From: Candidatus Saccharibacteria bacterium RIFCSPHIGHO2_12_FULL_44_22
GTDB lineage: Bacteria; Patescibacteriota; Saccharimonadia; Saccharimonadales; Saccharimonadaceae
Length of the DNA stretch: 55,123 nt
NCBI GenBank assembly: GCA_001790515.1
Contig: MGCS01000014.1
Location: 1 to 55,123, forward strand
Reading direction: 5' to 3'
In this document: one piece after another, positions 1 to 55,123 of the stretch
Layout: every line of letters begins with the position of its first letter
Numbering within the stretch: the first letter of the stretch is position 1
Program-made: the position numbers and the translations under genes
Notes under the pieces: model-generated
What the model saw: only the letters and a program-made list of their open reading frames with translations
Databases searched by the model: none
What the model was told of the DNA's origin: nothing

Positions 1-1
1 C

Positions 2-307
2 GGTGGTATTGACGAGGGTGAAGAGCCAAAGATAGCGGCAGTACGAGAACTACTTGAAGAAACTGGATATCAGGCTAGCGAAGCAACCTTTGTTACGTCT
101 GTTATGAAAGACGCATATTCAACAATGAACTGCGAAGTCTTTGTTGCTACCGGTTGTCATAAAGTTTCTGAACCTCAGAATACCGAAACGGAAACTACAG
201 AGGTTGTCTTGTTATCCATCGATGATTTCCGTAATCATCTACGAACAGGCCAGCTATCGGATACGGCCGCAGGCTACCTTGCGCTCGATTCTTTGAAACT
301 ACTATAG
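2..307 (+). CDS. Nudix hydrolase, 5' end outside window
   Basis: The frame is open from base 2 with no start in view, so only the last 101 residues are present. The first 23 visible residues form a complete Nudix box, G-x5-E-x7-RE-L-x-EE-x-G-Y, the metal-binding loop-helix-loop that hydrolyses nucleoside diphosphates linked to another group. Nudix proteins usually run 130-180 residues, so a few dozen N-terminal residues lie upstream. The substrate cannot be read from this piece. An internal ATG at 104 lies beyond the Nudix box and is not the start. A separate complete Nudix protein lies at 46810-47211. Confidence 0.88.
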   Translation, partial: GGIDEGEEPKIAAVRELLEETGYQASEATFVTSVMKDAYSTMNCEVFVATGCHKVSEPQNTETETTEVVLLSIDDFRNHLRTGQLSDTAAGYLALDSLKLL

Positions 308-398
308 GTTGAACCTATGTCTCCTTGGTCTGCGTATTTGTGACGCTCTAAATAAAGATATTGCGAGCGGCTAAATAGATTTCTACCTCTGTTCTTGC

Positions 399-404
399 TA
401 TACT
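399..404 (+). promoter_or_regulatory. Extended -10 box for the RhuM-like gene
   Basis: TGC-TATACT, with the hexamer ending 8 bases before the ATG at 413. No Shine-Dalgarno sequence is present, so the mRNA should start at or next to the start codon (leaderless). Confidence 0.7.
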
Positions 405-412
405 AATGGCAT

Positions 413-1429
413 ATGGCTGATGACTTTACGGCAAAATCAGATTTCTTATTGTATACAAGCCCGGATGGTGACGTTAAGGTTGATGTGTTTTTTGAAGATG
501 AAACGGTATGGTTGACACAAAAGCGCATGGCCGAGCTGTTTGGTGTCGATGTCCGCACAGTGAACGACCATTTATTAAATATCTTTGAAATAAAAGAATT
601 GGATGCGGATCGAACTATCCGGAAAATCCGGATAGTTCAACATGAAGGTACCCGTAAAGTGGAGCGAGAAGTAAATTTTTACAATCTCGACGCTATCATA
701 TCAGTTGGCTATCGGGTGAATTCGCAGCAGGCAACACAATTTCGTATTTGGGCTACAAAAACACTGCGTAACTTTATTATTAAAGGCTTTGCACTAGATA
801 GTGATCGTTTAAAGAACGGGTCGCACTTCGGTAAAGACTACTTTGACGAACTGTTGGAGCAAATCCGTGAGATTCGCGCCAGTGAACGACGGTTTTATCA
901 AAAGGTTACCGATATTTATGCAACGGCGATTGACTATGATAGGAACGCACCTGTAACGCGAGACTTTTATGCTACTATGCAAAATAAACTCCATTGGGCG
1001 ATTCATGGCCAAACTGCCGCTGAGCTTATTGCGTCACGTGCTGATGCAAAAAAACCACACATGGGATTACAGACGTGGCGTGATTCTCCGAAAGGAAAGA
1101 TCCTTAAGTCGGATGTATCTGTGGGCAAGAACTACCTGGGCGATACACAGCTACAAGAATTGAACCGTGTTGTCACGATGTATTTGGACTACGCCGAAAA
1201 CCAGGCGCAGCGTCGGTTGCCGATGAAAATGGCCGACTGGGCGTCGAAGTTGGACGCATTTTTGCAGTTCAACGAATATGAAATCCTCAAAGATCCTGGC
1301 AAAGTGAGCATGGCAGCTGCCAAAAAGTTAGCAGAGAAAGAATTTGAAACATTTCGGGTGGCGCAAGATAAAGAATTTGAATCTGATTTTGATGAAGCGG
1401 TAAAGAATATTAAACCTACGGAGGGATAG
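413..1429 (+). CDS. RhuM family (Virulence_RhuM) protein
   Basis: This 338-residue protein matches the RhuM family by eye. The N-terminus has a KilA/ANT-like segment with WLTQKRMAELFGVDVRTVN, a helix-turn-helix-like stretch near residues 35-55. It is followed by the family's NFYNLDAIISVGYRVNS signature around residues 85-102 and a charged helical C-terminus. RhuM was named in a Salmonella pathogenicity island; its biochemical role is not established, and the family is common next to mobile elements and toxin-antitoxin-like loci. A DNA-binding role is inference. The start is set by the -10 box at 399-404. Length is typical for the family. It stands alone, with no partner gene close by. Confidence 0.85.
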   Translation: MADDFTAKSDFLLYTSPDGDVKVDVFFEDETVWLTQKRMAELFGVDVRTVNDHLLNIFEIKELDADRTIRKIRIVQHEGTRKVEREVNFYNLDAIISVGYRVNSQQATQFRIWATKTLRNFIIKGFALDSDRLKNGSHFGKDYFDELLEQIREIRASERRFYQKVTDIYATAIDYDRNAPVTRDFYATMQNKLHWAIHGQTAAELIASRADAKKPHMGLQTWRDSPKGKILKSDVSVGKNYLGDTQLQELNRVVTMYLDYAENQAQRRLPMKMADWASKLDAFLQFNEYEILKDPGKVSMAAAKKLAEKEFETFRVAQDKEFESDFDEAVKNIKPTEG

Positions 1430-1507
1430 TATCGATTAATGCGGTGATCGTATGCGCGCCGATATAGCCAGCATAGAATAGGTATAACCCTGGCATAGCA
1501 ATAATTT

Positions 1508-1529
1508 AGGTGTAATAATTATTACACCT
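1508..1529. promoter_or_regulatory. 22-bp perfect palindrome, possible operator
   Basis: Arms AGGTGTAATAA and its exact complement meet with no spacer. It lies 79 bases after the RhuM-like stop and 96 before the next ATG. The lack of a loop and of a T-tract argues for a dimeric repressor site rather than a terminator. The half-site AGGTGTAATAA recurs once, upstream of the helicase gene near 12415-12425. Confidence 0.5.
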
Positions 1530-1624
1530 CTATGGTAAAAGGCCTAACATATTCTGTTCAAGATACCGGCTATAGTAAAGGTACACCACGACGGCTCACT
1601 AATGAATAAAGAGGTGAGAACGCT

Positions 1625-1810
1625 ATGAAACAAATGAGTACCAGTGATCTACAAAATCGAATCGACACATTTATGGCAAGTAAGATGGAAGTATTTCCAG
1701 AACTACGACATCAGCCGGAAGTTATTATTGAAGAACCTGCCGAGCGACGATCCATTGCGCAGTGGCTTCGTGATTCTGTGACAATTTCTCGTTCTGCGCG
1801 ATTGTCGTAA
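1625..1810 (+). CDS. Small protein of unknown function
   Basis: This 61-residue protein is not recognised. It is hydrophilic, has no membrane segment, and ends in a basic, serine-rich tail. A good Shine-Dalgarno sequence, GAGGTGAG, lies about 6 bases before the ATG, which supports translation and differs from the leaderless genes around it. A second tiny frame with a GGGGG purine run in front follows 13 bases later at 1824-1910, so the two may form a short operon. The 22-bp palindrome at 1508-1529 is the obvious candidate control site upstream. It could be one half of a small regulatory or toxin-antitoxin pair, but no motif proves this. Confidence 0.55.
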   Translation: MKQMSTSDLQNRIDTFMASKMEVFPELRHQPEVIIEEPAERRSIAQWLRDSVTISRSARLS

Positions 1811-1823
1811 GGGGGTATAAATT

Positions 1824-1910
1824 ATGAGTAAGCAAACAAAACAATTGAATGCGTTTGAACGAAGCTATATCAAGTCAAATCGCACGATAACAATTAAACT
1901 TGAAGGTTAG
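1824..1910 (+). CDS. Tiny ORF, 28 residues, doubtful
   Basis: ATG at 1824 runs 28 codons to TAG at 1908-1910. A GGGGG run lies 8 bases upstream as a possible ribosome site, and the preceding small gene stops 13 bases earlier. The product is basic and polar with no recognisable domain. Its last codons overlap the stop codon of the convergent glycosyltransferase. It may be a real short partner of the 61-residue gene or chance. Confidence 0.33.
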   Translation: MSKQTKQLNAFERSYIKSNRTITIKLEG

Positions 1911-3034
1911 CGCGGAAGTTTATCACCAACGACCTTACGGATCTTGGTGATAAACAATGATGTGTCAAATCGCTTTGCCTTGCGCTGCAATGTCGCGGGC
2001 ATAAAGTCTATCGATTCAGCCTTTTGTACTGCGAGTGAGACGGAATCAACGGTTTGTTCGGTAAATAATACACCACTAACGCCATTATCAATGATATCGA
2101 CAGTACCGCCGCGCGCAAACCCAATCACGGGAGCACCAGCTGCCAGCGCCTCTACTTGGACAATGCCAAAATCTTCTTCTGCTGGAAAAATATACCCTTT
2201 TGCCGAGTTTAATGCTATTTCAACCGCCGTGTCTGACGCGTCGCCAAAACGATCAGTATGAAACTCGACTGTTGACCCCGCCATTTTTACTAACCGATCA
2301 TGTTCGCTACCATTACCAAAAACTTTTAATTTCACGCCTAGTCTTGTTGCTGCTGCGACAGCTAAATCGATACGTTTGTAGGGTACTTGCCTGCCTAGTG
2401 CGACGTAGTAATCGCCACGAACCTTTGCAGGGTCAAACCGACCAACATCGACCGGCGGGTGAATAATAGTCGATGGCTTGTCGTAGTATTGCCTAATACG
2501 CTTTTGAACTTCTGTGCTATTTGCAATAAACATATCGACACCTTGTGCGGCATCGTAGTCTGCTCTTTTTAATGGCGGTACGATAAATGGCATCGCAAGA
2601 CGAACGAGAATATTCAACTTTCCAAAACCAGGATCTTTTTTGTATTCGTTGTAATGTGACCAAAAATAGCGGATCGGCGTATGGCAATAGCAAATGTGAA
2701 CTTGGCCTGGTCGAGTTTTGCGGACTTGTTTGGCTTCGGCGCTGCTGCTGCTGAGGATGATGTCAAATTCAGAAAGATCGAGTTGTCGAAAAGCTCTGAC
2801 GCGTAGCATTGGGAGGAATTTGTGGACTCTTCGGAGTTTTTTGGGTAGGTTTTGGAGGTTCGTCGTGCGAATATCGGCACCCTTTAATGCTTCGGCAAGC
2901 TCTGGTTTTGGTTCGTAGACCGATGTATAAATAGGCGCATCAGGAAACGCCTCGTGCATTGCTAGAATTACGCGTTCTGCGCCGCCAAAATCAGTCAGCC
3001 AATCAACGACAATTGCGATTTTCGGAGGAGTCAT
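1907..3034 (-). CDS. GT4 family glycosyltransferase
   Basis: A 375-residue GT-B fold glycosyltransferase. The N-terminal Rossmann half has the family's glycine-rich acceptor loop, DFGGAERV, near residues 16-23. The C-terminal nucleotide-sugar half carries EEDFGIVQVE near residue 290, the E-x7-E motif of retaining GT4 enzymes, then GFARGGTVDII. It most resembles the mannosyltransferase-like WbaZ branch, so it probably adds a sugar to a lipid-linked glycan on the cytoplasmic face. Its ATG directly abuts the stop of the upstream sugar transferase (3035-4471), so the two are co-transcribed and probably translationally coupled. Donor and acceptor cannot be told. Confidence 0.9.
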   Translation of the reverse strand: MTPPKIAIVVDWLTDFGGAERVILAMHEAFPDAPIYTSVYEPKPELAEALKGADIRTTNLQNLPKKLRRVHKFLPMLRVRAFRQLDLSEFDIILSSSSAEAKQVRKTRPGQVHICYCHTPIRYFWSHYNEYKKDPGFGKLNILVRLAMPFIVPPLKRADYDAAQGVDMFIANSTEVQKRIRQYYDKPSTIIHPPVDVGRFDPAKVRGDYYVALGRQVPYKRIDLAVAAATRLGVKLKVFGNGSEHDRLVKMAGSTVEFHTDRFGDASDTAVEIALNSAKGYIFPAEEDFGIVQVEALAAGAPVIGFARGGTVDIIDNGVSGVLFTEQTVDSVSLAVQKAESIDFMPATLQRKAKRFDTSLFITKIRKVVGDKLPR

Positions 3035-4471
3035 TTATTTCGCTCCACGTTTACGCAGGACGACGCCGATAGTTTTGAAAAGGATCTTGATATCTAGCCA
3101 GAATGACCAGTTTTGCGCGTAGAATAATTCTAGTTCAATACGCTCTTCAAACGATAGGTTGCTGCGGCCAGATACCTGCCATAGCCCAGTCACGCCGGAT
3201 TTGACGCTATGAAGAAGCGCAGTACGGCTGCGAGAAAACTTGGCTTCTTGCGGCAAGATTGGTCGTGGTCCAACAAGGCTAAGGTCGCCACGAAAAACGT
3301 TAATCAACTGAGGTAGTTCGTCGAGTGAGGTTTGGCGAAGGAATTTCCCAAGCCTGGTAACGCGAGGATCGTTGACGACTTTGTGGTCACGTGTGTATTC
3401 AAGTGCTAAATCTTCACGACCCATTTCACGAAACTCTGCTGCGGCGTCCTGCTTGCCATACTTGGCGCCCATACTGCGAAACTTGATCAGGTTGACGGGT
3501 TTGCTGAATTGACTGAGCCGTTTACTGACGTAAAAGACCGGACCTGGATTGAAAATAAGTTGCAGAAGAATTAGCAACAAGAAAATAGGAGATAAAATGA
3601 TAATTGCGATGAACGATACGATTTGGTCAAAGATTGACTTTGCGATGGCTCCCCAACCAATCAGTGGGGTTTGACTGACTGATATCATTGGATATCCTAG
3701 GAACACATCGACAGTGTTTTTGCCCGCGTAAAACTCTGGGTCACCAGGAATAAAACTGTAGCTGATATGGTTTGTCTGAGCGGTGCCAAGCACTCGCTGG
3801 TTACGTTCCTCGTTGTCGTACAGGTCAGTCTGGATGATTGTTGTAATGTGCAATTCTTTGACTTGTTTCAATGCGGCTTCGACGGATGTAAAGTGTGTGA
3901 CATTGAGTCCCAGCGGTACAACACTAGACGGTCCAGCAATAGCAACGATCTTGTAGCCACTTTTTGCCGTGAACGATAAATTGTCGGCGATGTCTTTTGT
4001 TGCTGAGCTATTACCAACAACCAACACGCGCTTGATACCATATCCAAAGCGAAATAATATACTTCGAGTGAGTCTGAGAAGTTCGCGCTCAAAGACGATC
4101 ATAAAGAACGAAATACCGAATGAATAGACGGCAACAAGCCGAGCTGGAAAGATTGTTTTGTCGCTGGCATATTCCCAACCTATGACAATCAAAATACCAA
4201 TAAACGCACCAATGGCAACCTTGCCCCATTCGACCAGTCGTCGGTTATAGGTGCTGCTATGGTATAGGCCAAGCGTCGCAAAGATAAGAATCCAGAACGG
4301 AACGATAGTTAGAAATGCCAAGAAATATTCCCAGGCGTACACATTATCAAGTAGTGGACGGTCATCGTACTGTACCCGGAGAATGTACGCAAGAGAAAAT
4401 GCTGCGAGCAGCACAATCGTATCGGCAATGACAAGAACGAGGCTGTAAAACTTGGTGTTTTTAGTTGGCAT
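3035..4471 (-). CDS. Polyprenyl-phosphate sugar transferase (WbaP/WcaJ-like)
   Basis: This 478-residue membrane enzyme has the full three-part layout of the exopolysaccharide polyprenyl glycosylphosphotransferases: four N-terminal membrane helices (roughly residues 10-130), a CoA-binding-like Rossmann domain (about 150-260), then one membrane helix and the catalytic bacterial sugar transferase domain (about 285-478). Catalytic landmarks are KFRSM, SLDELPQLINVFRGDLSLVGPRP and SGVTGLWQVSGR. It should transfer a sugar-1-phosphate to undecaprenyl phosphate, starting assembly of a surface glycan. It heads a two-gene operon with the GT4 enzyme. Upstream on its strand a TGC-TATAAT box (4485-4490) forms a divergent promoter with the small membrane gene. 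Confidence 0.93.
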   Translation of the reverse strand: MPTKNTKFYSLVLVIADTIVLLAAFSLAYILRVQYDDRPLLDNVYAWEYFLAFLTIVPFWILIFATLGLYHSSTYNRRLVEWGKVAIGAFIGILIVIGWEYASDKTIFPARLVAVYSFGISFFMIVFERELLRLTRSILFRFGYGIKRVLVVGNSSATKDIADNLSFTAKSGYKIVAIAGPSSVVPLGLNVTHFTSVEAALKQVKELHITTIIQTDLYDNEERNQRVLGTAQTNHISYSFIPGDPEFYAGKNTVDVFLGYPMISVSQTPLIGWGAIAKSIFDQIVSFIAIIILSPIFLLLILLQLIFNPGPVFYVSKRLSQFSKPVNLIKFRSMGAKYGKQDAAAEFREMGREDLALEYTRDHKVVNDPRVTRLGKFLRQTSLDELPQLINVFRGDLSLVGPRPILPQEAKFSRSRTALLHSVKSGVTGLWQVSGRSNLSFEERIELELFYAQNWSFWLDIKILFKTIGVVLRKRGAK

Positions 4472-4484
4472 GGTTGTACTGGTT

Positions 4485-4538
4485 ATTATAGCACTGTTAC
4501 GAAGAGTATTTAACAGCGTAATGCGCTCATGGTATGAT
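4485..4538. promoter_or_regulatory. Divergent promoter pair
   Basis: On the minus strand an extended -10, TGC-TATAAT, occupies 4490-4485 and drives the sugar transferase gene, 13 bases before its ATG. On the plus strand TATGAT at 4533-4538 ends 6 bases before the ATG at 4545, giving a leaderless transcript of the small membrane protein. Confidence 0.65.
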
Positions 4539-4544
4539 AGATAT

Positions 4545-4712
4545 ATGAAATCGAAAAAACAAAAAACAAATCAGCTTACCGTAAAGCGACAATGGTTAAT
4601 TATTAGTGCATTGACGGTTGTATTATTCGGCTTTGCGACGACCGTCTACCTTCTTAACCGAGAGATGGGTGCGCAGACTGTTAAAGGCACGAGTTACATC
4701 GAAACAAACTAA
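4545..4712 (+). CDS. Small single-pass membrane protein
   Basis: A 55-residue protein with a basic N-terminus rich in Lys and Gln, one hydrophobic segment (about residues 17-38) and a short polar tail. I place the start at 4545 rather than at the upstream ATG at 4452, because TATGAT at 4533-4538 sits the usual 6-9 bases before it and the longer version would overlap the divergent sugar transferase. Orientation by the positive-inside rule puts the tail outside the cell. No family is recognised. Placed between the two glycan genes and transcribed toward the O-antigen-ligase-like gene, it may be an accessory of glycan assembly, which is inference only. Confidence 0.6.
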   Translation: MKSKKQKTNQLTVKRQWLIISALTVVLFGFATTVYLLNREMGAQTVKGTSYIETN

Positions 4713-4732
4713 ATCATTACGTTTTCGTATAC

Positions 4733-4738
4733 TATAAT
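4733..4738 (+). promoter_or_regulatory. -10 box of the O-antigen-ligase-like gene
   Basis: TATAAT ending 8 bases before the ATG at 4747, with no Shine-Dalgarno sequence between them: a leaderless promoter. Confidence 0.7.
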
Positions 4739-4746
4739 TATATTAT

Positions 4747-6075
4747 ATGAACCTTCCACTTCTTGGTCGCATAATTATTGGGATTGAACTGCTGATCTTG
4801 GCGGCGGTCGTCGTGCATGCACCTATATCGGTCATGACAACAGTCTATATGCCCGATTATGAATTGGTCGGTAAGGTATGGAAAGAACTATTGATGGGCG
4901 TAGCGTTTGCACTGCTGATTGCGTATAGTACGCTGAAAAAGCAGTGGAAACGTCTCTTGAGTGATCGTATTATTCAAGTGTCGGCTGGGTATGCACTTCT
5001 GCACTTTTTACTGCTTGTCTGGGACTGGCAAGGTGCTGCAGCGGCTGGTGCGGGATTATTGATCGATCTTCGATACGTTTTGTATTTTATTCTTGTCTAT
5101 GCAAGTTTGACGTTACTTCCACACTATCGAGACGTGTTTATCAAGGTTGCTATCGGTGGAGCGGTAGTCGTACTTGGCTTTACACTGCTGCAATTTACGG
5201 TTTTGCCCTACGATGTTCTGAAGCATATCGGTTACAGCGATGCGACAATAAAACCGTATCTGACAGTAGATCTCAACTACGATTATATTCGTTTGAATGG
5301 CACGTTGCGCGGCCCAAATCCGCTTGGCGCCTATGCTGCTGTTTGTCTGGCACTGTGTTTGGCATATGTGTTGCATTATGGGCGATCAGTGTCACGTCGA
5401 ACAGGTGTTCTGGTTGGTTTTTTAACGACAACAAGTCTGATTGCGTTGTGGGCAAGCTATTCACGTAGTGCTGGAGCCGCAGCGATCTTGATGATTTTCA
5501 TCGTGGCAGCACTGCTGGGTCGTCGGTATATTACCCGTACTTGGTGGATTGCCGCCGCAGTGGTGATCTGTGCAGGGATTGGTGGGGTAATTGCGACTCA
5601 CGAGAGTGATTTTGTACAGAACGTGATTCGCCATAGTAATCCCGATGGTGGTAGTGCCCAGAAATCAGACGATGGCCATATTGATTCACTGGAAGACGGT
5701 ACTGACCGTGCTATTCGACAGCCGCTTGGTGGTGGCGTCGGTAGTACTGGTTCTGCCTCGCTTCAGGGTGATAACCCGCTAATTATCGAAAATCAATATT
5801 TGTATATCGCCCACGAAAGTGGCTGGCTTGGGGTTATCTTGTTTGCGGTACTGTTCTTCCTGGTCTATCGGCGACTATGGCAGCTTCGCAGGCAATGGTT
5901 TGCTGTGGGTGTTGCTGCAGGAGGGATCGGGCTGGCAGCGATTGGACTGCTGCAGCCTGTTTGGGCAGATGACACAATCAGTATTGTATGGTGGGGGCTG
6001 GCAGCGATTGCACTAACCGCCAGCACAACAGCGAACGCGGCAGCAAAGCGAAAGAAATCACATGCAAAAAAGTAA
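4747..6075 (+). CDS. O-antigen ligase / Wzy-like polytopic membrane protein
   Basis: A 442-residue protein with about ten to twelve membrane helices. A large external loop (about residues 285-345) is followed by further helices, the layout of the O-antigen ligase/polymerase superfamily (Wzy_C). The family's signature lies near residue 237, where ASYSRSAGA matches the Y-S-R-(S/G) motif before a helix. A glycine-rich loop, GGGVGSTG, sits near residues 328-335. Such proteins polymerise or transfer lipid-linked glycans on the outer face of the membrane, which fits the sugar transferase and GT4 enzyme next to it. The start follows a TATAAT box by 8 bases. The gene overlaps the next one by 14 bases. 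Confidence 0.85.
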   Translation: MNLPLLGRIIIGIELLILAAVVVHAPISVMTTVYMPDYELVGKVWKELLMGVAFALLIAYSTLKKQWKRLLSDRIIQVSAGYALLHFLLLVWDWQGAAAAGAGLLIDLRYVLYFILVYASLTLLPHYRDVFIKVAIGGAVVVLGFTLLQFTVLPYDVLKHIGYSDATIKPYLTVDLNYDYIRLNGTLRGPNPLGAYAAVCLALCLAYVLHYGRSVSRRTGVLVGFLTTTSLIALWASYSRSAGAAAILMIFIVAALLGRRYITRTWWIAAAVVICAGIGGVIATHESDFVQNVIRHSNPDGGSAQKSDDGHIDSLEDGTDRAIRQPLGGGVGSTGSASLQGDNPLIIENQYLYIAHESGWLGVILFAVLFFLVYRRLWQLRRQWFAVGVAAGGIGLAAIGLLQPVWADDTISIVWWGLAAIALTASTTANAAAKRKKSHAKK

Positions 6076-6472
6076 ATTACAGTCAAAAGAAGCTCGTGTT
6101 TCGAGAAAGCAGCAAGAACTGCTTGCTTTTATCATTTCGTTTATCAAAGGTAATAACTATGGACCAAGTTATCGGGAGATTATGCGAGCATTGGACTATA
6201 AATCTGTATCGACCGTAGCAGTGCATGTTGATAGTTTGACCACCAAAGGCTATATTCGAAAAACAGATAATTCAGCTCGCTCGATCGAAATTGTTCCTGC
6301 GAGTGAAACGAAGAATGAAACTAGCCAAGTCGCAAAACAAGCTGATGGGCATATGGAATGGTTGCGCGCGATGATTATGGCAAAAATGGATGACGAAACG
6401 CTGCCCGATAAAGACAAAGCAATCCTGAGTAGGTCGTTAGAGATTTTAGGCATCAAACAGTCAGGCGAGTAA
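6062..6472 (+). CDS. LexA N-terminal-type winged-helix regulator, no peptidase domain
   Basis: A 136-residue protein whose first 75 residues resemble the LexA DNA-binding domain: RKQQELLAFIISF, a P-S-Y-REIMRALDY recognition region, then VAVHVDSLTTKGYIRK. The rest is helical and acidic. The S24 peptidase half with its cleavage site and Ser/Lys dyad is absent, so it cannot self-cleave. It overlaps the O-antigen-ligase-like gene by 14 bases and is probably co-transcribed with it. A role in tuning surface glycan or wall genes is inferred from neighbourhood alone. A full-length LexA-like protein is encoded at 24991-25602. Confidence 0.78.
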   Translation: MQKSKLQSKEARVSRKQQELLAFIISFIKGNNYGPSYREIMRALDYKSVSTVAVHVDSLTTKGYIRKTDNSARSIEIVPASETKNETSQVAKQADGHMEWLRAMIMAKMDDETLPDKDKAILSRSLEILGIKQSGE

Positions 6473-6478
6473 GGGTGA

Positions 6479-6484
6479 TATAAT
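6479..6484 (+). promoter_or_regulatory. -10 box of the beta-lactamase-like gene
   Basis: TATAAT ending 7 bases before the ATG at 6492; leaderless arrangement. Confidence 0.7.
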
Positions 6485-6491
6485 AGATCCA

Positions 6492-8219
6492 ATGAAGCGC
6501 CTGCATACGCAAGGAATCATTGGGTGGGTACGCCAACACTGGCGGCGAGTTGCAATCTACGCTGGTGGCGGGAGTGTTGCTGCTGTACTTGTTATGCAAC
6601 TTGTCTTTCCGTATGATCGTTTGCCACTTTTTACAAAGATCGATGATCAGTCTGTCGGCGGATGGCGTCAAGTCGATGCAGTTCGTGTTTTGAATGAGCG
6701 CTACAAAAACCAAACAATTGGACTGTATTTTGGAGATGCTCAAAAGCCGTATCGGACACCACTTGCATCTGATATCGGGCTGGTGACTGACAACGCTGAG
6801 CGAGTGAAGTCTGCTGGATATCCAATTTGGCAGCGTTTTGTACCAACCTCGTTATTTTGGTCGGCGGCAACCCAAAAAGACGAGGCACCATCATATGTGC
6901 ATAATTCACAAAAAGTGAAAGACTATGTCGCCAAAGAGCTTGGTGGATCGTGTGATGTCGCACCGCAGAATGCCTCGTTGACTGTAAAAGACGAGGGGAT
7001 TGTCGTGGTGCCGGCGGTAGCTGGAGGAACATGCAATCCAGCGGATGTCGTTAAAGGTTTGACGACTGTATCGCCAAAGCTACCCGATCAGCATCGCGTG
7101 ACCGTACCGATGGTCAAACGATCGCCGGATATTTCGAATGAAGTCGCGGCGTCATTCGGTGATGCCGTTACCGAACGGATAGGTGAGACGTTGACGGTAA
7201 AAACCAATAGCGAGGCAGTCACAATTGCTAAGAAGCAATTATTATCTTGGCTGGATTTCACCGCAACAGACAAGACAATCACTGTGTCAGTCAACAAAGA
7301 TCGTGCGAATGAATTTTTTACCACTCAAGTGACGCCAAAAGTAGCGAAGCCAGCTGGTGTCAGCAAGGTTGCTACGATGGATTTCGTCGAGACATCGCGC
7401 GTGAATGGTGCAAATGGTCAGACATTAAACCTTCAGGCTACTCTTGACCAAGTTGCTGCATATTTGTCAGGCAGCGCCGATGCAATCACCGCTCAAATAA
7501 CACCTGTTGCTCCTCGTGTTGAATATAGTCGTTCATATAGTCCAACCGATACGGGATTGTCGGCATTACTGAAACAATATGCCGAATCGCATCCTGGAAC
7601 CTATGGTATTTCGTTGATCGAATTATCTGGTCAGCATCGTCGAGCGAGTTTTCAGGATACAAAACAATTTCGTACAGCTAGTACTTATAAATTATTTGTC
7701 GCATATAGTACATTGAAGCGCATCGAATCCGGTGCCTGGAAATGGTCAGACCAAATCAGTGGCGGCCGTGATCTGACGAAATGTTTTGATGACATGATCG
7801 TCAAATCAGACAATCCCTGTGGCGAGGCGTTGCTTTCAAAGATTGGCTACACGACAATCACCAATGAACTAAAGTCCATTGGTCTGACGGGTACGTCATT
7901 TACAGGAAGTGAACCATTGACGACAGCAGGCGATTTATCAACCTTGAATGCTAGCCTAGAATCAGGTCAGCTACTGTCTGCGGATAGTAAAAACCGCCTT
8001 GTTGGCGCTATGAAACGCAATGTATACCGACAGGGTATTCCTGCTGGTACGAGTCATACTGTTGCCAATAAAGTCGGCTTTCTTGACGCGTACTTGCATG
8101 ATGCGGCTATTATATATACACCATCTGGTTCCGCAGTGCTATCGATTATGACCAGCGGTAGCAGCTGGGCGACAATTGCCGATTTGACCAAGCAAATAGA
8201 GCAGCTACGAAGCCGATAG
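6492..8219 (+). CDS. Membrane-anchored class A beta-lactamase-like serine hydrolase
   Basis: A 575-residue protein. A short basic N-terminus and one membrane helix (about residues 16-36) are followed by two PG_binding_4/VanW-like repeats (about 40-340, with IDDQSVGGW near 54). The C-terminal half is a class A beta-lactamase / D-Ala-D-Ala peptidase fold. All three catalytic motifs are present: S397-T-Y-K400 (SxxK), S439-D-N441 (SDN) and K527-V-G (KTG-like). It should act outside the membrane on peptidoglycan peptides or beta-lactams. Such domain fusions with PG_binding_4 favour a wall-remodelling carboxypeptidase over antibiotic resistance, though activity is not proven. A diverged tandem copy follows at 8278. 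Confidence 0.88.
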   Translation: MKRLHTQGIIGWVRQHWRRVAIYAGGGSVAAVLVMQLVFPYDRLPLFTKIDDQSVGGWRQVDAVRVLNERYKNQTIGLYFGDAQKPYRTPLASDIGLVTDNAERVKSAGYPIWQRFVPTSLFWSAATQKDEAPSYVHNSQKVKDYVAKELGGSCDVAPQNASLTVKDEGIVVVPAVAGGTCNPADVVKGLTTVSPKLPDQHRVTVPMVKRSPDISNEVAASFGDAVTERIGETLTVKTNSEAVTIAKKQLLSWLDFTATDKTITVSVNKDRANEFFTTQVTPKVAKPAGVSKVATMDFVETSRVNGANGQTLNLQATLDQVAAYLSGSADAITAQITPVAPRVEYSRSYSPTDTGLSALLKQYAESHPGTYGISLIELSGQHRRASFQDTKQFRTASTYKLFVAYSTLKRIESGAWKWSDQISGGRDLTKCFDDMIVKSDNPCGEALLSKIGYTTITNELKSIGLTGTSFTGSEPLTTAGDLSTLNASLESGQLLSADSKNRLVGAMKRNVYRQGIPAGTSHTVANKVGFLDAYLHDAAIIYTPSGSAVLSIMTSGSSWATIADLTKQIEQLRSR

Positions 8220-8277
8220 ATCGTGTCGCAAAAGAGTGACAAAAGCATAAGCAGCGTGTACTATAAAAACAACGACT

Positions 8278-10356
8278 ATGTATCCAAATAACAGTGATCC
8301 GCAACAACCTGGTCAGCCGCAGCAGCCAGCGCAACAGCCACAACCTCAGCCGGGTTGGGGGCAGCAGAATGCGTATCCGCAGCAGCAACCATATATTCAG
8401 CCACAAGGTCAGGATAGTACACGCAGCACCAGACAGCAGCAGCCGTGGCAGCCTCAGCCTCAATTCCAAACTCCGCCTACCGCGCAACCTCAGTTTCAGC
8501 AGCAGCCACAGCAGTCGATGGCGCCGATTTCACAAATGTCGCGTACGCCAATCGGCAAGCTTCACAAAGGTCCAAGCGCTTTGTTGTTCAATGACTGGAT
8601 GCAGCGTCACTGGAAACTCGTTTTGTTGGTTGTCATTGGGCTTATTATCCTTGGGGTAACAATATTCCAAATTGTATACCCAAGCGGACGTCTGCTACCC
8701 GGTACGCAAATAGATGGCGTGTCTGTTGGAGGTATGCGCAAAGACGATGCCGCCAAGAAATTAAATGAACTTTATGGTACTGCCAAGCTCAATATCTTCT
8801 TTGGTAAAAACGAAGCCGCGTTCCAGTCGCCACAGTTGAAAGAAGTCGGCATCAGTGTCCTGAACGAAGAACGACTTGCGGCAATGGAATACCCATTTTA
8901 TTTTCGTATCATTCCAGGATCGTATTTATGGGTCAATTCTGTCATGAAAACAGGATCACTTGAATATGCCTATGACAAACAGCAAATTCAGTCATACACG
9001 CAAAGCAAAGTAGGCGAAGATTGTACGGTACCAGCTCAGGATGCCACACTAAAGCTTGTCGATAGTCAGTTGCAGGTTGTTCCGTCGGTTCCCGGGGGAG
9101 TTTGCGAGATCACTAAGTTCCAAGAAAAACTTGCCGAAGTTCGTCCCGAAGCTGGAAAGCAAAATGACGTGCGTATTGATAGCGTCGAGACGCCTGCAAA
9201 GGTGGACGAAGACAAAGCTCGTGAACTAGCCGATGTACTAAATACTCGCATGAAAAATCCTATGCCACTATCTCTTGGAAACGATTCGCAGTCTGTGCCT
9301 GGACGAGTTGTGTTGAGTTGGCTTGACTTCAAAAGCGATGTACCGCCAGAAGATATCGACAATAGCGGCAAAGACACCGCAAAGCTCGTCTACGAAATCA
9401 ACAAAGGTCGCATGTCATCCTATATAAATTCGGGGATTGCAGCAAAAGTCATTAAACAGCCGGGTGTGACAAAAATATCCACGACCGATTTCAAGGAAAC
9501 GGCTCGTACTAATGGTGCGGACGGTACCCAACTCGATATCGATAAGATTATTATATCTGTATCGAATTATATTAATGCCAAGGCAGACCAAGCTGTCGCG
9601 GTGACGCACCCGGTAGGTCCAACATTTAGCTACACACGTAGCTACACTCCAACGAGCGTTGGGTTTAACGCCATGCTTGCTCAGTTTGCCAATGACAACC
9701 CCGGTACGTATGGGCTTGCGTTTACAGAACTCAGTGGAGTGAAGTATCCTCGATCGGCCGCATTCAACACCGAAGCTCGAATTCCGTCGGCTGGTGTTGA
9801 GAGTCTTTATTTGGGCTATGCTGCGCTGATGGGGTTATCTGACGGAACATTACGCGAGGCGGACAAGATTGCTGGTACACGCGTTGTAAGCACGTGCTTG
9901 GATGATATGATAATGAAAAACGATGATGCTTGCCGACTTGGATTCTATACGCACTTTGGTTTTGCGACGACAACTGCTCGTGGCAAAGAGCTTGGTTTGA
10001 AAAACACCGTGTTTGCCGACAAAGGTGGCGTGACGTCGGCTGGGGATCTGCATGGTGTCATGACAAAACTCTATGCTAGTCAGATCGCTAAAGCGCAAAA
10101 CGGTCAGTCGCTTCTGATTACTGCTCGTAGATCACAGCTAAGTGAAGGGATACCTGCCGGTGTTCAAACAGGGCAGATTGCTAATTTTGTCGGTGAAAAT
10201 AACACCGTCCATAACAATACTGCGATTGTCTATTCTGCGAAGGGCACGTATGTTTTGACGGTCGTATCAGACGGATCGAGCTGGGAAAAGGTAGTAGAAC
10301 TCACAAAGAAAATCCAAGCCCTAAAATTGGTTAAAATTCCAGACAATGCTCGTTAA
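8278..10356 (+). CDS. Beta-lactamase-like paralogue lacking catalytic residues
   Basis: A 692-residue tandem paralogue of the preceding gene. It adds an N-terminal tail of about 100 residues rich in Gln and Pro, presumably cytoplasmic, then a membrane helix (about 112-136), PG_binding_4-like repeats with IDGVSVGGM near residue 147, and the beta-lactamase-like fold. The catalytic positions are replaced: SxxK reads G506-V-E-S509, SDN reads N548-D-D550, and the KTG lysine aligns with F637. The fold motifs around these sites are conserved, so it looks like a maintained pseudoenzyme, perhaps a scaffold, peptidoglycan-binding partner or regulator of its sister. A TATAAA-like -10 lies about 10 bases before the ATG. 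Confidence 0.87.
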   Translation: MYPNNSDPQQPGQPQQPAQQPQPQPGWGQQNAYPQQQPYIQPQGQDSTRSTRQQQPWQPQPQFQTPPTAQPQFQQQPQQSMAPISQMSRTPIGKLHKGPSALLFNDWMQRHWKLVLLVVIGLIILGVTIFQIVYPSGRLLPGTQIDGVSVGGMRKDDAAKKLNELYGTAKLNIFFGKNEAAFQSPQLKEVGISVLNEERLAAMEYPFYFRIIPGSYLWVNSVMKTGSLEYAYDKQQIQSYTQSKVGEDCTVPAQDATLKLVDSQLQVVPSVPGGVCEITKFQEKLAEVRPEAGKQNDVRIDSVETPAKVDEDKARELADVLNTRMKNPMPLSLGNDSQSVPGRVVLSWLDFKSDVPPEDIDNSGKDTAKLVYEINKGRMSSYINSGIAAKVIKQPGVTKISTTDFKETARTNGADGTQLDIDKIIISVSNYINAKADQAVAVTHPVGPTFSYTRSYTPTSVGFNAMLAQFANDNPGTYGLAFTELSGVKYPRSAAFNTEARIPSAGVESLYLGYAALMGLSDGTLREADKIAGTRVVSTCLDDMIMKNDDACRLGFYTHFGFATTTARGKELGLKNTVFADKGGVTSAGDLHGVMTKLYASQIAKAQNGQSLLITARRSQLSEGIPAGVQTGQIANFVGENNTVHNNTAIVYSAKGTYVLTVVSDGSSWEKVVELTKKIQALKLVKIPDNAR

Positions 10357-10365
10357 TCAGCTCGC

Positions 10366-10394
10366 TTGACCTGACAGATAAGATTCGATATAAT
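10366..10394 (+). promoter_or_regulatory. Sigma-70-type promoter of tRNA-Asn
   Basis: TTGACC at 10366-10371, a 17-base spacer, then TATAAT at 10389-10394. The predicted start is about 5 bases before the mature tRNA 5' end. Confidence 0.85.
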
Positions 10395-10405
10395 TACCCC
10401 TGTAC

Positions 10406-10480
10406 TCCGGCATAGCTCAGTGGTAGAGCGGATCGCTGTTAACGATTAGGTCGCTGGTTCGAGCCCAGCTGCCGGAGCCA
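10406..10480 (+). tRNA. tRNA-Asn, anticodon GTT, CCA encoded
   Basis: A full cloverleaf can be drawn. The acceptor arm TCCGGCA (10406-10412) pairs with TGCCGGA (10470-10476). The D arm contains CTCAGTGGTAGAG. The anticodon stem is GATCG/CGATT with loop CTGTTAA, anticodon GTT. The T arm is GCTGG-TTCGAGC-CCAGC, the discriminator is G, and the CCA is encoded at 10478-10480. A strong promoter lies upstream. The 12 bases GCCGGAGCCAAG at its 3' end (10471-10482) recur exactly at 50515-50526 in a decayed tRNA copy, which marks this tRNA as a probable integration site. Confidence 0.96.
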
Positions 10481-10482
10481 AG

Positions 10483-10700
10483 CCAAGCAGAGAAAAGCAT
10501 AGACCCAGTTCTATGACCGACAATAACTTCTCTCCTTGGTCAGTCAAGATAGAGTTGTGCTGACAACAAGGTACAAATGTTGGAACCGTCCGAAAGGGCG
10601 GTTCTTTCATATCCACCCCTGTAATTTAGTTCGAACCCAGTCCGTCCCGTCCTGAGCAAGCAAGCAAGCAAAAAGCTGACCCGTTTCCAAGACCTGTCAC
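10483..10700 (+). ncRNA. Candidate structured RNA downstream of tRNA-Asn (copy 1)
   Basis: About 220 bases directly after the tRNA have no protein-coding frame but align along their length with 48341-48545. Shared blocks include GACC-AGTTC, GAACCG...CGGTTC, CCTGTAA-TTAGTTC and the tail GTTTCC. The best element is a 9-bp hairpin with a GAAA tetraloop at 10583-10604. In the other copy the stem is kept while three of its base pairs differ (T-G to C-G, C-G to T-G, C-G to A-T). It could be a tRNA read-through trailer, a small RNA or part of an attachment site; the hairpin may also work as a terminator. Function unknown. Confidence 0.5.
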
Positions 10701-10752
10701 TTCTTAGTCTCAAAATATAACTATCGTGAGTTATTTGAGCGAAGAAGCGGCT

Positions 10753-11041
10753 TTACCTAGGTTGGCTAGCTCGCCAATCTCGCCAAGAGTAGTCATTGCT
10801 GCACGCATTGCACGTATAGGTTCGATTATCGTTTTCATCATCGTCCTTAAGTCCATCGTCCTCGGCGCTCGTAATTTCTTGTATCTCTCCGTAGTCTATG
10901 ATGCATCCCTCAAGAATGAACTTATGGCCGTCTGCCTCGAGTTCTTTTATCAGAGTATCGTTAGGGTCCCCGTATATATGTTCAGCAACATCTTTCGATC
11001 CGCACTTAGGGCAATTTGGTACGAAATATTTTTTCAGTCAT
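10753..11041 (-). pseudogene. Zinc-ribbon protein with a one-base frameshift in an A6 run
   Basis: Reading the minus strand from ATG at 11041 gives M-T-E-K and then hits a stop after 11 codons. If one base of the six-A run (about 11028-11033) is dropped, a 95-residue protein opens: it begins MTEKYFVPNCPKCGSKDV, contains HIYGDP and LEGC, and ends with a CNAC pair before a TAA at 10755-10753. The CPKC...LEGC...CxxC layout is the same zinc-ribbon type found at the N-terminus of the protein at 27455-28066. It may be a true pseudogene, a sequencing slip or slippage-dependent expression. A plus-strand frame over the same DNA is its antisense shadow. Confidence 0.62.
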
Positions 11042-11095
11042 ATAGTTAGTGTGGCACAATACTACATAAATTGCCTACCGCTTTGGCGTTATTAG

Positions 11096-12376
11096 CTACG
11101 TCGCTTCATAGAACTCAAGTTCACCGTTCTTTATCTGCATCATCGGTCCCATGTTTGCTGCTAGGACTGTTCTTTCGCTGTCAGTACCGTCGGCAAGCAC
11201 ATATCTAGCGTACTCAACAAATGGGTTATCGAGTTTTTGTTCAATCTTGTAGTGTGCGAGTATCGTTTTGGTCGTATAGAAGTGCTTGTCGACCCTGGCT
11301 CGAAGCTTGTCGGTTATTGTGATCTGCTCGTGATGGTTTTCAATAAAGCTCTGCATTAACTCGCAAAGCTTCTCCTCATTCACATATTTCTCTGCACAAT
11401 TTGGGTCTTTCCGTCTTGTGCAATTGTAGTAGACAAATCTTTTTACATCGCCATTTTTTAGGGTCTTAAATTTGTCTTGAGCAGTAATATCGGCAGTACA
11501 CCTTCCGCATTTTAGGAGTCCTCGAAAGGCGAATGTTTTTGATCCCCATAGCCCCTTATTTATTCCTCGAGTTTCTTGAACTCGGTCGAATAACTCCTTC
11601 GAAATCAGTGGCTCATGTGCACCGTCATACCAAGGCGCATCGGGTGCTTGCGGATATTGGAATCGGCCATAGTAGAAGGGCGTACTCAGTATCACGAGTA
11701 TTTGGCTAACGCTGACTTGCTTGCCGGATCTGTTAGTGAATCCTTGCTCGTCAAACCAAGCTTTTAGTCGACGACCGCTCCATCTTTCATATCCAGCTTT
11801 TTCAAATGCTTCTTTAATGATTGGTGCACGCTCAGGATCTAGGATAATATCATTCACACCACCGAAGGCTCTGTTCATGTAGCCAAGCGGCGCGACCCCA
11901 GGTCTCCAGCCCATCTCGCATTTAGTACGTATGCCACGCTTCACATTAATACTCTTATTATCGTTTTCTAGTTTTGCTTGAGAGCAGAGGATCATAAGCA
12001 AAAACTTCTCGTTAGGGCTGTTTGTGAAGGTCTGTGAATAGGTGCGGATGTGGAGCAGTTTGTGCTGATCCATCAGATCGACTACTGAACCTAAGTCGCC
12101 AGCATTTCGGCTGAGGCGGTCCGGTGCCCAGGTGAGCACAGCGTTATATTCATCATTAGCTATACCCGCTAGCATCTTGTTATATACCGGCCGCCTGCCC
12201 GAATCCTTTGCTGAGTGGCTTTCTTGTAGTTCGCAAACAACGTTTAACCCTTCATTAGTGGCTAGTGCGCGCATCTCTGCGAGCTGAGAGTCAATTGACA
12301 TAGCTTGGCGTTCGTCAGACTCGCTTGATTTGCGAGCATAAAGACAGTATTTGAGCTGAATCGATTTAGTTTCCAT
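11096..12376 (-). CDS. Large serine recombinase (site-specific integrase)
   Basis: About 426 residues from the ATG at 12376; a TTG four codons earlier (12388) is an alternative start. The resolvase catalytic domain begins with YCLYARKSSESD, which holds the nucleophile serine near residue 17. It is followed by SIDSQ and DRLSRNAGD, the arginine-rich active-site stretch. A recombinase domain (about 165-275) and a zinc ribbon (CGRC ... C-x7-C near 290-325) follow, then a helical C-terminus. Such enzymes integrate and excise mobile DNA at short att sites. It lies just inside the island, about 600 bases from tRNA-Asn, and reads toward it, the usual place for an integrase next to its att site. Confidence 0.93.
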   Translation of the reverse strand: METKSIQLKYCLYARKSSESDERQAMSIDSQLAEMRALATNEGLNVVCELQESHSAKDSGRRPVYNKMLAGIANDEYNAVLTWAPDRLSRNAGDLGSVVDLMDQHKLLHIRTYSQTFTNSPNEKFLLMILCSQAKLENDNKSINVKRGIRTKCEMGWRPGVAPLGYMNRAFGGVNDIILDPERAPIIKEAFEKAGYERWSGRRLKAWFDEQGFTNRSGKQVSVSQILVILSTPFYYGRFQYPQAPDAPWYDGAHEPLISKELFDRVQETRGINKGLWGSKTFAFRGLLKCGRCTADITAQDKFKTLKNGDVKRFVYYNCTRRKDPNCAEKYVNEEKLCELMQSFIENHHEQITITDKLRARVDKHFYTTKTILAHYKIEQKLDNPFVEYARYVLADGTDSERTVLAANMGPMMQIKNGELEFYEAT

Positions 12377-12439
12377 TGCAAGGTACAAGGTACCGCCGAA
12401 CCGATGGTAAGTCTAGGTGTAATAAGATGTAAAAAAGGT

Positions 12440-12445
12440 TATAAT
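12440..12445 (+). promoter_or_regulatory. Probable -10 box of the helicase operon
   Basis: TATAAT, 41 bases before the helicase ATG. The -35 region is unconvincing. The half palindrome AGGTGTAATAA just upstream (about 12415-12425) equals one arm of the 1508-1529 palindrome and could be an operator half-site. Confidence 0.45.
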
Positions 12446-12486
12446 GTTATGCAATATATCTGATAATTTCCGAAATATTTAAAACT

Positions 12487-15400
12487 ATGGATCAAACTAA
12501 TATACCCAAATTCTTCGACAACGTTACCGACAGGGTTATTGATGATCTAAAGTTAACGATTCGAGCAAACAGCAAGGTGGATATTGCGGCAGCCAGTTTC
12601 TCGATATACGCTTACCAGCTACTAAAAAACGAGCTCGAACAAGTAGACGAGCTAAATTTCCTTTTTACCGGGGAAGTTTTTACGAGCGAAAAGGCTGCAC
12701 GCGAGTCGCGCGAGTTTTATATACCCCGACTGAATGCGGAACGATCACTATATGGCACAGATTTCGAAATCAAGCTCCGTAATGAGCTAAACCAGCAGGC
12801 GATCGCCAAGGAGTGCGCTGATTGGATCCGAAAAAAAGTTAAGTTCAAGTCAAATACGTCCGGCGAATACATGATGCCGTTTATGTCCGTCCGCAACGAC
12901 AACGAAGAACTGGCATATTCGCCACTTATGAACTTTACGACAGCTGACCTAGGAGCTGATCGTGGTCACAATGCTTACTCGACAACAACAAAGGTATATG
13001 CACCGCAGGCGAAACACTTTATCGATACATTTGAATCAGTATGGAATGAAGACGGGAAGCTAGCTGACGTCACAGAAGCTGTACTTGAAAATATTACCGC
13101 CGCGTATAAAGAAAACTCTCCAGAATTAATCTACTTTATGGCTCTTTACAATATCTTCAGCGAATTTCTCGAAGATTTGAACGCTGATTTTCTTCCAAAC
13201 GAAGCAACAGGATTTAAGCAGTCTCAGATATGGGGCAAGCTATATGAGTTCCAGAAAGACGCAGTGATTGGATGTATTGCGAAATTGGAAAAGCATAATG
13301 GCTGTATTCTTGCCGACTCTGTCGGTCTTGGTAAGACCTTCTCTGCGCTTGGAGTGATTAAGTATTATGAGACTCGCAATAAGAATGTACTTGTTCTCTG
13401 CCCAAAGCGTTTGAGCGATAACTGGAATACATTCAAAGGTAACTACAAGAACAATCCAATCGTAGGAGATCGTCTACGTTACGACGTGCTTTATCATACT
13501 GACCTAAACCGAGAGAGCGGGGACAGTAACGGAATTGACCTCTTCAAGCTTAACTGGGAAAATTACGATCTAGTTGTTATAGATGAATCACACAACTTTC
13601 GCAACGGGGCATCTTCAACCCACAGAAACGAAGATGAGGAGTACGAAAATAGGTATCAGAAACTTTTGAGCAAGGTCATTACGCAGGGTGTAAAAACAAA
13701 AGTACTGATGCTCTCGGCAACACCAGTCAATACACGCTTTGCAGATCTACGCAATCAACTCATGCTAGCTGCGGAAGGCGACAGCAACGCCTTCGAAGGC
13801 CATCTAAATACCGATAACCCAGTAGATAAGATATTCCGTGATGCCGATGCAGCGTTCAAGGCCTGGGGAGCACTTGACCCTGTAGAACGCACGACACCAC
13901 GCTTGCTAGAAATGCTGCACTTCGACTTCTTCGAACTTCTAGATGGCGTCACTATCGCACGCTCGCGCAAGCATATTGAGAAGTATTATGCCGATGCCAA
14001 CCTCGGTAAATTTCCGGAACGGCTTAAGCCCATTAGCCACCGTCCCGATCTTACCGATATAGATGGCATTGACTTCAATGAGATCTTTAGGCGTATTGAT
14101 TCACTTAACATGGACATCTATACGCCACTAAAGTATGTCCATCCATCGCGCATTGAAAAATATGTAGACATAACTTCCGCTAAGGGTAAGAGTTGGGCAA
14201 ACCGTGAAGCGGGGCGTAACGTTTTAATGGTAACGAATCTTCTTAAGCGTATTGAGAGTAGCATTTACGCATTCAGACTCACAGCAACTCACATATGGGA
14301 GTTGGTCGACTCAACGATCGACAATATTGAACGCTTCGAACACGGTATCTCCCAGGAGCTCGAACTTGAGCAAGCTGACGTTAGCGATCTAGATGCCGAA
14401 GATTCTGATGGCGAGTGGTCGGTAGGCAAGAAGTTCAAGGTCTCACTCGAAGATATGGACTATGTGAGCTGGCGCGAAAAACTCTTACAAGATAAAAAAG
14501 TTCTCGACGAGTTACTTAGTATGATCGCACCCGTCGTAGATGAACACGACCTCAAGCTCCAAAAGCTGATTGATGTGCTACGCGATAAAATAACTAACCC
14601 CATCAATGGTGATAATAAGAAGGTGATTATCTTTACTGCCTTCGCTGATACCGCAGATTATTTGTACGGAGAGCTGTCTGATCGCTTAAAAGATGAGTTC
14701 GGCATAAATAGTGCAGTCGTTACTGGTACGCGAAATCCCGCGACCACCCTGCCGGATGTGCGAGCAGACTTCAATGCGATCCTCACACTATTTTCCCCTC
14801 GCGCGAAAAACCGGGATGCGCTATTCCCGCAAAATCCGGGCGATATAGACATTCTCATCGGGACTGACTGTATTTCAGAAGGTCAGAACCTGCAGGACTG
14901 TGACTATTTGATCAATTATGACATTCACTGGAATCCAGTTCGGATCATTCAGCGCTTCGGTCGTATCGATCGTATTGGTTCGGTGAACGACAAAATCCAG
15001 CTAACGAATTTTTGGCCAAATATCTCGCTTGATGAGTACATCAACCTTAAGGCTCGCGTCGAAGGTCGCATGAAGCTCGTTAACCTTACGGCTACGGGCA
15101 GCGACAATCCTATCGACCAAGCCGATAATGCTGAACTTGAATACCGCAAGAGACAACTAGAGAAAATTCAAGACGAAGTCGTTGACATAGAAGATATGAA
15201 TAGCGGTGTTTCGATTATGGATCTTGGTCTCAACGAGTTCCATCTCGACCTACAAGAGCTCCTAAAGAAGTACGGGGAAGCAGATCACTTGCCTTATGGT
15301 ATCCATGCACTATCACGCACTAGCGAAGACGCACCGCGTGGAGCAATATTTGTCCTCAAGAACGTTAACAGTGGTGTTAATATCGATAAGCAGAACAGGC

Positions 15401-15735
15401 TGCACCCATTTTACCTTGTTTACATCACTGATGATGGTCAGGTTGCGGTCAATCATTTACAGCCTAAAGAGCTTCTCGACAAACTGCGACTACTCGCTAA
15501 AGGTAAAGACCAGCCAGACACTGACTTGGTCGCTAAGTTTAACGCCGAGACGAGCGACGGCAAAGATATGAGCAACTATACCCAGCTTCTAACCAATGCT
15601 ATCCAATCTATGATTATTACAAAGCAAGATGCAGATATCGATAGCCTCTTTTCAGCAGGTGGTACGACCGCTCTTACGGGAGATATTCAAGGGCTCGATG
15701 ATTTTGAACTTATTAACTTCTTGGTGGTTAGATAG
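12487..15735 (+). CDS. SNF2-type helicase with N-terminal PLD-like domain
   Basis: A 1082-residue SF2 ATPase. The first 150 residues have the spacing of a phospholipase-D-like domain. The motor follows: Walker A DSVGLGKT near residue 280, DESH box near 366, SATPVNTRF (motif III) near 411, and QRFGRIDRIGS (motif VI) near 822. The domain composition matches helicases that travel with DUF4391 and type III modification/restriction genes. Its TAG overlaps the GTG of the DUF4391 gene by one base, so the two are translationally coupled. It probably remodels or translocates DNA for the restriction complex; whether the PLD-like part cuts DNA cannot be told. Confidence 0.88.
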   Translation: MDQTNIPKFFDNVTDRVIDDLKLTIRANSKVDIAAASFSIYAYQLLKNELEQVDELNFLFTGEVFTSEKAARESREFYIPRLNAERSLYGTDFEIKLRNELNQQAIAKECADWIRKKVKFKSNTSGEYMMPFMSVRNDNEELAYSPLMNFTTADLGADRGHNAYSTTTKVYAPQAKHFIDTFESVWNEDGKLADVTEAVLENITAAYKENSPELIYFMALYNIFSEFLEDLNADFLPNEATGFKQSQIWGKLYEFQKDAVIGCIAKLEKHNGCILADSVGLGKTFSALGVIKYYETRNKNVLVLCPKRLSDNWNTFKGNYKNNPIVGDRLRYDVLYHTDLNRESGDSNGIDLFKLNWENYDLVVIDESHNFRNGASSTHRNEDEEYENRYQKLLSKVITQGVKTKVLMLSATPVNTRFADLRNQLMLAAEGDSNAFEGHLNTDNPVDKIFRDADAAFKAWGALDPVERTTPRLLEMLHFDFFELLDGVTIARSRKHIEKYYADANLGKFPERLKPISHRPDLTDIDGIDFNEIFRRIDSLNMDIYTPLKYVHPSRIEKYVDITSAKGKSWANREAGRNVLMVTNLLKRIESSIYAFRLTATHIWELVDSTIDNIERFEHGISQELELEQADVSDLDAEDSDGEWSVGKKFKVSLEDMDYVSWREKLLQDKKVLDELLSMIAPVVDEHDLKLQKLIDVLRDKITNPINGDNKKVIIFTAFADTADYLYGELSDRLKDEFGINSAVVTGTRNPATTLPDVRADFNAILTLFSPRAKNRDALFPQNPGDIDILIGTDCISEGQNLQDCDYLINYDIHWNPVRIIQRFGRIDRIGSVNDKIQLTNFWPNISLDEYINLKARVEGRMKLVNLTATGSDNPIDQADNAELEYRKRQLEKIQDEVVDIEDMNSGVSIMDLGLNEFHLDLQELLKKYGEADHLPYGIHALSRTSEDAPRGAIFVLKNVNSGVNIDKQNRLHPFYLVYITDDGQVAVNHLQPKELLDKLRLLAKGKDQPDTDLVAKFNAETSDGKDMSNYTQLLTNAIQSMIITKQDADIDSLFSAGGTTALTGDIQGLDDFELINFLVVR

Positions 15736-16382
15736 TGGATTTGCCAAACAGCACTAACTTCAACCGTTTCGTACCAAAAGAAAAGTTTTATAGTAAAACA
15801 TCGATTAATTCCAAGATTCGACAATCCTTTACTAATGAAATCGAACGCATTACATGGATAAATAAAATCTCGCCTAAAACTCTTAACATAACATCTGGTG
15901 AATACGGGGAGCTACAGGTATTCGAGATTTCCTTAAAAACTGAAGATATTAGTAATGCATTGTTAAAGCATATCGACACATTCATTCCGTACCCGATTCT
16001 TTTTATCCTAAAAAAGCCAGGCGCTGTTAAAGCGGCAATATCATTCAAAGAACCTAATATGAAAAACGAGAATCTGATGAAGGTAGATAGCTACTACGAT
16101 ACTGGCTGGAAGCAATCACTTCAACTCGAGCTGAAAGGCCGTTCAGTTGATGAGATATACAAGAACTATCTATATCAAATAGCTCCTGGGCTTAAAGCTG
16201 TTGGCCAAGCAAATACCAAGGCAGCTATCGAAATAAGCAAAGAGCATCAAGCCATAACTAAAAAAATCGAAGGGCTGCGGCGGATGATGGCAAATGAGCC
16301 GTCTATTGCCAAGCGACAGGAGCTTGCTCGCGAGCGGTATCAACTAGAGCAGTACTTAGAAAATTTACAGGGGAATACGTAG
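15735..16382 (+). CDS. DUF4391 domain protein of the restriction locus
   Basis: A 215-residue protein resembling DUF4391: an alpha/beta core with PYPILFILKK near residue 80, and a C-terminal coiled-coil-like helix (about 150-215) rich in Lys, Glu and Arg. Its GTG start overlaps the helicase stop (TAG/GTG share one G). DUF4391 has no assigned reaction, but it recurs between such helicases and type III methyltransferases, so it is probably a structural or targeting subunit of the same complex. A TATAAT at 16383-16388, right after its stop, may give the methyltransferase gene its own promoter. Confidence 0.75.
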   Translation: MDLPNSTNFNRFVPKEKFYSKTSINSKIRQSFTNEIERITWINKISPKTLNITSGEYGELQVFEISLKTEDISNALLKHIDTFIPYPILFILKKPGAVKAAISFKEPNMKNENLMKVDSYYDTGWKQSLQLELKGRSVDEIYKNYLYQIAPGLKAVGQANTKAAIEISKEHQAITKKIEGLRRMMANEPSIAKRQELARERYQLEQYLENLQGNT

Positions 16383-16434
16383 TATAATAATAACAACGAA
16401 GACAGGGTGGCTAACATTGTAAGCGAGGGGAAAC

Positions 16435-18225
16435 ATGGACGAAAACCAAATTGAAAAAATTGATCTGAACAAAATTGACTGGCGTGGCAGCAGGGAATTT
16501 TTTGAAAGCCTTGGCGAGGCGCTCGACCGTATAGACGATAAAGACGAGAAGTATGACTTTACCTGGGTCGGCAAACGTAAAGCCATTATCGAGGCGGGTG
16601 CTCCGATCAACAAGACTTTTCGTCCAGATGTAGAAGCCAGCAAAAACTGGGATACTACAGAGAATTTATTTATCGAGGGGGATAATCTCGACGCACTGAA
16701 GCTATTGCAAGAATCTTACCTTGGCAAGGTGAAGATGATATATATCGATCCTCCATACAACACCGGTAAAGACTTCGTATACCACGACAACTTCAAAGCT
16801 GATGTCGAGGAATATGACGAAGCAACAGAATATAAGGATGAAGCAGGCAACATCCAGTTCAAAAAGAATGAAAAGAGTAATGGTCGCTATCATAGCGACT
16901 GGCTCAGCATGATGTACCCACGCTTGAAGCTTGCACGGAATCTACTAACTGATGACGGCGCAATTTTTGTAAGCATTGATTATCATGAGCATGCTAACCT
17001 CCGTAAATTATTGGATGAGGTGTTTGGAGAAGACAATTTTCAGTGCGATTTTGTATGGCTACGAAAGACATCTCCTAAAGGTGTGCCCCCCGTCAATATG
17101 GCAGTAAATAGTCAAGAACATGTTTTATGCTATTCTCGCTCCGATAAATTTAAGTTCTTGGGCGTACCTCGATCTATGGACGGCTTTTCTAACCCCGACA
17201 ATGACCCGAGGGGCATTTGGCGAAACACCAATATTAAGAGCACCGTTAAGGATAAATCAAAAGCATTTACTATTACGGATCCATCTACAAGCAATACGTT
17301 TACTGACGCCTGGGCATTTAGTGAATCTAGTCTTAGCGAAATGATTGAAAAAGGTCAAATTATTTTTCCACGCACTCCCAGCGGTCAGGTGCGCGCAAAA
17401 GAGTACTATCATGAATTCAAAAACTCAAACACCCCGTTAATAACCTTTCTGGATAAATATGACGGACAAACCGCGAGCGATCACCTTACACGTTTAATGG
17501 GAGGAAAGTATTTTCAGAACCCTAAAAATGTACAGCTTATTAAGACCTTAGTCTCATATCTTACGACCGGGGAAGACATAGTTTTAGACTTTTTCTCAGG
17601 ATCGGGCACTACGGCTGAAGCTGTTCAGCGGCTTAGTTCAGAAGATGAGACAAAAAGAAAATGGATCATGGTTCAACTACCAGAAACAACAGAAGAAAAC
17701 TCTGACGCTTACAAGGCTGGTTTTGCTACAATTCCAGAAATCTCTCGCGAACGGATTCGTCGTTCAGGAGATAAAATTGCATCCGAGCATCCAGAAGCTA
17801 AGGTAGATTATGGATTTCGTGCTCTAACGATTGCGGATACTAATTACAAAGAGGTGTATCGTGCTGCTGGCGAACTTCAGCAATCAGCCCTGCTCGATGT
17901 TGTTGACAATGTAAAAGAGGATCGTTCAGACATCGATCTCTTGTACGGAGTATTAACTCAATCTGCACTAGAGTTAAATCGTCCAATTGAAAAACGTGAG
18001 ATTGATGGAAGCGACGTTTATCTATATGACCACTTTGGCGAAGTGTCAGGGCTCATTGGCTGCTTCTCGGAGCAAGTATCCGAAGAGACTATTAAAGAAA
18101 TTGCTAAACTCAAGCCTCTGACTGCCGTATTCCGCGACAGCTCGTTTTCTGACAGTCAGGCGAAGGTGAACCTCTCAGAACATTTCCGTGTTCTTAGCCC
18201 AGAGACTAAGGTGAAGGTTATTTAG
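16435..18225 (+). CDS. Type III-like site-specific DNA methyltransferase (Mod)
   Basis: A 596-residue N6-adenine-type methyltransferase of the beta class, in which the catalytic motif precedes the SAM-binding motif. D105-P-P-Y108-NTG is motif IV, and VLDFFSGSGTTAEAV near residue 385 is motif I. The long central region should hold the target recognition domain. Translation begins at a clear Shine-Dalgarno sequence, GAGGGG (16425-16430), in contrast to the many leaderless genes. It protects host DNA by methylating one strand of the recognition site and also supplies sequence specificity to the restriction complex. The Res gene begins 5 bases after its stop. Confidence 0.93.
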   Translation: MDENQIEKIDLNKIDWRGSREFFESLGEALDRIDDKDEKYDFTWVGKRKAIIEAGAPINKTFRPDVEASKNWDTTENLFIEGDNLDALKLLQESYLGKVKMIYIDPPYNTGKDFVYHDNFKADVEEYDEATEYKDEAGNIQFKKNEKSNGRYHSDWLSMMYPRLKLARNLLTDDGAIFVSIDYHEHANLRKLLDEVFGEDNFQCDFVWLRKTSPKGVPPVNMAVNSQEHVLCYSRSDKFKFLGVPRSMDGFSNPDNDPRGIWRNTNIKSTVKDKSKAFTITDPSTSNTFTDAWAFSESSLSEMIEKGQIIFPRTPSGQVRAKEYYHEFKNSNTPLITFLDKYDGQTASDHLTRLMGGKYFQNPKNVQLIKTLVSYLTTGEDIVLDFFSGSGTTAEAVQRLSSEDETKRKWIMVQLPETTEENSDAYKAGFATIPEISRERIRRSGDKIASEHPEAKVDYGFRALTIADTNYKEVYRAAGELQQSALLDVVDNVKEDRSDIDLLYGVLTQSALELNRPIEKREIDGSDVYLYDHFGEVSGLIGCFSEQVSEETIKEIAKLKPLTAVFRDSSFSDSQAKVNLSEHFRVLSPETKVKVI

Positions 18226-18230
18226 TAACA

Positions 18231-21200
18231 ATGAAGCTTCGTTTTAAACATCAAAAATTCCAAGAAGATGCGACCAATGCAATTTGTGACGTCTTTTCAG
18301 GGCAACCAAATGAAACGCGTAAGTTTCTAGTAGATCAAGGTGAAAGCAGTAATATGACCGCTTCGCTGCTTGAGCGCACTGGATGGGCGAATCCCGAAAT
18401 CCACCTACGCGAGCAGGACCTTCTAAAAAACCTCCGCGATGTACAGAAGGCGAATGGCATCGTACCAAATAGCAATGTAGAGACTCTCACAAGCAAAGTT
18501 GAGTGGGGTGACGGCCGCAAGCAAAACGTTACTAGACCTGTTTTCACCATCGAAATGGAAACTGGTACCGGTAAGACCTATACCTACATCAAGACCATGT
18601 ATGAGATGAATGCCCGCTATGGATGGAGCAAGTTCATTATCGTAGTGCCAAGCATTGCTATCCGCGAAGGTGTAGCCAAGTCTTTCCAGATTACCGCCGA
18701 TCACTTCAAAGAAGAATACGGCAAAGCCTGCCGATACTTCATATATAATTCGACGCGGCTTAATGAGCTAGAACAGTTCGCTGACGATCCTGGGATTAAT
18801 GTGATGATTATTAACAGCCAGGCATTTAATGCCTCGGGTAAAGACGCTCGCCGTATTTACATGAAGCTAGATAGTTTTCGCTCACGACGCCCAATCGACG
18901 TTATCGCATCCGTAAACCCTATCGTCATTGTCGATGAGCCGCAGAGCGTGATTGGAGTGACAGGCGGCAAGAACGTCACTCGCGATAGCTTGGGTAAGTT
19001 TAATCCGCTCTTCTACGTAAACTACTCAGCTACGCATCGCGAGAACTTTAATATGGTGTACCGCCTGGACGCAGTTGACGCGTATCAGAAACAGCTTGTT
19101 AAGAAGATTACCGTTAAGGGAATATCAATCCACGGAACAACCGCGACGAATGGCTATCTATATCTTCAGCGCATCAATGTCTACCCCAATAAGAGCCCAT
19201 CGGCAACAGTTGTGATCGAACACAATACAAAGTCTGGTTCGGGCCTGGGCAAAAAGGTTAAAACATTCGTACATGGCGATAATATCTATGATCATTCTGG
19301 CGAAATAGAGGCATATCGTGACGGCTATACAATCGCCGACATCAATGCCCGCGAGGGATATATCGAATTTACGAATGGCCTGCAAATTCAATTAGGCCAA
19401 GTGATCGGTGACAGCAGCGAAGAAGATATTCGTCGCATACAAATCCGCGAGACGATAATGAGCCACCTCGAAAAGGAGCGTGAACTATTTAAGAAGGGTA
19501 TCAAGGTCCTCTCGCTATTCTTTATTGATGAAGTAGCGAAATATAAGTATTATGACGAATCTGGCGAGCAAAAGGGTATTCATGCTCAGGTCTTTGAAGA
19601 AGAATATAAGAATGCCATTGATTTGTTCTTTAGTCAGTTACCATTTGATGAAGATACGGATTATCGCACTTTCCTTGAACGCGATGAGCCACACCGGATT
19701 CATGCTGGATACTTCTCGGTAGACAAAAAAGGACGGGCAGTTGATAGTGAAATCAAGCGAGGCGAAAGTGAATCGGCCGATGTCAACGCATATGACCTCA
19801 TCATGAAAAACAAGGAGCGACTACTCAGTGCAGACGAGCCTGTCCGCTTTATCTTCAGCCACTCGGCGCTCCGTGAAGGTTGGGACAATCCGAATGTTTT
19901 CCAGATATGTACGCTGCGTATGAGTAGTGGTGACATAAAGAAACGTCAAGAGATTGGTCGAGGACTGCGCTTGAGTGTAAACAAAGACGGCGAACGCATG
20001 GATGCCGAAGTGCTCGGAACTCATAGCGTACATGACGTAAACTCATTGACCGTAATCGCTAATGAAAGCTATGAAGATTTCGCCAGGGCGCTGCAGGATG
20101 AATTCTATGAAGTCATCAGGAATCGTCCAAAAGAGGTTGCACCGTCTCTTTTCGAAGGCCAGGTATGGTCGGACAGTGCTGGTAATGAATTGGAAGTGGA
20201 CAATAGTAAGGCCGCGGATATTTTCGTAGCGCTCAAAATGGCAGGTCTTGTAAAGGAGGGACAATTAACAGATGAATATCACGATCTTTCGGTCGAGCTC
20301 CGTACTGAAAAAGTCAGCGAAGTACTAGGTCGTATAGATGAATCACTAACGCCGTACACAGATAACGTACTTCAGCTTGTTGAGTCTGTATACAATCCTA
20401 AGGTCAATCCTATAGTCTCTGATGCACGTAATAAAGCAACGCTTAATCTTGATCATGAAAAGTTTGCAAGTAAACAGTTTAAGGAGTTGTGGGAGCGGAT
20501 CAACAAAAAAACCTATTACACAGTTTCGTTTGATGAGAGCAAGCTCATTGACTCATGCGTCGGTGCGCTTAACCGCAATCTACGCGTATCTCAGACTCTC
20601 GTTACTATTACTGAAGGTTATCTGGACTCCACGAAGCAAAATAATCCTGAGATGAAGAAGCTCGTTGGTAAGCAGGTAGCACTCGAAGAAGTGGCGGCAA
20701 AGAATGTTACTTTCGACCTCATCGGGGAGATCGCTGAGCCAACTAGACTGACGCGGAAGACAGTCGCTACTGTACTGCAGAAGATTGAGCCTGCCGTGTT
20801 CAAGCTGTTCTCAGTCAACCCTGAGGAATTCATACGCGAAGCAGTGAAATTGATAGACGAGCAAAAAGCTTCGACTATCATTGAGCACATTACATACGAT
20901 ACGCTCGATGAAACGTGGAACGCAGAAGAGATATTTGTAGACACTACGATAGGCGGCGAGTATGGTAAGAACGTAGCTGACGCCAAGAAGCATTTGTTTG
21001 ATAAATTACGCTATGACTCTAGTGTAGAGAAACAGCTGGGTGAAGACCTCGACACTGCCGATACGGTTGAGATGTACGTGAAGCTTCCGAGCGGTTTCTA
21101 TATCAATACACCGATGGGTAAGTACAACCCCGACTGGGCTATCGCATTCAAGGAAGGTTCAGTCAAACACATCTACTTTGTAGCTGAGACAAAAGGCGAT

Positions 21201-21341
21201 ACTAGTGACTTGCAGCTCCGTGAAGTAGAACGTGCGAAGATCGAATGTGCTCGACGACACTTTTCTAAGATCAGCGACGACACCGTCAAATATAGTGCCG
21301 TCGCATCGTACTCCGAGCTGCTAAGTAAAGTTAACGCCTAG
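18231..21341 (+). CDS. Type III restriction endonuclease subunit (Res)
   Basis: A 1036-residue SF2 helicase-nuclease. Walker A is E-T-G-T-G-K115-T, the DEAD-like box is VDEPQS near residue 235, and the motif VI region contains EIGRGLRLS near 580. Near the C-terminus N-P-D-W (about 965) and E-T-K-G (about 985) form a PD-(D/E)xK nuclease site. It should cut DNA when it meets unmethylated sites, powered by ATP. It is the last gene of the helicase-DUF4391-Mod-Res operon, and its stop overlaps the convergent terminase stop by four bases. All motifs look intact, so the system is probably functional. Confidence 0.92.
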   Translation: MKLRFKHQKFQEDATNAICDVFSGQPNETRKFLVDQGESSNMTASLLERTGWANPEIHLREQDLLKNLRDVQKANGIVPNSNVETLTSKVEWGDGRKQNVTRPVFTIEMETGTGKTYTYIKTMYEMNARYGWSKFIIVVPSIAIREGVAKSFQITADHFKEEYGKACRYFIYNSTRLNELEQFADDPGINVMIINSQAFNASGKDARRIYMKLDSFRSRRPIDVIASVNPIVIVDEPQSVIGVTGGKNVTRDSLGKFNPLFYVNYSATHRENFNMVYRLDAVDAYQKQLVKKITVKGISIHGTTATNGYLYLQRINVYPNKSPSATVVIEHNTKSGSGLGKKVKTFVHGDNIYDHSGEIEAYRDGYTIADINAREGYIEFTNGLQIQLGQVIGDSSEEDIRRIQIRETIMSHLEKERELFKKGIKVLSLFFIDEVAKYKYYDESGEQKGIHAQVFEEEYKNAIDLFFSQLPFDEDTDYRTFLERDEPHRIHAGYFSVDKKGRAVDSEIKRGESESADVNAYDLIMKNKERLLSADEPVRFIFSHSALREGWDNPNVFQICTLRMSSGDIKKRQEIGRGLRLSVNKDGERMDAEVLGTHSVHDVNSLTVIANESYEDFARALQDEFYEVIRNRPKEVAPSLFEGQVWSDSAGNELEVDNSKAADIFVALKMAGLVKEGQLTDEYHDLSVELRTEKVSEVLGRIDESLTPYTDNVLQLVESVYNPKVNPIVSDARNKATLNLDHEKFASKQFKELWERINKKTYYTVSFDESKLIDSCVGALNRNLRVSQTLVTITEGYLDSTKQNNPEMKKLVGKQVALEEVAAKNVTFDLIGEIAEPTRLTRKTVATVLQKIEPAVFKLFSVNPEEFIREAVKLIDEQKASTIIEHITYDTLDETWNAEEIFVDTTIGGEYGKNVADAKKHLFDKLRYDSSVEKQLGEDLDTADTVEMYVKLPSGFYINTPMGKYNPDWAIAFKEGSVKHIYFVAETKGDTSDLQLREVERAKIECARRHFSKISDDTVKYSAVASYSELLSKVNA

Positions 21342-22894
21342 TCCCATTCACCCGATATCGCTTCGTTCCAATCGTCGAGGCGATTATTCCAGTAGTCACG
21401 ACCACGCCGACGTGAATTTCTTGCGGTTCTTGAGCGAGTATCACTCCACAGGTTATGGGTTCCGATAACCATGCCTGGTGTATTGAGATCCGTTCTCACA
21501 GCCTCAATCACCGCAACTGTAAGTGCATCAACCAGGTCGTCATGTTTCTCTATGCCAAATCCAACGAGCTGTGATAGCAACTCTTTGCTGCCATGTTTCG
21601 GAAACAGAATAACGCCTCGTTGGATTTTATCGGCAATCATATTCAGGCGAGTTCGCTTATCCTGATTGGGGTGTACGCCGGTCGCATCGATGACGTCTTT
21701 ACTCAGCGCCTGTACTAATGCCTCCTGATAAGCTGTCGTCTCCACGAAGAATTTAGGATTGTGCAGGCTCACATTGAGCTCACGAACTAAGTCGATCGTC
21801 GTCGGGAAATTCATTCGCTTATTGATCGGATTTGGAAGTACATAGATTTGCATCTTGTCTCCATGACCTCGAATATCGAGCGTCACCATAGCCGTACAAT
21901 CAGCCGAGTCTTTTTCGGATATGGCTAAGTCAACACCTACTACAAGTGTCCGGCTTTGGCCTCGAAGCAGATCAGGCAGCTTGTCATATTGGTGAATCAT
22001 GTCTGGAAAGATGATCTGATCATCATCCGGCACGAGGTGCAGCCGATATTCCCGCTCAAACCGCACACGGTCCGCAATGCGCCGCTCTAGCATCAAGAGT
22101 GAGTCTTTATTCGGAAAGCGTTCCGGCCAGAGCGACACCCCGTCACGTTCGATCGGATATTCACGGTATGCTCCGTTGCGCTCGCCGCTATCCATGCCAG
22201 CCCTGAGTCGCATGAGTAGAGAGTCTTCGTGGAGGAGGTTGCCAACCGTGATGAACTTCGTGTTATCACTACCAAGCGGTAAGAGCTCACCAGTAAACCA
22301 GGCGAAGTTGCGATCACGACCTTCGCGGGTCTTAACAGTTCGACTGTCTTCTACGTCATCAGCGATGATGAGATCTGGGCGATGCGGTCCATGGCGAAGT
22401 CCACGCACACCTTGCTCTCGCGATACCGCAATTATCCGCACGCCGAGACGGGGAAGCTTAATTGCACTCACGCCCGTTTCGTTTTCTTCGTAGTCATATG
22501 GCCAGAAATCCTTACGAATCAAGTCGTTAGTCTCAAGTTCCTGCACAATGTTTGCCAGGTGCTGCTGTGCCTGATTCTGCGTCTGACTGACGATGACGAT
22601 GTACTTCTTTTGCATCTCACCAATTGCTGCCCATAGCGGCAGGGCAGTCGTGATGATCGTCGACTTGCCGCTTTCACGAAATGCCACGATCACCAGCTGC
22701 TCGATATCCGGATTCGTTACGTCTGACATCATCTGCTTTTGAAACTCAGCCGTCGGGTATTTAATGTAATGCCCCATATAAAGGTGGAAGAACCAGTAAA
22801 AGCTGTTCCTCGCGATCGATAGTCGAACCGCGCGCTGGCTACGGACCTTTTCCCATTCATATTCTGTTAGTGCGTCATAGTTTACGTTACTCAT
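21338..22894 (-). CDS. Phage-type terminase large subunit
   Basis: A 518-residue protein with both terminase halves. The ATPase half has FRESGKST (Walker A, residues 72-79) and PDLIIADDVED (Walker B, near 173-183). The RNase-H-like nuclease half has VVGVDLAISEKDSADCT near 310-326 and ends with KHDDLVDALTVAV, carrying the final metal-binding aspartates. Such motors pump DNA into procapsids. It is the last of three minus-strand genes with overlapping starts and stops. No portal, capsid or tail gene is in the window, so this is an isolated packaging module as seen in phage satellites or decayed prophages. Confidence 0.88.
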   Translation of the reverse strand: MSNVNYDALTEYEWEKVRSQRAVRLSIARNSFYWFFHLYMGHYIKYPTAEFQKQMMSDVTNPDIEQLVIVAFRESGKSTIITTALPLWAAIGEMQKKYIVIVSQTQNQAQQHLANIVQELETNDLIRKDFWPYDYEENETGVSAIKLPRLGVRIIAVSREQGVRGLRHGPHRPDLIIADDVEDSRTVKTREGRDRNFAWFTGELLPLGSDNTKFITVGNLLHEDSLLMRLRAGMDSGERNGAYREYPIERDGVSLWPERFPNKDSLLMLERRIADRVRFEREYRLHLVPDDDQIIFPDMIHQYDKLPDLLRGQSRTLVVGVDLAISEKDSADCTAMVTLDIRGHGDKMQIYVLPNPINKRMNFPTTIDLVRELNVSLHNPKFFVETTAYQEALVQALSKDVIDATGVHPNQDKRTRLNMIADKIQRGVILFPKHGSKELLSQLVGFGIEKHDDLVDALTVAVIEAVRTDLNTPGMVIGTHNLWSDTRSRTARNSRRRGRDYWNNRLDDWNEAISGEWD

Positions 22895-23303
22895 TGTCTT
22901 GCTCCTTTATTGCTTCATTAGGTAGTAGGCCGACCATGGCAAGTGCTCGCGATACAAGCTGCTCTTGTTCATCGGTCAGTGCTTCGGTTTCATGTTTGAT
23001 ACGGCCATCGAGTCTGATTCGGTTCTCGTACACTGGGTGGTGGTGCTTGAGCCAAAAAGTAATGGCCGACAGATTCTTTTCTTTGATGGAAGTGATTAGC
23101 TGGCTCTCGGCTAGATCATTAATCTTGCCAGCGCTCTGCTCAATTGCTTCATCGCAAGCTTCGGCGAATACATCGTCATCCTTGCGCCACCGGTAGTAGG
23201 TGGCGCGGGGCAGTGAGATAGCGCGGCAAGCCGCTTCGACGATCGGCATTTTATGCAGCTGCTCGATGAGCTTCTTTTTATCCTTATCTTGATTCCGGCT
23301 CAT
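22887..23303 (-). CDS. Terminase small subunit-like HTH protein
   Basis: A 138-residue protein with an N-terminal helix-turn-helix region, PIVEAACRAISLPRATYYRW (about residues 20-39), of the kind seen in phBC6A51-like small-terminase proteins. A helical, charged C-terminus follows. It overlaps the large-subunit gene by 8 bases and the ParB-methyltransferase gene by 4, so the three genes are one translation-coupled operon. By position and fold it should recognise the packaging site and hand DNA to the large subunit. The small-subunit call is a little less certain than the large one. Confidence 0.75.
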   Translation of the reverse strand: MSRNQDKDKKKLIEQLHKMPIVEAACRAISLPRATYYRWRKDDDVFAEACDEAIEQSAGKINDLAESQLITSIKEKNLSAITFWLKHHHPVYENRIRLDGRIKHETEALTDEQEQLVSRALAMVGLLPNEAIKEQDNE

Positions 23304-24637
23304 GATAGCTTCTCCCGCTTCAAGCCGGTCGCTTTTTCCCAGCGCTTCATAGCAACCTCGGCGTACACCGGACTTTTTTCCATGATGTAGCAGCGGCGCT
23401 TCAGCTTGGTGGACGCAATGAGAGTGGATCCTGAACCGCAGAACGGCTCAACCACTAAATCGCCGCGCTTTGTCAGCACCTTGATATACGGAATCAGAAT
23501 CTCGAGCGGCTTCGTCCCAAAGATGATGCCTTGGCCGGAATGCTTTTCATCACTCGCCTGAAACTCAATGAAGTCAGTCGGCTGGTATTTCTTACCGCCT
23601 GCGTAACCCTCCCATTGGGGTTTGCCACTGATGGCATAGAGCGCTGTTTCGTATTCTTCCTGTAATCCATCGGGTTCGGTTCCATGGTTATATGGCACAG
23701 TGCCGGAGCCACCGACCATGGCGATATCGTGCTTCGAAAAGAACTTGTACTTCGCGCTGAAGCCCTGATGTCTGTTCGGTAAATGCCAGACGATCATGTT
23801 TTTGACTTTCCAGTACTTTTCCATCTCAGCCCAAATGACACGCAGATTCTTCCAGTTCTCGTACACGATGATAGAATAGTCAGGCTTTGCATAACGAGCC
23901 ACGTTTGCCATCCATAGTTCCGTGAAGTTATCTGGCAGCACATCGGTTTCCAGGTAGCGCCGATTTTTCTTCGCACCAAAACCGGTTGTCGGTTTACCAC
24001 CACGCTTGGCGTGAAGGTAGTCCAAGATGTACGGAGGATCCGTCATGCACATGTCCGCCTGTTCGCCGTTCATGAGCTTGTCGAAGTCCTCGGCGATGGT
24101 GCTATCGCCAACCATCAGGCGTGAGTCACCAAGTTGGTAGACATCGCCCTTCTTTGCCTCAACCTTTTTGATATCCAATTTCTTCAGCTCCTTATCAAGG
24201 TCGAAGTTTTCGGTCTCCTCGATATCGATGTCGAAAATGAGATCCATCTCCTCACTACTAAAGCCGACATCAGACAGTAGCGTTTCGTCGAATTCGGATA
24301 GCATTTCCCAGTCCCAGTCACCGAGCGCCTTATTGAGGCGCAGATTTAGCTCCTTCTCTTTGGCCTCGTCCGGAATATCCAGATACACAACTGGTACTTC
24401 TTTGAGTCCGAGTTCTTTCGCAACCTTGAGGCGGAAATGCCCACCTATCACAATGCCCTTACGCTCGGCCGCACCGTTGACGAGCAGTGGGTCGACCAGA
24501 CCAAACTGCTGAATACTTTCCGTCAGCTGCTTGGTCGTTTCCTCGTTCCAGGTACGTGGATTATACGTGCTTGGCTTAAGTTCACCGACTTTGACCATGA
24601 CGATCTTAGGATTGATGGTTGAATTAGAAGCGGTCAT
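23300..24637 (-). CDS. ParB-like / DNA methyltransferase fusion protein
   Basis: A 445-residue two-domain protein of a type common in phages. Residues 8-110 are ParB/Srx-like: LKPSTYNPRTWNEE, then GIVIGGHFRLKVAKELG, the nuclease-fold GG-H-R signature. Residues 170-440 form an N4/N6 methyltransferase with TDPPYILDY (motif IV) near 200 and VEPFCGSGSTLIAS (motif I) near 407. It heads the packaging operon. A very strong Shine-Dalgarno sequence, AAGGAGGTGA, lies 4 bases before the ATG. It may mark or protect element DNA before packaging. The methylated sequence is unknown. Confidence 0.88.
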   Translation of the reverse strand: MTASNSTINPKIVMVKVGELKPSTYNPRTWNEETTKQLTESIQQFGLVDPLLVNGAAERKGIVIGGHFRLKVAKELGLKEVPVVYLDIPDEAKEKELNLRLNKALGDWDWEMLSEFDETLLSDVGFSSEEMDLIFDIDIEETENFDLDKELKKLDIKKVEAKKGDVYQLGDSRLMVGDSTIAEDFDKLMNGEQADMCMTDPPYILDYLHAKRGGKPTTGFGAKKNRRYLETDVLPDNFTELWMANVARYAKPDYSIIVYENWKNLRVIWAEMEKYWKVKNMIVWHLPNRHQGFSAKYKFFSKHDIAMVGGSGTVPYNHGTEPDGLQEEYETALYAISGKPQWEGYAGGKKYQPTDFIEFQASDEKHSGQGIIFGTKPLEILIPYIKVLTKRGDLVVEPFCGSGSTLIASTKLKRRCYIMEKSPVYAEVAMKRWEKATGLKREKLS

Positions 24638-24990
24638 AGCTTCACCTCCTTGTAGTTATTGATAACCACAAACCCTTTGAGGTGAAGTTTTGACCAAATA
24701 AAAAAGCACCTCAGAAGAATTAATCACAATTGGGCCGTTTCCTACGACTGCGTTACGCAGTGTGAAATACACCTCTTGTCGTATCTATATAGATAAGATT
24801 ATGACCAATTCCGCGGGGGCGCTCGTAAATCGAGCTTCGGTTAACTCCTCAGAACTGTGTAGTTGAATTGTTAATGTGTACGCATGGTACATTTTTATCG
24901 TAGCTCGGTCCGTCTGGGCTGTCAAGCATAAAAACGCTATATGTAGTAGTACTTCCGTTATTTACTCTACTAGCGTATAATAGTACGCAT
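24638..24990. promoter_or_regulatory. Divergent control region between packaging operon and LexA-CBASS operon
   Basis: This 353-base gap is rich in symmetry. ACTGCG-TTA-CGCAGT lies at 24747-24761, a perfect 14-bp palindrome TATCTATATAGATA at 24782-24795, and TGTAC-N5-GTACA at 24877-24891. TACTA-N8-TAGTA spans the lexA -10 at 24968-24985. The string GTACGCAT occurs at 24878 and again at 24983, just before the lexA start. The lexA -10, TATAAT (24976-24981), ends 9 bases before its ATG. The last two symmetric sites are the best operator candidates for the LexA-like repressor itself. A promoter for the minus-strand operon must lie here too, but I could not pick one. Confidence 0.55.
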
Positions 24991-25602
24991 ATGGAAATCG
25001 AGGGATTAACACCAAAACAAAAAACCGTGTTTGCGGCAGTGCGAGAGTTGCAAACACTAAACGGCCGTACACCGACTCTGGACGAGGTGCGACGGCACCT
25101 TAACTATGCAACCGTCAGTTCGGTGCAGCGTCATATGGATGCCTTGAAGCGCAAAGGCTACATTCAAAGTGACAAGCACCAAGGCAGATCAATGCGTCTA
25201 TCTCACCAGCATACGGTGAGTATTCCGCTCGTTGGTAATGTTGCATGTGGCTCACCACTTCTTGCCGAAGAGAATGTTGAGGCACACGTCGCGTACGATG
25301 CCGATCGGCTCAAAGGAAATCCTAGCGACTACTTTTTTCTGCGAGCTGTTGGCGACAGCATGGATAAGGCCGGCATCGATGACGGTGACTTAGTACTTGT
25401 GCGGAAATCTGATACTGCGGAAAAAGGTAAGCGAGTCGTGGCGTTAGTAGGAGACGATGCTACCGTTAAAAAACTCATGAACGAAAATGGTCATTGGATA
25501 CTGAGGCCCGAATCGAAGAACGCAAAACATAAGGACCTGATAATGGTCGATGAGTTTTCCGTGCAAGGTATCGTACACGACGTGATTAAGGCCAGGTCCT
25601 GA
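24991..25602 (+). CDS. lexA: LexA-family self-cleaving repressor
   Basis: A 203-residue full-length LexA-type protein. The winged helix covers residues 5-70 (TPKQKTVFAAVRE, PTLDEVRRHLNY, MDALKRKGYIQS). The linker contains V84-A-C86-G87, so the self-cleavage bond is Cys-Gly, as in UmuD, rather than LexA's usual Ala-Gly. The peptidase dyad is S123 (GDSM) and K160 (ATVKKL). DNA damage would trigger RecA-assisted autocleavage and derepression. Its stop is one base from the CD-NTase start, making one operon, and it is divergent from the packaging operon as a prophage repressor would be. It may be an element-borne repressor rather than the housekeeping LexA. Confidence 0.9.
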   Translation: MEIEGLTPKQKTVFAAVRELQTLNGRTPTLDEVRRHLNYATVSSVQRHMDALKRKGYIQSDKHQGRSMRLSHQHTVSIPLVGNVACGSPLLAEENVEAHVAYDADRLKGNPSDYFFLRAVGDSMDKAGIDDGDLVLVRKSDTAEKGKRVVALVGDDATVKKLMNENGHWILRPESKNAKHKDLIMVDEFSVQGIVHDVIKARS

Positions 25603-25603
25603 C

Positions 25604-26896
25604 ATGGATGAACATTTCGACGTACTACTTTCGCGGCTAAAGCTAACGACAAAACAAGCTGAAGATGCCAAAACAAAATACAGACGGGTTGCCAAAACTT
25701 TGCATAACGCATACTACAGTAATGAGTACGATGGCAGCACTAAACTTCTGATTGGATCTTATGGTAAGCGCACGAACATACGCCCGCCAGCTGATATAGA
25801 TCTCCTATTCAAAATACCCGCCGAAACATACGACCGCTACTCAAATTATGAAGGTAATGGTCAAGCGGCGCTCTTGCAAGAAATACGCCAAAAGCTAAGC
25901 GAGAAGTATACGACGACAGAGAAGATTTCTGCGTGGGGTAAGGTTGTGCTCGTTAAGTTTTCTGAAGGATCTCATGATGTTGAACTGCTGCCGGCTTTTG
26001 AAGTCGGTGGCGTTTTTATGATTCCGAATTCCGAAAACAGCGGCAGCTGGGAGTCGTTCGATGCACGAGCGGATATGAAAGCTATCAGTGACTCTGATAC
26101 AGCAAGCGGCGGGGCTGCGCGACCGCTCATAAAAATGATAAAACGCTGGAGAAACCATACACCTTCTATGAACCTGAAATCGTATGAGATAGAAATGCTT
26201 GTCGTAGAGTTTTTAGAAAATAACTCTGTAGCCGGCGACTCGTGGTCCGAAATTGTTTCTTCATTCTTCGGCTGGCTGAACAATAAGTCGACAAGTTTTT
26301 CGTCGTATGTTTCATCTGCCAACAACAGGGCAATAAAAGCACGAGAGTATGAGCTCAACGGTAAGTTGAAAGAAGCATGCGATGAGTGGCGAAAAATATT
26401 TGGAAACAGATTCCCAGTATATGATGTGAATCTTTCAAAAATTAAGGAGCTTACCAGGAACTATCCTAGCTCCGACGAAGAGTTTATTGAGAACATATTC
26501 GACATGCGGCCTGACCCCAATTTGACGCTCAAAATAACTGTTGAAGTAGCGCCACCGAAAACCGGTGGTTGGCAGCAAATAATTCGGACTTTAGAACATT
26601 TTATAGAAAAATTTGGCGGGCTTCCAAAAGCATCTTCTCTACAGTTCAGAGCAGTTACTAATTATGAAGGCGACGGACGGTACTATTGGAAGGTCCGTAA
26701 TTTTGGCACCGAAGCACAGACATCCAATGACTTGAGGGGTAAGATAAAAGAGGGTGCTCCTGACGGAACATGGAGTGAAAACACGAAGTACTTCGGAACA
26801 CACTATATCGAATGCTATTTGATTCAAGGTGAACGATGTGTGGCATTTAATAGGCGATACGTCCCAATAAATACAGAGGTGAATGATGAGCAATAA
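25604..26896 (+). CDS. CD-NTase (SMODS nucleotidyltransferase) with AGS-C sensor, CBASS
   Basis: A 430-residue cGAS/DncV-like nucleotidyltransferase. The active-site loop G51-S-Y-G is followed by the metal pair D64-I-D66, with the third acidic residue at D125 (HDVELLP). The helical lobe follows. Residues 310-425 match the AGS-C sensor domain found after SMODS enzymes: WKVRNFGTEA, LRGKI, HYIECYLI, CVAFNRR. On phage infection such enzymes make a cyclic nucleotide that activates a membrane or nuclease effector. The effector here is the SLATT protein of the next gene, which overlaps by 14 bases. It starts one base after the LexA stop, so repressor cleavage should raise its expression. Confidence 0.86.
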   Translation: MDEHFDVLLSRLKLTTKQAEDAKTKYRRVAKTLHNAYYSNEYDGSTKLLIGSYGKRTNIRPPADIDLLFKIPAETYDRYSNYEGNGQAALLQEIRQKLSEKYTTTEKISAWGKVVLVKFSEGSHDVELLPAFEVGGVFMIPNSENSGSWESFDARADMKAISDSDTASGGAARPLIKMIKRWRNHTPSMNLKSYEIEMLVVEFLENNSVAGDSWSEIVSSFFGWLNNKSTSFSSYVSSANNRAIKAREYELNGKLKEACDEWRKIFGNRFPVYDVNLSKIKELTRNYPSSDEEFIENIFDMRPDPNLTLKITVEVAPPKTGGWQQIIRTLEHFIEKFGGLPKASSLQFRAVTNYEGDGRYYWKVRNFGTEAQTSNDLRGKIKEGAPDGTWSENTKYFGTHYIECYLIQGERCVAFNRRYVPINTEVNDEQ

Positions 26897-27449
26897 AATC
26901 CAACTGGCAACATTACGCCAAAACTTTGCACAGTGTGTCTTTACGCATCAAGTTCAGGAAGCTGCGGCGAATCGCAACTTCAAGACTTCCGATAAATATT
27001 CCAAAATAAACATCGGGCTAGTGGCTGGGGTACTCGTAATGCTCGTACTCCAATCGGTGTACCAAGATGCTGGGTGGTATACCGCACTTGGGTCGGGGCT
27101 AGCGATTGGTGAAATTCTTTTCCTCATAGTTCAGCAAACGTTCAACGTCGACCAAAAAGCAGTTCTTCATAAAAATGCAGCATTGCAGTATATGACCCTA
27201 CGTGATCAATACCCGTCTCTTATATCTGATGTCTCCTCTGGTCTTCTGGCTGCGGATGAGTACAAATCTCGTCGGGACCACCTATCAACACAATATGAGG
27301 TAGTTTCTAAATTATCTCCACAAACGGATTACACTGACTATCTACGAGCTCAAAAAAGCCTTGGATTAACCGGTGACGATGAGCAGTACACTTGGTCGGA
27401 CACTGAGATCAACCGATTTTTACCGAAAGAACTTCACTCTAATAAGTAA
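26883..27449 (+). CDS. SLATT-domain two-helix membrane effector of CBASS
   Basis: A 188-residue protein with two membrane helices (about residues 43-62 and 67-88) flanked by helical cytoplasmic segments. This is the layout of SLATT proteins, the SMODS- and SLOG-associated 2TM effectors predicted to form pores and kill the infected cell. ATG at 26886 is an alternative start; GAGGTG just upstream can serve either. It overlaps the CD-NTase gene, as effector genes usually do. No second regulator, Cap2/Cap3 or TRIP13/HORMA gene follows, so this is a minimal type I arrangement. The family call rests on topology and context more than on fixed residues. Confidence 0.75.
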   Translation: MMSNKIQLATLRQNFAQCVFTHQVQEAAANRNFKTSDKYSKINIGLVAGVLVMLVLQSVYQDAGWYTALGSGLAIGEILFLIVQQTFNVDQKAVLHKNAALQYMTLRDQYPSLISDVSSGLLAADEYKSRRDHLSTQYEVVSKLSPQTDYTDYLRAQKSLGLTGDDEQYTWSDTEINRFLPKELHSNK

Positions 27450-27454
27450 AAGTA

Positions 27455-28066
27455 ATGATGTCGAAGATTACCTGTCCGAACTGCAGCTCCCAAAACACTT
27501 GCCAGATTTTGTACGGCTTGGTTGGTCTAGACGACAAGCTGAATGAAGACCTTGGAGCAGGGAGGGTGCATCTTGGCGGTTGCGTTATGTCGGGCGAAGA
27601 TCCAGATCGGCACTGCAACGAATGCGAAATCGACTTTGACACTAAAGCGCCGAACATCTACTTGGATATTGACGGTGCACTTCTTGCTAATGACCTTACG
27701 CCAGCGAACCATGCGAAAGAATTCCTGAAAAAAGTGCTGGAAGAGTACCCGTATACTACCTATTGGTTGACGACGCATTGCCAGGGCGATGCTAATGTTC
27801 CCATTCAGCATATTGGTCATCTTTTCGATGCAGAAACAGTTGAGCTGATGAAGAAAATAAAACCTACGACGTGGGACATGGCAAAGACTCGAGCAATCGA
27901 TTTCTCAAAGCCGTTCTTGTGGTTCGATGACGATATGTTTTATGAAGAAAAGCAGACACTACTTGAACACGGTGTGCTAGATAATCTCATTATGGTTGAT
28001 CTATCAAAAGACCCTGACCAGCTCGGTAGGTTCATTACGAGCTTTCCCCTGCCAGTCAATACTTAA
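27455..28066 (+). CDS. Zinc-ribbon / HAD-like fusion protein
   Basis: A 203-residue protein with two parts. Residues 1-62 form a zinc ribbon, C7-P-N-C10, LGGC43 and C54-N-E-C57, with the ILYG and LGGC marks of a small-protein family. Residues 66-200 look HAD-like: IYLDIDGALL with D71-x-D73 as nucleophile and acid/base, WLTTHCQGD near 94, and DDD near 152 as the metal-binding motif. It may be a metal-dependent phosphatase; the substrate is unknown. The same zinc ribbon stands alone, frameshifted, at 10753-11041. It begins 5 bases after the SLATT gene, so it may be a third member of the LexA-CBASS transcript. Confidence 0.7.
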   Translation: MMSKITCPNCSSQNTCQILYGLVGLDDKLNEDLGAGRVHLGGCVMSGEDPDRHCNECEIDFDTKAPNIYLDIDGALLANDLTPANHAKEFLKKVLEEYPYTTYWLTTHCQGDANVPIQHIGHLFDAETVELMKKIKPTTWDMAKTRAIDFSKPFLWFDDDMFYEEKQTLLEHGVLDNLIMVDLSKDPDQLGRFITSFPLPVNT

Positions 28067-28722
28067 ACGTAGTGCGCTTGGTTGAATAGGTGTGAGTGAG
28101 GAGCTTGCATAAATAACTTCAGAGCATCGCCTGAAAAGTGATGGTCAACACCGTCGAGTATAAGAGTACGCATCCTGGCTGATTCATCGACTTTGGATAG
28201 TTCTTCCGCATCATTTACGCTGGGGTCTTCGCTTCCAAATATAACTGTAATCTTGCTGCCACCGAATTCAGATAAGCCGTATTTTATCTTGTCGAATCCA
28301 AGCTTTGTAGCAGGGTTGATGAGCAGTATCCGCGTAATCTCTGGATATTCCCATGCGATTTGCGACACCGTAGCTGCACCTGCGGAGTGAGCCATAATAC
28401 GAACTTCAATGTCTTTGTGGCCAGTTATTTCTTCAGTATGTTTCATGATGTAATCGAGCGCTCGCCGTATGTTTGACTCCCAATGATATGAAGTAATGAA
28501 CGGATTAGCTATTCGAACGATTGCAGCACCGTGCTGTTCTTGGACGTTTTCCGCAATCTTCACATATTTGTTTTCATATCCGTCTACCGATCCGTCAACA
28601 CCCGGCACAGTAAGCAAAACGACCTTACTATCGGCAGGATGAATAGCAATATCGAGCGAGCAGTCAATCGTGACGCCGTTCATGGTTTCTTGCCATTCTA
28701 TTTTTGAGTATTTGCCAGACAT
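28063..28722 (-). CDS. Alpha/beta-hydrolase
   Basis: A 219-residue protein with the nucleophile elbow A-H-S113-A-G (GxSxG with Ala in the first place). An acidic residue D166 in GSEDPSV and a histidine pair H194-H195 in GVDHHF complete a plausible triad. VLLTVPGVDGSVDGY gives the oxyanion loop near residue 40. It is a small soluble esterase-like enzyme; the substrate cannot be predicted. TACAAT at 28737-28732 lies 9 bases before the ATG, a leaderless promoter divergent from that of the FtsK-like gene. It overlaps the zinc-ribbon/HAD gene end by 4 bases, tail to tail. Confidence 0.85.
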   Translation of the reverse strand: MSGKYSKIEWQETMNGVTIDCSLDIAIHPADSKVVLLTVPGVDGSVDGYENKYVKIAENVQEQHGAAIVRIANPFITSYHWESNIRRALDYIMKHTEEITGHKDIEVRIMAHSAGAATVSQIAWEYPEITRILLINPATKLGFDKIKYGLSEFGGSKITVIFGSEDPSVNDAEELSKVDESARMRTLILDGVDHHFSGDALKLFMQAPHSHLFNQAHYV

Positions 28723-28731
28723 CTGTAATCA

Positions 28732-28762
28732 ATTGTAACTTAGGTGTTGCGTAAGCTACAAT
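28732..28762. promoter_or_regulatory. Divergent leaderless promoters, hydrolase and FtsK-like genes
   Basis: On the minus strand TACAAT at 28737-28732 ends 9 bases before the hydrolase ATG. On the plus strand TACAAT at 28757-28762 ends 7 bases before ATG 28770. This second box contains the ATG at 28761, so 28770 is the better start for the FtsK-like gene. Confidence 0.55.
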
Positions 28763-28769
28763 GGAACCA

Positions 28770-30539
28770 ATGAGTGATAATGATGAAGCGAAGTTCAGGG
28801 AATTGTTTGAGAACGGCCTATTAACCGCACAGCCGCCAGGGGTTTGGTTGCCACAAAAGTCAAAAGATGGGGAGTGGAAAAATCACTTTATCGGTTCGAC
28901 TGGTGTGCCTATGCATTTGAGCGGTGGCTGGATGATAAACGAGAGTACGGGCTCGTTAAAACAGGTAGACATCGATGACATTGATTTTTCACCCACAAAC
29001 ATATCGGACTATATAACCGGAGTATCTACAGAAGGCGCGCAGTCACAAGACCCCGGTGAGATCGATTCATCGGCCTCAACGGGTAAAACCAAACTAGTAT
29101 GGAAGCTTCCTTCGTTAGCTCTACTAGGCGAGCCGGTAGCTGGTCGCGCGGATGCTGGTGACGTTCAGCAGATTGCAAATAATATTATTGAGACTATTTC
29201 AGAATTTGGAATTAACGTTGAAGTTATTGAGGCAAATGTCGCACATAAAGTGACGCAATATGTACTGCAGCTTCCAGAAAACGTTCAAGCAGAAAAAATA
29301 ATGCAGCTTGAGTCAAATATAGCTTTGAATTTGCAAGCAATTTCAATCAGAATCACAAAAACAGCCTCTGATAATGGCTTTGTTGCCATCGAAGTTCCGA
29401 ATGTGAAGGCTGCGGCCGTGCCACTTGCCAGTATTTTTGATAGTACGGAATGGCGAGATTCAACGAGCGCGCTGAGCATTGCTGTTGGTAAAGATCTATA
29501 CGGAAAGCCAGTTATTGCTGACCTATCCAAAATTGGACACTTACTATTTGCAGGGCAGACTGGATCTGGTAAATCAGTCATGAGCAATGCGATACTTGCC
29601 AGTCTATTATTCCGAAACAATCCAGATGAACTAAAGTTGATGCTTGTTGACCCGAAACAGGTTGAACTGGCGCCTTATCAAGATCTACCTCATCTACTGA
29701 TGCCAGTAATTGAAAGGCCAGAGCAATGGTCTGATGCTTTGGATTGGTTGAGCAAAGAGGTTGATCGACGGGAAAATATCCTTGCCCACTACCATGTAAG
29801 TTCGATAGATGAGCTTAACCGCACAGCCACTGAGCTTCTTCCTCGCGTAGTCGTTCTGACGGATGAACTCTCAGATCTCATGATGGTCGATGGAAGAAAA
29901 GTAGAGGAAGTGGTGAGCAAAATATCGACTAAAGCAAAGAATTTTGGAATTCACCTCATCTTTTCAACTAGTCGCCCAAGCGTTGACGTATTTACGGACA
30001 TATTAAAAGCCAGCATGCCAACGCATTGGTCATTTGTGACGGCCAGTAAATTAGATAGCATGACCACGCTAGATGAGGCTGGTGCGGAGAAACTCCTGGG
30101 TCAAGGCGACCTTCTTTTTAGGGAGGATCCCAACAGCTCACTGCAACGAGTTCAAGCGGCCTATATCAGTGATGACGAAGTTGAATCGTTGACAAGTTTC
30201 TGGTCACGTCAATCGATGCAGAAAGGTAATGATGTGAAAGACACTGATAACGAAGTCGTTAAGAGTGATCTTATGGAAGACTTCGAATATTTTGTTACTG
30301 CTCAGGTCGGGCATCACTACAAAAAAGGCTTTCGCTGGAAGGCAAAGCTGCGTTGGCAACTAGTAAAAGTGTGGCAGTCGCGGATTACGAATATGGGTGT
30401 GCCGGGACTTGTGAAGGAAAAACTTGGCGAAGAAGAAGCTCAAAGACTATACGAAGATATTGCGGATAAAATTATGAACGACCCCGAACTGCTTGAAGAA
30501 GCGGTCAAAACCGCTCATGAATCAAATCCGTTTTCATAG
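28770..30539 (+). CDS. Soluble FtsK/SpoIIIE-type DNA translocase
   Basis: About 589 residues from ATG 28770, chosen because TACAAT (28757-28762) overlaps the ATG at 28761. There are no membrane helices. A degenerate N-terminal domain is followed by an FtsK beta/alpha region (about 115-225) and the motor: GQTGSGKS with K268, VDPKQVEL near 293, VVLTDELSDLMM (Walker B) near 370, and FSTSRPSVDVFT near 405. The fold matches FtsK closely, but a wing-type gamma domain is not obvious at the C-terminus. Cytosolic FtsK-like pumps serve chromosome partition, conjugation or plasmid-like elements; here, between island genes, an element-transfer role is possible. Confidence 0.85.
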   Translation: MSDNDEAKFRELFENGLLTAQPPGVWLPQKSKDGEWKNHFIGSTGVPMHLSGGWMINESTGSLKQVDIDDIDFSPTNISDYITGVSTEGAQSQDPGEIDSSASTGKTKLVWKLPSLALLGEPVAGRADAGDVQQIANNIIETISEFGINVEVIEANVAHKVTQYVLQLPENVQAEKIMQLESNIALNLQAISIRITKTASDNGFVAIEVPNVKAAAVPLASIFDSTEWRDSTSALSIAVGKDLYGKPVIADLSKIGHLLFAGQTGSGKSVMSNAILASLLFRNNPDELKLMLVDPKQVELAPYQDLPHLLMPVIERPEQWSDALDWLSKEVDRRENILAHYHVSSIDELNRTATELLPRVVVLTDELSDLMMVDGRKVEEVVSKISTKAKNFGIHLIFSTSRPSVDVFTDILKASMPTHWSFVTASKLDSMTTLDEAGAEKLLGQGDLLFREDPNSSLQRVQAAYISDDEVESLTSFWSRQSMQKGNDVKDTDNEVVKSDLMEDFEYFVTAQVGHHYKKGFRWKAKLRWQLVKVWQSRITNMGVPGLVKEKLGEEEAQRLYEDIADKIMNDPELLEEAVKTAHESNPFS

Positions 30540-30581
30540 CCTCACTTGTTCTAGCTAAGCAGCTTTATATCGCTATAGGCG

Positions 30582-30587
30582 TAAAAT
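30582..30587 (+). promoter_or_regulatory. -10 box of the multi-zinc-ribbon gene
   Basis: TAAAAT ending 6 bases before ATG 30594; leaderless spacing. Confidence 0.5.
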
Positions 30588-30593
30588 AGATGT

Positions 30594-31697
30594 ATGTACA
30601 CGCATCTCAAAGATCGCCATTATTACGAAGATCTCTACGATAGGCTCACCATCGAAGCTGCTCGTCGTGGCATGGTTCATTACGATAAATTCCTCACTGA
30701 ATTTGAGAGTAAGCTCCCGAAATGCGAGAAGCTCGATAAGCCGGGCAATGCTTTCGCTGTAAACGTGTTTTACATGCAGACCGTTGGCAATGAACTAATC
30801 CACTGCTACGAAAAACGCGAATCAACTATCGGCGAGTGGATGGCTCGTGACGAATCTTTGGACGAGCGGATAGCGAATGCTCGTCTCTTAGAAGAGCCAT
30901 ATTGCCATCACTGCGGCAAGCAAGGCCTGCGAATTACCGACAAATCACTGATGCATCGAGGCGAAAACTACGAAATCGATGACCCGAAAGAAGTATTATT
31001 CATGCTTCAATGTCCTCACTGCGAGAAGAACAGTGCGTTTTGGGAAGACGGTACCGCCTGGGAGGTAAAGCCGACACTCTGTCCGAAATGTAACTCGGAT
31101 GTTACACATAAAACAAGCAAGACCAAAAAAGCGATTACCATCACCTACACATGTACGTCATGTGATCACTGCTTCAAGGACAGAATGGATCTATCTACCA
31201 AAGAAGAGGAGCCTGATCCTCATTTTGATGAAGACCGTATCCACTTCTGCCTGGTCGACAAAGAATTCCGCGATCGCCTATTTACTATGAAGCGCGACTT
31301 CGAAGGGATGGCTCAGCTGGGCAAAGAGATGCAAGAAAAGCGTGACAACAAGCATATCTATGATGCCGTCAAAGAGATCAAAACGCCAAAGATCGCCGAG
31401 CTTATCCCGCTACTGTCCGAACCGCTCGAAAAGGAAGGGTATATTGAATTCCATCTCGACAAACCAGAATTGGGGCGAGATGTATATGTCGGGTTCAGCT
31501 GCCTAGACAGTAAGTCTGATCGAAAAGACTACGACAGCAGAAAGACATTGAAAAAGCTAGTCGATAGCGCACTCGAGGACACCAATTGGCGCCTCATGAG
31601 CGACGGCATCTCATATCGGCTCGGATACTTGAATGGGCGAGTAAAGGCCTATGAAAGCATAGACGATAGAAGGCGTCTTGCTAAGTGGAGGGGTTAG
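30594..31697 (+). CDS. Multi-zinc-ribbon protein, function unknown
   Basis: A 367-residue soluble protein. A helical N-terminus is followed by four CxxC pairs, C104/C107, C140/C143, C163/C166 and C187/C190, which can pair into two zinc ribbons (the last is extended by C193). The charged C-terminus (about 210-365) carries no recognised motif. Such tandem ribbons are common in nucleic-acid-binding and ubiquitin-like processing proteins, but nothing here singles out a function. It is transcribed alone from a leaderless-type -10, and its 3' end overlaps the convergent ArsR gene by 17 bases. Confidence 0.72.
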   Translation: MYTHLKDRHYYEDLYDRLTIEAARRGMVHYDKFLTEFESKLPKCEKLDKPGNAFAVNVFYMQTVGNELIHCYEKRESTIGEWMARDESLDERIANARLLEEPYCHHCGKQGLRITDKSLMHRGENYEIDDPKEVLFMLQCPHCEKNSAFWEDGTAWEVKPTLCPKCNSDVTHKTSKTKKAITITYTCTSCDHCFKDRMDLSTKEEEPDPHFDEDRIHFCLVDKEFRDRLFTMKRDFEGMAQLGKEMQEKRDNKHIYDAVKEIKTPKIAELIPLLSEPLEKEGYIEFHLDKPELGRDVYVGFSCLDSKSDRKDYDSRKTLKKLVDSALEDTNWRLMSDGISYRLGYLNGRVKAYESIDDRRRLAKWRG

Positions 31698-32004
31698 TTT
31701 TTGGCGACTGCCAAGATGTTTCGACAGAGTGTACTAGTCGACTCATCTTTTTGAGGGCCTTCTCAAATGAGAAGTAATAGATTCGTTCTCGCCCTACTTT
31801 TCGGTGATCGATGATTCCTGCATCCTGCAGTACTCGCAGATGATGGGAAACGGCCGGGCGGGAAAGGCCTATCTTGGTTGCTATCTGCAGAACATTCAAT
31901 CCTTTTTCCTCGTTAATCAGAAAGAGGATAGCTTGCCTTGTTTGATCACCGAGTGCATTGAATATTGGTAAACATTCAATGAACTGTTCGCGTGGCTTGG
32001 TCAT
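31681..32004 (-). CDS. ArsR-family winged-helix repressor
   Basis: A 107-residue protein with the ArsR/SmtB fold: FNALGDQTRQAILFLI, LNVLQIATKIGLSRPAVSHHLRVLQDAGIIDHRKVGRERIYYF. The recognition helix is SRPAVSHHLRVL (about residues 48-59). No cysteine metal-sensor motif is visible in alpha-3, so it may sense something other than a thiophilic metal. It lies 12 bases downstream of the MMPL exporter gene on the same strand and is probably its co-transcribed regulator. Confidence 0.9.
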   Translation of the reverse strand: MTKPREQFIECLPIFNALGDQTRQAILFLINEEKGLNVLQIATKIGLSRPAVSHHLRVLQDAGIIDHRKVGRERIYYFSFEKALKKMSRLVHSVETSWQSPKTNPST

Positions 32005-32016
32005 TTTTATTCCCGC

Positions 32017-34287
32017 CTACTCTTTGCCCTCGATAGAAATACGCGGAATGATACGGCTGAGCCACTTAGGAATGCGCCATGCCTTATCGCCGAGCAGTGA
32101 CATTACGGCTGGCCCGACGGCCATACGGATAACGAAGGCGTCGATAAGGATACCGAAGGCCAGGCCGAACCCGACCTGTTTGATGATGTCGTCATGACTG
32201 AACATGAAGCCACCGAACACTGAAACCATGATAATGGCGGCGGCGGTAACAACTTTCGCGCCGAGTGAGAACCCGTCCTTTACTGATTGTCTGCCGTCTT
32301 TGGTTTTTACATAAGCTTCGCGGATGCTAGACGTCATGAAGAACTCATAATCCATCGCCAGGCCAAACAGGATACCGAGTCCGATAATCGGCAGGAAGCT
32401 AATGATTGGTGCCGGTTCGAATATGCCGAATATACCCCACTGGAATACCATAACGAGTGCGCCGAACATGGCGCCGACTGACAGTATGAACCCAAGCGTT
32501 GCCTTGAGTGGCACCAGGATGGAACGGAAGGCTACAAGGAGAATAATGAATGATAATCCGACGGTTATTCCAAGGTATGGCAATAACGAATTAAGCATCT
32601 TTTGATCGATATCAATCTGAATAGCAGTAGTGCCGGTAACTGACAAGTCAATCGCGTCGCCTTGCTGGTTTATCGTTTCATTACGGAGTGTGCGGATTAA
32701 ATCCACCGTCGCTTCGTCTGATGGCCCAGTTGATGGTATGACTTGTAGCAGAGCTGAGGTACCATCATCCGAAACCGCCGCTGGAGTGACTTCGGTAACT
32801 CCGGAAAGCTTTGAGATGCGAGTCGCAATGTCCTGTACATTGCCGTACGCTACTAACGTGGAGCTGAGCTGCATCGGGTCCTGCTGACCGGAGTCTCCCG
32901 AGGAGAGCTGTTGAGCAGCTGGCGGAAGCTGCAGCTGACCGGTGGCCAACGCCTGCGCGGTCTGCTGAACCTCCTGCTCGGTCGGTTCCTCAATTCCTTC
33001 GGCCAGCACTAGCAGTGGCCCATTGAAGCCTGGACCAAATCCACGGCTCAATATGTCATAGGCTTTTCGTTGTGTCGTATCGGTCGCCGCATATTCGTCG
33101 GTTGGTAGACCAAGTCGCAGATCTGTGAGCGGATACGCCAATCCAGCAAGCAACACGACAGCTAGAATGATAACCGTTATCGGCCGGTGAGAAATAAAAC
33201 GGCCCGTTTTGTACCAAGGTGAGGCGTGATCAACATGGACTTCATGATGACCAGCCGATGAATGGTGAGACAAGCGGCTTTTTTTACTAAGAATACGCCC
33301 CCCCAAAAAACCGGTTAATGCAGGCAGGAGAGTGACGGCTGCAATCCCAGCTACAGCAACTGTTCCGGCGGCCGCAAGCCCCATGGTGGTTAGAAGTGGA
33401 ATCTGTATGACAGATAACGCGGAAAGAGCAATAACGACCGTTATGGCGGCAAAGATGACGGCATTGCCGGCCGTCCCGATCGCAGTCGCGATGGCGGTTT
33501 CGGGATCGTCACCTTCAAGTACGTAGCTTCGATAGCGTGAGAGTATAAACAAAGAATAATCTATCCCGACGGCCAGTCCGAGCATCACGGCTAACACGGG
33601 TGTTGTCGCGTTGATCTCCACGACGCCACTCAGGGCAAAAATACTCCCGACCCCTACGGCTAACGTAAAGAGGGCAACCATGAGTGGTAGACCAGCCGCG
33701 AGTACGGTTTTGAACATGACCATTAACACTACAGCGGCCACGATCACACCTAGTACCTCACCGATTCCCAATATTTGATCTGGTGCAAGGCGTACAATGT
33801 CACCCCCTGCCTCAGTTGTAACGCCCGCATTACGGGAAGTGTCGAGAGAGGCTGTTACTTGCTCCGCTGTCGTATCACTTACGTTGTTTCGGCTGACACC
33901 AAGCTGCAGTTGAGCATAGGCGATGGTACGATCATCGGATACTGCTTGTGGGAACATGAACGGACTAACAACTTGTTCGACATCTTTTGCCTTGGCTGCC
34001 TCGTTCAGTGTCGCTTCGATTGCAGGGCGATAGTCGTCGATCGTCTTGCCTTTGGGAACTTCAAAGACAATTCGACCCGTACCGCCGTTGGCACCGGAGA
34101 ATAGTTCACCAACTTTGTCGATCGTAGTCTGGGCTTCAGTACCGGGGATGGAAATCTCATCCGAGGCGGGTTGCATATAGGTGAACATCAGAGCGATAAC
34201 GGCAGCGGCGATGACAAGCCAGCTACTTAATACTATCCACCTATGCTTGAATGAAAATAACCCTAACCGATGCAAAAACTCAGACAT
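32017..34287 (-). CDS. MMPL/RND-family membrane exporter
   Basis: A 756-residue protein with the classic RND duplication. One membrane helix is followed by a large external domain (about 40-175) and a bundle of helices (about 180-330, including GLAVGIDYSLFILSRYR near 245). A second helix-plus-loop unit follows, with a matching bundle containing GLAMDYEFFMTSSIREAY near 665. The GxxxDY motifs are the proton-relay signature of MMPL proteins, which move lipids or hydrophobic drugs outward. It heads an operon with the ArsR gene. A modest Shine-Dalgarno sequence, GGAGAG, lies about 7 bases before its ATG. Confidence 0.92.
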   Translation of the reverse strand: MSEFLHRLGLFSFKHRWIVLSSWLVIAAAVIALMFTYMQPASDEISIPGTEAQTTIDKVGELFSGANGGTGRIVFEVPKGKTIDDYRPAIEATLNEAAKAKDVEQVVSPFMFPQAVSDDRTIAYAQLQLGVSRNNVSDTTAEQVTASLDTSRNAGVTTEAGGDIVRLAPDQILGIGEVLGVIVAAVVLMVMFKTVLAAGLPLMVALFTLAVGVGSIFALSGVVEINATTPVLAVMLGLAVGIDYSLFILSRYRSYVLEGDDPETAIATAIGTAGNAVIFAAITVVIALSALSVIQIPLLTTMGLAAAGTVAVAGIAAVTLLPALTGFLGGRILSKKSRLSHHSSAGHHEVHVDHASPWYKTGRFISHRPITVIILAVVLLAGLAYPLTDLRLGLPTDEYAATDTTQRKAYDILSRGFGPGFNGPLLVLAEGIEEPTEQEVQQTAQALATGQLQLPPAAQQLSSGDSGQQDPMQLSSTLVAYGNVQDIATRISKLSGVTEVTPAAVSDDGTSALLQVIPSTGPSDEATVDLIRTLRNETINQQGDAIDLSVTGTTAIQIDIDQKMLNSLLPYLGITVGLSFIILLVAFRSILVPLKATLGFILSVGAMFGALVMVFQWGIFGIFEPAPIISFLPIIGLGILFGLAMDYEFFMTSSIREAYVKTKDGRQSVKDGFSLGAKVVTAAAIIMVSVFGGFMFSHDDIIKQVGFGLAFGILIDAFVIRMAVGPAVMSLLGDKAWRIPKWLSRIIPRISIEGKE

Positions 34288-34354
34288 TATCTACTCTCCG
34301 ATGCGTTTATTTTTTTGGACTTATATTCCTTATAATACTATACTTGGGTGTGAA

Positions 34355-35977
34355 ATGAAAAATCCTTTATATGACTTTTCAAGGGCTCAAGTCGCCGAAA
34401 ATACCCAAACAGCACTCAGTGAAGATGGTATGTTACTGTACCAGATGCTGGAGTATGCAGCACGAAGCAGCGAGGAGCGAAAGAAGACACTGGCTGGCGA
34501 TGTGTACCATGTCTCAAACATAGGAAAGCTTATCGGGGGAGCATATGAAAAGCTCCGAAATACGACGGAAAATACCGAGCAACACCTTCTGTTGCAGCGG
34601 GCGATCAGGCGATATCTCTATCGAAATCTATTTGTCGACGTCCGCAACAATCACGACAATTTAACGGAAGAGATGGTGATTGAGCTTACCCACGGTGGCT
34701 ATTTGCCTCAAGATGCCGTAACGACCACCCAAATAAAGGAAGCTACGAAAATCATCCGGGCGTATCGTCATATGTATGATGAGATGCGGTATTTGAAACC
34801 CTCAGACGGTGAAGCCCGTACATGGATTCTTGATGTCATGTCGGTGGAATGCGAATGGGTCTTTAGCGATCCTTCCTACCTATTCGCGTTTATGCATTAT
34901 GCTCATTCTCATGTTCTCGGCAAGCTAAAGGAATATAACATCAGTCACGAAAGTCTGCACGTAAATGAAATAGCACTCATGTATTATGCCGCTATTCTCA
35001 AAAATATAATCAAAGCCGATAAAGCAATGGCTAGAGCTGTCCTCGTTCGTACGTACAGGGTGAACGATTCGACTGAAGCGTTCATTCGTCTTAATCAAGA
35101 TTTTGAACGGATTTCCGATGATAAAGAGGCAAAAGTAGCTAATGCATTGGTGAATAAGATCGGAGCGCCTCTACGAATTCTACGCGCGGCTTTCTTTGAC
35201 GAAGATAAAAATAAGCCCGACGTACTATATAAGAAACAAGCGTTTTTAGCGCATATCGAGAGAACGGCACGCCAGCAATATGAGCTTGCTCAGAGCAAGC
35301 TGAACAACGGCATCGTACGCAGTATCGTCTTTCTTATCATTACCAAAGTTCTAATCGGCGTCGCCATAGAAGTACCGTTTGATTTGTGGCTTTACGGCGA
35401 GATACTGCTGCTGCCACTCGCCATTAATTTGCTAGCACCGCCATTGTTCATGGTTATTCAACGTTTTACACTTAAGGTTCCGGGGCCACGTAATACCGAG
35501 GCACTGCGAGAGTATATTGACATGACTATATATGAGCGTCAAGGTGTCCGGGCCAGTGGAGCAAGTAAAGGCATGAACACATCAAACTCCCGGACGCTCG
35601 GCATTCTTTACTCCTTTTTCTCTGTGGCAATATTCATCTGGTTTGCCTGGCGTCTCTCCGGATGGGGATTCAATATAGTTCAGGGAATTATTTTCTTCAT
35701 TTTCCTTTCGACGGCCACATTCTTAGGGTATCGTTTATCGTTAATCATTAAAGATCTGGAACTAATCCAAACGAACCAGACAATCGCTGGTTTTATTCGG
35801 GACTTTATATACACCCCGTTCATTCTGCTTGGCCGCTGGATATCGGGTACTTATTCAAGATTCAACATCATCGCAGTTATATTAGACTTTGCGATAGAGC
35901 TGCCCATTAAAACAGTGCTACGCCGAGCTCGACAATGGGTGACATTTCTCGATGAAAAGAAAGACATGCTTAATTAA
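34355..35977 (+). CDS. Large membrane protein of unknown function
   Basis: About 540 residues from ATG 34355. The frame is open further upstream to 34181, but that part overlaps the divergent MMPL gene, and the -10 boxes TATAAT (34331-34336) and TATACT (34339-34344) favour 34355. The N-terminal 330 residues are soluble and helical (HEAT-like in amphipathic spacing). Then come about four membrane helices in two pairs (about 330-400 and 450-510) and a basic tail. I do not recognise the family. It shares its promoter region with the MMPL-ArsR operon. Confidence 0.62.
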   Translation: MKNPLYDFSRAQVAENTQTALSEDGMLLYQMLEYAARSSEERKKTLAGDVYHVSNIGKLIGGAYEKLRNTTENTEQHLLLQRAIRRYLYRNLFVDVRNNHDNLTEEMVIELTHGGYLPQDAVTTTQIKEATKIIRAYRHMYDEMRYLKPSDGEARTWILDVMSVECEWVFSDPSYLFAFMHYAHSHVLGKLKEYNISHESLHVNEIALMYYAAILKNIIKADKAMARAVLVRTYRVNDSTEAFIRLNQDFERISDDKEAKVANALVNKIGAPLRILRAAFFDEDKNKPDVLYKKQAFLAHIERTARQQYELAQSKLNNGIVRSIVFLIITKVLIGVAIEVPFDLWLYGEILLLPLAINLLAPPLFMVIQRFTLKVPGPRNTEALREYIDMTIYERQGVRASGASKGMNTSNSRTLGILYSFFSVAIFIWFAWRLSGWGFNIVQGIIFFIFLSTATFLGYRLSLIIKDLELIQTNQTIAGFIRDFIYTPFILLGRWISGTYSRFNIIAVILDFAIELPIKTVLRRARQWVTFLDEKKDMLN

Positions 35978-36130
35978 TCAGGATAGAAACGCATAGACCA
36001 TAATGGAAGACGAAAATGTGAAGACGCTTAGATTCTAAAAATTTAGTCTATTAGATGCAAACTGAAAATATGCCTTCTCGTGTTTCATTTGTCTCGCTTT
36101 ACCCCCGTTAAAAAGTTCGTGACCAGTATG

Positions 36131-36140
36131 GGGAGCCAAG
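36131..36140 (+). other. Candidate left attachment core (GGGAGCCAAG)
   Basis: The ten bases GGGAGCCAAG lie within the 3' end of the interrupted recombinase and recur exactly at 44968-44977, directly repeated, 8.8 kb away. All genes between them form a coherent element. A perfect 10-bp hairpin with a T4 run follows at 36156-36184, as in the spacers of the 45-48 kb array. Confidence 0.5.
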
Positions 36141-36155
36141 ATGAATTTACATTAC

Positions 36156-36184
36156 AAAGAACCATCGTTTCGAATGGTTCTTTT
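36156..36184 (+). terminator. Hairpin with T-tract next to the left core
   Basis: AAAGAACCAT (36156-36165) pairs perfectly with ATGGTTCTTT (36174-36183) around an 8-base loop, ending in a short T run. It lies inside the recombinase C-terminal codons on the other strand. Confidence 0.5.
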
Positions 36185-37592
36185 AATTTCCACCTTAGTT
36201 GATCACCATCTAATGAAAAGTTCGAAAGTACAATTTGGATTAGTGACCGCTTTTGTTCGATATTAGCTTTTTGGAACAGCTTTGGCGCGTTCTTTGCAAG
36301 GTTTAACAGATGGAATACTGTACCAAAGTACTCATCATCTACAAGTTCGATATTATCTCTCTGCCTTTGTAGTTTCTTTTGATTTGTACGGTATTCATCA
36401 GACTTCCGCTTATAAAGTTCTTCAGTTATCTTATCGTCTAAGTAATCTTCGTACACACGATCTATGCGATTCTGGAACTTAGTGATTTCAGTCTCTATTG
36501 ATGATAGGGTTTGATCCCTATATCGCTTTTTGTCCTCATGAGTCTGCCTGAGGACTGAACTTACTTCTTGATAAGCTTCCTCTGGTATTCTGATCGATTC
36601 GAATACGTGCATGATTTGATCGGTAATGAGATCTTCGGACACGTACTTAAAGTCGTGCTTAAACCTAGATTGGGTGCAGTGACCATAGACATACTTCTGC
36701 TTTTTCTTTTCAAAGGTCACTCTACATCCGCACGTTTCGCATCTTATTAAGCCACGATAGACGTAAGGTAATCCGCCCCATCTTGTAGGCTCGACTTTGT
36801 AGCCATCCTAAATAGACTTTGCACGTTCAAATAACTCGTAGGACACTAAAGGCTCGTATTTATGGGGATAGAGAACATCCTTAATGCGCATCTCACCGTA
36901 GTAGAATGGATTTTTTAAAGTCTGTTCTACCTTGCTCTGACCAATCTTAATTCCAAACTCTTTACGCATTTGATCGGCGATTATTCTATTGGAAGTATTA
37001 CCCTCTGCGTATCTCTTGAATATCTGTCGAATAATTTCTGCAGAATAAGGTTCAACTTCAATCCACTTCTTACCGTTAGGTAGAATAGAGTTCTTGTAGC
37101 CAAGTGGTGCCTTGCCAATCCATTCACCATCTCGAAGCTTCTGCTCGAACCTACGGCGTACATTATCGCTAATGGCATCGGAATAGTATTGAGCAACCAC
37201 AACGCCCATACCGAGTCTGAGGAGGTCTGTAGCGGGGGAATCTTTATGTATGAAGAGATTATCGGAAGGGAAGTGAAGCTCAATCTTTGCTGACTTACGT
37301 AGGTCATCAAGCATCCTCACTTCTTGAGAACTAGAATCACGTGTGTATCGATCGATCTTATCAAAGACAACAATACAGACTTCGCCATGCTTGGTTATCT
37401 TCGTGACTAGTTCAGAGAATGCACTTCGATTGCCCTTATATGCACTTTCCCGTAACTCAGTTATCTCGAAATCATAGCCACGGCGTTTAGCGTACTCGGT
37501 CAATCTAAAAGTCTGTGCCGGAAGCGCATCTTTTTGATCGTCAGTTGATACTCGTGCTACCAAGAATGCTTTCATTTTCTACTCCTACTTAA

Positions 37593-37709
37593 ATGGACGG
37601 TTGTGGCTTATCCAGTCCAGACATCCATACAGATGCTTTTCTAGCACAACCGCCCATTAAAGGCAGAAAACAAAAAATCTGTCTGGATAGTTGTTCGAAC
37701 TGGATAAGC
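37593..37709. repeat. Two interleaved inverted repeats upstream of the recombinase
   Basis: ATGGACGGTTGTG (37593-37605) is inverted as CACAACCGCCCAT (37645-37657) with one mismatch. GCTTATCCAGT (37606-37616) is inverted as ACTGGATAAGC (37699-37709), and CCAGAC with GTCTGG (37681-37686) extends it. The cluster fills the 137-base gap between the recombinase and HTH genes. It could be a recombinase-binding region, an operator or a replication-type origin. Confidence 0.6.
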
Positions 37710-37712
37710 ATT

Positions 37713-38213
37713 TTAATTATACCCCAATTTCTTTTTTGCTTTCTTGAATTTCTCATACCCACTCATGGTTTCTTTTTCTTTATCTTGCTGTTTATTGGTA
37801 CCTAATTTTTGGCTAGGGTCTGTGTGAGAAATTTGGGTAGGGACTACTGTACTTTTTTGGGTGGGGGTCTTGCTAGAAATTGCGTATGCCTGAATTTTGG
37901 ATACCCACCCTGTTATGTCGTAGATATTTGCTTCACCTGTACGATAGATTCGCCGTATCAGTCTCTTCTCCTCCATTCTTAAAAAGGAGGCTCGGACTGT
38001 TTTAGGATGAGCACCGATCGATTTTGAGATGGTAGAGATTGCATGATAATCTTCTGGCGGGAAAGTTAAAAGGTAGGTCAGGATAGTAAAATCCATAGGC
38101 TTTGTACCGATTTCTTTCATATGTCTGACGGCAATATTAGGAATTTGGGTAAAACCAAAGCTTCGGACAGTAACGCCGAATCTTTCTTCGAATGAAAGCT
38201 GTTTATATATCAA
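37713..38213 (-). CDS. Winged-helix protein of the nested element
   Basis: A 166-residue protein whose residues 25-100 form a helix-turn-helix of the kind found at the N-terminus of plasmid replication initiators and phage Rep proteins: RHMKEIGTKPMDFTILTYLL, AISTISKSIGAHPKTVRASFLRMEEKRLIRRIYR. The C-terminal 60 residues are polar, rich in Thr, Gln and Lys, and likely disordered. It lies directly behind the inverted-repeat cluster at 37593-37709, and it could bind that cluster. Six bases separate its start from the end of the SpoVG-like gene, so they share a transcript. Repressor or replication initiator are the two likely roles. Confidence 0.65.
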   Translation of the reverse strand: MIYKQLSFEERFGVTVRSFGFTQIPNIAVRHMKEIGTKPMDFTILTYLLTFPPEDYHAISTISKSIGAHPKTVRASFLRMEEKRLIRRIYRTGEANIYDITGWVSKIQAYAISSKTPTQKSTVVPTQISHTDPSQKLGTNKQQDKEKETMSGYEKFKKAKKKLGYN

Positions 38214-38218
38214 AAGAA

Positions 38219-38479
38219 TTACACGCTGAATAACTCGTATTTCAGTATTTCTATCAAGACTTCATGTTCAATAGCATCACCGAATTCGTGATTAATTGGA
38301 TAGCATACATCTAGGTTCTTTTTTCTTGGATAAACTAGCCTGATTCCACCGCCGAACCTTGTATAGACAGCAACAGAACTTATATATAGTTTTTCAAATA
38401 AGACAAAACTAACAAATGCCACATGCCCATTCTTAGGTTTGATTGGGACAATATTAATCTCTGAAACAAAATTAGTCAT
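38219..38479 (-). CDS. SpoVG-like small nucleic-acid-binding protein
   Basis: An 86-residue protein with the SpoVG pattern: an alternating hydrophobic beta hairpin, GHVAFVSFVLFEKLYISSVAV, a GG-x-RLVYP strand, then the ending YPINHEFGDAIEHEVLIEIL, which lines up with the family's PINxExxxxIxxxVL helix. SpoVG proteins bind DNA or RNA and are frequent on integrative elements. It is coupled to a 29-residue frame just upstream (38472-38561, overlapping by 8 bases) and to the HTH gene downstream. The call is by pattern only. Confidence 0.6.
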   Translation of the reverse strand: MTNFVSEINIVPIKPKNGHVAFVSFVLFEKLYISSVAVYTRFGGGIRLVYPRKKNLDVCYPINHEFGDAIEHEVLIEILKYELFSV

Positions 38480-38561
38480 CAGCGCTCCTTTCTATTTCAG
38501 CAAGGAGTTGGAAAAACTTAACCAGAGTATTGATCGCATCTTCATCACTTTTTGCTTCCAT
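38472..38561 (-). CDS. Tiny acidic ORF overlapping the SpoVG-like start
   Basis: ATG at 38561 runs 29 codons to TAA at 38474-38472. The product is helical and acidic, about one-third charged (MEAKSDEDAINTLV...). Its end overlaps the SpoVG-like start by 8 bases, a coupling arrangement. TATATA just before the ATG could be a -10. No family is recognised. Confidence 0.42.
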   Translation of the reverse strand: MEAKSDEDAINTLVKFFQLLAEIERSADD

Positions 38562-38604
38562 GTATATAGGTAAGCAAATTAGGTACTTCGTGACTTTGTG
38601 AAAC

Positions 38605-39078
38605 TTATATAAGGGCTATTTTTGAAAAATAAAAGCTTTTGTTTGTCACAATAATTGCTTCGTGAGTATTTAAAAATTCATCAAGCTTCTTCTGAACTCG
38701 TTTTGCAGTATCAAAAACATTCTGAGCCGTGTCTATTCCCTCGCCAGCTTTTTTCAACTTTACAGCCTCTTCGCTACATTGAAAAATCTTCTTTTTCGGT
38801 TTGCCTGTGCTTTTACTGAACATGAGTGAGATTAGCGTAGCTTCATTTTTCTTGAACTCTAGTTTCCTTCGGGTTTCAGCCCATAAGGTGTTTGTCGCAT
38901 GATCGTATTCCAACTCAAGAGGGAGGTTGGGTATACGGGTAATATGTGACAGCGCATCCTCTAGACTTGAGATCGTATAAGCTAACTTATTAATCGATCG
39001 CTCAATTGATTCAAGTCGCTCGTCTATATTGTTAGCCTCAACTGAGAGGTATTTATTTTCATCGAAATTTCTATTCAT
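38605..39078 (-). CDS. Coiled-coil protein of unknown function
   Basis: About 157 residues from ATG 39078; a GTG one codon earlier is possible. A predicted coiled coil covers residues 18-50 (IDERLESIERSINKLAYTISSLEDAL), and another helical stretch covers about 110-140. The ending is hydrophobic. AGGA lies about 9 bases before the start, and a TATAAT box (on the minus strand, about 39103-39098) lies 20 bases upstream. No domain is recognised. It is divergent from the structured RNA at 39126-39258. Confidence 0.58.
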   Translation of the reverse strand: MNRNFDENKYLSVEANNIDERLESIERSINKLAYTISSLEDALSHITRIPNLPLELEYDHATNTLWAETRRKLEFKKNEATLISLMFSKSTGKPKKKIFQCSEEAVKLKKAGEGIDTAQNVFDTAKRVQKKLDEFLNTHEAIIVTNKSFYFSKIALI

Positions 39079-39111
39079 CACGTTTTCCTATATCTGATTA
39101 TAGAGGGTATT

Positions 39112-39120
39112 TGCTATTAT
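39112..39120 (+). promoter_or_regulatory. Extended -10 of the structured RNA
   Basis: TGC-TATTAT at 39112-39120, with a start expected at about 39127, exactly where the long P1 helix begins. Confidence 0.6.
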
Positions 39121-39125
39121 AAGGA

Positions 39126-39258
39126 GGTCTAGATCAGTACAAGTTTGTTCGCAAACCAATTATTTTCGATTGGTTGTACCCAAAAAGGGGCAACTTCTCG
39201 AAAGCCAAGGGTACAACCTTGTGCTGGTCTAGACAACCTAGAGAGGTTGTCCTTTTTT
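39126..39258 (+). ncRNA. Structured small RNA of about 130 nt, unknown class
   Basis: A closing helix pairs 39127-39143 (GTCTAGATCAGTACAAG) with 39218-39234 over 17 bases with two G-U pairs. Inside are TTTG-TTCG-CAAA, CCAAT...ATTGG, and a perfect 10-bp helix GGTTGTACCC (39172-39181) with GGGTACAACC (39209-39218) enclosing a further loop. A strong terminator, GACAACCT-AGAG-AGGTTGTC plus a T run (39233-39258), ends it. An extended -10 sits just upstream. There is no coding frame. It could be a regulatory RNA of the element or the leader of the next gene, whose Shine-Dalgarno sequence AGGAGGTG follows. Confidence 0.75.
39233..39258 (+). terminator. Intrinsic terminator of the structured RNA
   Basis: A perfect 8-bp stem GACAACCT/AGGTTGTC with loop AGAG, followed by CTTTTTT. 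Confidence 0.85.
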
Positions 39259-39280
39259 ATTCCAGCAAAGGAGGTGTCAT

Positions 39281-39817
39281 ATGCTGAAGGGATTATTAAT
39301 TGGTTTCTGTGTCGTGGTAGTTGCGGTAATTTTATTTATGTTCCCCGGTGATGCTATGAGTTCTGATGATATGCGTCATTACACGCTCAGCAAAGCCTAT
39401 CTTATGAAGAACACTGAGCAGTACGCTCGATGCTACAACTCTGTAAACTATGGCGCGTCAGGTTTAATTGATATTGAACTTGCTTTTATGAGCGAATACT
39501 TTAATGATCCGCGAGTTACCTCAGATGCCATGAAACCAGTTAAAGGGAGCTTCTTGAAAGGTATCAAGCAAGAGTGTGATAAATCTATTTCTGATTACGA
39601 GTCTGCGTATAAAACCGCTGAAGAGATTCAGACAAAATCCGAAAGTTTAAGTGTTGGATGGCGTACATTTGTTTTTGGCGGTTCCAACCAATCAATTCCT
39701 GCTAGTGAAGTTTCGCAGTACAGTCCTGCAAGAGCGCGTATGTCGTTAGCTTTTAATGACTATATATTCACGGATGATGAAGCAAAGATGTTCTATAAGG
39801 AACGGCTTGGATTATGA
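39281..39817 (+). CDS. Membrane-anchored protein of unknown function
   Basis: A 178-residue protein with an N-terminal hydrophobic segment (residues 3-22, signal anchor) and a helical extracytoplasmic part with two cysteines (CYNSV near 52 and ECDKS near 99) that could form a disulphide. The ribosome site AGGAGGTG lies 5 bases before the ATG. It begins 23 bases after the RNA's terminator and overlaps the next small gene by ATGA. No family is recognised. It opens a run of small genes ahead of the HerA-like operon. Confidence 0.65.
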   Translation: MLKGLLIGFCVVVVAVILFMFPGDAMSSDDMRHYTLSKAYLMKNTEQYARCYNSVNYGASGLIDIELAFMSEYFNDPRVTSDAMKPVKGSFLKGIKQECDKSISDYESAYKTAEEIQTKSESLSVGWRTFVFGGSNQSIPASEVSQYSPARARMSLAFNDYIFTDDEAKMFYKERLGL

Positions 39818-39924
39818 GTCAAGACGAATCCGTAAAGCTTAGAGAACGAGATGCTTTGGCTCTTGCACAGCTTATATATGATATTTATGTAGAAAAGAAA
39901 CAGAGTGAAGCAAGTAACAGTTAA
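39814..39924 (+). CDS. Small 36-residue protein
   Basis: ATG at 39814 overlaps the preceding stop as ATGA, a strong sign of translational coupling. The frame ends in TAA at 39922-39924 and overlaps the next gene by 20 bases. The product is a charged amphipathic helix (ALAQLIYDIYVEKKQ) without a membrane segment. Function unknown. Confidence 0.55.
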   Translation: MSQDESVKLRERDALALAQLIYDIYVEKKQSEASNS

Positions 39925-40102
39925 AGAAGCTCGCGATATTTTGGGCGATGAAGCAGCGAAAATGTCTGATGATGAAGTACAGAGATTGATTGACGATTTG
40001 AGCGTAATGGCAAAGTGGGCGCTAGAGGAGGCTTCTCGTTCCCGCACACAAAACGCCCAATCTGTTACCGAACGTAGTAAAAATGACTCAACGGAGGTAT
40101 AA
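39905..40102 (+). CDS. Small helical acidic protein
   Basis: A 65-residue protein with a GTG start overlapping the 36-residue gene by 20 bases. VKEARDILGDEAAKMSDDEVQRLIDDLSVMAKWALEEA forms two helices with a polar tail. This pattern of MSDDEVQ-x-LID-x-L is common in small mobile-element proteins of unknown function. A TATAAT at 40098-40103 overlaps its end and probably drives the HerA-like operon. Confidence 0.6.
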   Translation: MKQVTVKEARDILGDEAAKMSDDEVQRLIDDLSVMAKWALEEASRSRTQNAQSVTERSKNDSTEV

Positions 40103-40103
40103 T
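40098..40103 (+). promoter_or_regulatory. -10 box of the HerA-like operon
   Basis: TATAAT, 26 bases before the GTG start of the HerA-like gene, leaving room for a short 5' leader. Confidence 0.5.
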
Positions 40104-40129
40104 CCAAACTAGTTATATAAGAGAAAGAC

Positions 40130-42124
40130 GTGATTTTGAAAAAAGTGAAGTTGTTATTGAAAAATCGTATTGTTCTATTCTTTGGCTTTTTTACTGCAAT
40201 CCTTCTATTGAATTTTTTTAGCACTGGAATGCTATTTCCAACAACCGAGACTAAAGATCTCTGGTTTTACTCAGGTATATTCATGGTACTCTTTACGATA
40301 TTGTTTATTGAACCTTACTACAGCTCGCCGAAAAATGTGATAACCAATACTGTACCACTCATCCTTGTTTTTCTCGCAATAAAGAATGATATTGCCGATC
40401 AAACTCAATGGTGGGTAATAATTTCGGTTCTGATCACACTGCTTGTCGTGTCTGTGATTGCAATGATGCTTGATGATAAAAATTCCAGTCCTACGGCTTT
40501 CAGGAATAAGCTATCTGAGCGTTTAAAGAATATAGCTATCTTCTTTGGAAAAGGCAAACGCCTTTACTCGGCAATTTTTCTGTACTTTTTACTTGTGTAT
40601 TATGTCGGACAAAACGACTTAAACTGGTATGTATTTTGTTTGCTTGTAATTTGGGCGTTCATACTTCTTATTGATCAAAATGATTTAACTAATGCTTTCG
40701 TCGGCAGTAAAAAAGAGAAAGATAAGTCTGCGATCGGCCAGATATTTGGCATTGAATCACAGAAGATGTTCCTCGTTAAACTATTTAACGACAGCAGAAG
40801 TCTTAAGAAGTTTGATGTAGTTAAATTCAATTATTCAATGAGGAATACACAGAAAACATATACGGGTGTAGTGTTTGATCATCACCTGCTCAACCAAGAG
40901 CAATGGATCAAAGTTCTGTGGCTTGGAGAGTGCAAGACTTACACTAAACATTTAATTGATGATACCGTCTATATAACTTCCGGCGAAGAAAAAAATGATC
41001 TTCTGCAGGAGCTTGAGATTGATAATTTTGCAGGCGTTGTGGTCGAAGGTTCTGAAATCGGAAAGATAAAATTCGAGTATTCAAAAAAGGAAGATAATCT
41101 TCAAGAAGGTGATCTTTTGGAGCTAAAAGTAGGTGACATGAGACTTTTTTATCAGGTTGTTTCTGGAACCACAAACAAAGAGCATCTTGAGGCACGCAAC
41201 GAATCAGGGTTCATTATAGGCGAAGCTGTGCAACTAGGTGAATGGCGTGGGAATGAGCTGTCATTTAATAAGTTTGGTTGGGTTCCGCAGATTAATACCC
41301 CGATTTTTATGGCGAAGACGGCAGACTTGGACGTGCCAAAGTATAGCCTTCCAGACTACAAGCTTGGCAACATTCCAGGCACGACCCTTCCTTCGATTAT
41401 TAATCTTGATGAGGCAATAAGCCATCATACCGCCCTTCTTGGTATAACTGGTTCTGGCAAGTCTCATCTTGCTCGTGAGATAGTTCGGGAGCTGTCTAGC
41501 AATACGAAGGTCATTATTGTTGATTTCACCGGTGAATGGGCTAGAGAGCTTGATGATCTCAGTATAGAAAATATGGCGGTTGGGGGTGGTAACATTGATG
41601 ACTTCTTGAAGGATGAGAGTAAGCCAATAGGCATTATTACGGTTCCTGACATGAGCAATACGGAAGATATATTAGATCAAACGCAAAAGTTGTTTGAACG
41701 AGTCTTTAATTTTGCAAAACAAAAGTACCAGGATGACGAACCATGTAAAATCGCGCTTGTACTGGAAGAGGCTCATACTATCACCCCCGAAGCTAACTTC
41801 CTTGGTGTGGGTGGTGATTTTGGTAAAGCTAAAGCCATCATTAGCAAAATGAGCCAGATTGCCCTACAGGGAAGGAAGTATGGCGTTGGAATGTTGGTTA
41901 TTGCGCAAAGAACGGCGAATGTATCGAAGACCGTCCTGACACAGTGTAATACAGTGATTTGTTTCCAAGCATATGATGAGACAAGTTTTAACTTCCTTGG
42001 CAATTACGTTGGCAAAAGCTTTGTTGAAGCTCTGCCTAATCTAAAACAGTACCATGCAATCGTAACAGGGAAGGCCGTGCGATCGAATATGCCGATGATT
42101 ATTGATCTGACGAAAGAGCCATGA
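40130..42124 (+). CDS. Membrane-anchored HerA/DUF87-like ATPase
   Basis: A 664-residue protein with a GTG start. The first 200 residues hold about six membrane helices. Residues 230-400 form a beta-rich HAS-barrel-like region. The HerA/FtsK-type motor follows: GITGSGKS with K444, VIIVDFTGEW near 462, Walker B IALVLEEAHT with E546-E547, then GRKYGVGMLVIAQRT near 585, the sensor stretch typical of HerA. HerA ATPases form hexameric DNA pumps and often partner nucleases or other effectors in phage defence; a multi-helix membrane anchor on such a pump is unusual. Its stop overlaps the next start, and four genes follow this pattern to 44758. Confidence 0.84.
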   Translation: MILKKVKLLLKNRIVLFFGFFTAILLLNFFSTGMLFPTTETKDLWFYSGIFMVLFTILFIEPYYSSPKNVITNTVPLILVFLAIKNDIADQTQWWVIISVLITLLVVSVIAMMLDDKNSSPTAFRNKLSERLKNIAIFFGKGKRLYSAIFLYFLLVYYVGQNDLNWYVFCLLVIWAFILLIDQNDLTNAFVGSKKEKDKSAIGQIFGIESQKMFLVKLFNDSRSLKKFDVVKFNYSMRNTQKTYTGVVFDHHLLNQEQWIKVLWLGECKTYTKHLIDDTVYITSGEEKNDLLQELEIDNFAGVVVEGSEIGKIKFEYSKKEDNLQEGDLLELKVGDMRLFYQVVSGTTNKEHLEARNESGFIIGEAVQLGEWRGNELSFNKFGWVPQINTPIFMAKTADLDVPKYSLPDYKLGNIPGTTLPSIINLDEAISHHTALLGITGSGKSHLAREIVRELSSNTKVIIVDFTGEWARELDDLSIENMAVGGGNIDDFLKDESKPIGIITVPDMSNTEDILDQTQKLFERVFNFAKQKYQDDEPCKIALVLEEAHTITPEANFLGVGGDFGKAKAIISKMSQIALQGRKYGVGMLVIAQRTANVSKTVLTQCNTVICFQAYDETSFNFLGNYVGKSFVEALPNLKQYHAIVTGKAVRSNMPMIIDLTKEP

Positions 42125-43101
42125 AAGCCAGAATTAGAATCGAAATACCTATTGAAGCTACAGATCTAAACGAAACGTTGAAGATCAAAGTAAGGGGGCG
42201 TTGGTGGAGTGTAGTTATTAGTGAAACGAAAATGTCTGTAACATCTCAAACAGATCATGAAATACCTGGGTCGGAATGGAAAGAGTCTGACATTAAACTA
42301 GATAGAAAATTAAACAATTTAATCGATACGGTAATGGGGCACGTTAGGAACGCTACATACTTTGCCTATGGAATATCAATGCAATGGGGCTATGAGGCAT
42401 TCTATGGCGGTACAAGAGCGTCAGACAGCCTAGATATGTTTCCCTCAATTCACCAAGCAGGGATGTCTACAAAATTTGATCCAGCTATTTTAGGTGCTAT
42501 GAAAAGTATGTTTGAGGATGTTGGATCATCTAAGTTAAAACCCTTGATTATAATGCTTAACTATTTTCGTAGAGCGAAAGAGCTTGGTGACCTCGGTTTT
42601 CATGCCGAGGCATTCTTAAACTACTATAAGATCCTAGAGTGTTTAGAGGAGATGGACGAAAACCAAACAGCAAAAATTGGATTGTTGAATAAATTTGCGC
42701 CAGTAAAATTAGTCGGAGGTATTAAGGACAGAGTTCCAATGGTCATACTAACCAAGAAGTTTGGGAAAAGGCGCAATAGAGGAAGTTTGGTTAGTCACAT
42801 TGAAAAGAGTTCAAAAATGTTAGCAACTGCAAACTTTACTAAAGTAAGTAGTAAATTTATGAGCTATTTTATGGGTCTTACGGACATGAGAAACGGCTAC
42901 AATGTAGCCCATACTTTAGCGTATTACAATAAATACGATACATATCGTGGTGTTGGTCAGCATAGTGATGAGTTTGAGTATGTCATAGCCGACCTTAGCA
43001 ATATTGAAGACATTGCTCAATTATTCATGCTGAACTATGCATTTCCAAAAAAATATGACTACGATTTTAAAAACAGAAAATGGTTAATAAATAAGGTATA
43101 A
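42121..43101 (+). CDS. Candidate HEPN-like protein (possible ribonuclease effector)
   Basis: A 326-residue soluble protein overlapping the HerA-like stop by four bases. The N-terminal 140 residues are beta-rich and unrecognised. The second half is helical and resembles an Apea-like HEPN domain: NYFRRAKELGDLGFHAEAFLNYYKILECL near 160-190, then D-M-R257-N-G-Y-N-V-A-H264. HEPN ribonucleases use an R-x4-6-H motif in just this setting, so this is a candidate RNA-cutting effector. The helix spacing is right, but the call is by eye. Confidence 0.5.
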   Translation: MKARIRIEIPIEATDLNETLKIKVRGRWWSVVISETKMSVTSQTDHEIPGSEWKESDIKLDRKLNNLIDTVMGHVRNATYFAYGISMQWGYEAFYGGTRASDSLDMFPSIHQAGMSTKFDPAILGAMKSMFEDVGSSKLKPLIIMLNYFRRAKELGDLGFHAEAFLNYYKILECLEEMDENQTAKIGLLNKFAPVKLVGGIKDRVPMVILTKKFGKRRNRGSLVSHIEKSSKMLATANFTKVSSKFMSYFMGLTDMRNGYNVAHTLAYYNKYDTYRGVGQHSDEFEYVIADLSNIEDIAQLFMLNYAFPKKYDYDFKNRKWLINKV

Positions 43102-43103
43102 GC

Positions 43104-43970
43104 ATGAGTAAAGAAATAATAGATATTATAAATGTGATAGTTCAAATAGCCTTAGCCTTAATTGCTCTTGGAGCATTGATATACGCAATACGACAGTACG
43201 GGTTGTCAAGAAAAAGATACATAGAAGATAGCAGACCATACATATTTATCGAACTTGCACGAACAACTCACGGTTTACTAGACCTTGTTATATCAAACGT
43301 CGGAAAGTCGGCCGCAAAAAATATTAGGATAGAATTTAAACCCAATATAGCAATATATACTCACAGCAAGAAGAAGATAAATAGCTTTAAATTTTTAAAG
43401 AATCTGAAGTTTCTATCCGCGAATAAGAAATTCTCATTTTACTTCGGCTCTATTATTGGCGGAAAAACTACAATATGTAGAGAATTCTCAATAGAGGTCA
43501 GTTATCAGGACGTGGAAGGAAATGATTTTTCAAACAGTCAAATCATAGATCCTCGTGATTTTATCGAACTCGTATCGCTCAGTAGAAAAGACATTCATGA
43601 TGTAGCAAAGTCACTAGATGAGATTAAAAAGGAACTCAAAGCTTCAAACGACAACTCCAAAAAGCTAAATAACCAGGTTGAAAAAGGTTTAACGCACCGC
43701 GATGCTGCATATAGCTTGCTCGACCACGATGATCTTATTGTTCTTCTAAAGAATTTGCTTACCGACGGCGTAGAAGGTGTTCATAATACATATCCAATGG
43801 AGAGAGATGCAAAAGTTATCGCAAAGCTCGCACGAGATAAGCTTCTGTCAAAAAGTAGCCTGAGCGATGACGACAAGAAGCTAATAAAAGTCCTGAATAG
43901 ATTTGAAAGTTCTGATTTTGATTTTGATACGCAAGTGATTGTCGATGAATTTCTAGCGGTTGTAAAGTAA
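43104..43970 (+). CDS. Single-pass membrane protein with beta and coiled-coil parts
   Basis: A 288-residue protein. One membrane helix (about residues 9-30, VIVQIALALIALGALIYAI) is followed by a basic stop-transfer and then a beta-sandwich-like region (about 45-150, with LDLVISNVGKSAAKNIRIEF). A long helix (about 165-200) and a helical C-terminus complete it. The NVGKSAAKN pattern is common in bacterial membrane-tethered proteins of unknown role. It starts 2 bases after the HEPN-like stop and shares one base with the next start. It may tether the soluble members to the membrane ATPase. Confidence 0.6.
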   Translation: MSKEIIDIINVIVQIALALIALGALIYAIRQYGLSRKRYIEDSRPYIFIELARTTHGLLDLVISNVGKSAAKNIRIEFKPNIAIYTHSKKKINSFKFLKNLKFLSANKKFSFYFGSIIGGKTTICREFSIEVSYQDVEGNDFSNSQIIDPRDFIELVSLSRKDIHDVAKSLDEIKKELKASNDNSKKLNNQVEKGLTHRDAAYSLLDHDDLIVLLKNLLTDGVEGVHNTYPMERDAKVIAKLARDKLLSKSSLSDDDKKLIKVLNRFESSDFDFDTQVIVDEFLAVVK

Positions 43971-44758
43971 TGAATGACTTAACTAGAAAACTTATCTTAC
44001 TTATTGATGAGTTTGATAGTTTCGGAAAACTAGACCGGAATATGCCACTTTTCGCAATCGCGATAGGTACACTACGCAAGGACAGAGAGATAGCTGAGGA
44101 TATTGTAGTTTTAAATGAAAATAGTCGAAGCGGAATGGGTGCTTTGGGACTGAGCAGAATTCTTACAGAGGATTACTTTAATTTAAGATACTTAAACAAT
44201 AATCCAGACTTGATAGAAGAAAATTTGGATTTGTTTAACTCACACCCAACCGTTGATCATTATGGCTCTATGAAATCGATGCTTAATTGGGGCTATCCAT
44301 TTAGCAAGGAGGAAGCGTTAATATTTCCAAGTATTGAGGCGGGTTTTGAGAAGAACAAAGAGAAGTTCTTGAGGCGCGGGAAAAGCCATGAGCCATATAA
44401 ACAAGATAACTATTATAGAACTTGGACTAGGTTAGGGCTTGAAGATCTGATTTCAAAGTCAGGATTTGAGGATGAAGACCTGAAGACGCTACATTTCTTA
44501 AATGAGAATTATAATACTGGATCAACAATAATCCACCATAACGCATTTAATATTTGGTATCTGGCAACTCAGGGAAGAGGTACTGAGTTGGCAGAAGAAG
44601 GCTACAGGGATATTTCTGCCAGAGTTACGTTCATAGTTTTAAATCGAATATTGAATCTTGTAATCAATATTTTCAGTAAGGAAACTAAAGACGAAGAAAC
44701 AGCACTCCATTTCACGCTGAAGCTTGAGAAAATTTTAGATGAATTTAACGCTCAGTAA
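43970..44758 (+). CDS. DUF5677-like helical protein
   Basis: A 262-residue helical protein. LSRILTEDYFNLRYLNNNPDLIEENLDLF (about residues 60-90) and NTGSTIIHHNAFNIWYL (about 180-197) match the two landmark regions of DUF5677-like proteins, an R-x2-E-containing helix and an S-x3-HH turn, by eye. No enzymatic activity is established for that family. It closes the HerA-like operon; its ATG uses the last A of the preceding TAA. A T-run follows its stop. AT-rich like the whole operon, unlike the left backbone. Confidence 0.45.
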   Translation: MNDLTRKLILLIDEFDSFGKLDRNMPLFAIAIGTLRKDREIAEDIVVLNENSRSGMGALGLSRILTEDYFNLRYLNNNPDLIEENLDLFNSHPTVDHYGSMKSMLNWGYPFSKEEALIFPSIEAGFEKNKEKFLRRGKSHEPYKQDNYYRTWTRLGLEDLISKSGFEDEDLKTLHFLNENYNTGSTIIHHNAFNIWYLATQGRGTELAEEGYRDISARVTFIVLNRILNLVINIFSKETKDEETALHFTLKLEKILDEFNAQ

Positions 44759-44945
44759 TTTTTTTTGCGCGCGCACTAAGTACAGAGAATAAAAAAGTGA
44801 AAGGGAAGGTAGGGGTAACCCTAGATAAAAATTGAGGGGGGGTGGGGACACCCGCGCGTAGAGACTGAGCAAGTGCTGGAGACTCCTACCTCTGTAGCGT
44901 GTTTAAAACATACTTCATATCAACTATATCTTTCTGATTATCGAA

Positions 44946-44987
44946 GTTGCGAATGGCGTCCACTAGTGGGAGCCAAGCATAAGCACT
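44946..44987 (+). repeat. Spacer repeat S1, contains candidate right attachment core
   Basis: This 42-base unit matches S2 (46326-46367) at 36 positions: GTTGCGAA, TCCACTAG, then GAGCCAAGCATAAGCACT. GGGAGCCAAG at 44968-44977 equals the core at 36131-36140. The 187 bases before it (44759-44945) are G-rich, contain no gene I can see, and separate the HerA-like operon from the array. Confidence 0.7.
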
Positions 44988-45020
44988 TTCTGAAAGGAAA
45001 GTGTTTTTGTTTGGTAAGAT
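44984..45020 (+). terminator. Terminator fused to a leaderless -10 box
   Basis: The stem CACTTTC/GAAAGTG (44984-45003) is followed by TTTTTG, then TGG-TAAGAT (45012-45020), which ends 6 bases before ATG 45027. The terminator of the spacer and the promoter of the next gene are nearly contiguous. Confidence 0.7.
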
Positions 45021-45026
45021 ATATAT

Positions 45027-45704
45027 ATGATTAAGAATTCTCAAAGACAAACCGGAAGTGCGCACGTCGTTATAATTATTATCTTGGTGATAGCGGTCCT
45101 GGGGCTGCTTGGATTTGTCTTTTGGCAAAACTTTCTTAACAAGGAGTCTTTAGTAAATAATTCTGGAGATAATACGCCTACCGCTACGCCCGTAGAGTCT
45201 AATGATCCTTACAAGGGATGGAAATTATATGAGAGCAATCGTGATGGATACAGTATCAAATACCCATCCAATTGGTTTTTGGCTGCAGAGACAGAAGGTG
45301 ATGGGCCATATATTAGGAATTTTGATCCTGAAAATAGTTCCAATGGATCACGAGATGGCCAGTATTCGGGCTACCCGCTAGGAGCTAAATATCTCAGAGT
45401 GTTAGTGGATAAAAATGAAAACGACAAAAAGAATACTTCAGATATGTCGACTGCAGAATGGTATAACGCTCTGGGTACTGTAGATATCCAAGATATGGAT
45501 CCTGTAAAGCATTTAGCTAGTGAAGTGAAGTCGCTGACGGTGAATGGACTTGAGGCTAAAAGCGCAAAAGCTGTGTTTACGGAAACGAATGAAGTCATCT
45601 ACTTACTGGATGGAGCTGATCTTTATAGTATTTGGCTTTACCCGTACGGGTCATCTTCAGATGACGAAATGAAGCTTATTCTTAGTAGCTTCAAGTATCT
45701 GTAG
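45027..45704 (+). CDS. Signal-anchored PsbP-like surface protein
   Basis: A 225-residue protein with a QTGSAHVVIIIILVIAVLGLLGFVFW N-terminal anchor (about residues 8-33), a Ser/Thr/Pro linker, and an extracellular domain. The domain begins WKLYESNRDGYSIKYPSNW, the opening of PsbP/MOG1-like folds seen in many CPR surface proteins. The anchor is shared with 47289-47828 and the broken gene at 45777, so these are a small family. Substrate and function are unknown. Confidence 0.7.
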   Translation: MIKNSQRQTGSAHVVIIIILVIAVLGLLGFVFWQNFLNKESLVNNSGDNTPTATPVESNDPYKGWKLYESNRDGYSIKYPSNWFLAAETEGDGPYIRNFDPENSSNGSRDGQYSGYPLGAKYLRVLVDKNENDKKNTSDMSTAEWYNALGTVDIQDMDPVKHLASEVKSLTVNGLEAKSAKAVFTETNEVIYLLDGADLYSIWLYPYGSSSDDEMKLILSSFKYL

Positions 45705-45776
45705 GTTAGCCATTATAGAAATGCTACGCTAATTGTTTGCAAATAGTTATAACATCCTCTACTGCGCTGAGCCAAA

Positions 45777-46312
45777 ATGATTATGCTTAAAGATCTTCGA
45801 ACGTAATCTTTATTATCCTTGTTGTTCCAATTGTGGGTGCACTCGGATTTGTTGTTTGGCAGAACTACATAAAGCAAGATAATGTGATGCAGAGCAGTAA
45901 AGCTGACCAGTCTAAAGAACCTAACTCGATTGTAGTAAAAGATTCATATACATTTAATGATGCGGTAACGGATATTAATATGGTACTTTCAAAGCAAGTC
46001 TGTGGATCTCAAGGTTCAACTATTGTTCTGAATGAAAGTGACTTCAGCAAGGTTGATGATACTCAAGCTTTCGATTATCAAGGAGGTAAGAGTTTTATTA
46101 ATGAGGATCTTAATTATGCCTATGTACAATATGGGTGTGATTCACAGGGTAGCGTTGTCTTGCTAAAAAGAACTGATGACGATTGGAAGTTAATAAGCGA
46201 TGATGTTCGCGTATACCCAATGTGTGAAGTAGTAAGGGGTGAAGGCTTCCCGTTGTCTATAGTTGATAAATGCTATGAAGATGATCGTGCGGCTGAGCCG
46301 GTAGCGATCTAG
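45777..46312 (+). pseudogene. Signal-anchored protein with damaged 5' end
   Basis: The frame to 46312 is open from 45791 and encodes NVIFIILVVPIVGALGFVVWQN, a membrane anchor like its neighbours', but has no ATG before a TAA at 45788. An ATG at 45777 (and 45783) in another frame runs nine codons to a stop at 45804-45806. A one-base shift near 45790-45800 would join the two. GTG at 45833 is the only in-frame start, and it would cut the anchor in half. The mature part (about 130 residues, three or more cysteines) has no known domain. The spacer before it is degraded too (CGCTGAGCCAAAATG near 45763-45779). Confidence 0.5.
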
Positions 46313-46325
46313 GGTTAGACGAATA

Positions 46326-46367
46326 GTTGCGAAGTACTTCCACTAGCGAGAGCCAAGCATAAGCACT
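46326..46367 (+). repeat. Spacer repeat S2
   Basis: GTTGCGAAGT ... TCCACTAGCGAGAGCCAAG ... CATAAGCACT, 36 of 42 bases identical to S1. Core GAGCCAAG. Confidence 0.7.
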
Positions 46368-46402
46368 ATGATTTACGTCATGGTGTTTTTGTTTGCTATG
46401 AT
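46364..46402 (+). terminator. Terminator fused to a leaderless -10 box
   Basis: The stem CACTATGA/TCATGGTG (46364-46385, one G-T pair) is followed by TTTTTG and TGC-TATGAT (46394-46402), ending 6 bases before ATG 46409. Confidence 0.7.
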
Positions 46403-46408
46403 AATGAT

Positions 46409-46714
46409 ATGAAGGATATGTATATAAATCAAATTAATGAAATAAAAAAACTTGACTATAGTTTTTATGAAAAGATCGCCGCTTCAGGCGACCCGCTAAC
46501 GTATACATTTTCTGAGTTAGAAACCTCTAGTGGCGTACAGGTGGAGATAGATGTAAAGAGACATAAGAAAATCGATGCGTTAATCTTAACAATAGATTTT
46601 TGCTCAGATGATGGCAAATGGATGCATAAATCTGATGCGAGTGCTACTTACTTAATAGACAAAGACGGCAAGTGGCAAGATAGTTCATACGATGGTTCGG
46701 AGCTTTCGGTATAG
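46409..46714 (+). CDS. Small soluble protein of unknown function
   Basis: A 101-residue protein without signal peptide. Amphipathic N-terminal helices are followed by alternating strands (VQVEIDVKRHKKIDALILTIDF), suggesting a small alpha/beta domain. It is a single-gene unit between spacers S2 and S3 with a leaderless start. No family is recognised. Confidence 0.6.
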   Translation: MKDMYINQINEIKKLDYSFYEKIAASGDPLTYTFSELETSSGVQVEIDVKRHKKIDALILTIDFCSDDGKWMHKSDASATYLIDKDGKWQDSSYDGSELSV

Positions 46715-46750
46715 TGTCGAAGCATATCCACCAACCGGAGCCGAGCCAAG
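46714..46750 (+). repeat. Spacer repeat S3 (diverged)
   Basis: Resembles the start of S1/S2 (TCGAAG...ATCCACCA-CCGGAG), then has GAGCCAAG at 46743-46750, with a 5-base duplication in the core. Confidence 0.45.
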
Positions 46751-46763
46751 ATATTTGAGCAGG

Positions 46764-46801
46764 AGTTCAGTAAGTATTAACGCTGGACTTTTTGTTATAC
46801 T
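46764..46801 (+). terminator. Terminator fused to a leaderless -10 box
   Basis: The stem AGTTCAG/CTGGACT (46764-46789) with a 12-base loop is followed by a T run and TATACT (46796-46801), ending 8 bases before ATG 46810. The module 47880-47918 is nearly the same. Confidence 0.65.
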
Positions 46802-46809
46802 TATAACTA

Positions 46810-47211
46810 ATGAAAAAAGTTGCGAAGTTACTCATAATTGATCCGGATGATAAGTACCTACTTATGTATAGAAGTAATCATCCGTCTTTCGGAATCGACC
46901 CAGATTTACCCGGCGGAACTCTGGAAGATAACGAAACATTGCTTGAAACGACGCTGCGTGAAGTAAGGGAAGAGGCAGGCATAAACATCGATGCACACAA
47001 TGTTGACGAGATCTATTCAGGAACCGAATACTCAAAGCATGGTACGCACTACTCACTATTTGTTGCAAAGTTAAACGAGCGACCTGAAGTGGTAATGAGC
47101 TGGGAGCATTCGTCATACGAATGGCTAGATTGCAGTGATTTTCTTCAAAAGGCAAAAAGTGCAAAGGATACCTACATGCATATGGTTTCTGATGTAATAA
47201 GGCGTGCATAA
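46810..47211 (+). CDS. Nudix hydrolase
   Basis: A 133-residue protein with a complete Nudix box, G-T-L-E-D-N-E-x7-REVREEAGI (about residues 36-58), in a full-length single-domain Nudix fold. It should hydrolyse a nucleoside diphosphate derivative using Mg2+. No substrate-specific residue is evident. It lies alone between spacers S3 and S4, unrelated in function to its neighbours. Confidence 0.88.
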   Translation: MKKVAKLLIIDPDDKYLLMYRSNHPSFGIDPDLPGGTLEDNETLLETTLREVREEAGINIDAHNVDEIYSGTEYSKHGTHYSLFVAKLNERPEVVMSWEHSSYEWLDCSDFLQKAKSAKDTYMHMVSDVIRRA

Positions 47212-47212
47212 T

Positions 47213-47239
47213 CCGTGACCTGTAAGCGGAGCCAGAGCA
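47213..47239 (+). repeat. Spacer repeat S4
   Basis: CCGTGACCTGTAAGCGGAGC and seven more bases; 26 of 27 bases match S6 (48318-48344). Core CGGAGCCAGAGC. The -10 for the next gene, TAAGAT (47277-47282), ends 6 bases before ATG 47289; an imperfect hairpin and a T run precede it. Confidence 0.65.
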
Positions 47240-47288
47240 TAAACATTGTGACTTAGATCATTGTGCTTTTGTTTGGTAAGATAAATAC

Positions 47289-47828
47289 ATGACTAAAAAC
47301 TCTCAAGGACAAACAGGAAGCGTGTATATAATTATTATTGTTCTCATCCTAGCGATTGTAGGATGCCTAGGTTTTCTTTTTTGGAAAAATTATATAAATA
47401 TTAGTCAAACCCCTATGGTTTCGACAGAACAACAGGCTGTTAGTCCCGCTCCTAAAGATAGAAGCGATGAGTCAAGCAAAGAAGACGGCTATTTTGATAT
47501 AAAAGAGTGGGGCGTCAAACTCAAGATGTCTACGAAGGAAGATTTAACTTACAATATCTCGTCACGTACAGGCCTGCGTGAAAATACCGAGTATGACGCA
47601 TTGGGCCTAAGAATCAAAACGAGTTCGGTTATTAGTCAATCCTGCGTAGAGTTTGGTACAGATCTTTACCGTCAAAAGATTCCAACTGAGTTTAATTCAA
47701 AGAAGATTGGCGAATACTACTATTATGTCACGGGTGCTCCAGGGCCGTGCTCTGAGGACGCGGCAGATCTTGAACTGCAAAAGAAAGTTTTATCCGAACT
47801 CGAAGTATCGAATGTTTTAGAATCTTGA
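47289..47828 (+). CDS. Signal-anchored surface protein
   Basis: A 179-residue protein with the same anchor type as 45027 (QTGSVYIIIIVLILAIVGCLGFLFW, residues 8-32). A Gln/Ser/Pro linker and an extracellular domain beginning DIKEWGVKLKMS follow, with two cysteines (QSCVEF and GPCSED). The VKLK-type opening recurs in CPR surface proteins. Function unknown. Single gene between S4 and S5. Confidence 0.65.
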   Translation: MTKNSQGQTGSVYIIIIVLILAIVGCLGFLFWKNYINISQTPMVSTEQQAVSPAPKDRSDESSKEDGYFDIKEWGVKLKMSTKEDLTYNISSRTGLRENTEYDALGLRIKTSSVISQSCVEFGTDLYRQKIPTEFNSKKIGEYYYYVTGAPGPCSEDAADLELQKKVLSELEVSNVLES

Positions 47829-47830
47829 TC

Positions 47831-47862
47831 GTTGCGAAGTATATCTACTAGTTGGAGTCAAG
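47831..47862 (+). repeat. Spacer repeat S5
   Basis: GTTGCGAAGTATATCTACTAG then TTGGAGTCAAG, matching the first 32 bases of S1/S2 closely; core GGAGTCAAG. Confidence 0.6.
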
Positions 47863-47879
47863 ACAAGGTATTTGAACAG

Positions 47880-47918
47880 AAGTCCAGTAAGTATACATGC
47901 TGGACTTTTTGTTATACT
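47880..47918 (+). terminator. Terminator fused to a leaderless -10 box
   Basis: The perfect stem AAGTCCAG/CTGGACTT (47880-47907) and a T run are followed by TATACT (47913-47918), ending 8 bases before ATG 47927. Confidence 0.75.
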
Positions 47919-47926
47919 GATAAATA

Positions 47927-48316
47927 ATGAAAACAAATACTCCCGACAATTGTGGTAACTCGCCTCGTTCAGTTCTTGCGATAGAAGTAGCAGTCAATCT
48001 GGCTTCTAGTGAATACGATAAACTAGAACCTCTGCTAGCGGAAGATTTTACGTGGAGTGTTGCAGGGAGCGATGAAGAAATACTGAAACCAAAATTAAAG
48101 TCATATATGAATAAGGCAAATCAATCAGATGTTCATATTGATAGGTTTGATGTTTTGACTTCAATTTCACACGGCAAATATGCAGCGGTAAGTAGTTGCG
48201 CGTATGCGTCTAATGGGTATATATTTAATTCTCACGACCTGTATGAATTTACGGGTGCCGGCGGCTCGGCGAAGCTTTTAAAAGTAACGTCATACATAGT
48301 TGATAGTAAACAATAG
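47927..48316 (+). CDS. NTF2/SnoaL-like protein
   Basis: A 129-residue soluble protein with the pattern of a small NTF2-like cone fold: an N-terminal helix, AEDFTWSVAG near 40 with the first strand, then strands separated by short loops (YAAVSSCAY, HDLYEFTGAG, KLLKVTSYIV). Members bind or convert small ligands; none of the catalytic sets is recognisable here. Single gene between S5 and S6. Confidence 0.65.
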   Translation: MKTNTPDNCGNSPRSVLAIEVAVNLASSEYDKLEPLLAEDFTWSVAGSDEEILKPKLKSYMNKANQSDVHIDRFDVLTSISHGKYAAVSSCAYASNGYIFNSHDLYEFTGAGGSAKLLKVTSYIVDSKQ

Positions 48317-48317
48317 G

Positions 48318-48344
48318 CCGTGACTTGTAAGCGGAGCCAGAGCA
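48318..48344 (+). repeat. Spacer repeat S6, candidate island end
   Basis: Matches S4 at 26 of 27 bases. Its CGGAGCCAGAGCAAGCAGA also lines up with the tRNA-Asn 3' end and trailer (CGGAGCCAAGCCAAGCAGA), and what follows is the second copy of the structured RNA. That makes this a candidate attR for the tRNA-Asn island. Confidence 0.6.
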
Positions 48345-48545
48345 AGCAGATAAAAACGCAGACCAAGTTCCCTGATAGGAATTAATTCTAGTAGAACAAG
48401 TGTAACGTGTAAAAACGTACAACAGGTTAGAACCGCTAGAAATGGCGGTTCTTTCCGTTTACCCTGTAAATTAGTTCTACCCCAGTCTCTCTCCTCCTGA
48501 AGGAGTAAGCAGCCCAAAAGCAGACTGGTTTCCTAGAACGGCCTA
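48341..48545 (+). ncRNA. Candidate structured RNA (copy 2)
   Basis: About 205 bases align with 10483-10700. The hairpin at 48430-48451 keeps the 9-bp stem and GAAA loop of copy 1, while three pairs differ compensatorily. A second local hairpin, CTCCT/AGGAG, lies near 48492-48505. There is no coding frame. It ends 20 bases before the ABC ATPase gene, whose -10 (TATGTTAAAT-like) overlaps its tail. As at copy 1 it follows a GGAGCCA-type core directly. Confidence 0.5.
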
Positions 48546-48565
48546 TCTATGTTAAATTTAAATAA

Positions 48566-49333
48566 ATGGCTAAAAGCAATAAAGATATCGTGATAATAAA
48601 GGGATTAACCAAGCGGTACGGTTCCAAAACAGTCGTTAATAGCGTGAGTTTTTCGGTCAAAGAGGGTGAGGTGTTCGGCATTCTCGGACCGAATGGCGCT
48701 GGCAAAACAACCACACTCGAGATGATCGAGACATTACGTCCTATTGATGCCGGTAAAGTTCATGTCGATGGCATCGATGTCGCCGAAAAACCAAGCCAAG
48801 TTAAAAAAATCATCGGTGTGCAAACGCAATCATCGGCGTTTTATGAAAAAGTTTCATTGACAGAGCAGCTGACATTTATGGCATCGATATATAATACGGG
48901 CGCCGAACCAGCGAAATTACTTCAGGACGTCAATCTGACTGAAAAAGCCAAAGAATACCCCGAGAATCTATCGGGTGGTCAGAAACAGCGTTTTAGTATA
49001 GCGATGGCTTTAGTCAATAACCCAAAAGTCCTCTTCCTTGACGAGCCAACTACCGGACTTGATCCTCAGGCCAGGCATAATATGTGGGATCTGATAGGCG
49101 AGCTAAAAAACCGTGATATTACTATCATCATGACGACGCACTACATGGAGGAGGCGCAAAATCTCTGTGATCGAGTTGCCATCATGGATGCTGGTGAAGT
49201 CATTGCGCTCGACACGCCGAACAAACTTGTATCTGATCTACTCGATACTGGATTCAAGAAAGATACAGTGGTACAGCAGGCGGATCTTGAGGATGTCTTT
49301 ATCAATCTAACAGGAAAGGCGCTGAGGGATTAA
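48566..49333 (+). CDS. ABC transporter ATP-binding protein (drug/efflux type)
   Basis: A 255-residue nucleotide-binding subunit with all ABC motifs: GPNGAGKTT (41-49), Q-loop near 87, LSGGQKQR (135-142), Walker B VLFLDEPTTGLD (155-166) and H-loop TTHYMEE. It is of the DrrA/CcmA type that works with ABC-2 permeases, probably exporting a drug, lipid or polymer. The permease gene starts 1 base after its stop. Confidence 0.93.
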   Translation: MAKSNKDIVIIKGLTKRYGSKTVVNSVSFSVKEGEVFGILGPNGAGKTTTLEMIETLRPIDAGKVHVDGIDVAEKPSQVKKIIGVQTQSSAFYEKVSLTEQLTFMASIYNTGAEPAKLLQDVNLTEKAKEYPENLSGGQKQRFSIAMALVNNPKVLFLDEPTTGLDPQARHNMWDLIGELKNRDITIIMTTHYMEEAQNLCDRVAIMDAGEVIALDTPNKLVSDLLDTGFKKDTVVQQADLEDVFINLTGKALRD

Positions 49334-49334
49334 G

Positions 49335-50432
49335 GTGAAGACTACCTTACTTTACGCAAAACTACAGCTCATGCGCATTTTGCGCGACCCTGTCACGCTC
49401 ATTGTTCTATTTGCAATTCCGGTTCTGCTTCTAGTTCTATTCGGTGCTTTCATAGGTAGAGGTGATGCCGGTGGTGTAACGCTCAAAGTTGCCGTGGTGA
49501 ATAATTCTGACGAGCAGTTCGCTCAAGATTTCGTAGCTCAACTCAAAAAAGTTGAGGTGCTCTCGGTTGACGAAAACACAACCAAATTGAATGATGCCGA
49601 AACAAAACTAAAAGACAGCCAGCTCGATGGTATCATTGAGCTCCCATCAGGCTTTGGTAAGCAGGTGGACGAACGGCCGACAGGCACGGTTCGTCTACTG
49701 TCTGATGCTGGCGATCGTTCTTCGGTCGATATTTTGATGGGGGTAATGTCCAGTGTTGCAGAGCAGAGCAACGCGGCAATCACAGGCGGCGAAGCACCGA
49801 TTAAGGTTGAGCAGTCGTCTGTTCAAGGTACAGCTTCCCAGCCTGTTGATGTATTATATCCTATGTTCACTTCTATGGGCATAATGATGGTAGGAATCTT
49901 CGCGGTAGCTTCAACCATCCCAAGCGATAAAAAAACTGGAATATTACGCCGTATGCGCGTGACGCCTTTCCGAACAAGTCAACTAATCGGAGGGATCGTC
50001 CTAGCTTATTTGGTGATCTCATTTCTGGTTGTTGCCGTCATGACGGGTATCGCTATGATTGCTTTTGGAATGGAGGTGCGAGGAGACTGGCTGAGCCTCG
50101 CTACTATTGTTCTCATAGGTTCGATGCTAATGATCGCACTCGGTGTCATGATAGGTGGTTGGGCGAAAAACACGACCCAGTCTGAAATCTACGGACAGAT
50201 CATTTTCATCGGTTCATTAGCCTTTAGTGGCCTTTGGTTACCTCGGGCGTTAATGCCTGACTGGCTGCGTGATATTACCGCATTCTTACCGCTAACTCCA
50301 TTGATTGAAGGGATGGAACGAATTGTCGTAGAGGGCCTAGCCATTACAGACATTAGTTTCCAGCTAGCGGTGATAGCAGGGTGGTTTGTCGTAGTATTCC
50401 TCGTAGGTATGAAAACATTCCGATGGGAATAA
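49335..50432 (+). CDS. ABC-2 type permease
   Basis: A 365-residue membrane subunit with a GTG start one base after the ATPase gene. One N-terminal helix (about 22-42), a large extracytoplasmic loop (about 45-170), then five helices (about 175-360) follow the ABC-2 exporter layout. LPLTPLIEGMERIV near the end is the family's conserved P-L-x-x-x-I/M region. Together with the ATPase it forms a heterotetrameric exporter; the substrate is unknown. Confidence 0.9.
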   Translation: MKTTLLYAKLQLMRILRDPVTLIVLFAIPVLLLVLFGAFIGRGDAGGVTLKVAVVNNSDEQFAQDFVAQLKKVEVLSVDENTTKLNDAETKLKDSQLDGIIELPSGFGKQVDERPTGTVRLLSDAGDRSSVDILMGVMSSVAEQSNAAITGGEAPIKVEQSSVQGTASQPVDVLYPMFTSMGIMMVGIFAVASTIPSDKKTGILRRMRVTPFRTSQLIGGIVLAYLVISFLVVAVMTGIAMIAFGMEVRGDWLSLATIVLIGSMLMIALGVMIGGWAKNTTQSEIYGQIIFIGSLAFSGLWLPRALMPDWLRDITAFLPLTPLIEGMERIVVEGLAITDISFQLAVIAGWFVVVFLVGMKTFRWE

Positions 50433-50469
50433 TTTTGATAAATACGGAACCTAAGCTAAGATAAAGCGA

Positions 50470-50526
50470 GCCTATAACTCAGGCGGTAGAAGAATGTGGT
50501 TTGAATCCAGCCGCGCCGGAGCCAAG
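50470..50526 (+). pseudogene. Decayed tRNA (tRNA-Asn-like) fragment
   Basis: CCTATAACTCAGGCGGTAGA keeps the D-arm marks of the tRNA at 10406 (CATAGCTCAGTGGTAGA). GGTTTGAATCCAGCCG is a T arm, followed by GCCGGAGCCAAG, identical over 12 bases to the tRNA-Asn 3' end. The anticodon arm and a tRNA promoter are missing. It marks a second copy of the integration site, 40 kb downstream in the same orientation. Confidence 0.7.
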
Positions 50527-50530
50527 AAAA

Positions 50531-50557
50531 TAGTCAGACGTTCAGTCTGGCTTTTTT
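50531..50557 (+). terminator. Terminator after the tRNA fragment
   Basis: The stem GTCAGAC/GTCTGGC (7 bp with one G-T pair) and loop GTTCA are followed by TTTTTT. Confidence 0.75.
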
Positions 50558-50654
50558 CATTGCAAGACTTTGAAGGGATATTATGCAATATAACTTCCAA
50601 ATACAAGGTTACACCTTGTAGATCAAAAAAATAGTAAATCATCCTAATTACCTG

Positions 50655-50660
50655 TATGAT
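50655..50660 (+). promoter_or_regulatory. -10 box of the next gene
   Basis: TATGAT ending 6 bases before ATG 50667; leaderless. Confidence 0.6.
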
Positions 50661-50666
50661 AACTCT

Positions 50667-51824
50667 ATGAAATCGACAAAAAACAATATAGCTGCTTTGA
50701 GTGTTTTTACGAACGTTCAAGAATTTATTGCTCTTACAAACGTTTCGCCGCTGCTGTCAAGTAGCGTGAAAGTAAACAAAGATCAGGTAAATGAGCTCGG
50801 TGATGCAGTCGACCAAGAATTTCCGTTTGCGAGTATTGATACGGGATTTGCTGAGTCAAACGACGGTCTCTTGTTTGCGCTTTATTTTTATGAGACTGGC
50901 GTGAGCGTTGGGTATAGCGGTGGTGAGAACTCGTGGATTGATTACGGTGAACTTGGGAGCACGAGCAAGAACGTTTCGGCCCAGTTAATAAAACTGTTGA
51001 CGATTTTTGCCAACGGCCAACTAAAAGTTCTCCTGACGTGCCTCGACGACGAAGAGCATATTCAGGCTATCGAAGTGATCTACCGAAAACCTGGAAGTAG
51101 AATCTATGACGCCATCGGGACGACGGAGCATTTTTTACCGAAACGGAAACTAAAAAACGGTGTACTCACAACGTCATTGTTTGCAAACACTGCTCGAATC
51201 GACGAAGTTACGATCGATGTTACGAAAACGCTGAAACTACTCTTTCCTGAAACCGATGGAGAGGTAATGAATGCTATCGGTCGCAAAAACATCCTTGATT
51301 TAAATGAGCCGCTTACACCTGAATCTCTCGAAGAACGCATCAATGCCTATGCAGAAGAAGTCGGTGCGAGAGCTTATGAAAAGGTAGAAGCGAGTATTAA
51401 CGAAGCCTTTTCGCCGCTCGATATTGCTGGAATGTCGATGTGGGAACAATTTATCTACTTTGCAAGATGGCGCCATATCGAATTAATTTTTTGGAGCTTT
51501 GCGTTGCTGGCCGCGCCGTCAGTTGCTGCATGGGCGCTGGCTGACATTCATCCGGCTGCTTTGCTCATAGGCGCTCTCGTGATACCGCTCTATGTGTTTC
51601 GTGGCCGCTACCCATATCCGAAGACTTTGTACCTACTTGCTCCAGTCGCATATGCGGCATTTGTCGTGAGTTCAATCGTATTTTTGCATGACTTCATCGT
51701 ACACTGGGTGACGATTGTCGTTGCATTTTTCGCTGTCGTCTCGCTCGGCGAAAATATGTTTTTTGATGGCTATTTTACTCGGCAAAAAATCATTACTACT
51801 GTGTTTAACTGGGCGAAAAAGTAA
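50667..51824 (+). CDS. Membrane protein of unknown function with soluble N-terminal domain
   Basis: A 385-residue protein. Residues 1-250 are soluble and alpha/beta, with an acidic GENSWIDYGELG turn near 90 and a helix (EERINAYAEEVGARAYEKVEASIN, about 222-245). The last 120 residues form about four membrane helices. No family is recognised; this soluble-then-four-helix layout recurs in CPR genomes. It stands alone from a leaderless promoter. Confidence 0.6.
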   Translation: MKSTKNNIAALSVFTNVQEFIALTNVSPLLSSSVKVNKDQVNELGDAVDQEFPFASIDTGFAESNDGLLFALYFYETGVSVGYSGGENSWIDYGELGSTSKNVSAQLIKLLTIFANGQLKVLLTCLDDEEHIQAIEVIYRKPGSRIYDAIGTTEHFLPKRKLKNGVLTTSLFANTARIDEVTIDVTKTLKLLFPETDGEVMNAIGRKNILDLNEPLTPESLEERINAYAEEVGARAYEKVEASINEAFSPLDIAGMSMWEQFIYFARWRHIELIFWSFALLAAPSVAAWALADIHPAALLIGALVIPLYVFRGRYPYPKTLYLLAPVAYAAFVVSSIVFLHDFIVHWVTIVVAFFAVVSLGENMFFDGYFTRQKIITTVFNWAKK

Positions 51825-52309
51825 AGCGTACCGGTCTCGCCTCGTGCTTTTAGGTATAAAGTATAATTAGCAATCTTGACACGATAATGCTAGCTTTCTC
51901 TACTAATTATAGAAGCTTATGTACTTCTCTAGAAACCAGTACAATGAATGACTATCTTGCAAGGTTAAATACGGCAAAGTTTACACAAGGAGCGTTCATA
52001 CCTTACAAAACTATATTTTCCTAACTCGCTTCTAATTTCTACTAAATTGACTTTTTTATTCAATTCACGTTTTGTGACACTTATTTAAATAGCAAAATCT
52101 CGTAAGCTTACGATTAATTCAATCGTCGTACTTTGATGTCATTGATGTATTTCAAACAGTGTTCGAAATATCCAATAAATTACCGCTTTTCTTCTATTGA
52201 GGAGACTACGCTTCATGTCTCATTTGTAGCGTTACCGTCTGTTGAATTATTCGAAACTATATATCTCATTTATATAGAGTAGATAGTAGGAATAACTATA
52301 CTTTGCTCT
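51825..52309. other. Gene-free AT-rich stretch
   Basis: 485 bases with no frame of useful length on either strand, no tRNA and no clear hairpin terminator. It may be decayed DNA; I see nothing in it that can be named. Confidence 0.6.
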
Positions 52310-52492
52310 ATGTTCATCATGAGCTGGGTTAGAGTGGGCACAAGATAACTAAAATTTGTCAACCAGTACGCCCACGACGACCTTAGTGATGATGCTGTTC
52401 TTTATGGAAGTATCGATCGAGGCTATGCATACGAGTTTCTTCAAAAATTGGCCAAGTATCATCAACTGCCACTTGACGCGATGAATAAGTAG
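52310..52492 (+). pseudogene. Frameshifted gene remnant
   Basis: TATACT at 52297-52302 ends 7 bases before ATG 52310, the usual leaderless start, but that frame stops after 12 codons at 52346-52348. A second frame, open from 52349 to TAG at 52490-52492, reads FVNQYAHDDLSDDAVLYGSI and beyond for about 47 residues with natural protein composition. One frameshift near 52345 would join them. The parent family is not recognised. Confidence 0.4.
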
Positions 52493-52544
52493 CTACCAAC
52501 CACAATCGAGCCCGTAATTCGGAACCAGACGGAAGTACTTTGTG

Positions 52545-52578
52545 AAAGCAAAATGTTTTTGCTTTTTTGAGATACAAT
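52545..52578 (+). terminator. Terminator fused to a leaderless -10 box
   Basis: AAGCAAAA pairs with TTTTTGCTT (52546-52564) and is followed by a T run and TACAAT (52573-52578), ending 6 bases before ATG 52585. The GGAACCAGAC upstream is a weak relative of the array cores. Confidence 0.6.
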
Positions 52579-52584
52579 TAACTT

Positions 52585-52878
52585 ATGAAAAGTTACCTTG
52601 AAAAGCACCATAGAATCTTCGGTCTCTTGTGCGCATTGATCGCATTTGTCATCGCCGTCATTTATCTTGAAGTTGTACCAGAGGAAGCTTCTAACGCTGA
52701 CTTGATTCAGAAGATTATTCTTGCATACGGACATTCTCTCTGCTGGTTTTTATTGAGCGGGGCAAGTATGGTATGGTCAATAAAGAGGAAAAATCAATGG
52801 TCAGTGTATTTGGCGTATGCAGCACTGGCAGTTTACGTTATTTTTATCGGTACATTACTGATCACTAAATTTGCATAA
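52585..52878 (+). CDS. Small three-helix membrane protein
   Basis: A 97-residue protein with three membrane helices (about residues 10-29, 43-65 and 71-94), a basic N-terminus and a short loop between helices one and two. No family is recognised. The fused terminator-promoter in front and a T-rich end show it is a single-gene unit. Confidence 0.65.
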   Translation: MKSYLEKHHRIFGLLCALIAFVIAVIYLEVVPEEASNADLIQKIILAYGHSLCWFLLSGASMVWSIKRKNQWSVYLAYAALAVYVIFIGTLLITKFA

Positions 52879-52953
52879 AGTCCCATGAGAGAACAGTTAC
52901 TGAGTATAAGTACTATCGATAGCTACGATTAGTATCTTGAACACTCTCATTGG

Positions 52954-52959
52954 TATAAT
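52954..52959 (+). promoter_or_regulatory. -10 box of the rhodanese gene
   Basis: TATAAT ending 7 bases before ATG 52967, which decides this start over ATG 52937. Confidence 0.7.
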
Positions 52960-52966
52960 AAGTATT

Positions 52967-53224
52967 ATGAAAAGAATAATTATTGATGTCCGTGAACCAC
53001 ACGAGTATGAGGAGGATCACGTGGAGGGTGCGCTGAATATTCCACCCGCTGAACTTCTTGCGGGTGCTAAGAAACTTGATGATGTCGCGAAAGACGCGGA
53101 GCTAATTCTCTACTGTAAATCAGGGAGTCGTTCTAATGTCAGTATCCAAATACTGAAAAGCTTGGGCTTTACAAACCTTGTTAATGGTATCAATGCTGGC
53201 CAGGTTCAAAAAAAGTATATGTAA
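52967..53224 (+). CDS. Single-domain rhodanese
   Basis: An 85-residue rhodanese. VREPHEYEEDHVEGALNIP and the active-site loop C50-K-S-G-S-R-S are canonical. The cysteine carries a persulfide in sulfur transfer or relay. I start at 52967 because TATAAT (52954-52959) fits this ATG and the longer version would place the -10 inside the gene. A cytosolic, free-standing domain with no partner in view. Confidence 0.9.
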   Translation: MKRIIIDVREPHEYEEDHVEGALNIPPAELLAGAKKLDDVAKDAELILYCKSGSRSNVSIQILKSLGFTNLVNGINAGQVQKKYM

Positions 53225-53346
53225 TAAGATAATCTTTGGTTTTCGGCCGAAAGATTGATCGTAGGGAGTATAAAGGCAAAGTGTATCAGAACTGCTAATT
53301 CGTTCGCAATTTTTAGCTGAACCCTGAGTCAAAATCTTTAGACATA

Positions 53347-53375
53347 TTGACAAAACTTATTAAAATTGATATAAT
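53347..53375 (+). promoter_or_regulatory. Consensus promoter, TTGACA-N17-TATAAT
   Basis: TTGACA at 53347-53352, 17-base spacer, TATAAT at 53370-53375, and ATG 8 bases later. The best match to the sigma-70 consensus in the window, and leaderless. Confidence 0.85.
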
Positions 53376-53383
53376 ATTAAAAT

Positions 53384-54100
53384 ATGAACATCCCGAGTGA
53401 TAACTTTGAAAGCAACTATGACAATGAAGTCGATCATGAGCATCAAGCTATATTCGAAGCTATTCGATTGCTTGGCAGACTAATGGACGACGCTAAGCGT
53501 GAGGCGAATCGAATTGAGGAAGGTGTTGATCCTGACGAGGTATTCTTAGAGTCTATTGAATTTGATGAAGATGGTGAGCTTGAGGATAATCCCTACGAGG
53601 CTTTATTCACAGCAGATTATTGTTCGCCAGTCGACACTAGTTATGTGCAGGCAAGGGGTTATGTAGGTATTAATGTAGATCTGGCGACATTTGTCGGTAA
53701 TGATTTCGTTGATCGCAAAATAGTACCGTCATCTGAAAATATTGATCCAGGTTTCTATTCAGGATCATGGGGAGGGGTTAGGGAGGATTTATCAAGGAAT
53801 GCATCATCAATTCATACTCTGTTTGTTCCTAGCCCTGAAGTTGCGGGTGAGGACGCTAAGCCTTTTCTGCTTAATAGTCAGATAGTAATGAGACAGCAAC
53901 AAGAATACAAGTATTCTGGATACGAGAAAAGAAAAACTTGGAATCATGAAGAAGTGTGGAGTAGCATTGTGCGGATGAGTGAGTACCACAGAATCGTAGA
54001 ATATGTCGATTGGAAAGATGTACAGACGCTTGCAGGTATGGGTGAACAGAAAGCTCGATTCATTATTGGTCGCGCATTAGATAGTCTTTCAGGCGAATAG
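53384..54100 (+). CDS. Acidic protein of unknown function
   Basis: A 238-residue strongly acidic soluble protein with N-terminal helices (about residues 18-48), a beta-rich middle (about 75-170), and a helical C-terminus ending in LAGMGEQKARFIIGRALDSL, which resembles a helix-hairpin-helix turn (about residues 213-232). The turn may bind DNA, but the rest has no known family. Its consensus promoter predicts high expression. Alone on the plus strand, convergent with the LysM-CHAP gene. Confidence 0.62.
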   Translation: MNIPSDNFESNYDNEVDHEHQAIFEAIRLLGRLMDDAKREANRIEEGVDPDEVFLESIEFDEDGELEDNPYEALFTADYCSPVDTSYVQARGYVGINVDLATFVGNDFVDRKIVPSSENIDPGFYSGSWGGVREDLSRNASSIHTLFVPSPEVAGEDAKPFLLNSQIVMRQQQEYKYSGYEKRKTWNHEEVWSSIVRMSEYHRIVEYVDWKDVQTLAGMGEQKARFIIGRALDSLSGE

Positions 54101-54186
54101 GATATCGCTTATAATTGTTGCAAATCTAGCTTTAATCGCTTAACTTTTTTTCTAATTTCAAAAACGTATGTATTAGATTAAAAGCT

Positions 54187-54216
54187 ATACCTCACCCTAC
54201 AAAGAGGGTGAGGTAT
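54187..54216. terminator. 12-bp hairpin between convergent genes
   Basis: ATACCTCACCCT pairs perfectly with AGGGTGAGGTAT around ACAAAG. It lies between the acidic-protein gene and the LysM-CHAP gene and could stop transcription from both sides, although neither side has a long T-tract. Confidence 0.6.
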
Positions 54217-54237
54217 TGTCTAAAGTATTGCTACTAT

Positions 54238-54915
54238 CTAGTAGATGAAGTTTCCAAAGGCGCCGGGCTGAACGGTTCGTTCATTGTAATTACCGGCTTT
54301 GTAGTTCCAGCCCATTTCTGACACGACGTAGCTGCCGTCGCCGTTAACTTTCTCGACGTAGGCAACGTGTCCGTTAGTGACAGCTACCGCACCTGCTTGA
54401 GGAGTCGATCCAGTTGACTTACCTGCGGCTTGAGCAGAACTTATCCAGTTGTAGCCTGCATTACCGTAGATGGCTACATCGGGACGCTTCGAGTGCACAT
54501 AATCAGTACACCACATGCCATTACCGACATAGTAACTGTTTGCGTTGACAGGCGCACTAGTATATTGCTGAGTTGTATACGTAGCTGCTGTTGATGCTGC
54601 CGCTGCGACTGGCGCTAGCTGCGAGAAGCGATCTTCAAGCACCTTGTCTTCAGCGGGGATCGTGATGCTGTCGCCAACATCAATGATATCTGGATTTGTT
54701 ATTGACGGGTTTGCGTTAAACAAACGAACGTAGGTAGTTTTGTGCTCGTTTGCGATAGTTTCGAGAGTGTCGCCACTCTTTACCGCGACAACAATTTCTT
54801 TTGCTGCCTCTGGTTTTGTCTCTGTTGTATTGCTTGTTGCTCCTGCGTTTGTACTATTTAAAAGTACAAGCGTAGCCATGACGCTGAGCGCCATAAAAAT
54901 TGATTTAGTTTTCAC
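54238..54915 (-). CDS. Secreted LysM-CHAP peptidoglycan hydrolase
   Basis: A 225-residue secreted protein with a GTG start and AAGGAG 6 bases upstream. A signal peptide (about residues 1-26, cut near NAGATS) is followed by a LysM domain (about 41-88, VKSGDTLETIANEHKTT...IIDVGDSITIP) that binds peptidoglycan, a Thr/Ala-rich linker, and a CHAP domain (about 122-225). The CHAP nucleophile is C136 (GMWCTDYV) and the histidine H183 (GHVAYVE). It should cut peptide or amide bonds in the wall, for growth or against other cells. Confidence 0.93.
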   Translation of the reverse strand: MKTKSIFMALSVMATLVLLNSTNAGATSNTTETKPEAAKEIVVAVKSGDTLETIANEHKTTYVRLFNANPSITNPDIIDVGDSITIPAEDKVLEDRFSQLAPVAAAASTAATYTTQQYTSAPVNANSYYVGNGMWCTDYVHSKRPDVAIYGNAGYNWISSAQAAGKSTGSTPQAGAVAVTNGHVAYVEKVNGDGSYVVSEMGWNYKAGNYNERTVQPGAFGNFIY

Positions 54916-55123
54916 TTATCTCCTTATAATCACACCGGGTTTATTAATAATAATTAGTCGTCGATGTGGATTGTGTTTATGCGTATAAGTCTCTCACAAC
55001 TTTTTAAACACAAATATCAGCTTATGACTATAGGCAAATATGGTCAAGACAGTAGGTGCCTACGCTAGGAAAAAACAGATACAAAAATGTGATGTAAAAT
55101 TTACTAACTTATTGAATAATCGC
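54916..55123. other. Upstream region of the LysM-CHAP gene
   Basis: 208 bases with no gene visible. On the minus strand TGATTATAAG just before the AAGGAG site may be a -10. The rest is AT-rich with no clear structure to the window end. Confidence 0.4.

Follow-up and report, generated by a model that had tools for sequence, protein, structure and literature searches.

A putative satellite-like defence island with its own terminase at a tRNA-Asn gene of a Saccharibacteria genome

Results

The element and its integration site

The window analysed here comprises positions 1 to 55,123 of contig MGCS01000014.1 of Candidatus Saccharibacteria bacterium RIFCSPHIGHO2_12_FULL_44_22. An element of 25.7 kb (10481-36138) is inserted there at the 3' end of tRNA-Asn, beside the element's own large serine recombinase (Table 1); the region described in an earlier note on this DNA (21338-25602) is just the control and packaging portion of this element. 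A search for exact long repeats as attachment sites gave none, and the ends emerged when the tRNA 3' end and the downstream arm were searched for with mismatches allowed. The core repeat is GGAGCCA, and its left copy is formed by the last 7 bases of tRNA-Asn; both ends carry this core together with arms common to elements of other Saccharibacteria. The left arm occurs in seven junctions from five genomes, immediately 3' of tRNA-Asn or of a tRNA-3'-like repeat, and the elements in G035, G074, G105, G032:C5 and L206 adjoin the same tRNA-Asn. The right arm, with two mismatches to the end of L206, also closes the elements in G035, G074, G117 and L206 (five elements with that of the window); the chance expectation is 0.2 matches per shuffled window, even allowing 7 mismatches. 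In G035, G117 and L206, the right end is followed by a terminator-like hairpin. As in a prophage, an integrase (the serine recombinase, 76-89% identical to those of sister elements) is thus combined with paired attachment ends (two arms with GGAGCCA). We also considered CTAGACTTA, upstream of the recombinase, as an attachment site; it is conserved in Saccharibacteria elements yet does not lie at the ends, and is therefore probably a promoter or regulatory site. Beyond the right end, the tRNA-Asn site holds a stack of more units, the last of which is followed by a terminator hairpin resembling the native downstream sequence of tRNA-Asn.

Table 1. Features of the element and its surroundings (positions in the window)
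Feature	Position	Strand	Evidence or remark
tRNA-Asn(GTT), integration target	10406-10480	+	ARAGORN
Left end arm (GCCAAGCAGAGAAAA..AGACCcAGTTC..AACTTCTCTCCTTGGTCAG)	10481-10560	+	conserved junctions
Large serine recombinase (element integrase)	11096-12388	-	Resolvase+Recombinase+Zn-ribbon; phrog_95 integrase 7.7e-62
Cargo: SNF2/HKD-type helicase and DUF4391 protein	12487-16382	+	PADLOC C3a139 9.8e-120; PF14335
Cargo: type III restriction-modification (Mod, Res)	16435-21341	+	PADLOC MTase_III 8e-196, REase_III 7e-278
TerL, terminase large subunit	21338-22894	-	phrog_38, E=1.7e-74
TerS, terminase small subunit (HTH)	22887-23303	-	phrog_4044 E=1.7e-8; PF13022
ParB-domain DNA N6/N4-methyltransferase	23300-24637	-	PF02195 + PF01555; phrog_498 E=3.7e-83
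Divergent control region	24638-24990	.	between methyltransferase and lexA
LexA-type repressor with S24 self-cleavage domain	24991-25602	+	PF00717 7e-25, PF01726 8e-12
Cargo: CBASS CD-NTase (SMODS + AGS_C)	25604-26896	+	starts one base past lexA stop
Cargo: SLATT_4 two-transmembrane CBASS effector	26883-27449	+	PF18186 8e-28; PADLOC 2TM effector 3e-33
Cargo: 203-aa protein	27455-28066	+	no family match; HAD-like by eye only
Cargo: putative hydrolase (-) and second FtsK/SpoIIIE-like translocase (+)	28063-30539		
Zinc-ribbon protein (ZnR)	30594-31697	+	homologues in 13/97 loci, recurs in sister elements
Cargo: ArsR regulator and MMPL transporter (-), 598-aa protein without assignment (+)	31681-35977		
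Right end arm, TTTCATTTGTCTCGCTTTACCCCCGTTAAAAAG TTCGTGACCAGTATGGGGAGCCA	36085-36138	+	core GGAGCCA 36132-36138
Additional stacked units at this tRNA-Asn	36139-50522	.	ends near 47234, 48339, 50522

Packaging operon, repressor and cargo

The trio of ParB-methyltransferase, TerS and TerL claimed in the earlier note was recovered at the positions given there, and because the open reading frames overlap, it forms a single coupled operon (21338-24637, minus strand), divergent, as had been described, from the gene of a LexA-type repressor. TerS matches several further TerS families besides phrog_4044, and the ParB-methyltransferases of sister elements are about 80% identical to one another. In the TerL of the element, the Walker A/B motifs and nuclease residues are all kept; in the alignment columns of the family, 94-95 of 95 copies retain the catalytic residues, and purifying selection on TerL is strong (dN/dS about 0.02; 0.014-0.029, close pairs). 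The operon is kept by selection. No pac or cos site was identified for the element.

A 17-bp inverted repeat (24632-24648/24679-24695), in part common to G117b, spans the ribosome-binding site and start of the methyltransferase gene. The element's lexA is the sole S24 protein gene of the source genome, yet it lies inside a mobile element and most relatives are without a close equivalent, and a role as host SOS regulator was rejected. A divergent LexA upstream of the methyltransferase was found in just 20 of the 71 loci having enough sequence, which rules it out as a universal switch of the family. The repressor is thus optional, and the "prophage-like switch" of the earlier note fits the 25.7-kb element and not the family. 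A second, short LexA-HTH gene (6062-6472) lies in chromosomal surroundings that some relatives conserve next to the tRNA-Asn site.

The proposal that CBASS genes belong to the repressor operon held, with the CD-NTase and SLATT_4 genes directly after lexA. A CD-NTase (SMODS and AGS_C) adjoins an effector of known type, as in type I-like CBASS with a two-transmembrane effector; the system is ordinary cargo, but placed within the lexA operon. A CD-NTase homologue (51%) is present in a sister element of G032. The FtsK-like gene at 28761 was considered as the right chromosomal flank and rejected, being a second copy (the core host FtsK sits on G000:C2); this copy is not common to the family. Among the element genes scanned, neither a replication gene nor a relaxase or conjugation gene was recognised, and the latter was also absent from the family tallies.

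Absence of capsid genes

Profile matches to portal, capsid or tail families were found neither in the bounded 25.7-kb element nor among the sampled genes of the neighbouring stacked units, and Phage_portal and Phage_capsid (PF04860/PF05065) had no match in the whole source genome. The earlier note had seen no portal, capsid or tail genes in view and had named capsid genes elsewhere in the same element as a finding that would speak against it; none was found from 10481 to 36138. The portal and major capsid genes that are linked to the terminase in a prophage were accordingly not found in the element. In related phages, portal and head genes come after TerL; in the family, the gene after TerL lies on the opposite strand in 51 of 94 loci and is the recombinase in 23 (74/94 together). 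The family has no conserved gene dedicated to replication or to the control of capsid size.

Related loci across Patescibacteria

About 90 related loci in Patescibacteria keep the methyltransferase, TerS, TerL and serine recombinase. Per 97 loci, which were gathered through TerL, the counts are 92, 94 (syntenic), 96 and 82, respectively. The same trio with an integrase, which the earlier note had suggested looking for in other Saccharibacteria, therefore occurs there, and its range reaches across the phylum. The terminase is patchy (10/151 relatives; 38/380 in the phylum), its neighbours change, it moves with the recombinase and the cargo varies; this is not the pattern of a domesticated chromosomal gene conserved in place, the other finding that had been named as contradictory. 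Locus-specific cargo includes type I, II and III restriction, CBASS, Thoeris, GmrSD, AIPR/Z1 and reverse transcriptases. The 25.7-kb element carries type III restriction-modification and CBASS, G035 type I restriction-modification, L206 HsdM and GmrSD, and G074 HATPase/Z1/DUF4420/AIPR/C5-methyltransferase and Mrr-type genes. The segment 10481-36138 belongs to a family of integrative elements that extends over the Patescibacteria, and the non-core genes are exchangeable and mostly anti-phage cargo. The second element of G032 (L123) has a ParB-methyltransferase and a divergent TerS; TerL was not recognised in the stretch read. We found no description of the family in the open-access full texts that were searched.

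Discussion

Comparison with known mobile elements

A phage satellite encodes functions or signals favouring its own packaging in particles wholly or partly made by a phage (PMC11389934). The observation on the element that bears on this definition is a full conserved terminase without a capsid; packaging in such particles is a prediction. PICIs and SaPIs are likewise integrated, with a packaging gene (TerS) and no tail genes; their repressor control matches the member in the window, and their dependence on helper capsids would be common to the element if the model proposed below is right. However, a PICI contributes TerS or the adaptor Rpp and relies on the TerL of its helper (PMC10690885), whereas the element has its own TerS and TerL (TerL being present in nearly all loci of a set gathered through it), a ParB-methyltransferase and a Patescibacteria host. 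PICIs have a tyrosine integrase and a replication module; the element has a large serine recombinase, and among its scanned genes none for replication was recognised. In cf-PICIs, TerS and TerL are both encoded, as in the element, but so are the major capsid protein, protease, portal and connectors (PMC10690885), of which the element has none that we found. Its exchangeable defence loading resembles that of P4-like satellites and P2-P4 hotspots, islands full of exchangeable anti-phage systems (PMC9122126); P4 itself depends on the terminase of its helper and on cos sites (PMC10690885). In the element, we saw no hallmark gene of P4.

SCC elements have a large serine recombinase, a fixed chromosomal target (the 3' end of rlmH), a short core repeat, tandem stacking and exchangeable cargo, and the element is like them in all these respects. 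However, its target is tRNA-Asn and not rlmH, it carries a terminase operon, and its recombinase is not of the ccr family by the test applied.

Possible helper phages

The closest capsid-associated TerLs are those of Patescibacteria prophages (33-36% identity, marker TerLs), which group with the element TerLs (99/99; e.g. G293:C8, G304, G358, G344). There, TerL is followed by a portal of about 735 aa, an HK97 capsid and head genes, which only the prophages have. In genome G293, two such elements are found together with one full prophage. From this relationship, Patescibacteria prophages are plausible capsid donors. The search for phages sharing the terminase, proposed earlier, thus found relatives among these prophages and no close one among isolated phages, for which TerL identity was at most 29% among the matches listed (INPHARED, IMG/VR search). 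In view of the distance between element and prophage TerLs, a fit of the element TerL to the portal is an assumption. An HK97-portal prophage is present in 3 of 35 element-type genomes vs 8 of 345 others (Fisher p=0.07), a co-occurrence that is suggestive only. With 3 of 35, a resident helper of this kind is usually absent, and the helper would then be an infecting phage or have another portal family.

Proposed life cycle and its alternatives

The element may best be explained (with a probability of about 0.6) as a satellite-like mobile defence island that has its own terminase and would be packaged into procapsids borrowed from helper phages. As the same core is found with differing defence genes throughout the phylum, the islands probably spread inside viral shells of other origin. 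Inactivation of the repressor would lead to excision by the recombinase; since the repressor is LexA-type with a self-cleaving S24 domain, the presumed trigger is DNA damage or infection. TerS would recognise the element DNA, with a start site possibly marked by the ParB-methyltransferase, and TerL would dock on the portals of procapsids of an infecting or resident helper and load the DNA of the element into these procapsids. In the new host, the defence cargo would then give protection against other phages.

An alternative is that the terminase operon is an anti-phage device: TerS and TerL, together with the methyltransferase, would enter the procapsids of phages or combine into hybrid terminases by which phage DNA is misdirected or cut. 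The island would then block packaging and not be a transmitted satellite. Almost all other recognised cargo is anti-phage, satellites disturb helper packaging via TerS or Rpp (PMC10690885, PMC6739421), and the ATPase and nuclease motifs of TerL are intact. Nevertheless, we regard this as unlikely, because the operon does not separate from the recombinase (82/97 loci) whereas defence genes come and go, and because interference alone needs no TerS-TerL-methyltransferase set that looks like a complete unit for starting packaging. It is quite improbable that the operon serves another transfer route (natural competence or type IV secretion), with TerL cutting or moving element DNA capsid-free: this TerL is of the packaging type and groups with those of full prophages, and the scans and tallies held no relaxase or conjugation gene. 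The second FtsK-like translocase might be taken to favour such a route, but the family does not share it. Resident capsid prophages are rare, however, and published reports describe Saccharibacteria as genetically manipulable and with type IV pili, and Patescibacteria with conjugation-like T4SS (PMC10633639, PMC12206443, PMC12102498).

Two further explanations concern the missing structural genes. Such genes could be present in the element and too divergent for recognition, as several cargo genes have no family match and the PHROG tally lists 25 of 144 families. But a capsid or portal would need to be shared, and after the four core genes the commonest family is LexA, in 25 of 97 loci, so that no fifth gene is widespread enough; this explanation is very improbable. 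That the element is a decaying prophage, which lost its structural genes and carries packaging genes by inertia, is scarcely credible: although the gene order is that of a phage packaging start and related prophages exist, the capsid-less layout at about 90 loci in many classes already contradicts it, as do the low dN/dS, the kept catalytic residues and the matched ends.

The odds are, in our judgement, somewhat better than even that these are phylum-wide mobile defence islands with a core of their own methyltransferase-TerS-TerL motor and serine recombinase, long-lived without a capsid: "bring-your-own-terminase" satellites between PICI and cf-PICI, and possibly the main anti-phage vehicle in tiny genomes. 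Such islands would fill a gap in satellite logic, that of a full terminase with no head. Patescibacteria are mostly uncultured epibionts, and their acquisition of anti-phage genes is poorly understood; if the islands move in borrowed particles, this would be a route of defence-gene transfer in the phylum, and helper phages are predicted. With defined ends, a recombinase and one TerL gene, the islands lend themselves to testing the idea in cultivated Saccharibacteria. Since TerL is among their genes, IMG/VR lists some of the islands as viruses, and they thereby also distort viral surveys; the closest TerL matches in IMG/VR, at least 40% identical, are capsid-less islands themselves.

Ends of the element and its neighbours

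In the window, tRNA-Asn adjoins the gene for a serine recombinase, and the same tRNA gene also flanks sister elements in the related genomes G035, G074, G105 and G032 (in the last, its second element, locus L123) and in L206, a Microsaccharimonas contig. The left arm, about 70 bases directly after the GGAGCCA that ends the tRNA, is conserved in seven junctions. The right arm, CATTTGTCTCG...TTCGTGACC(A/T)GTATGGGGAGCCA, closes the elements of G035, G074, G117 and L206 as well as that of the window, where it has 2 mismatches (with as many as 7 mismatches allowed, shuffled windows gave 0.2 matches). Unoccupied tRNA-Asn (loci L119 and L124) has a hairpin-T sequence after it, and a similar one lies 3' of the right arm in G035, G117 and L206. 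As delimited by both arms, the element of the window is 25.7 kb long; those of G035 (23.1 kb) and L206 (14.4 kb) are likewise bounded on both sides. Additional ends were found, the last followed by a hairpin and then a run of T, and thus more units are stacked behind the element.

Features of the window
Feature	Position	Strand	Remarks
Short LexA-HTH gene	6062-6472		no S24 domain
tRNA-Asn	10406-10480
Element	10481-36138
Serine recombinase	11096-12388	minus
Packaging operon	21338-24637	minus
TerL		minus	phrog_38, terminase large subunit, 1.7e-74
TerS		minus	phrog_4044, terminase small subunit, 1.7e-8
ParB-methyltransferase		minus	phrog_498, phage DNA methyltransferase, 3.7e-83
Inverted repeat	24632-24695		17 bp
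Right arm	36085-36138
Second unit	36085-47234		GC about 0.39 (low)
Broken serine recombinase	36085-36720, 36808-37575		48% to L120 recombinase
HerA/FtsK-like ATPase	40130-42124		weak match to 'terminase large subunit' phrog_2666, 6.9e-14
Additional ends	near 47234, 48339, 50522

The second unit contains a broken recombinase and an ATPase gene. In L123 (G032:C5:30000-49900; 3866-7147) and L206 (18577-21204), separate cargo islands (P-type ATPase/ArsR, Clp-like) that lack their own recombinase are sandwiched between tRNA-Asn and a following element that has the same end arm, as if they had been moved in trans or were remnants of earlier insertions. The short LexA-HTH gene of the window has a context, beside PBP genes and tRNA-Asn, that is conserved and chromosomal in G035, G074 and G031; many relatives have short genes like it, and it is possibly a lineage-specific regulator.

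Shared core and exchangeable cargo

The genes named in the earlier note were all recovered by PHROG and domain matches. The reading frames of TerL, TerS and ParB-methyltransferase overlap end to end, and the divergent gene encodes a LexA DNA-binding domain with an S24 peptidase domain. The CBASS CD-NTase starts one base past the lexA stop codon and is followed by a SLATT_4 effector; the proposed coupling of repressor and CBASS thus holds in this element, and elsewhere CD-NTase genes lie near LexA in three loci (L140, L141 and L143).

TerL homologues were found in 10 of 151 relatives and in 38 of 380 genomes across the phylum, three of the latter (G304, G344 and G358) being prophages, and a search of named genomes gave 80 loci, nearly all in Patescibacteria. 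Among 97 loci, which include near-duplicates between collections and in which contig ends hide some genes, TerL is present in 96 (by construction), TerS in 94, ParB-methyltransferase in 92 and the serine recombinase in 82. The next commonest are LexA (25), P-type ATPase (15), a DUF4352/superinfection-exclusion-like membrane protein (15) and a zinc-ribbon protein (13); since no fifth gene is common to the loci, a hidden capsid is unlikely. In related phages portal and head genes come after TerL; here, among 94 loci, its 3' neighbour is encoded on the opposite strand in 51 and is the recombinase gene in 23. The 25 commonest PHROGs (of 144 families) from 150 cargo proteins include no head or tail family, and rare ones may lie among the remainder; no HK97 capsid or Phage_portal gene was found in the 1.23-Mb source genome (16 contigs, 99% complete). 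Capsid-less elements in IMG/VR (L211-L224) are listed as viral contigs, apparently owing to TerL.

The idea that defence genes travel as cargo is borne out across the family: SNF2 helicase, type III R-M and CBASS in the window; type I R-M and HSP20 in G035; HsdM and GmrSD in L206; HATPase, Z1, DUF4420, AIPR, C5-methylase, Mrr-type nuclease, HSP20 and ClpB in G074; and Cap15, ThsB, E2, 2TM effectors, defence-type reverse transcriptases and R-M of several types at other loci. In several elements a reverse transcriptase lies beside a small protein, Avd-like by our own reading of its sequence (12 genes, 11 loci including L136, L141 and L143; e.g. L141:8082-9482), which suggests that diversity-generating retroelements may be among the cargo.

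Packaging and possible helpers

The Walker A lysine, Walker B acidic residues and three nuclease acids are retained in 94-95 of 95 TerLs, and dN/dS is 0.014-0.029 for close pairs (94-96% identity), approximate values as dS is high; inertia does not account for such retention of the terminase. What is shown is a mobile element with defined ends, a complete packaging motor under selection, exchangeable defence cargo and no head genes found. PICIs supply TerS or an adaptor, cf-PICIs supply TerS, TerL and a full head, and P4 relies on the helper terminase (PMC10690885), whereas the element has TerS and TerL without a head and matches none of these three. A review lists P4-like, PICI, cfPICI, PLE, PICMI, VEIMEs and tycheposons, and takes terminase genes to suggest phage mobilisation (PMC11389934). 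The family is not described in papers on gene exchange and phages of Patescibacteria (PMC12455944, PMC13059738, PMC6509639), of which the first does not mention terminase and the other two describe full phages.

The earlier note proposed that helper capsids are pirated. Behind their TerL (33-36%), four Patescibacteria prophages, in G293, G304, G344 and G358, carry genes for a ~735-residue portal and an HK97 capsid; G293 has one such prophage and two capsid-less elements, and G161 and G367 have elements with a portal/capsid prophage on a separate contig. In a tree of 82 sequences, the TerLs of elements and of Patescibacteria prophages group in a single clade (99/99) with SuMu-type phages outside; the prophage TerLs, on a long branch (82/76), fall inside or beside those of the elements, so either group may have come first. 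Few element genomes have a resident portal-type prophage (3 of 35, vs 8 of 345 other genomes; p=0.07), so helpers, if needed, would usually be infecting phages. In such a cycle the recombinase would excise the element, TerS would carry out recognition and TerL would fill helper procapsids, and the ParB-methyltransferase might serve to label the site where packaging begins or to protect DNA. In phage P1, cutting at pac is governed by pac methylation, which is a precedent. The main rival explanation is that the packaging motor is a defence in its own right, attacking phage packaging.

Among saccharibacterial elements (window, G117, G105, G074 and G035), TerL is 41-56% identical to that of the window and has diverged much more than ParB-methyltransferase (80-82%) and the recombinase (82%) compared between the same elements; exchange of genes could be the cause, or adaptation of TerL to the portals of different helpers. 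The inverted repeat of the window pairs the ribosome-binding site and start of the ParB-methyltransferase gene with an upstream copy and could be a translational switch; a similar arrangement is seen in G117b.
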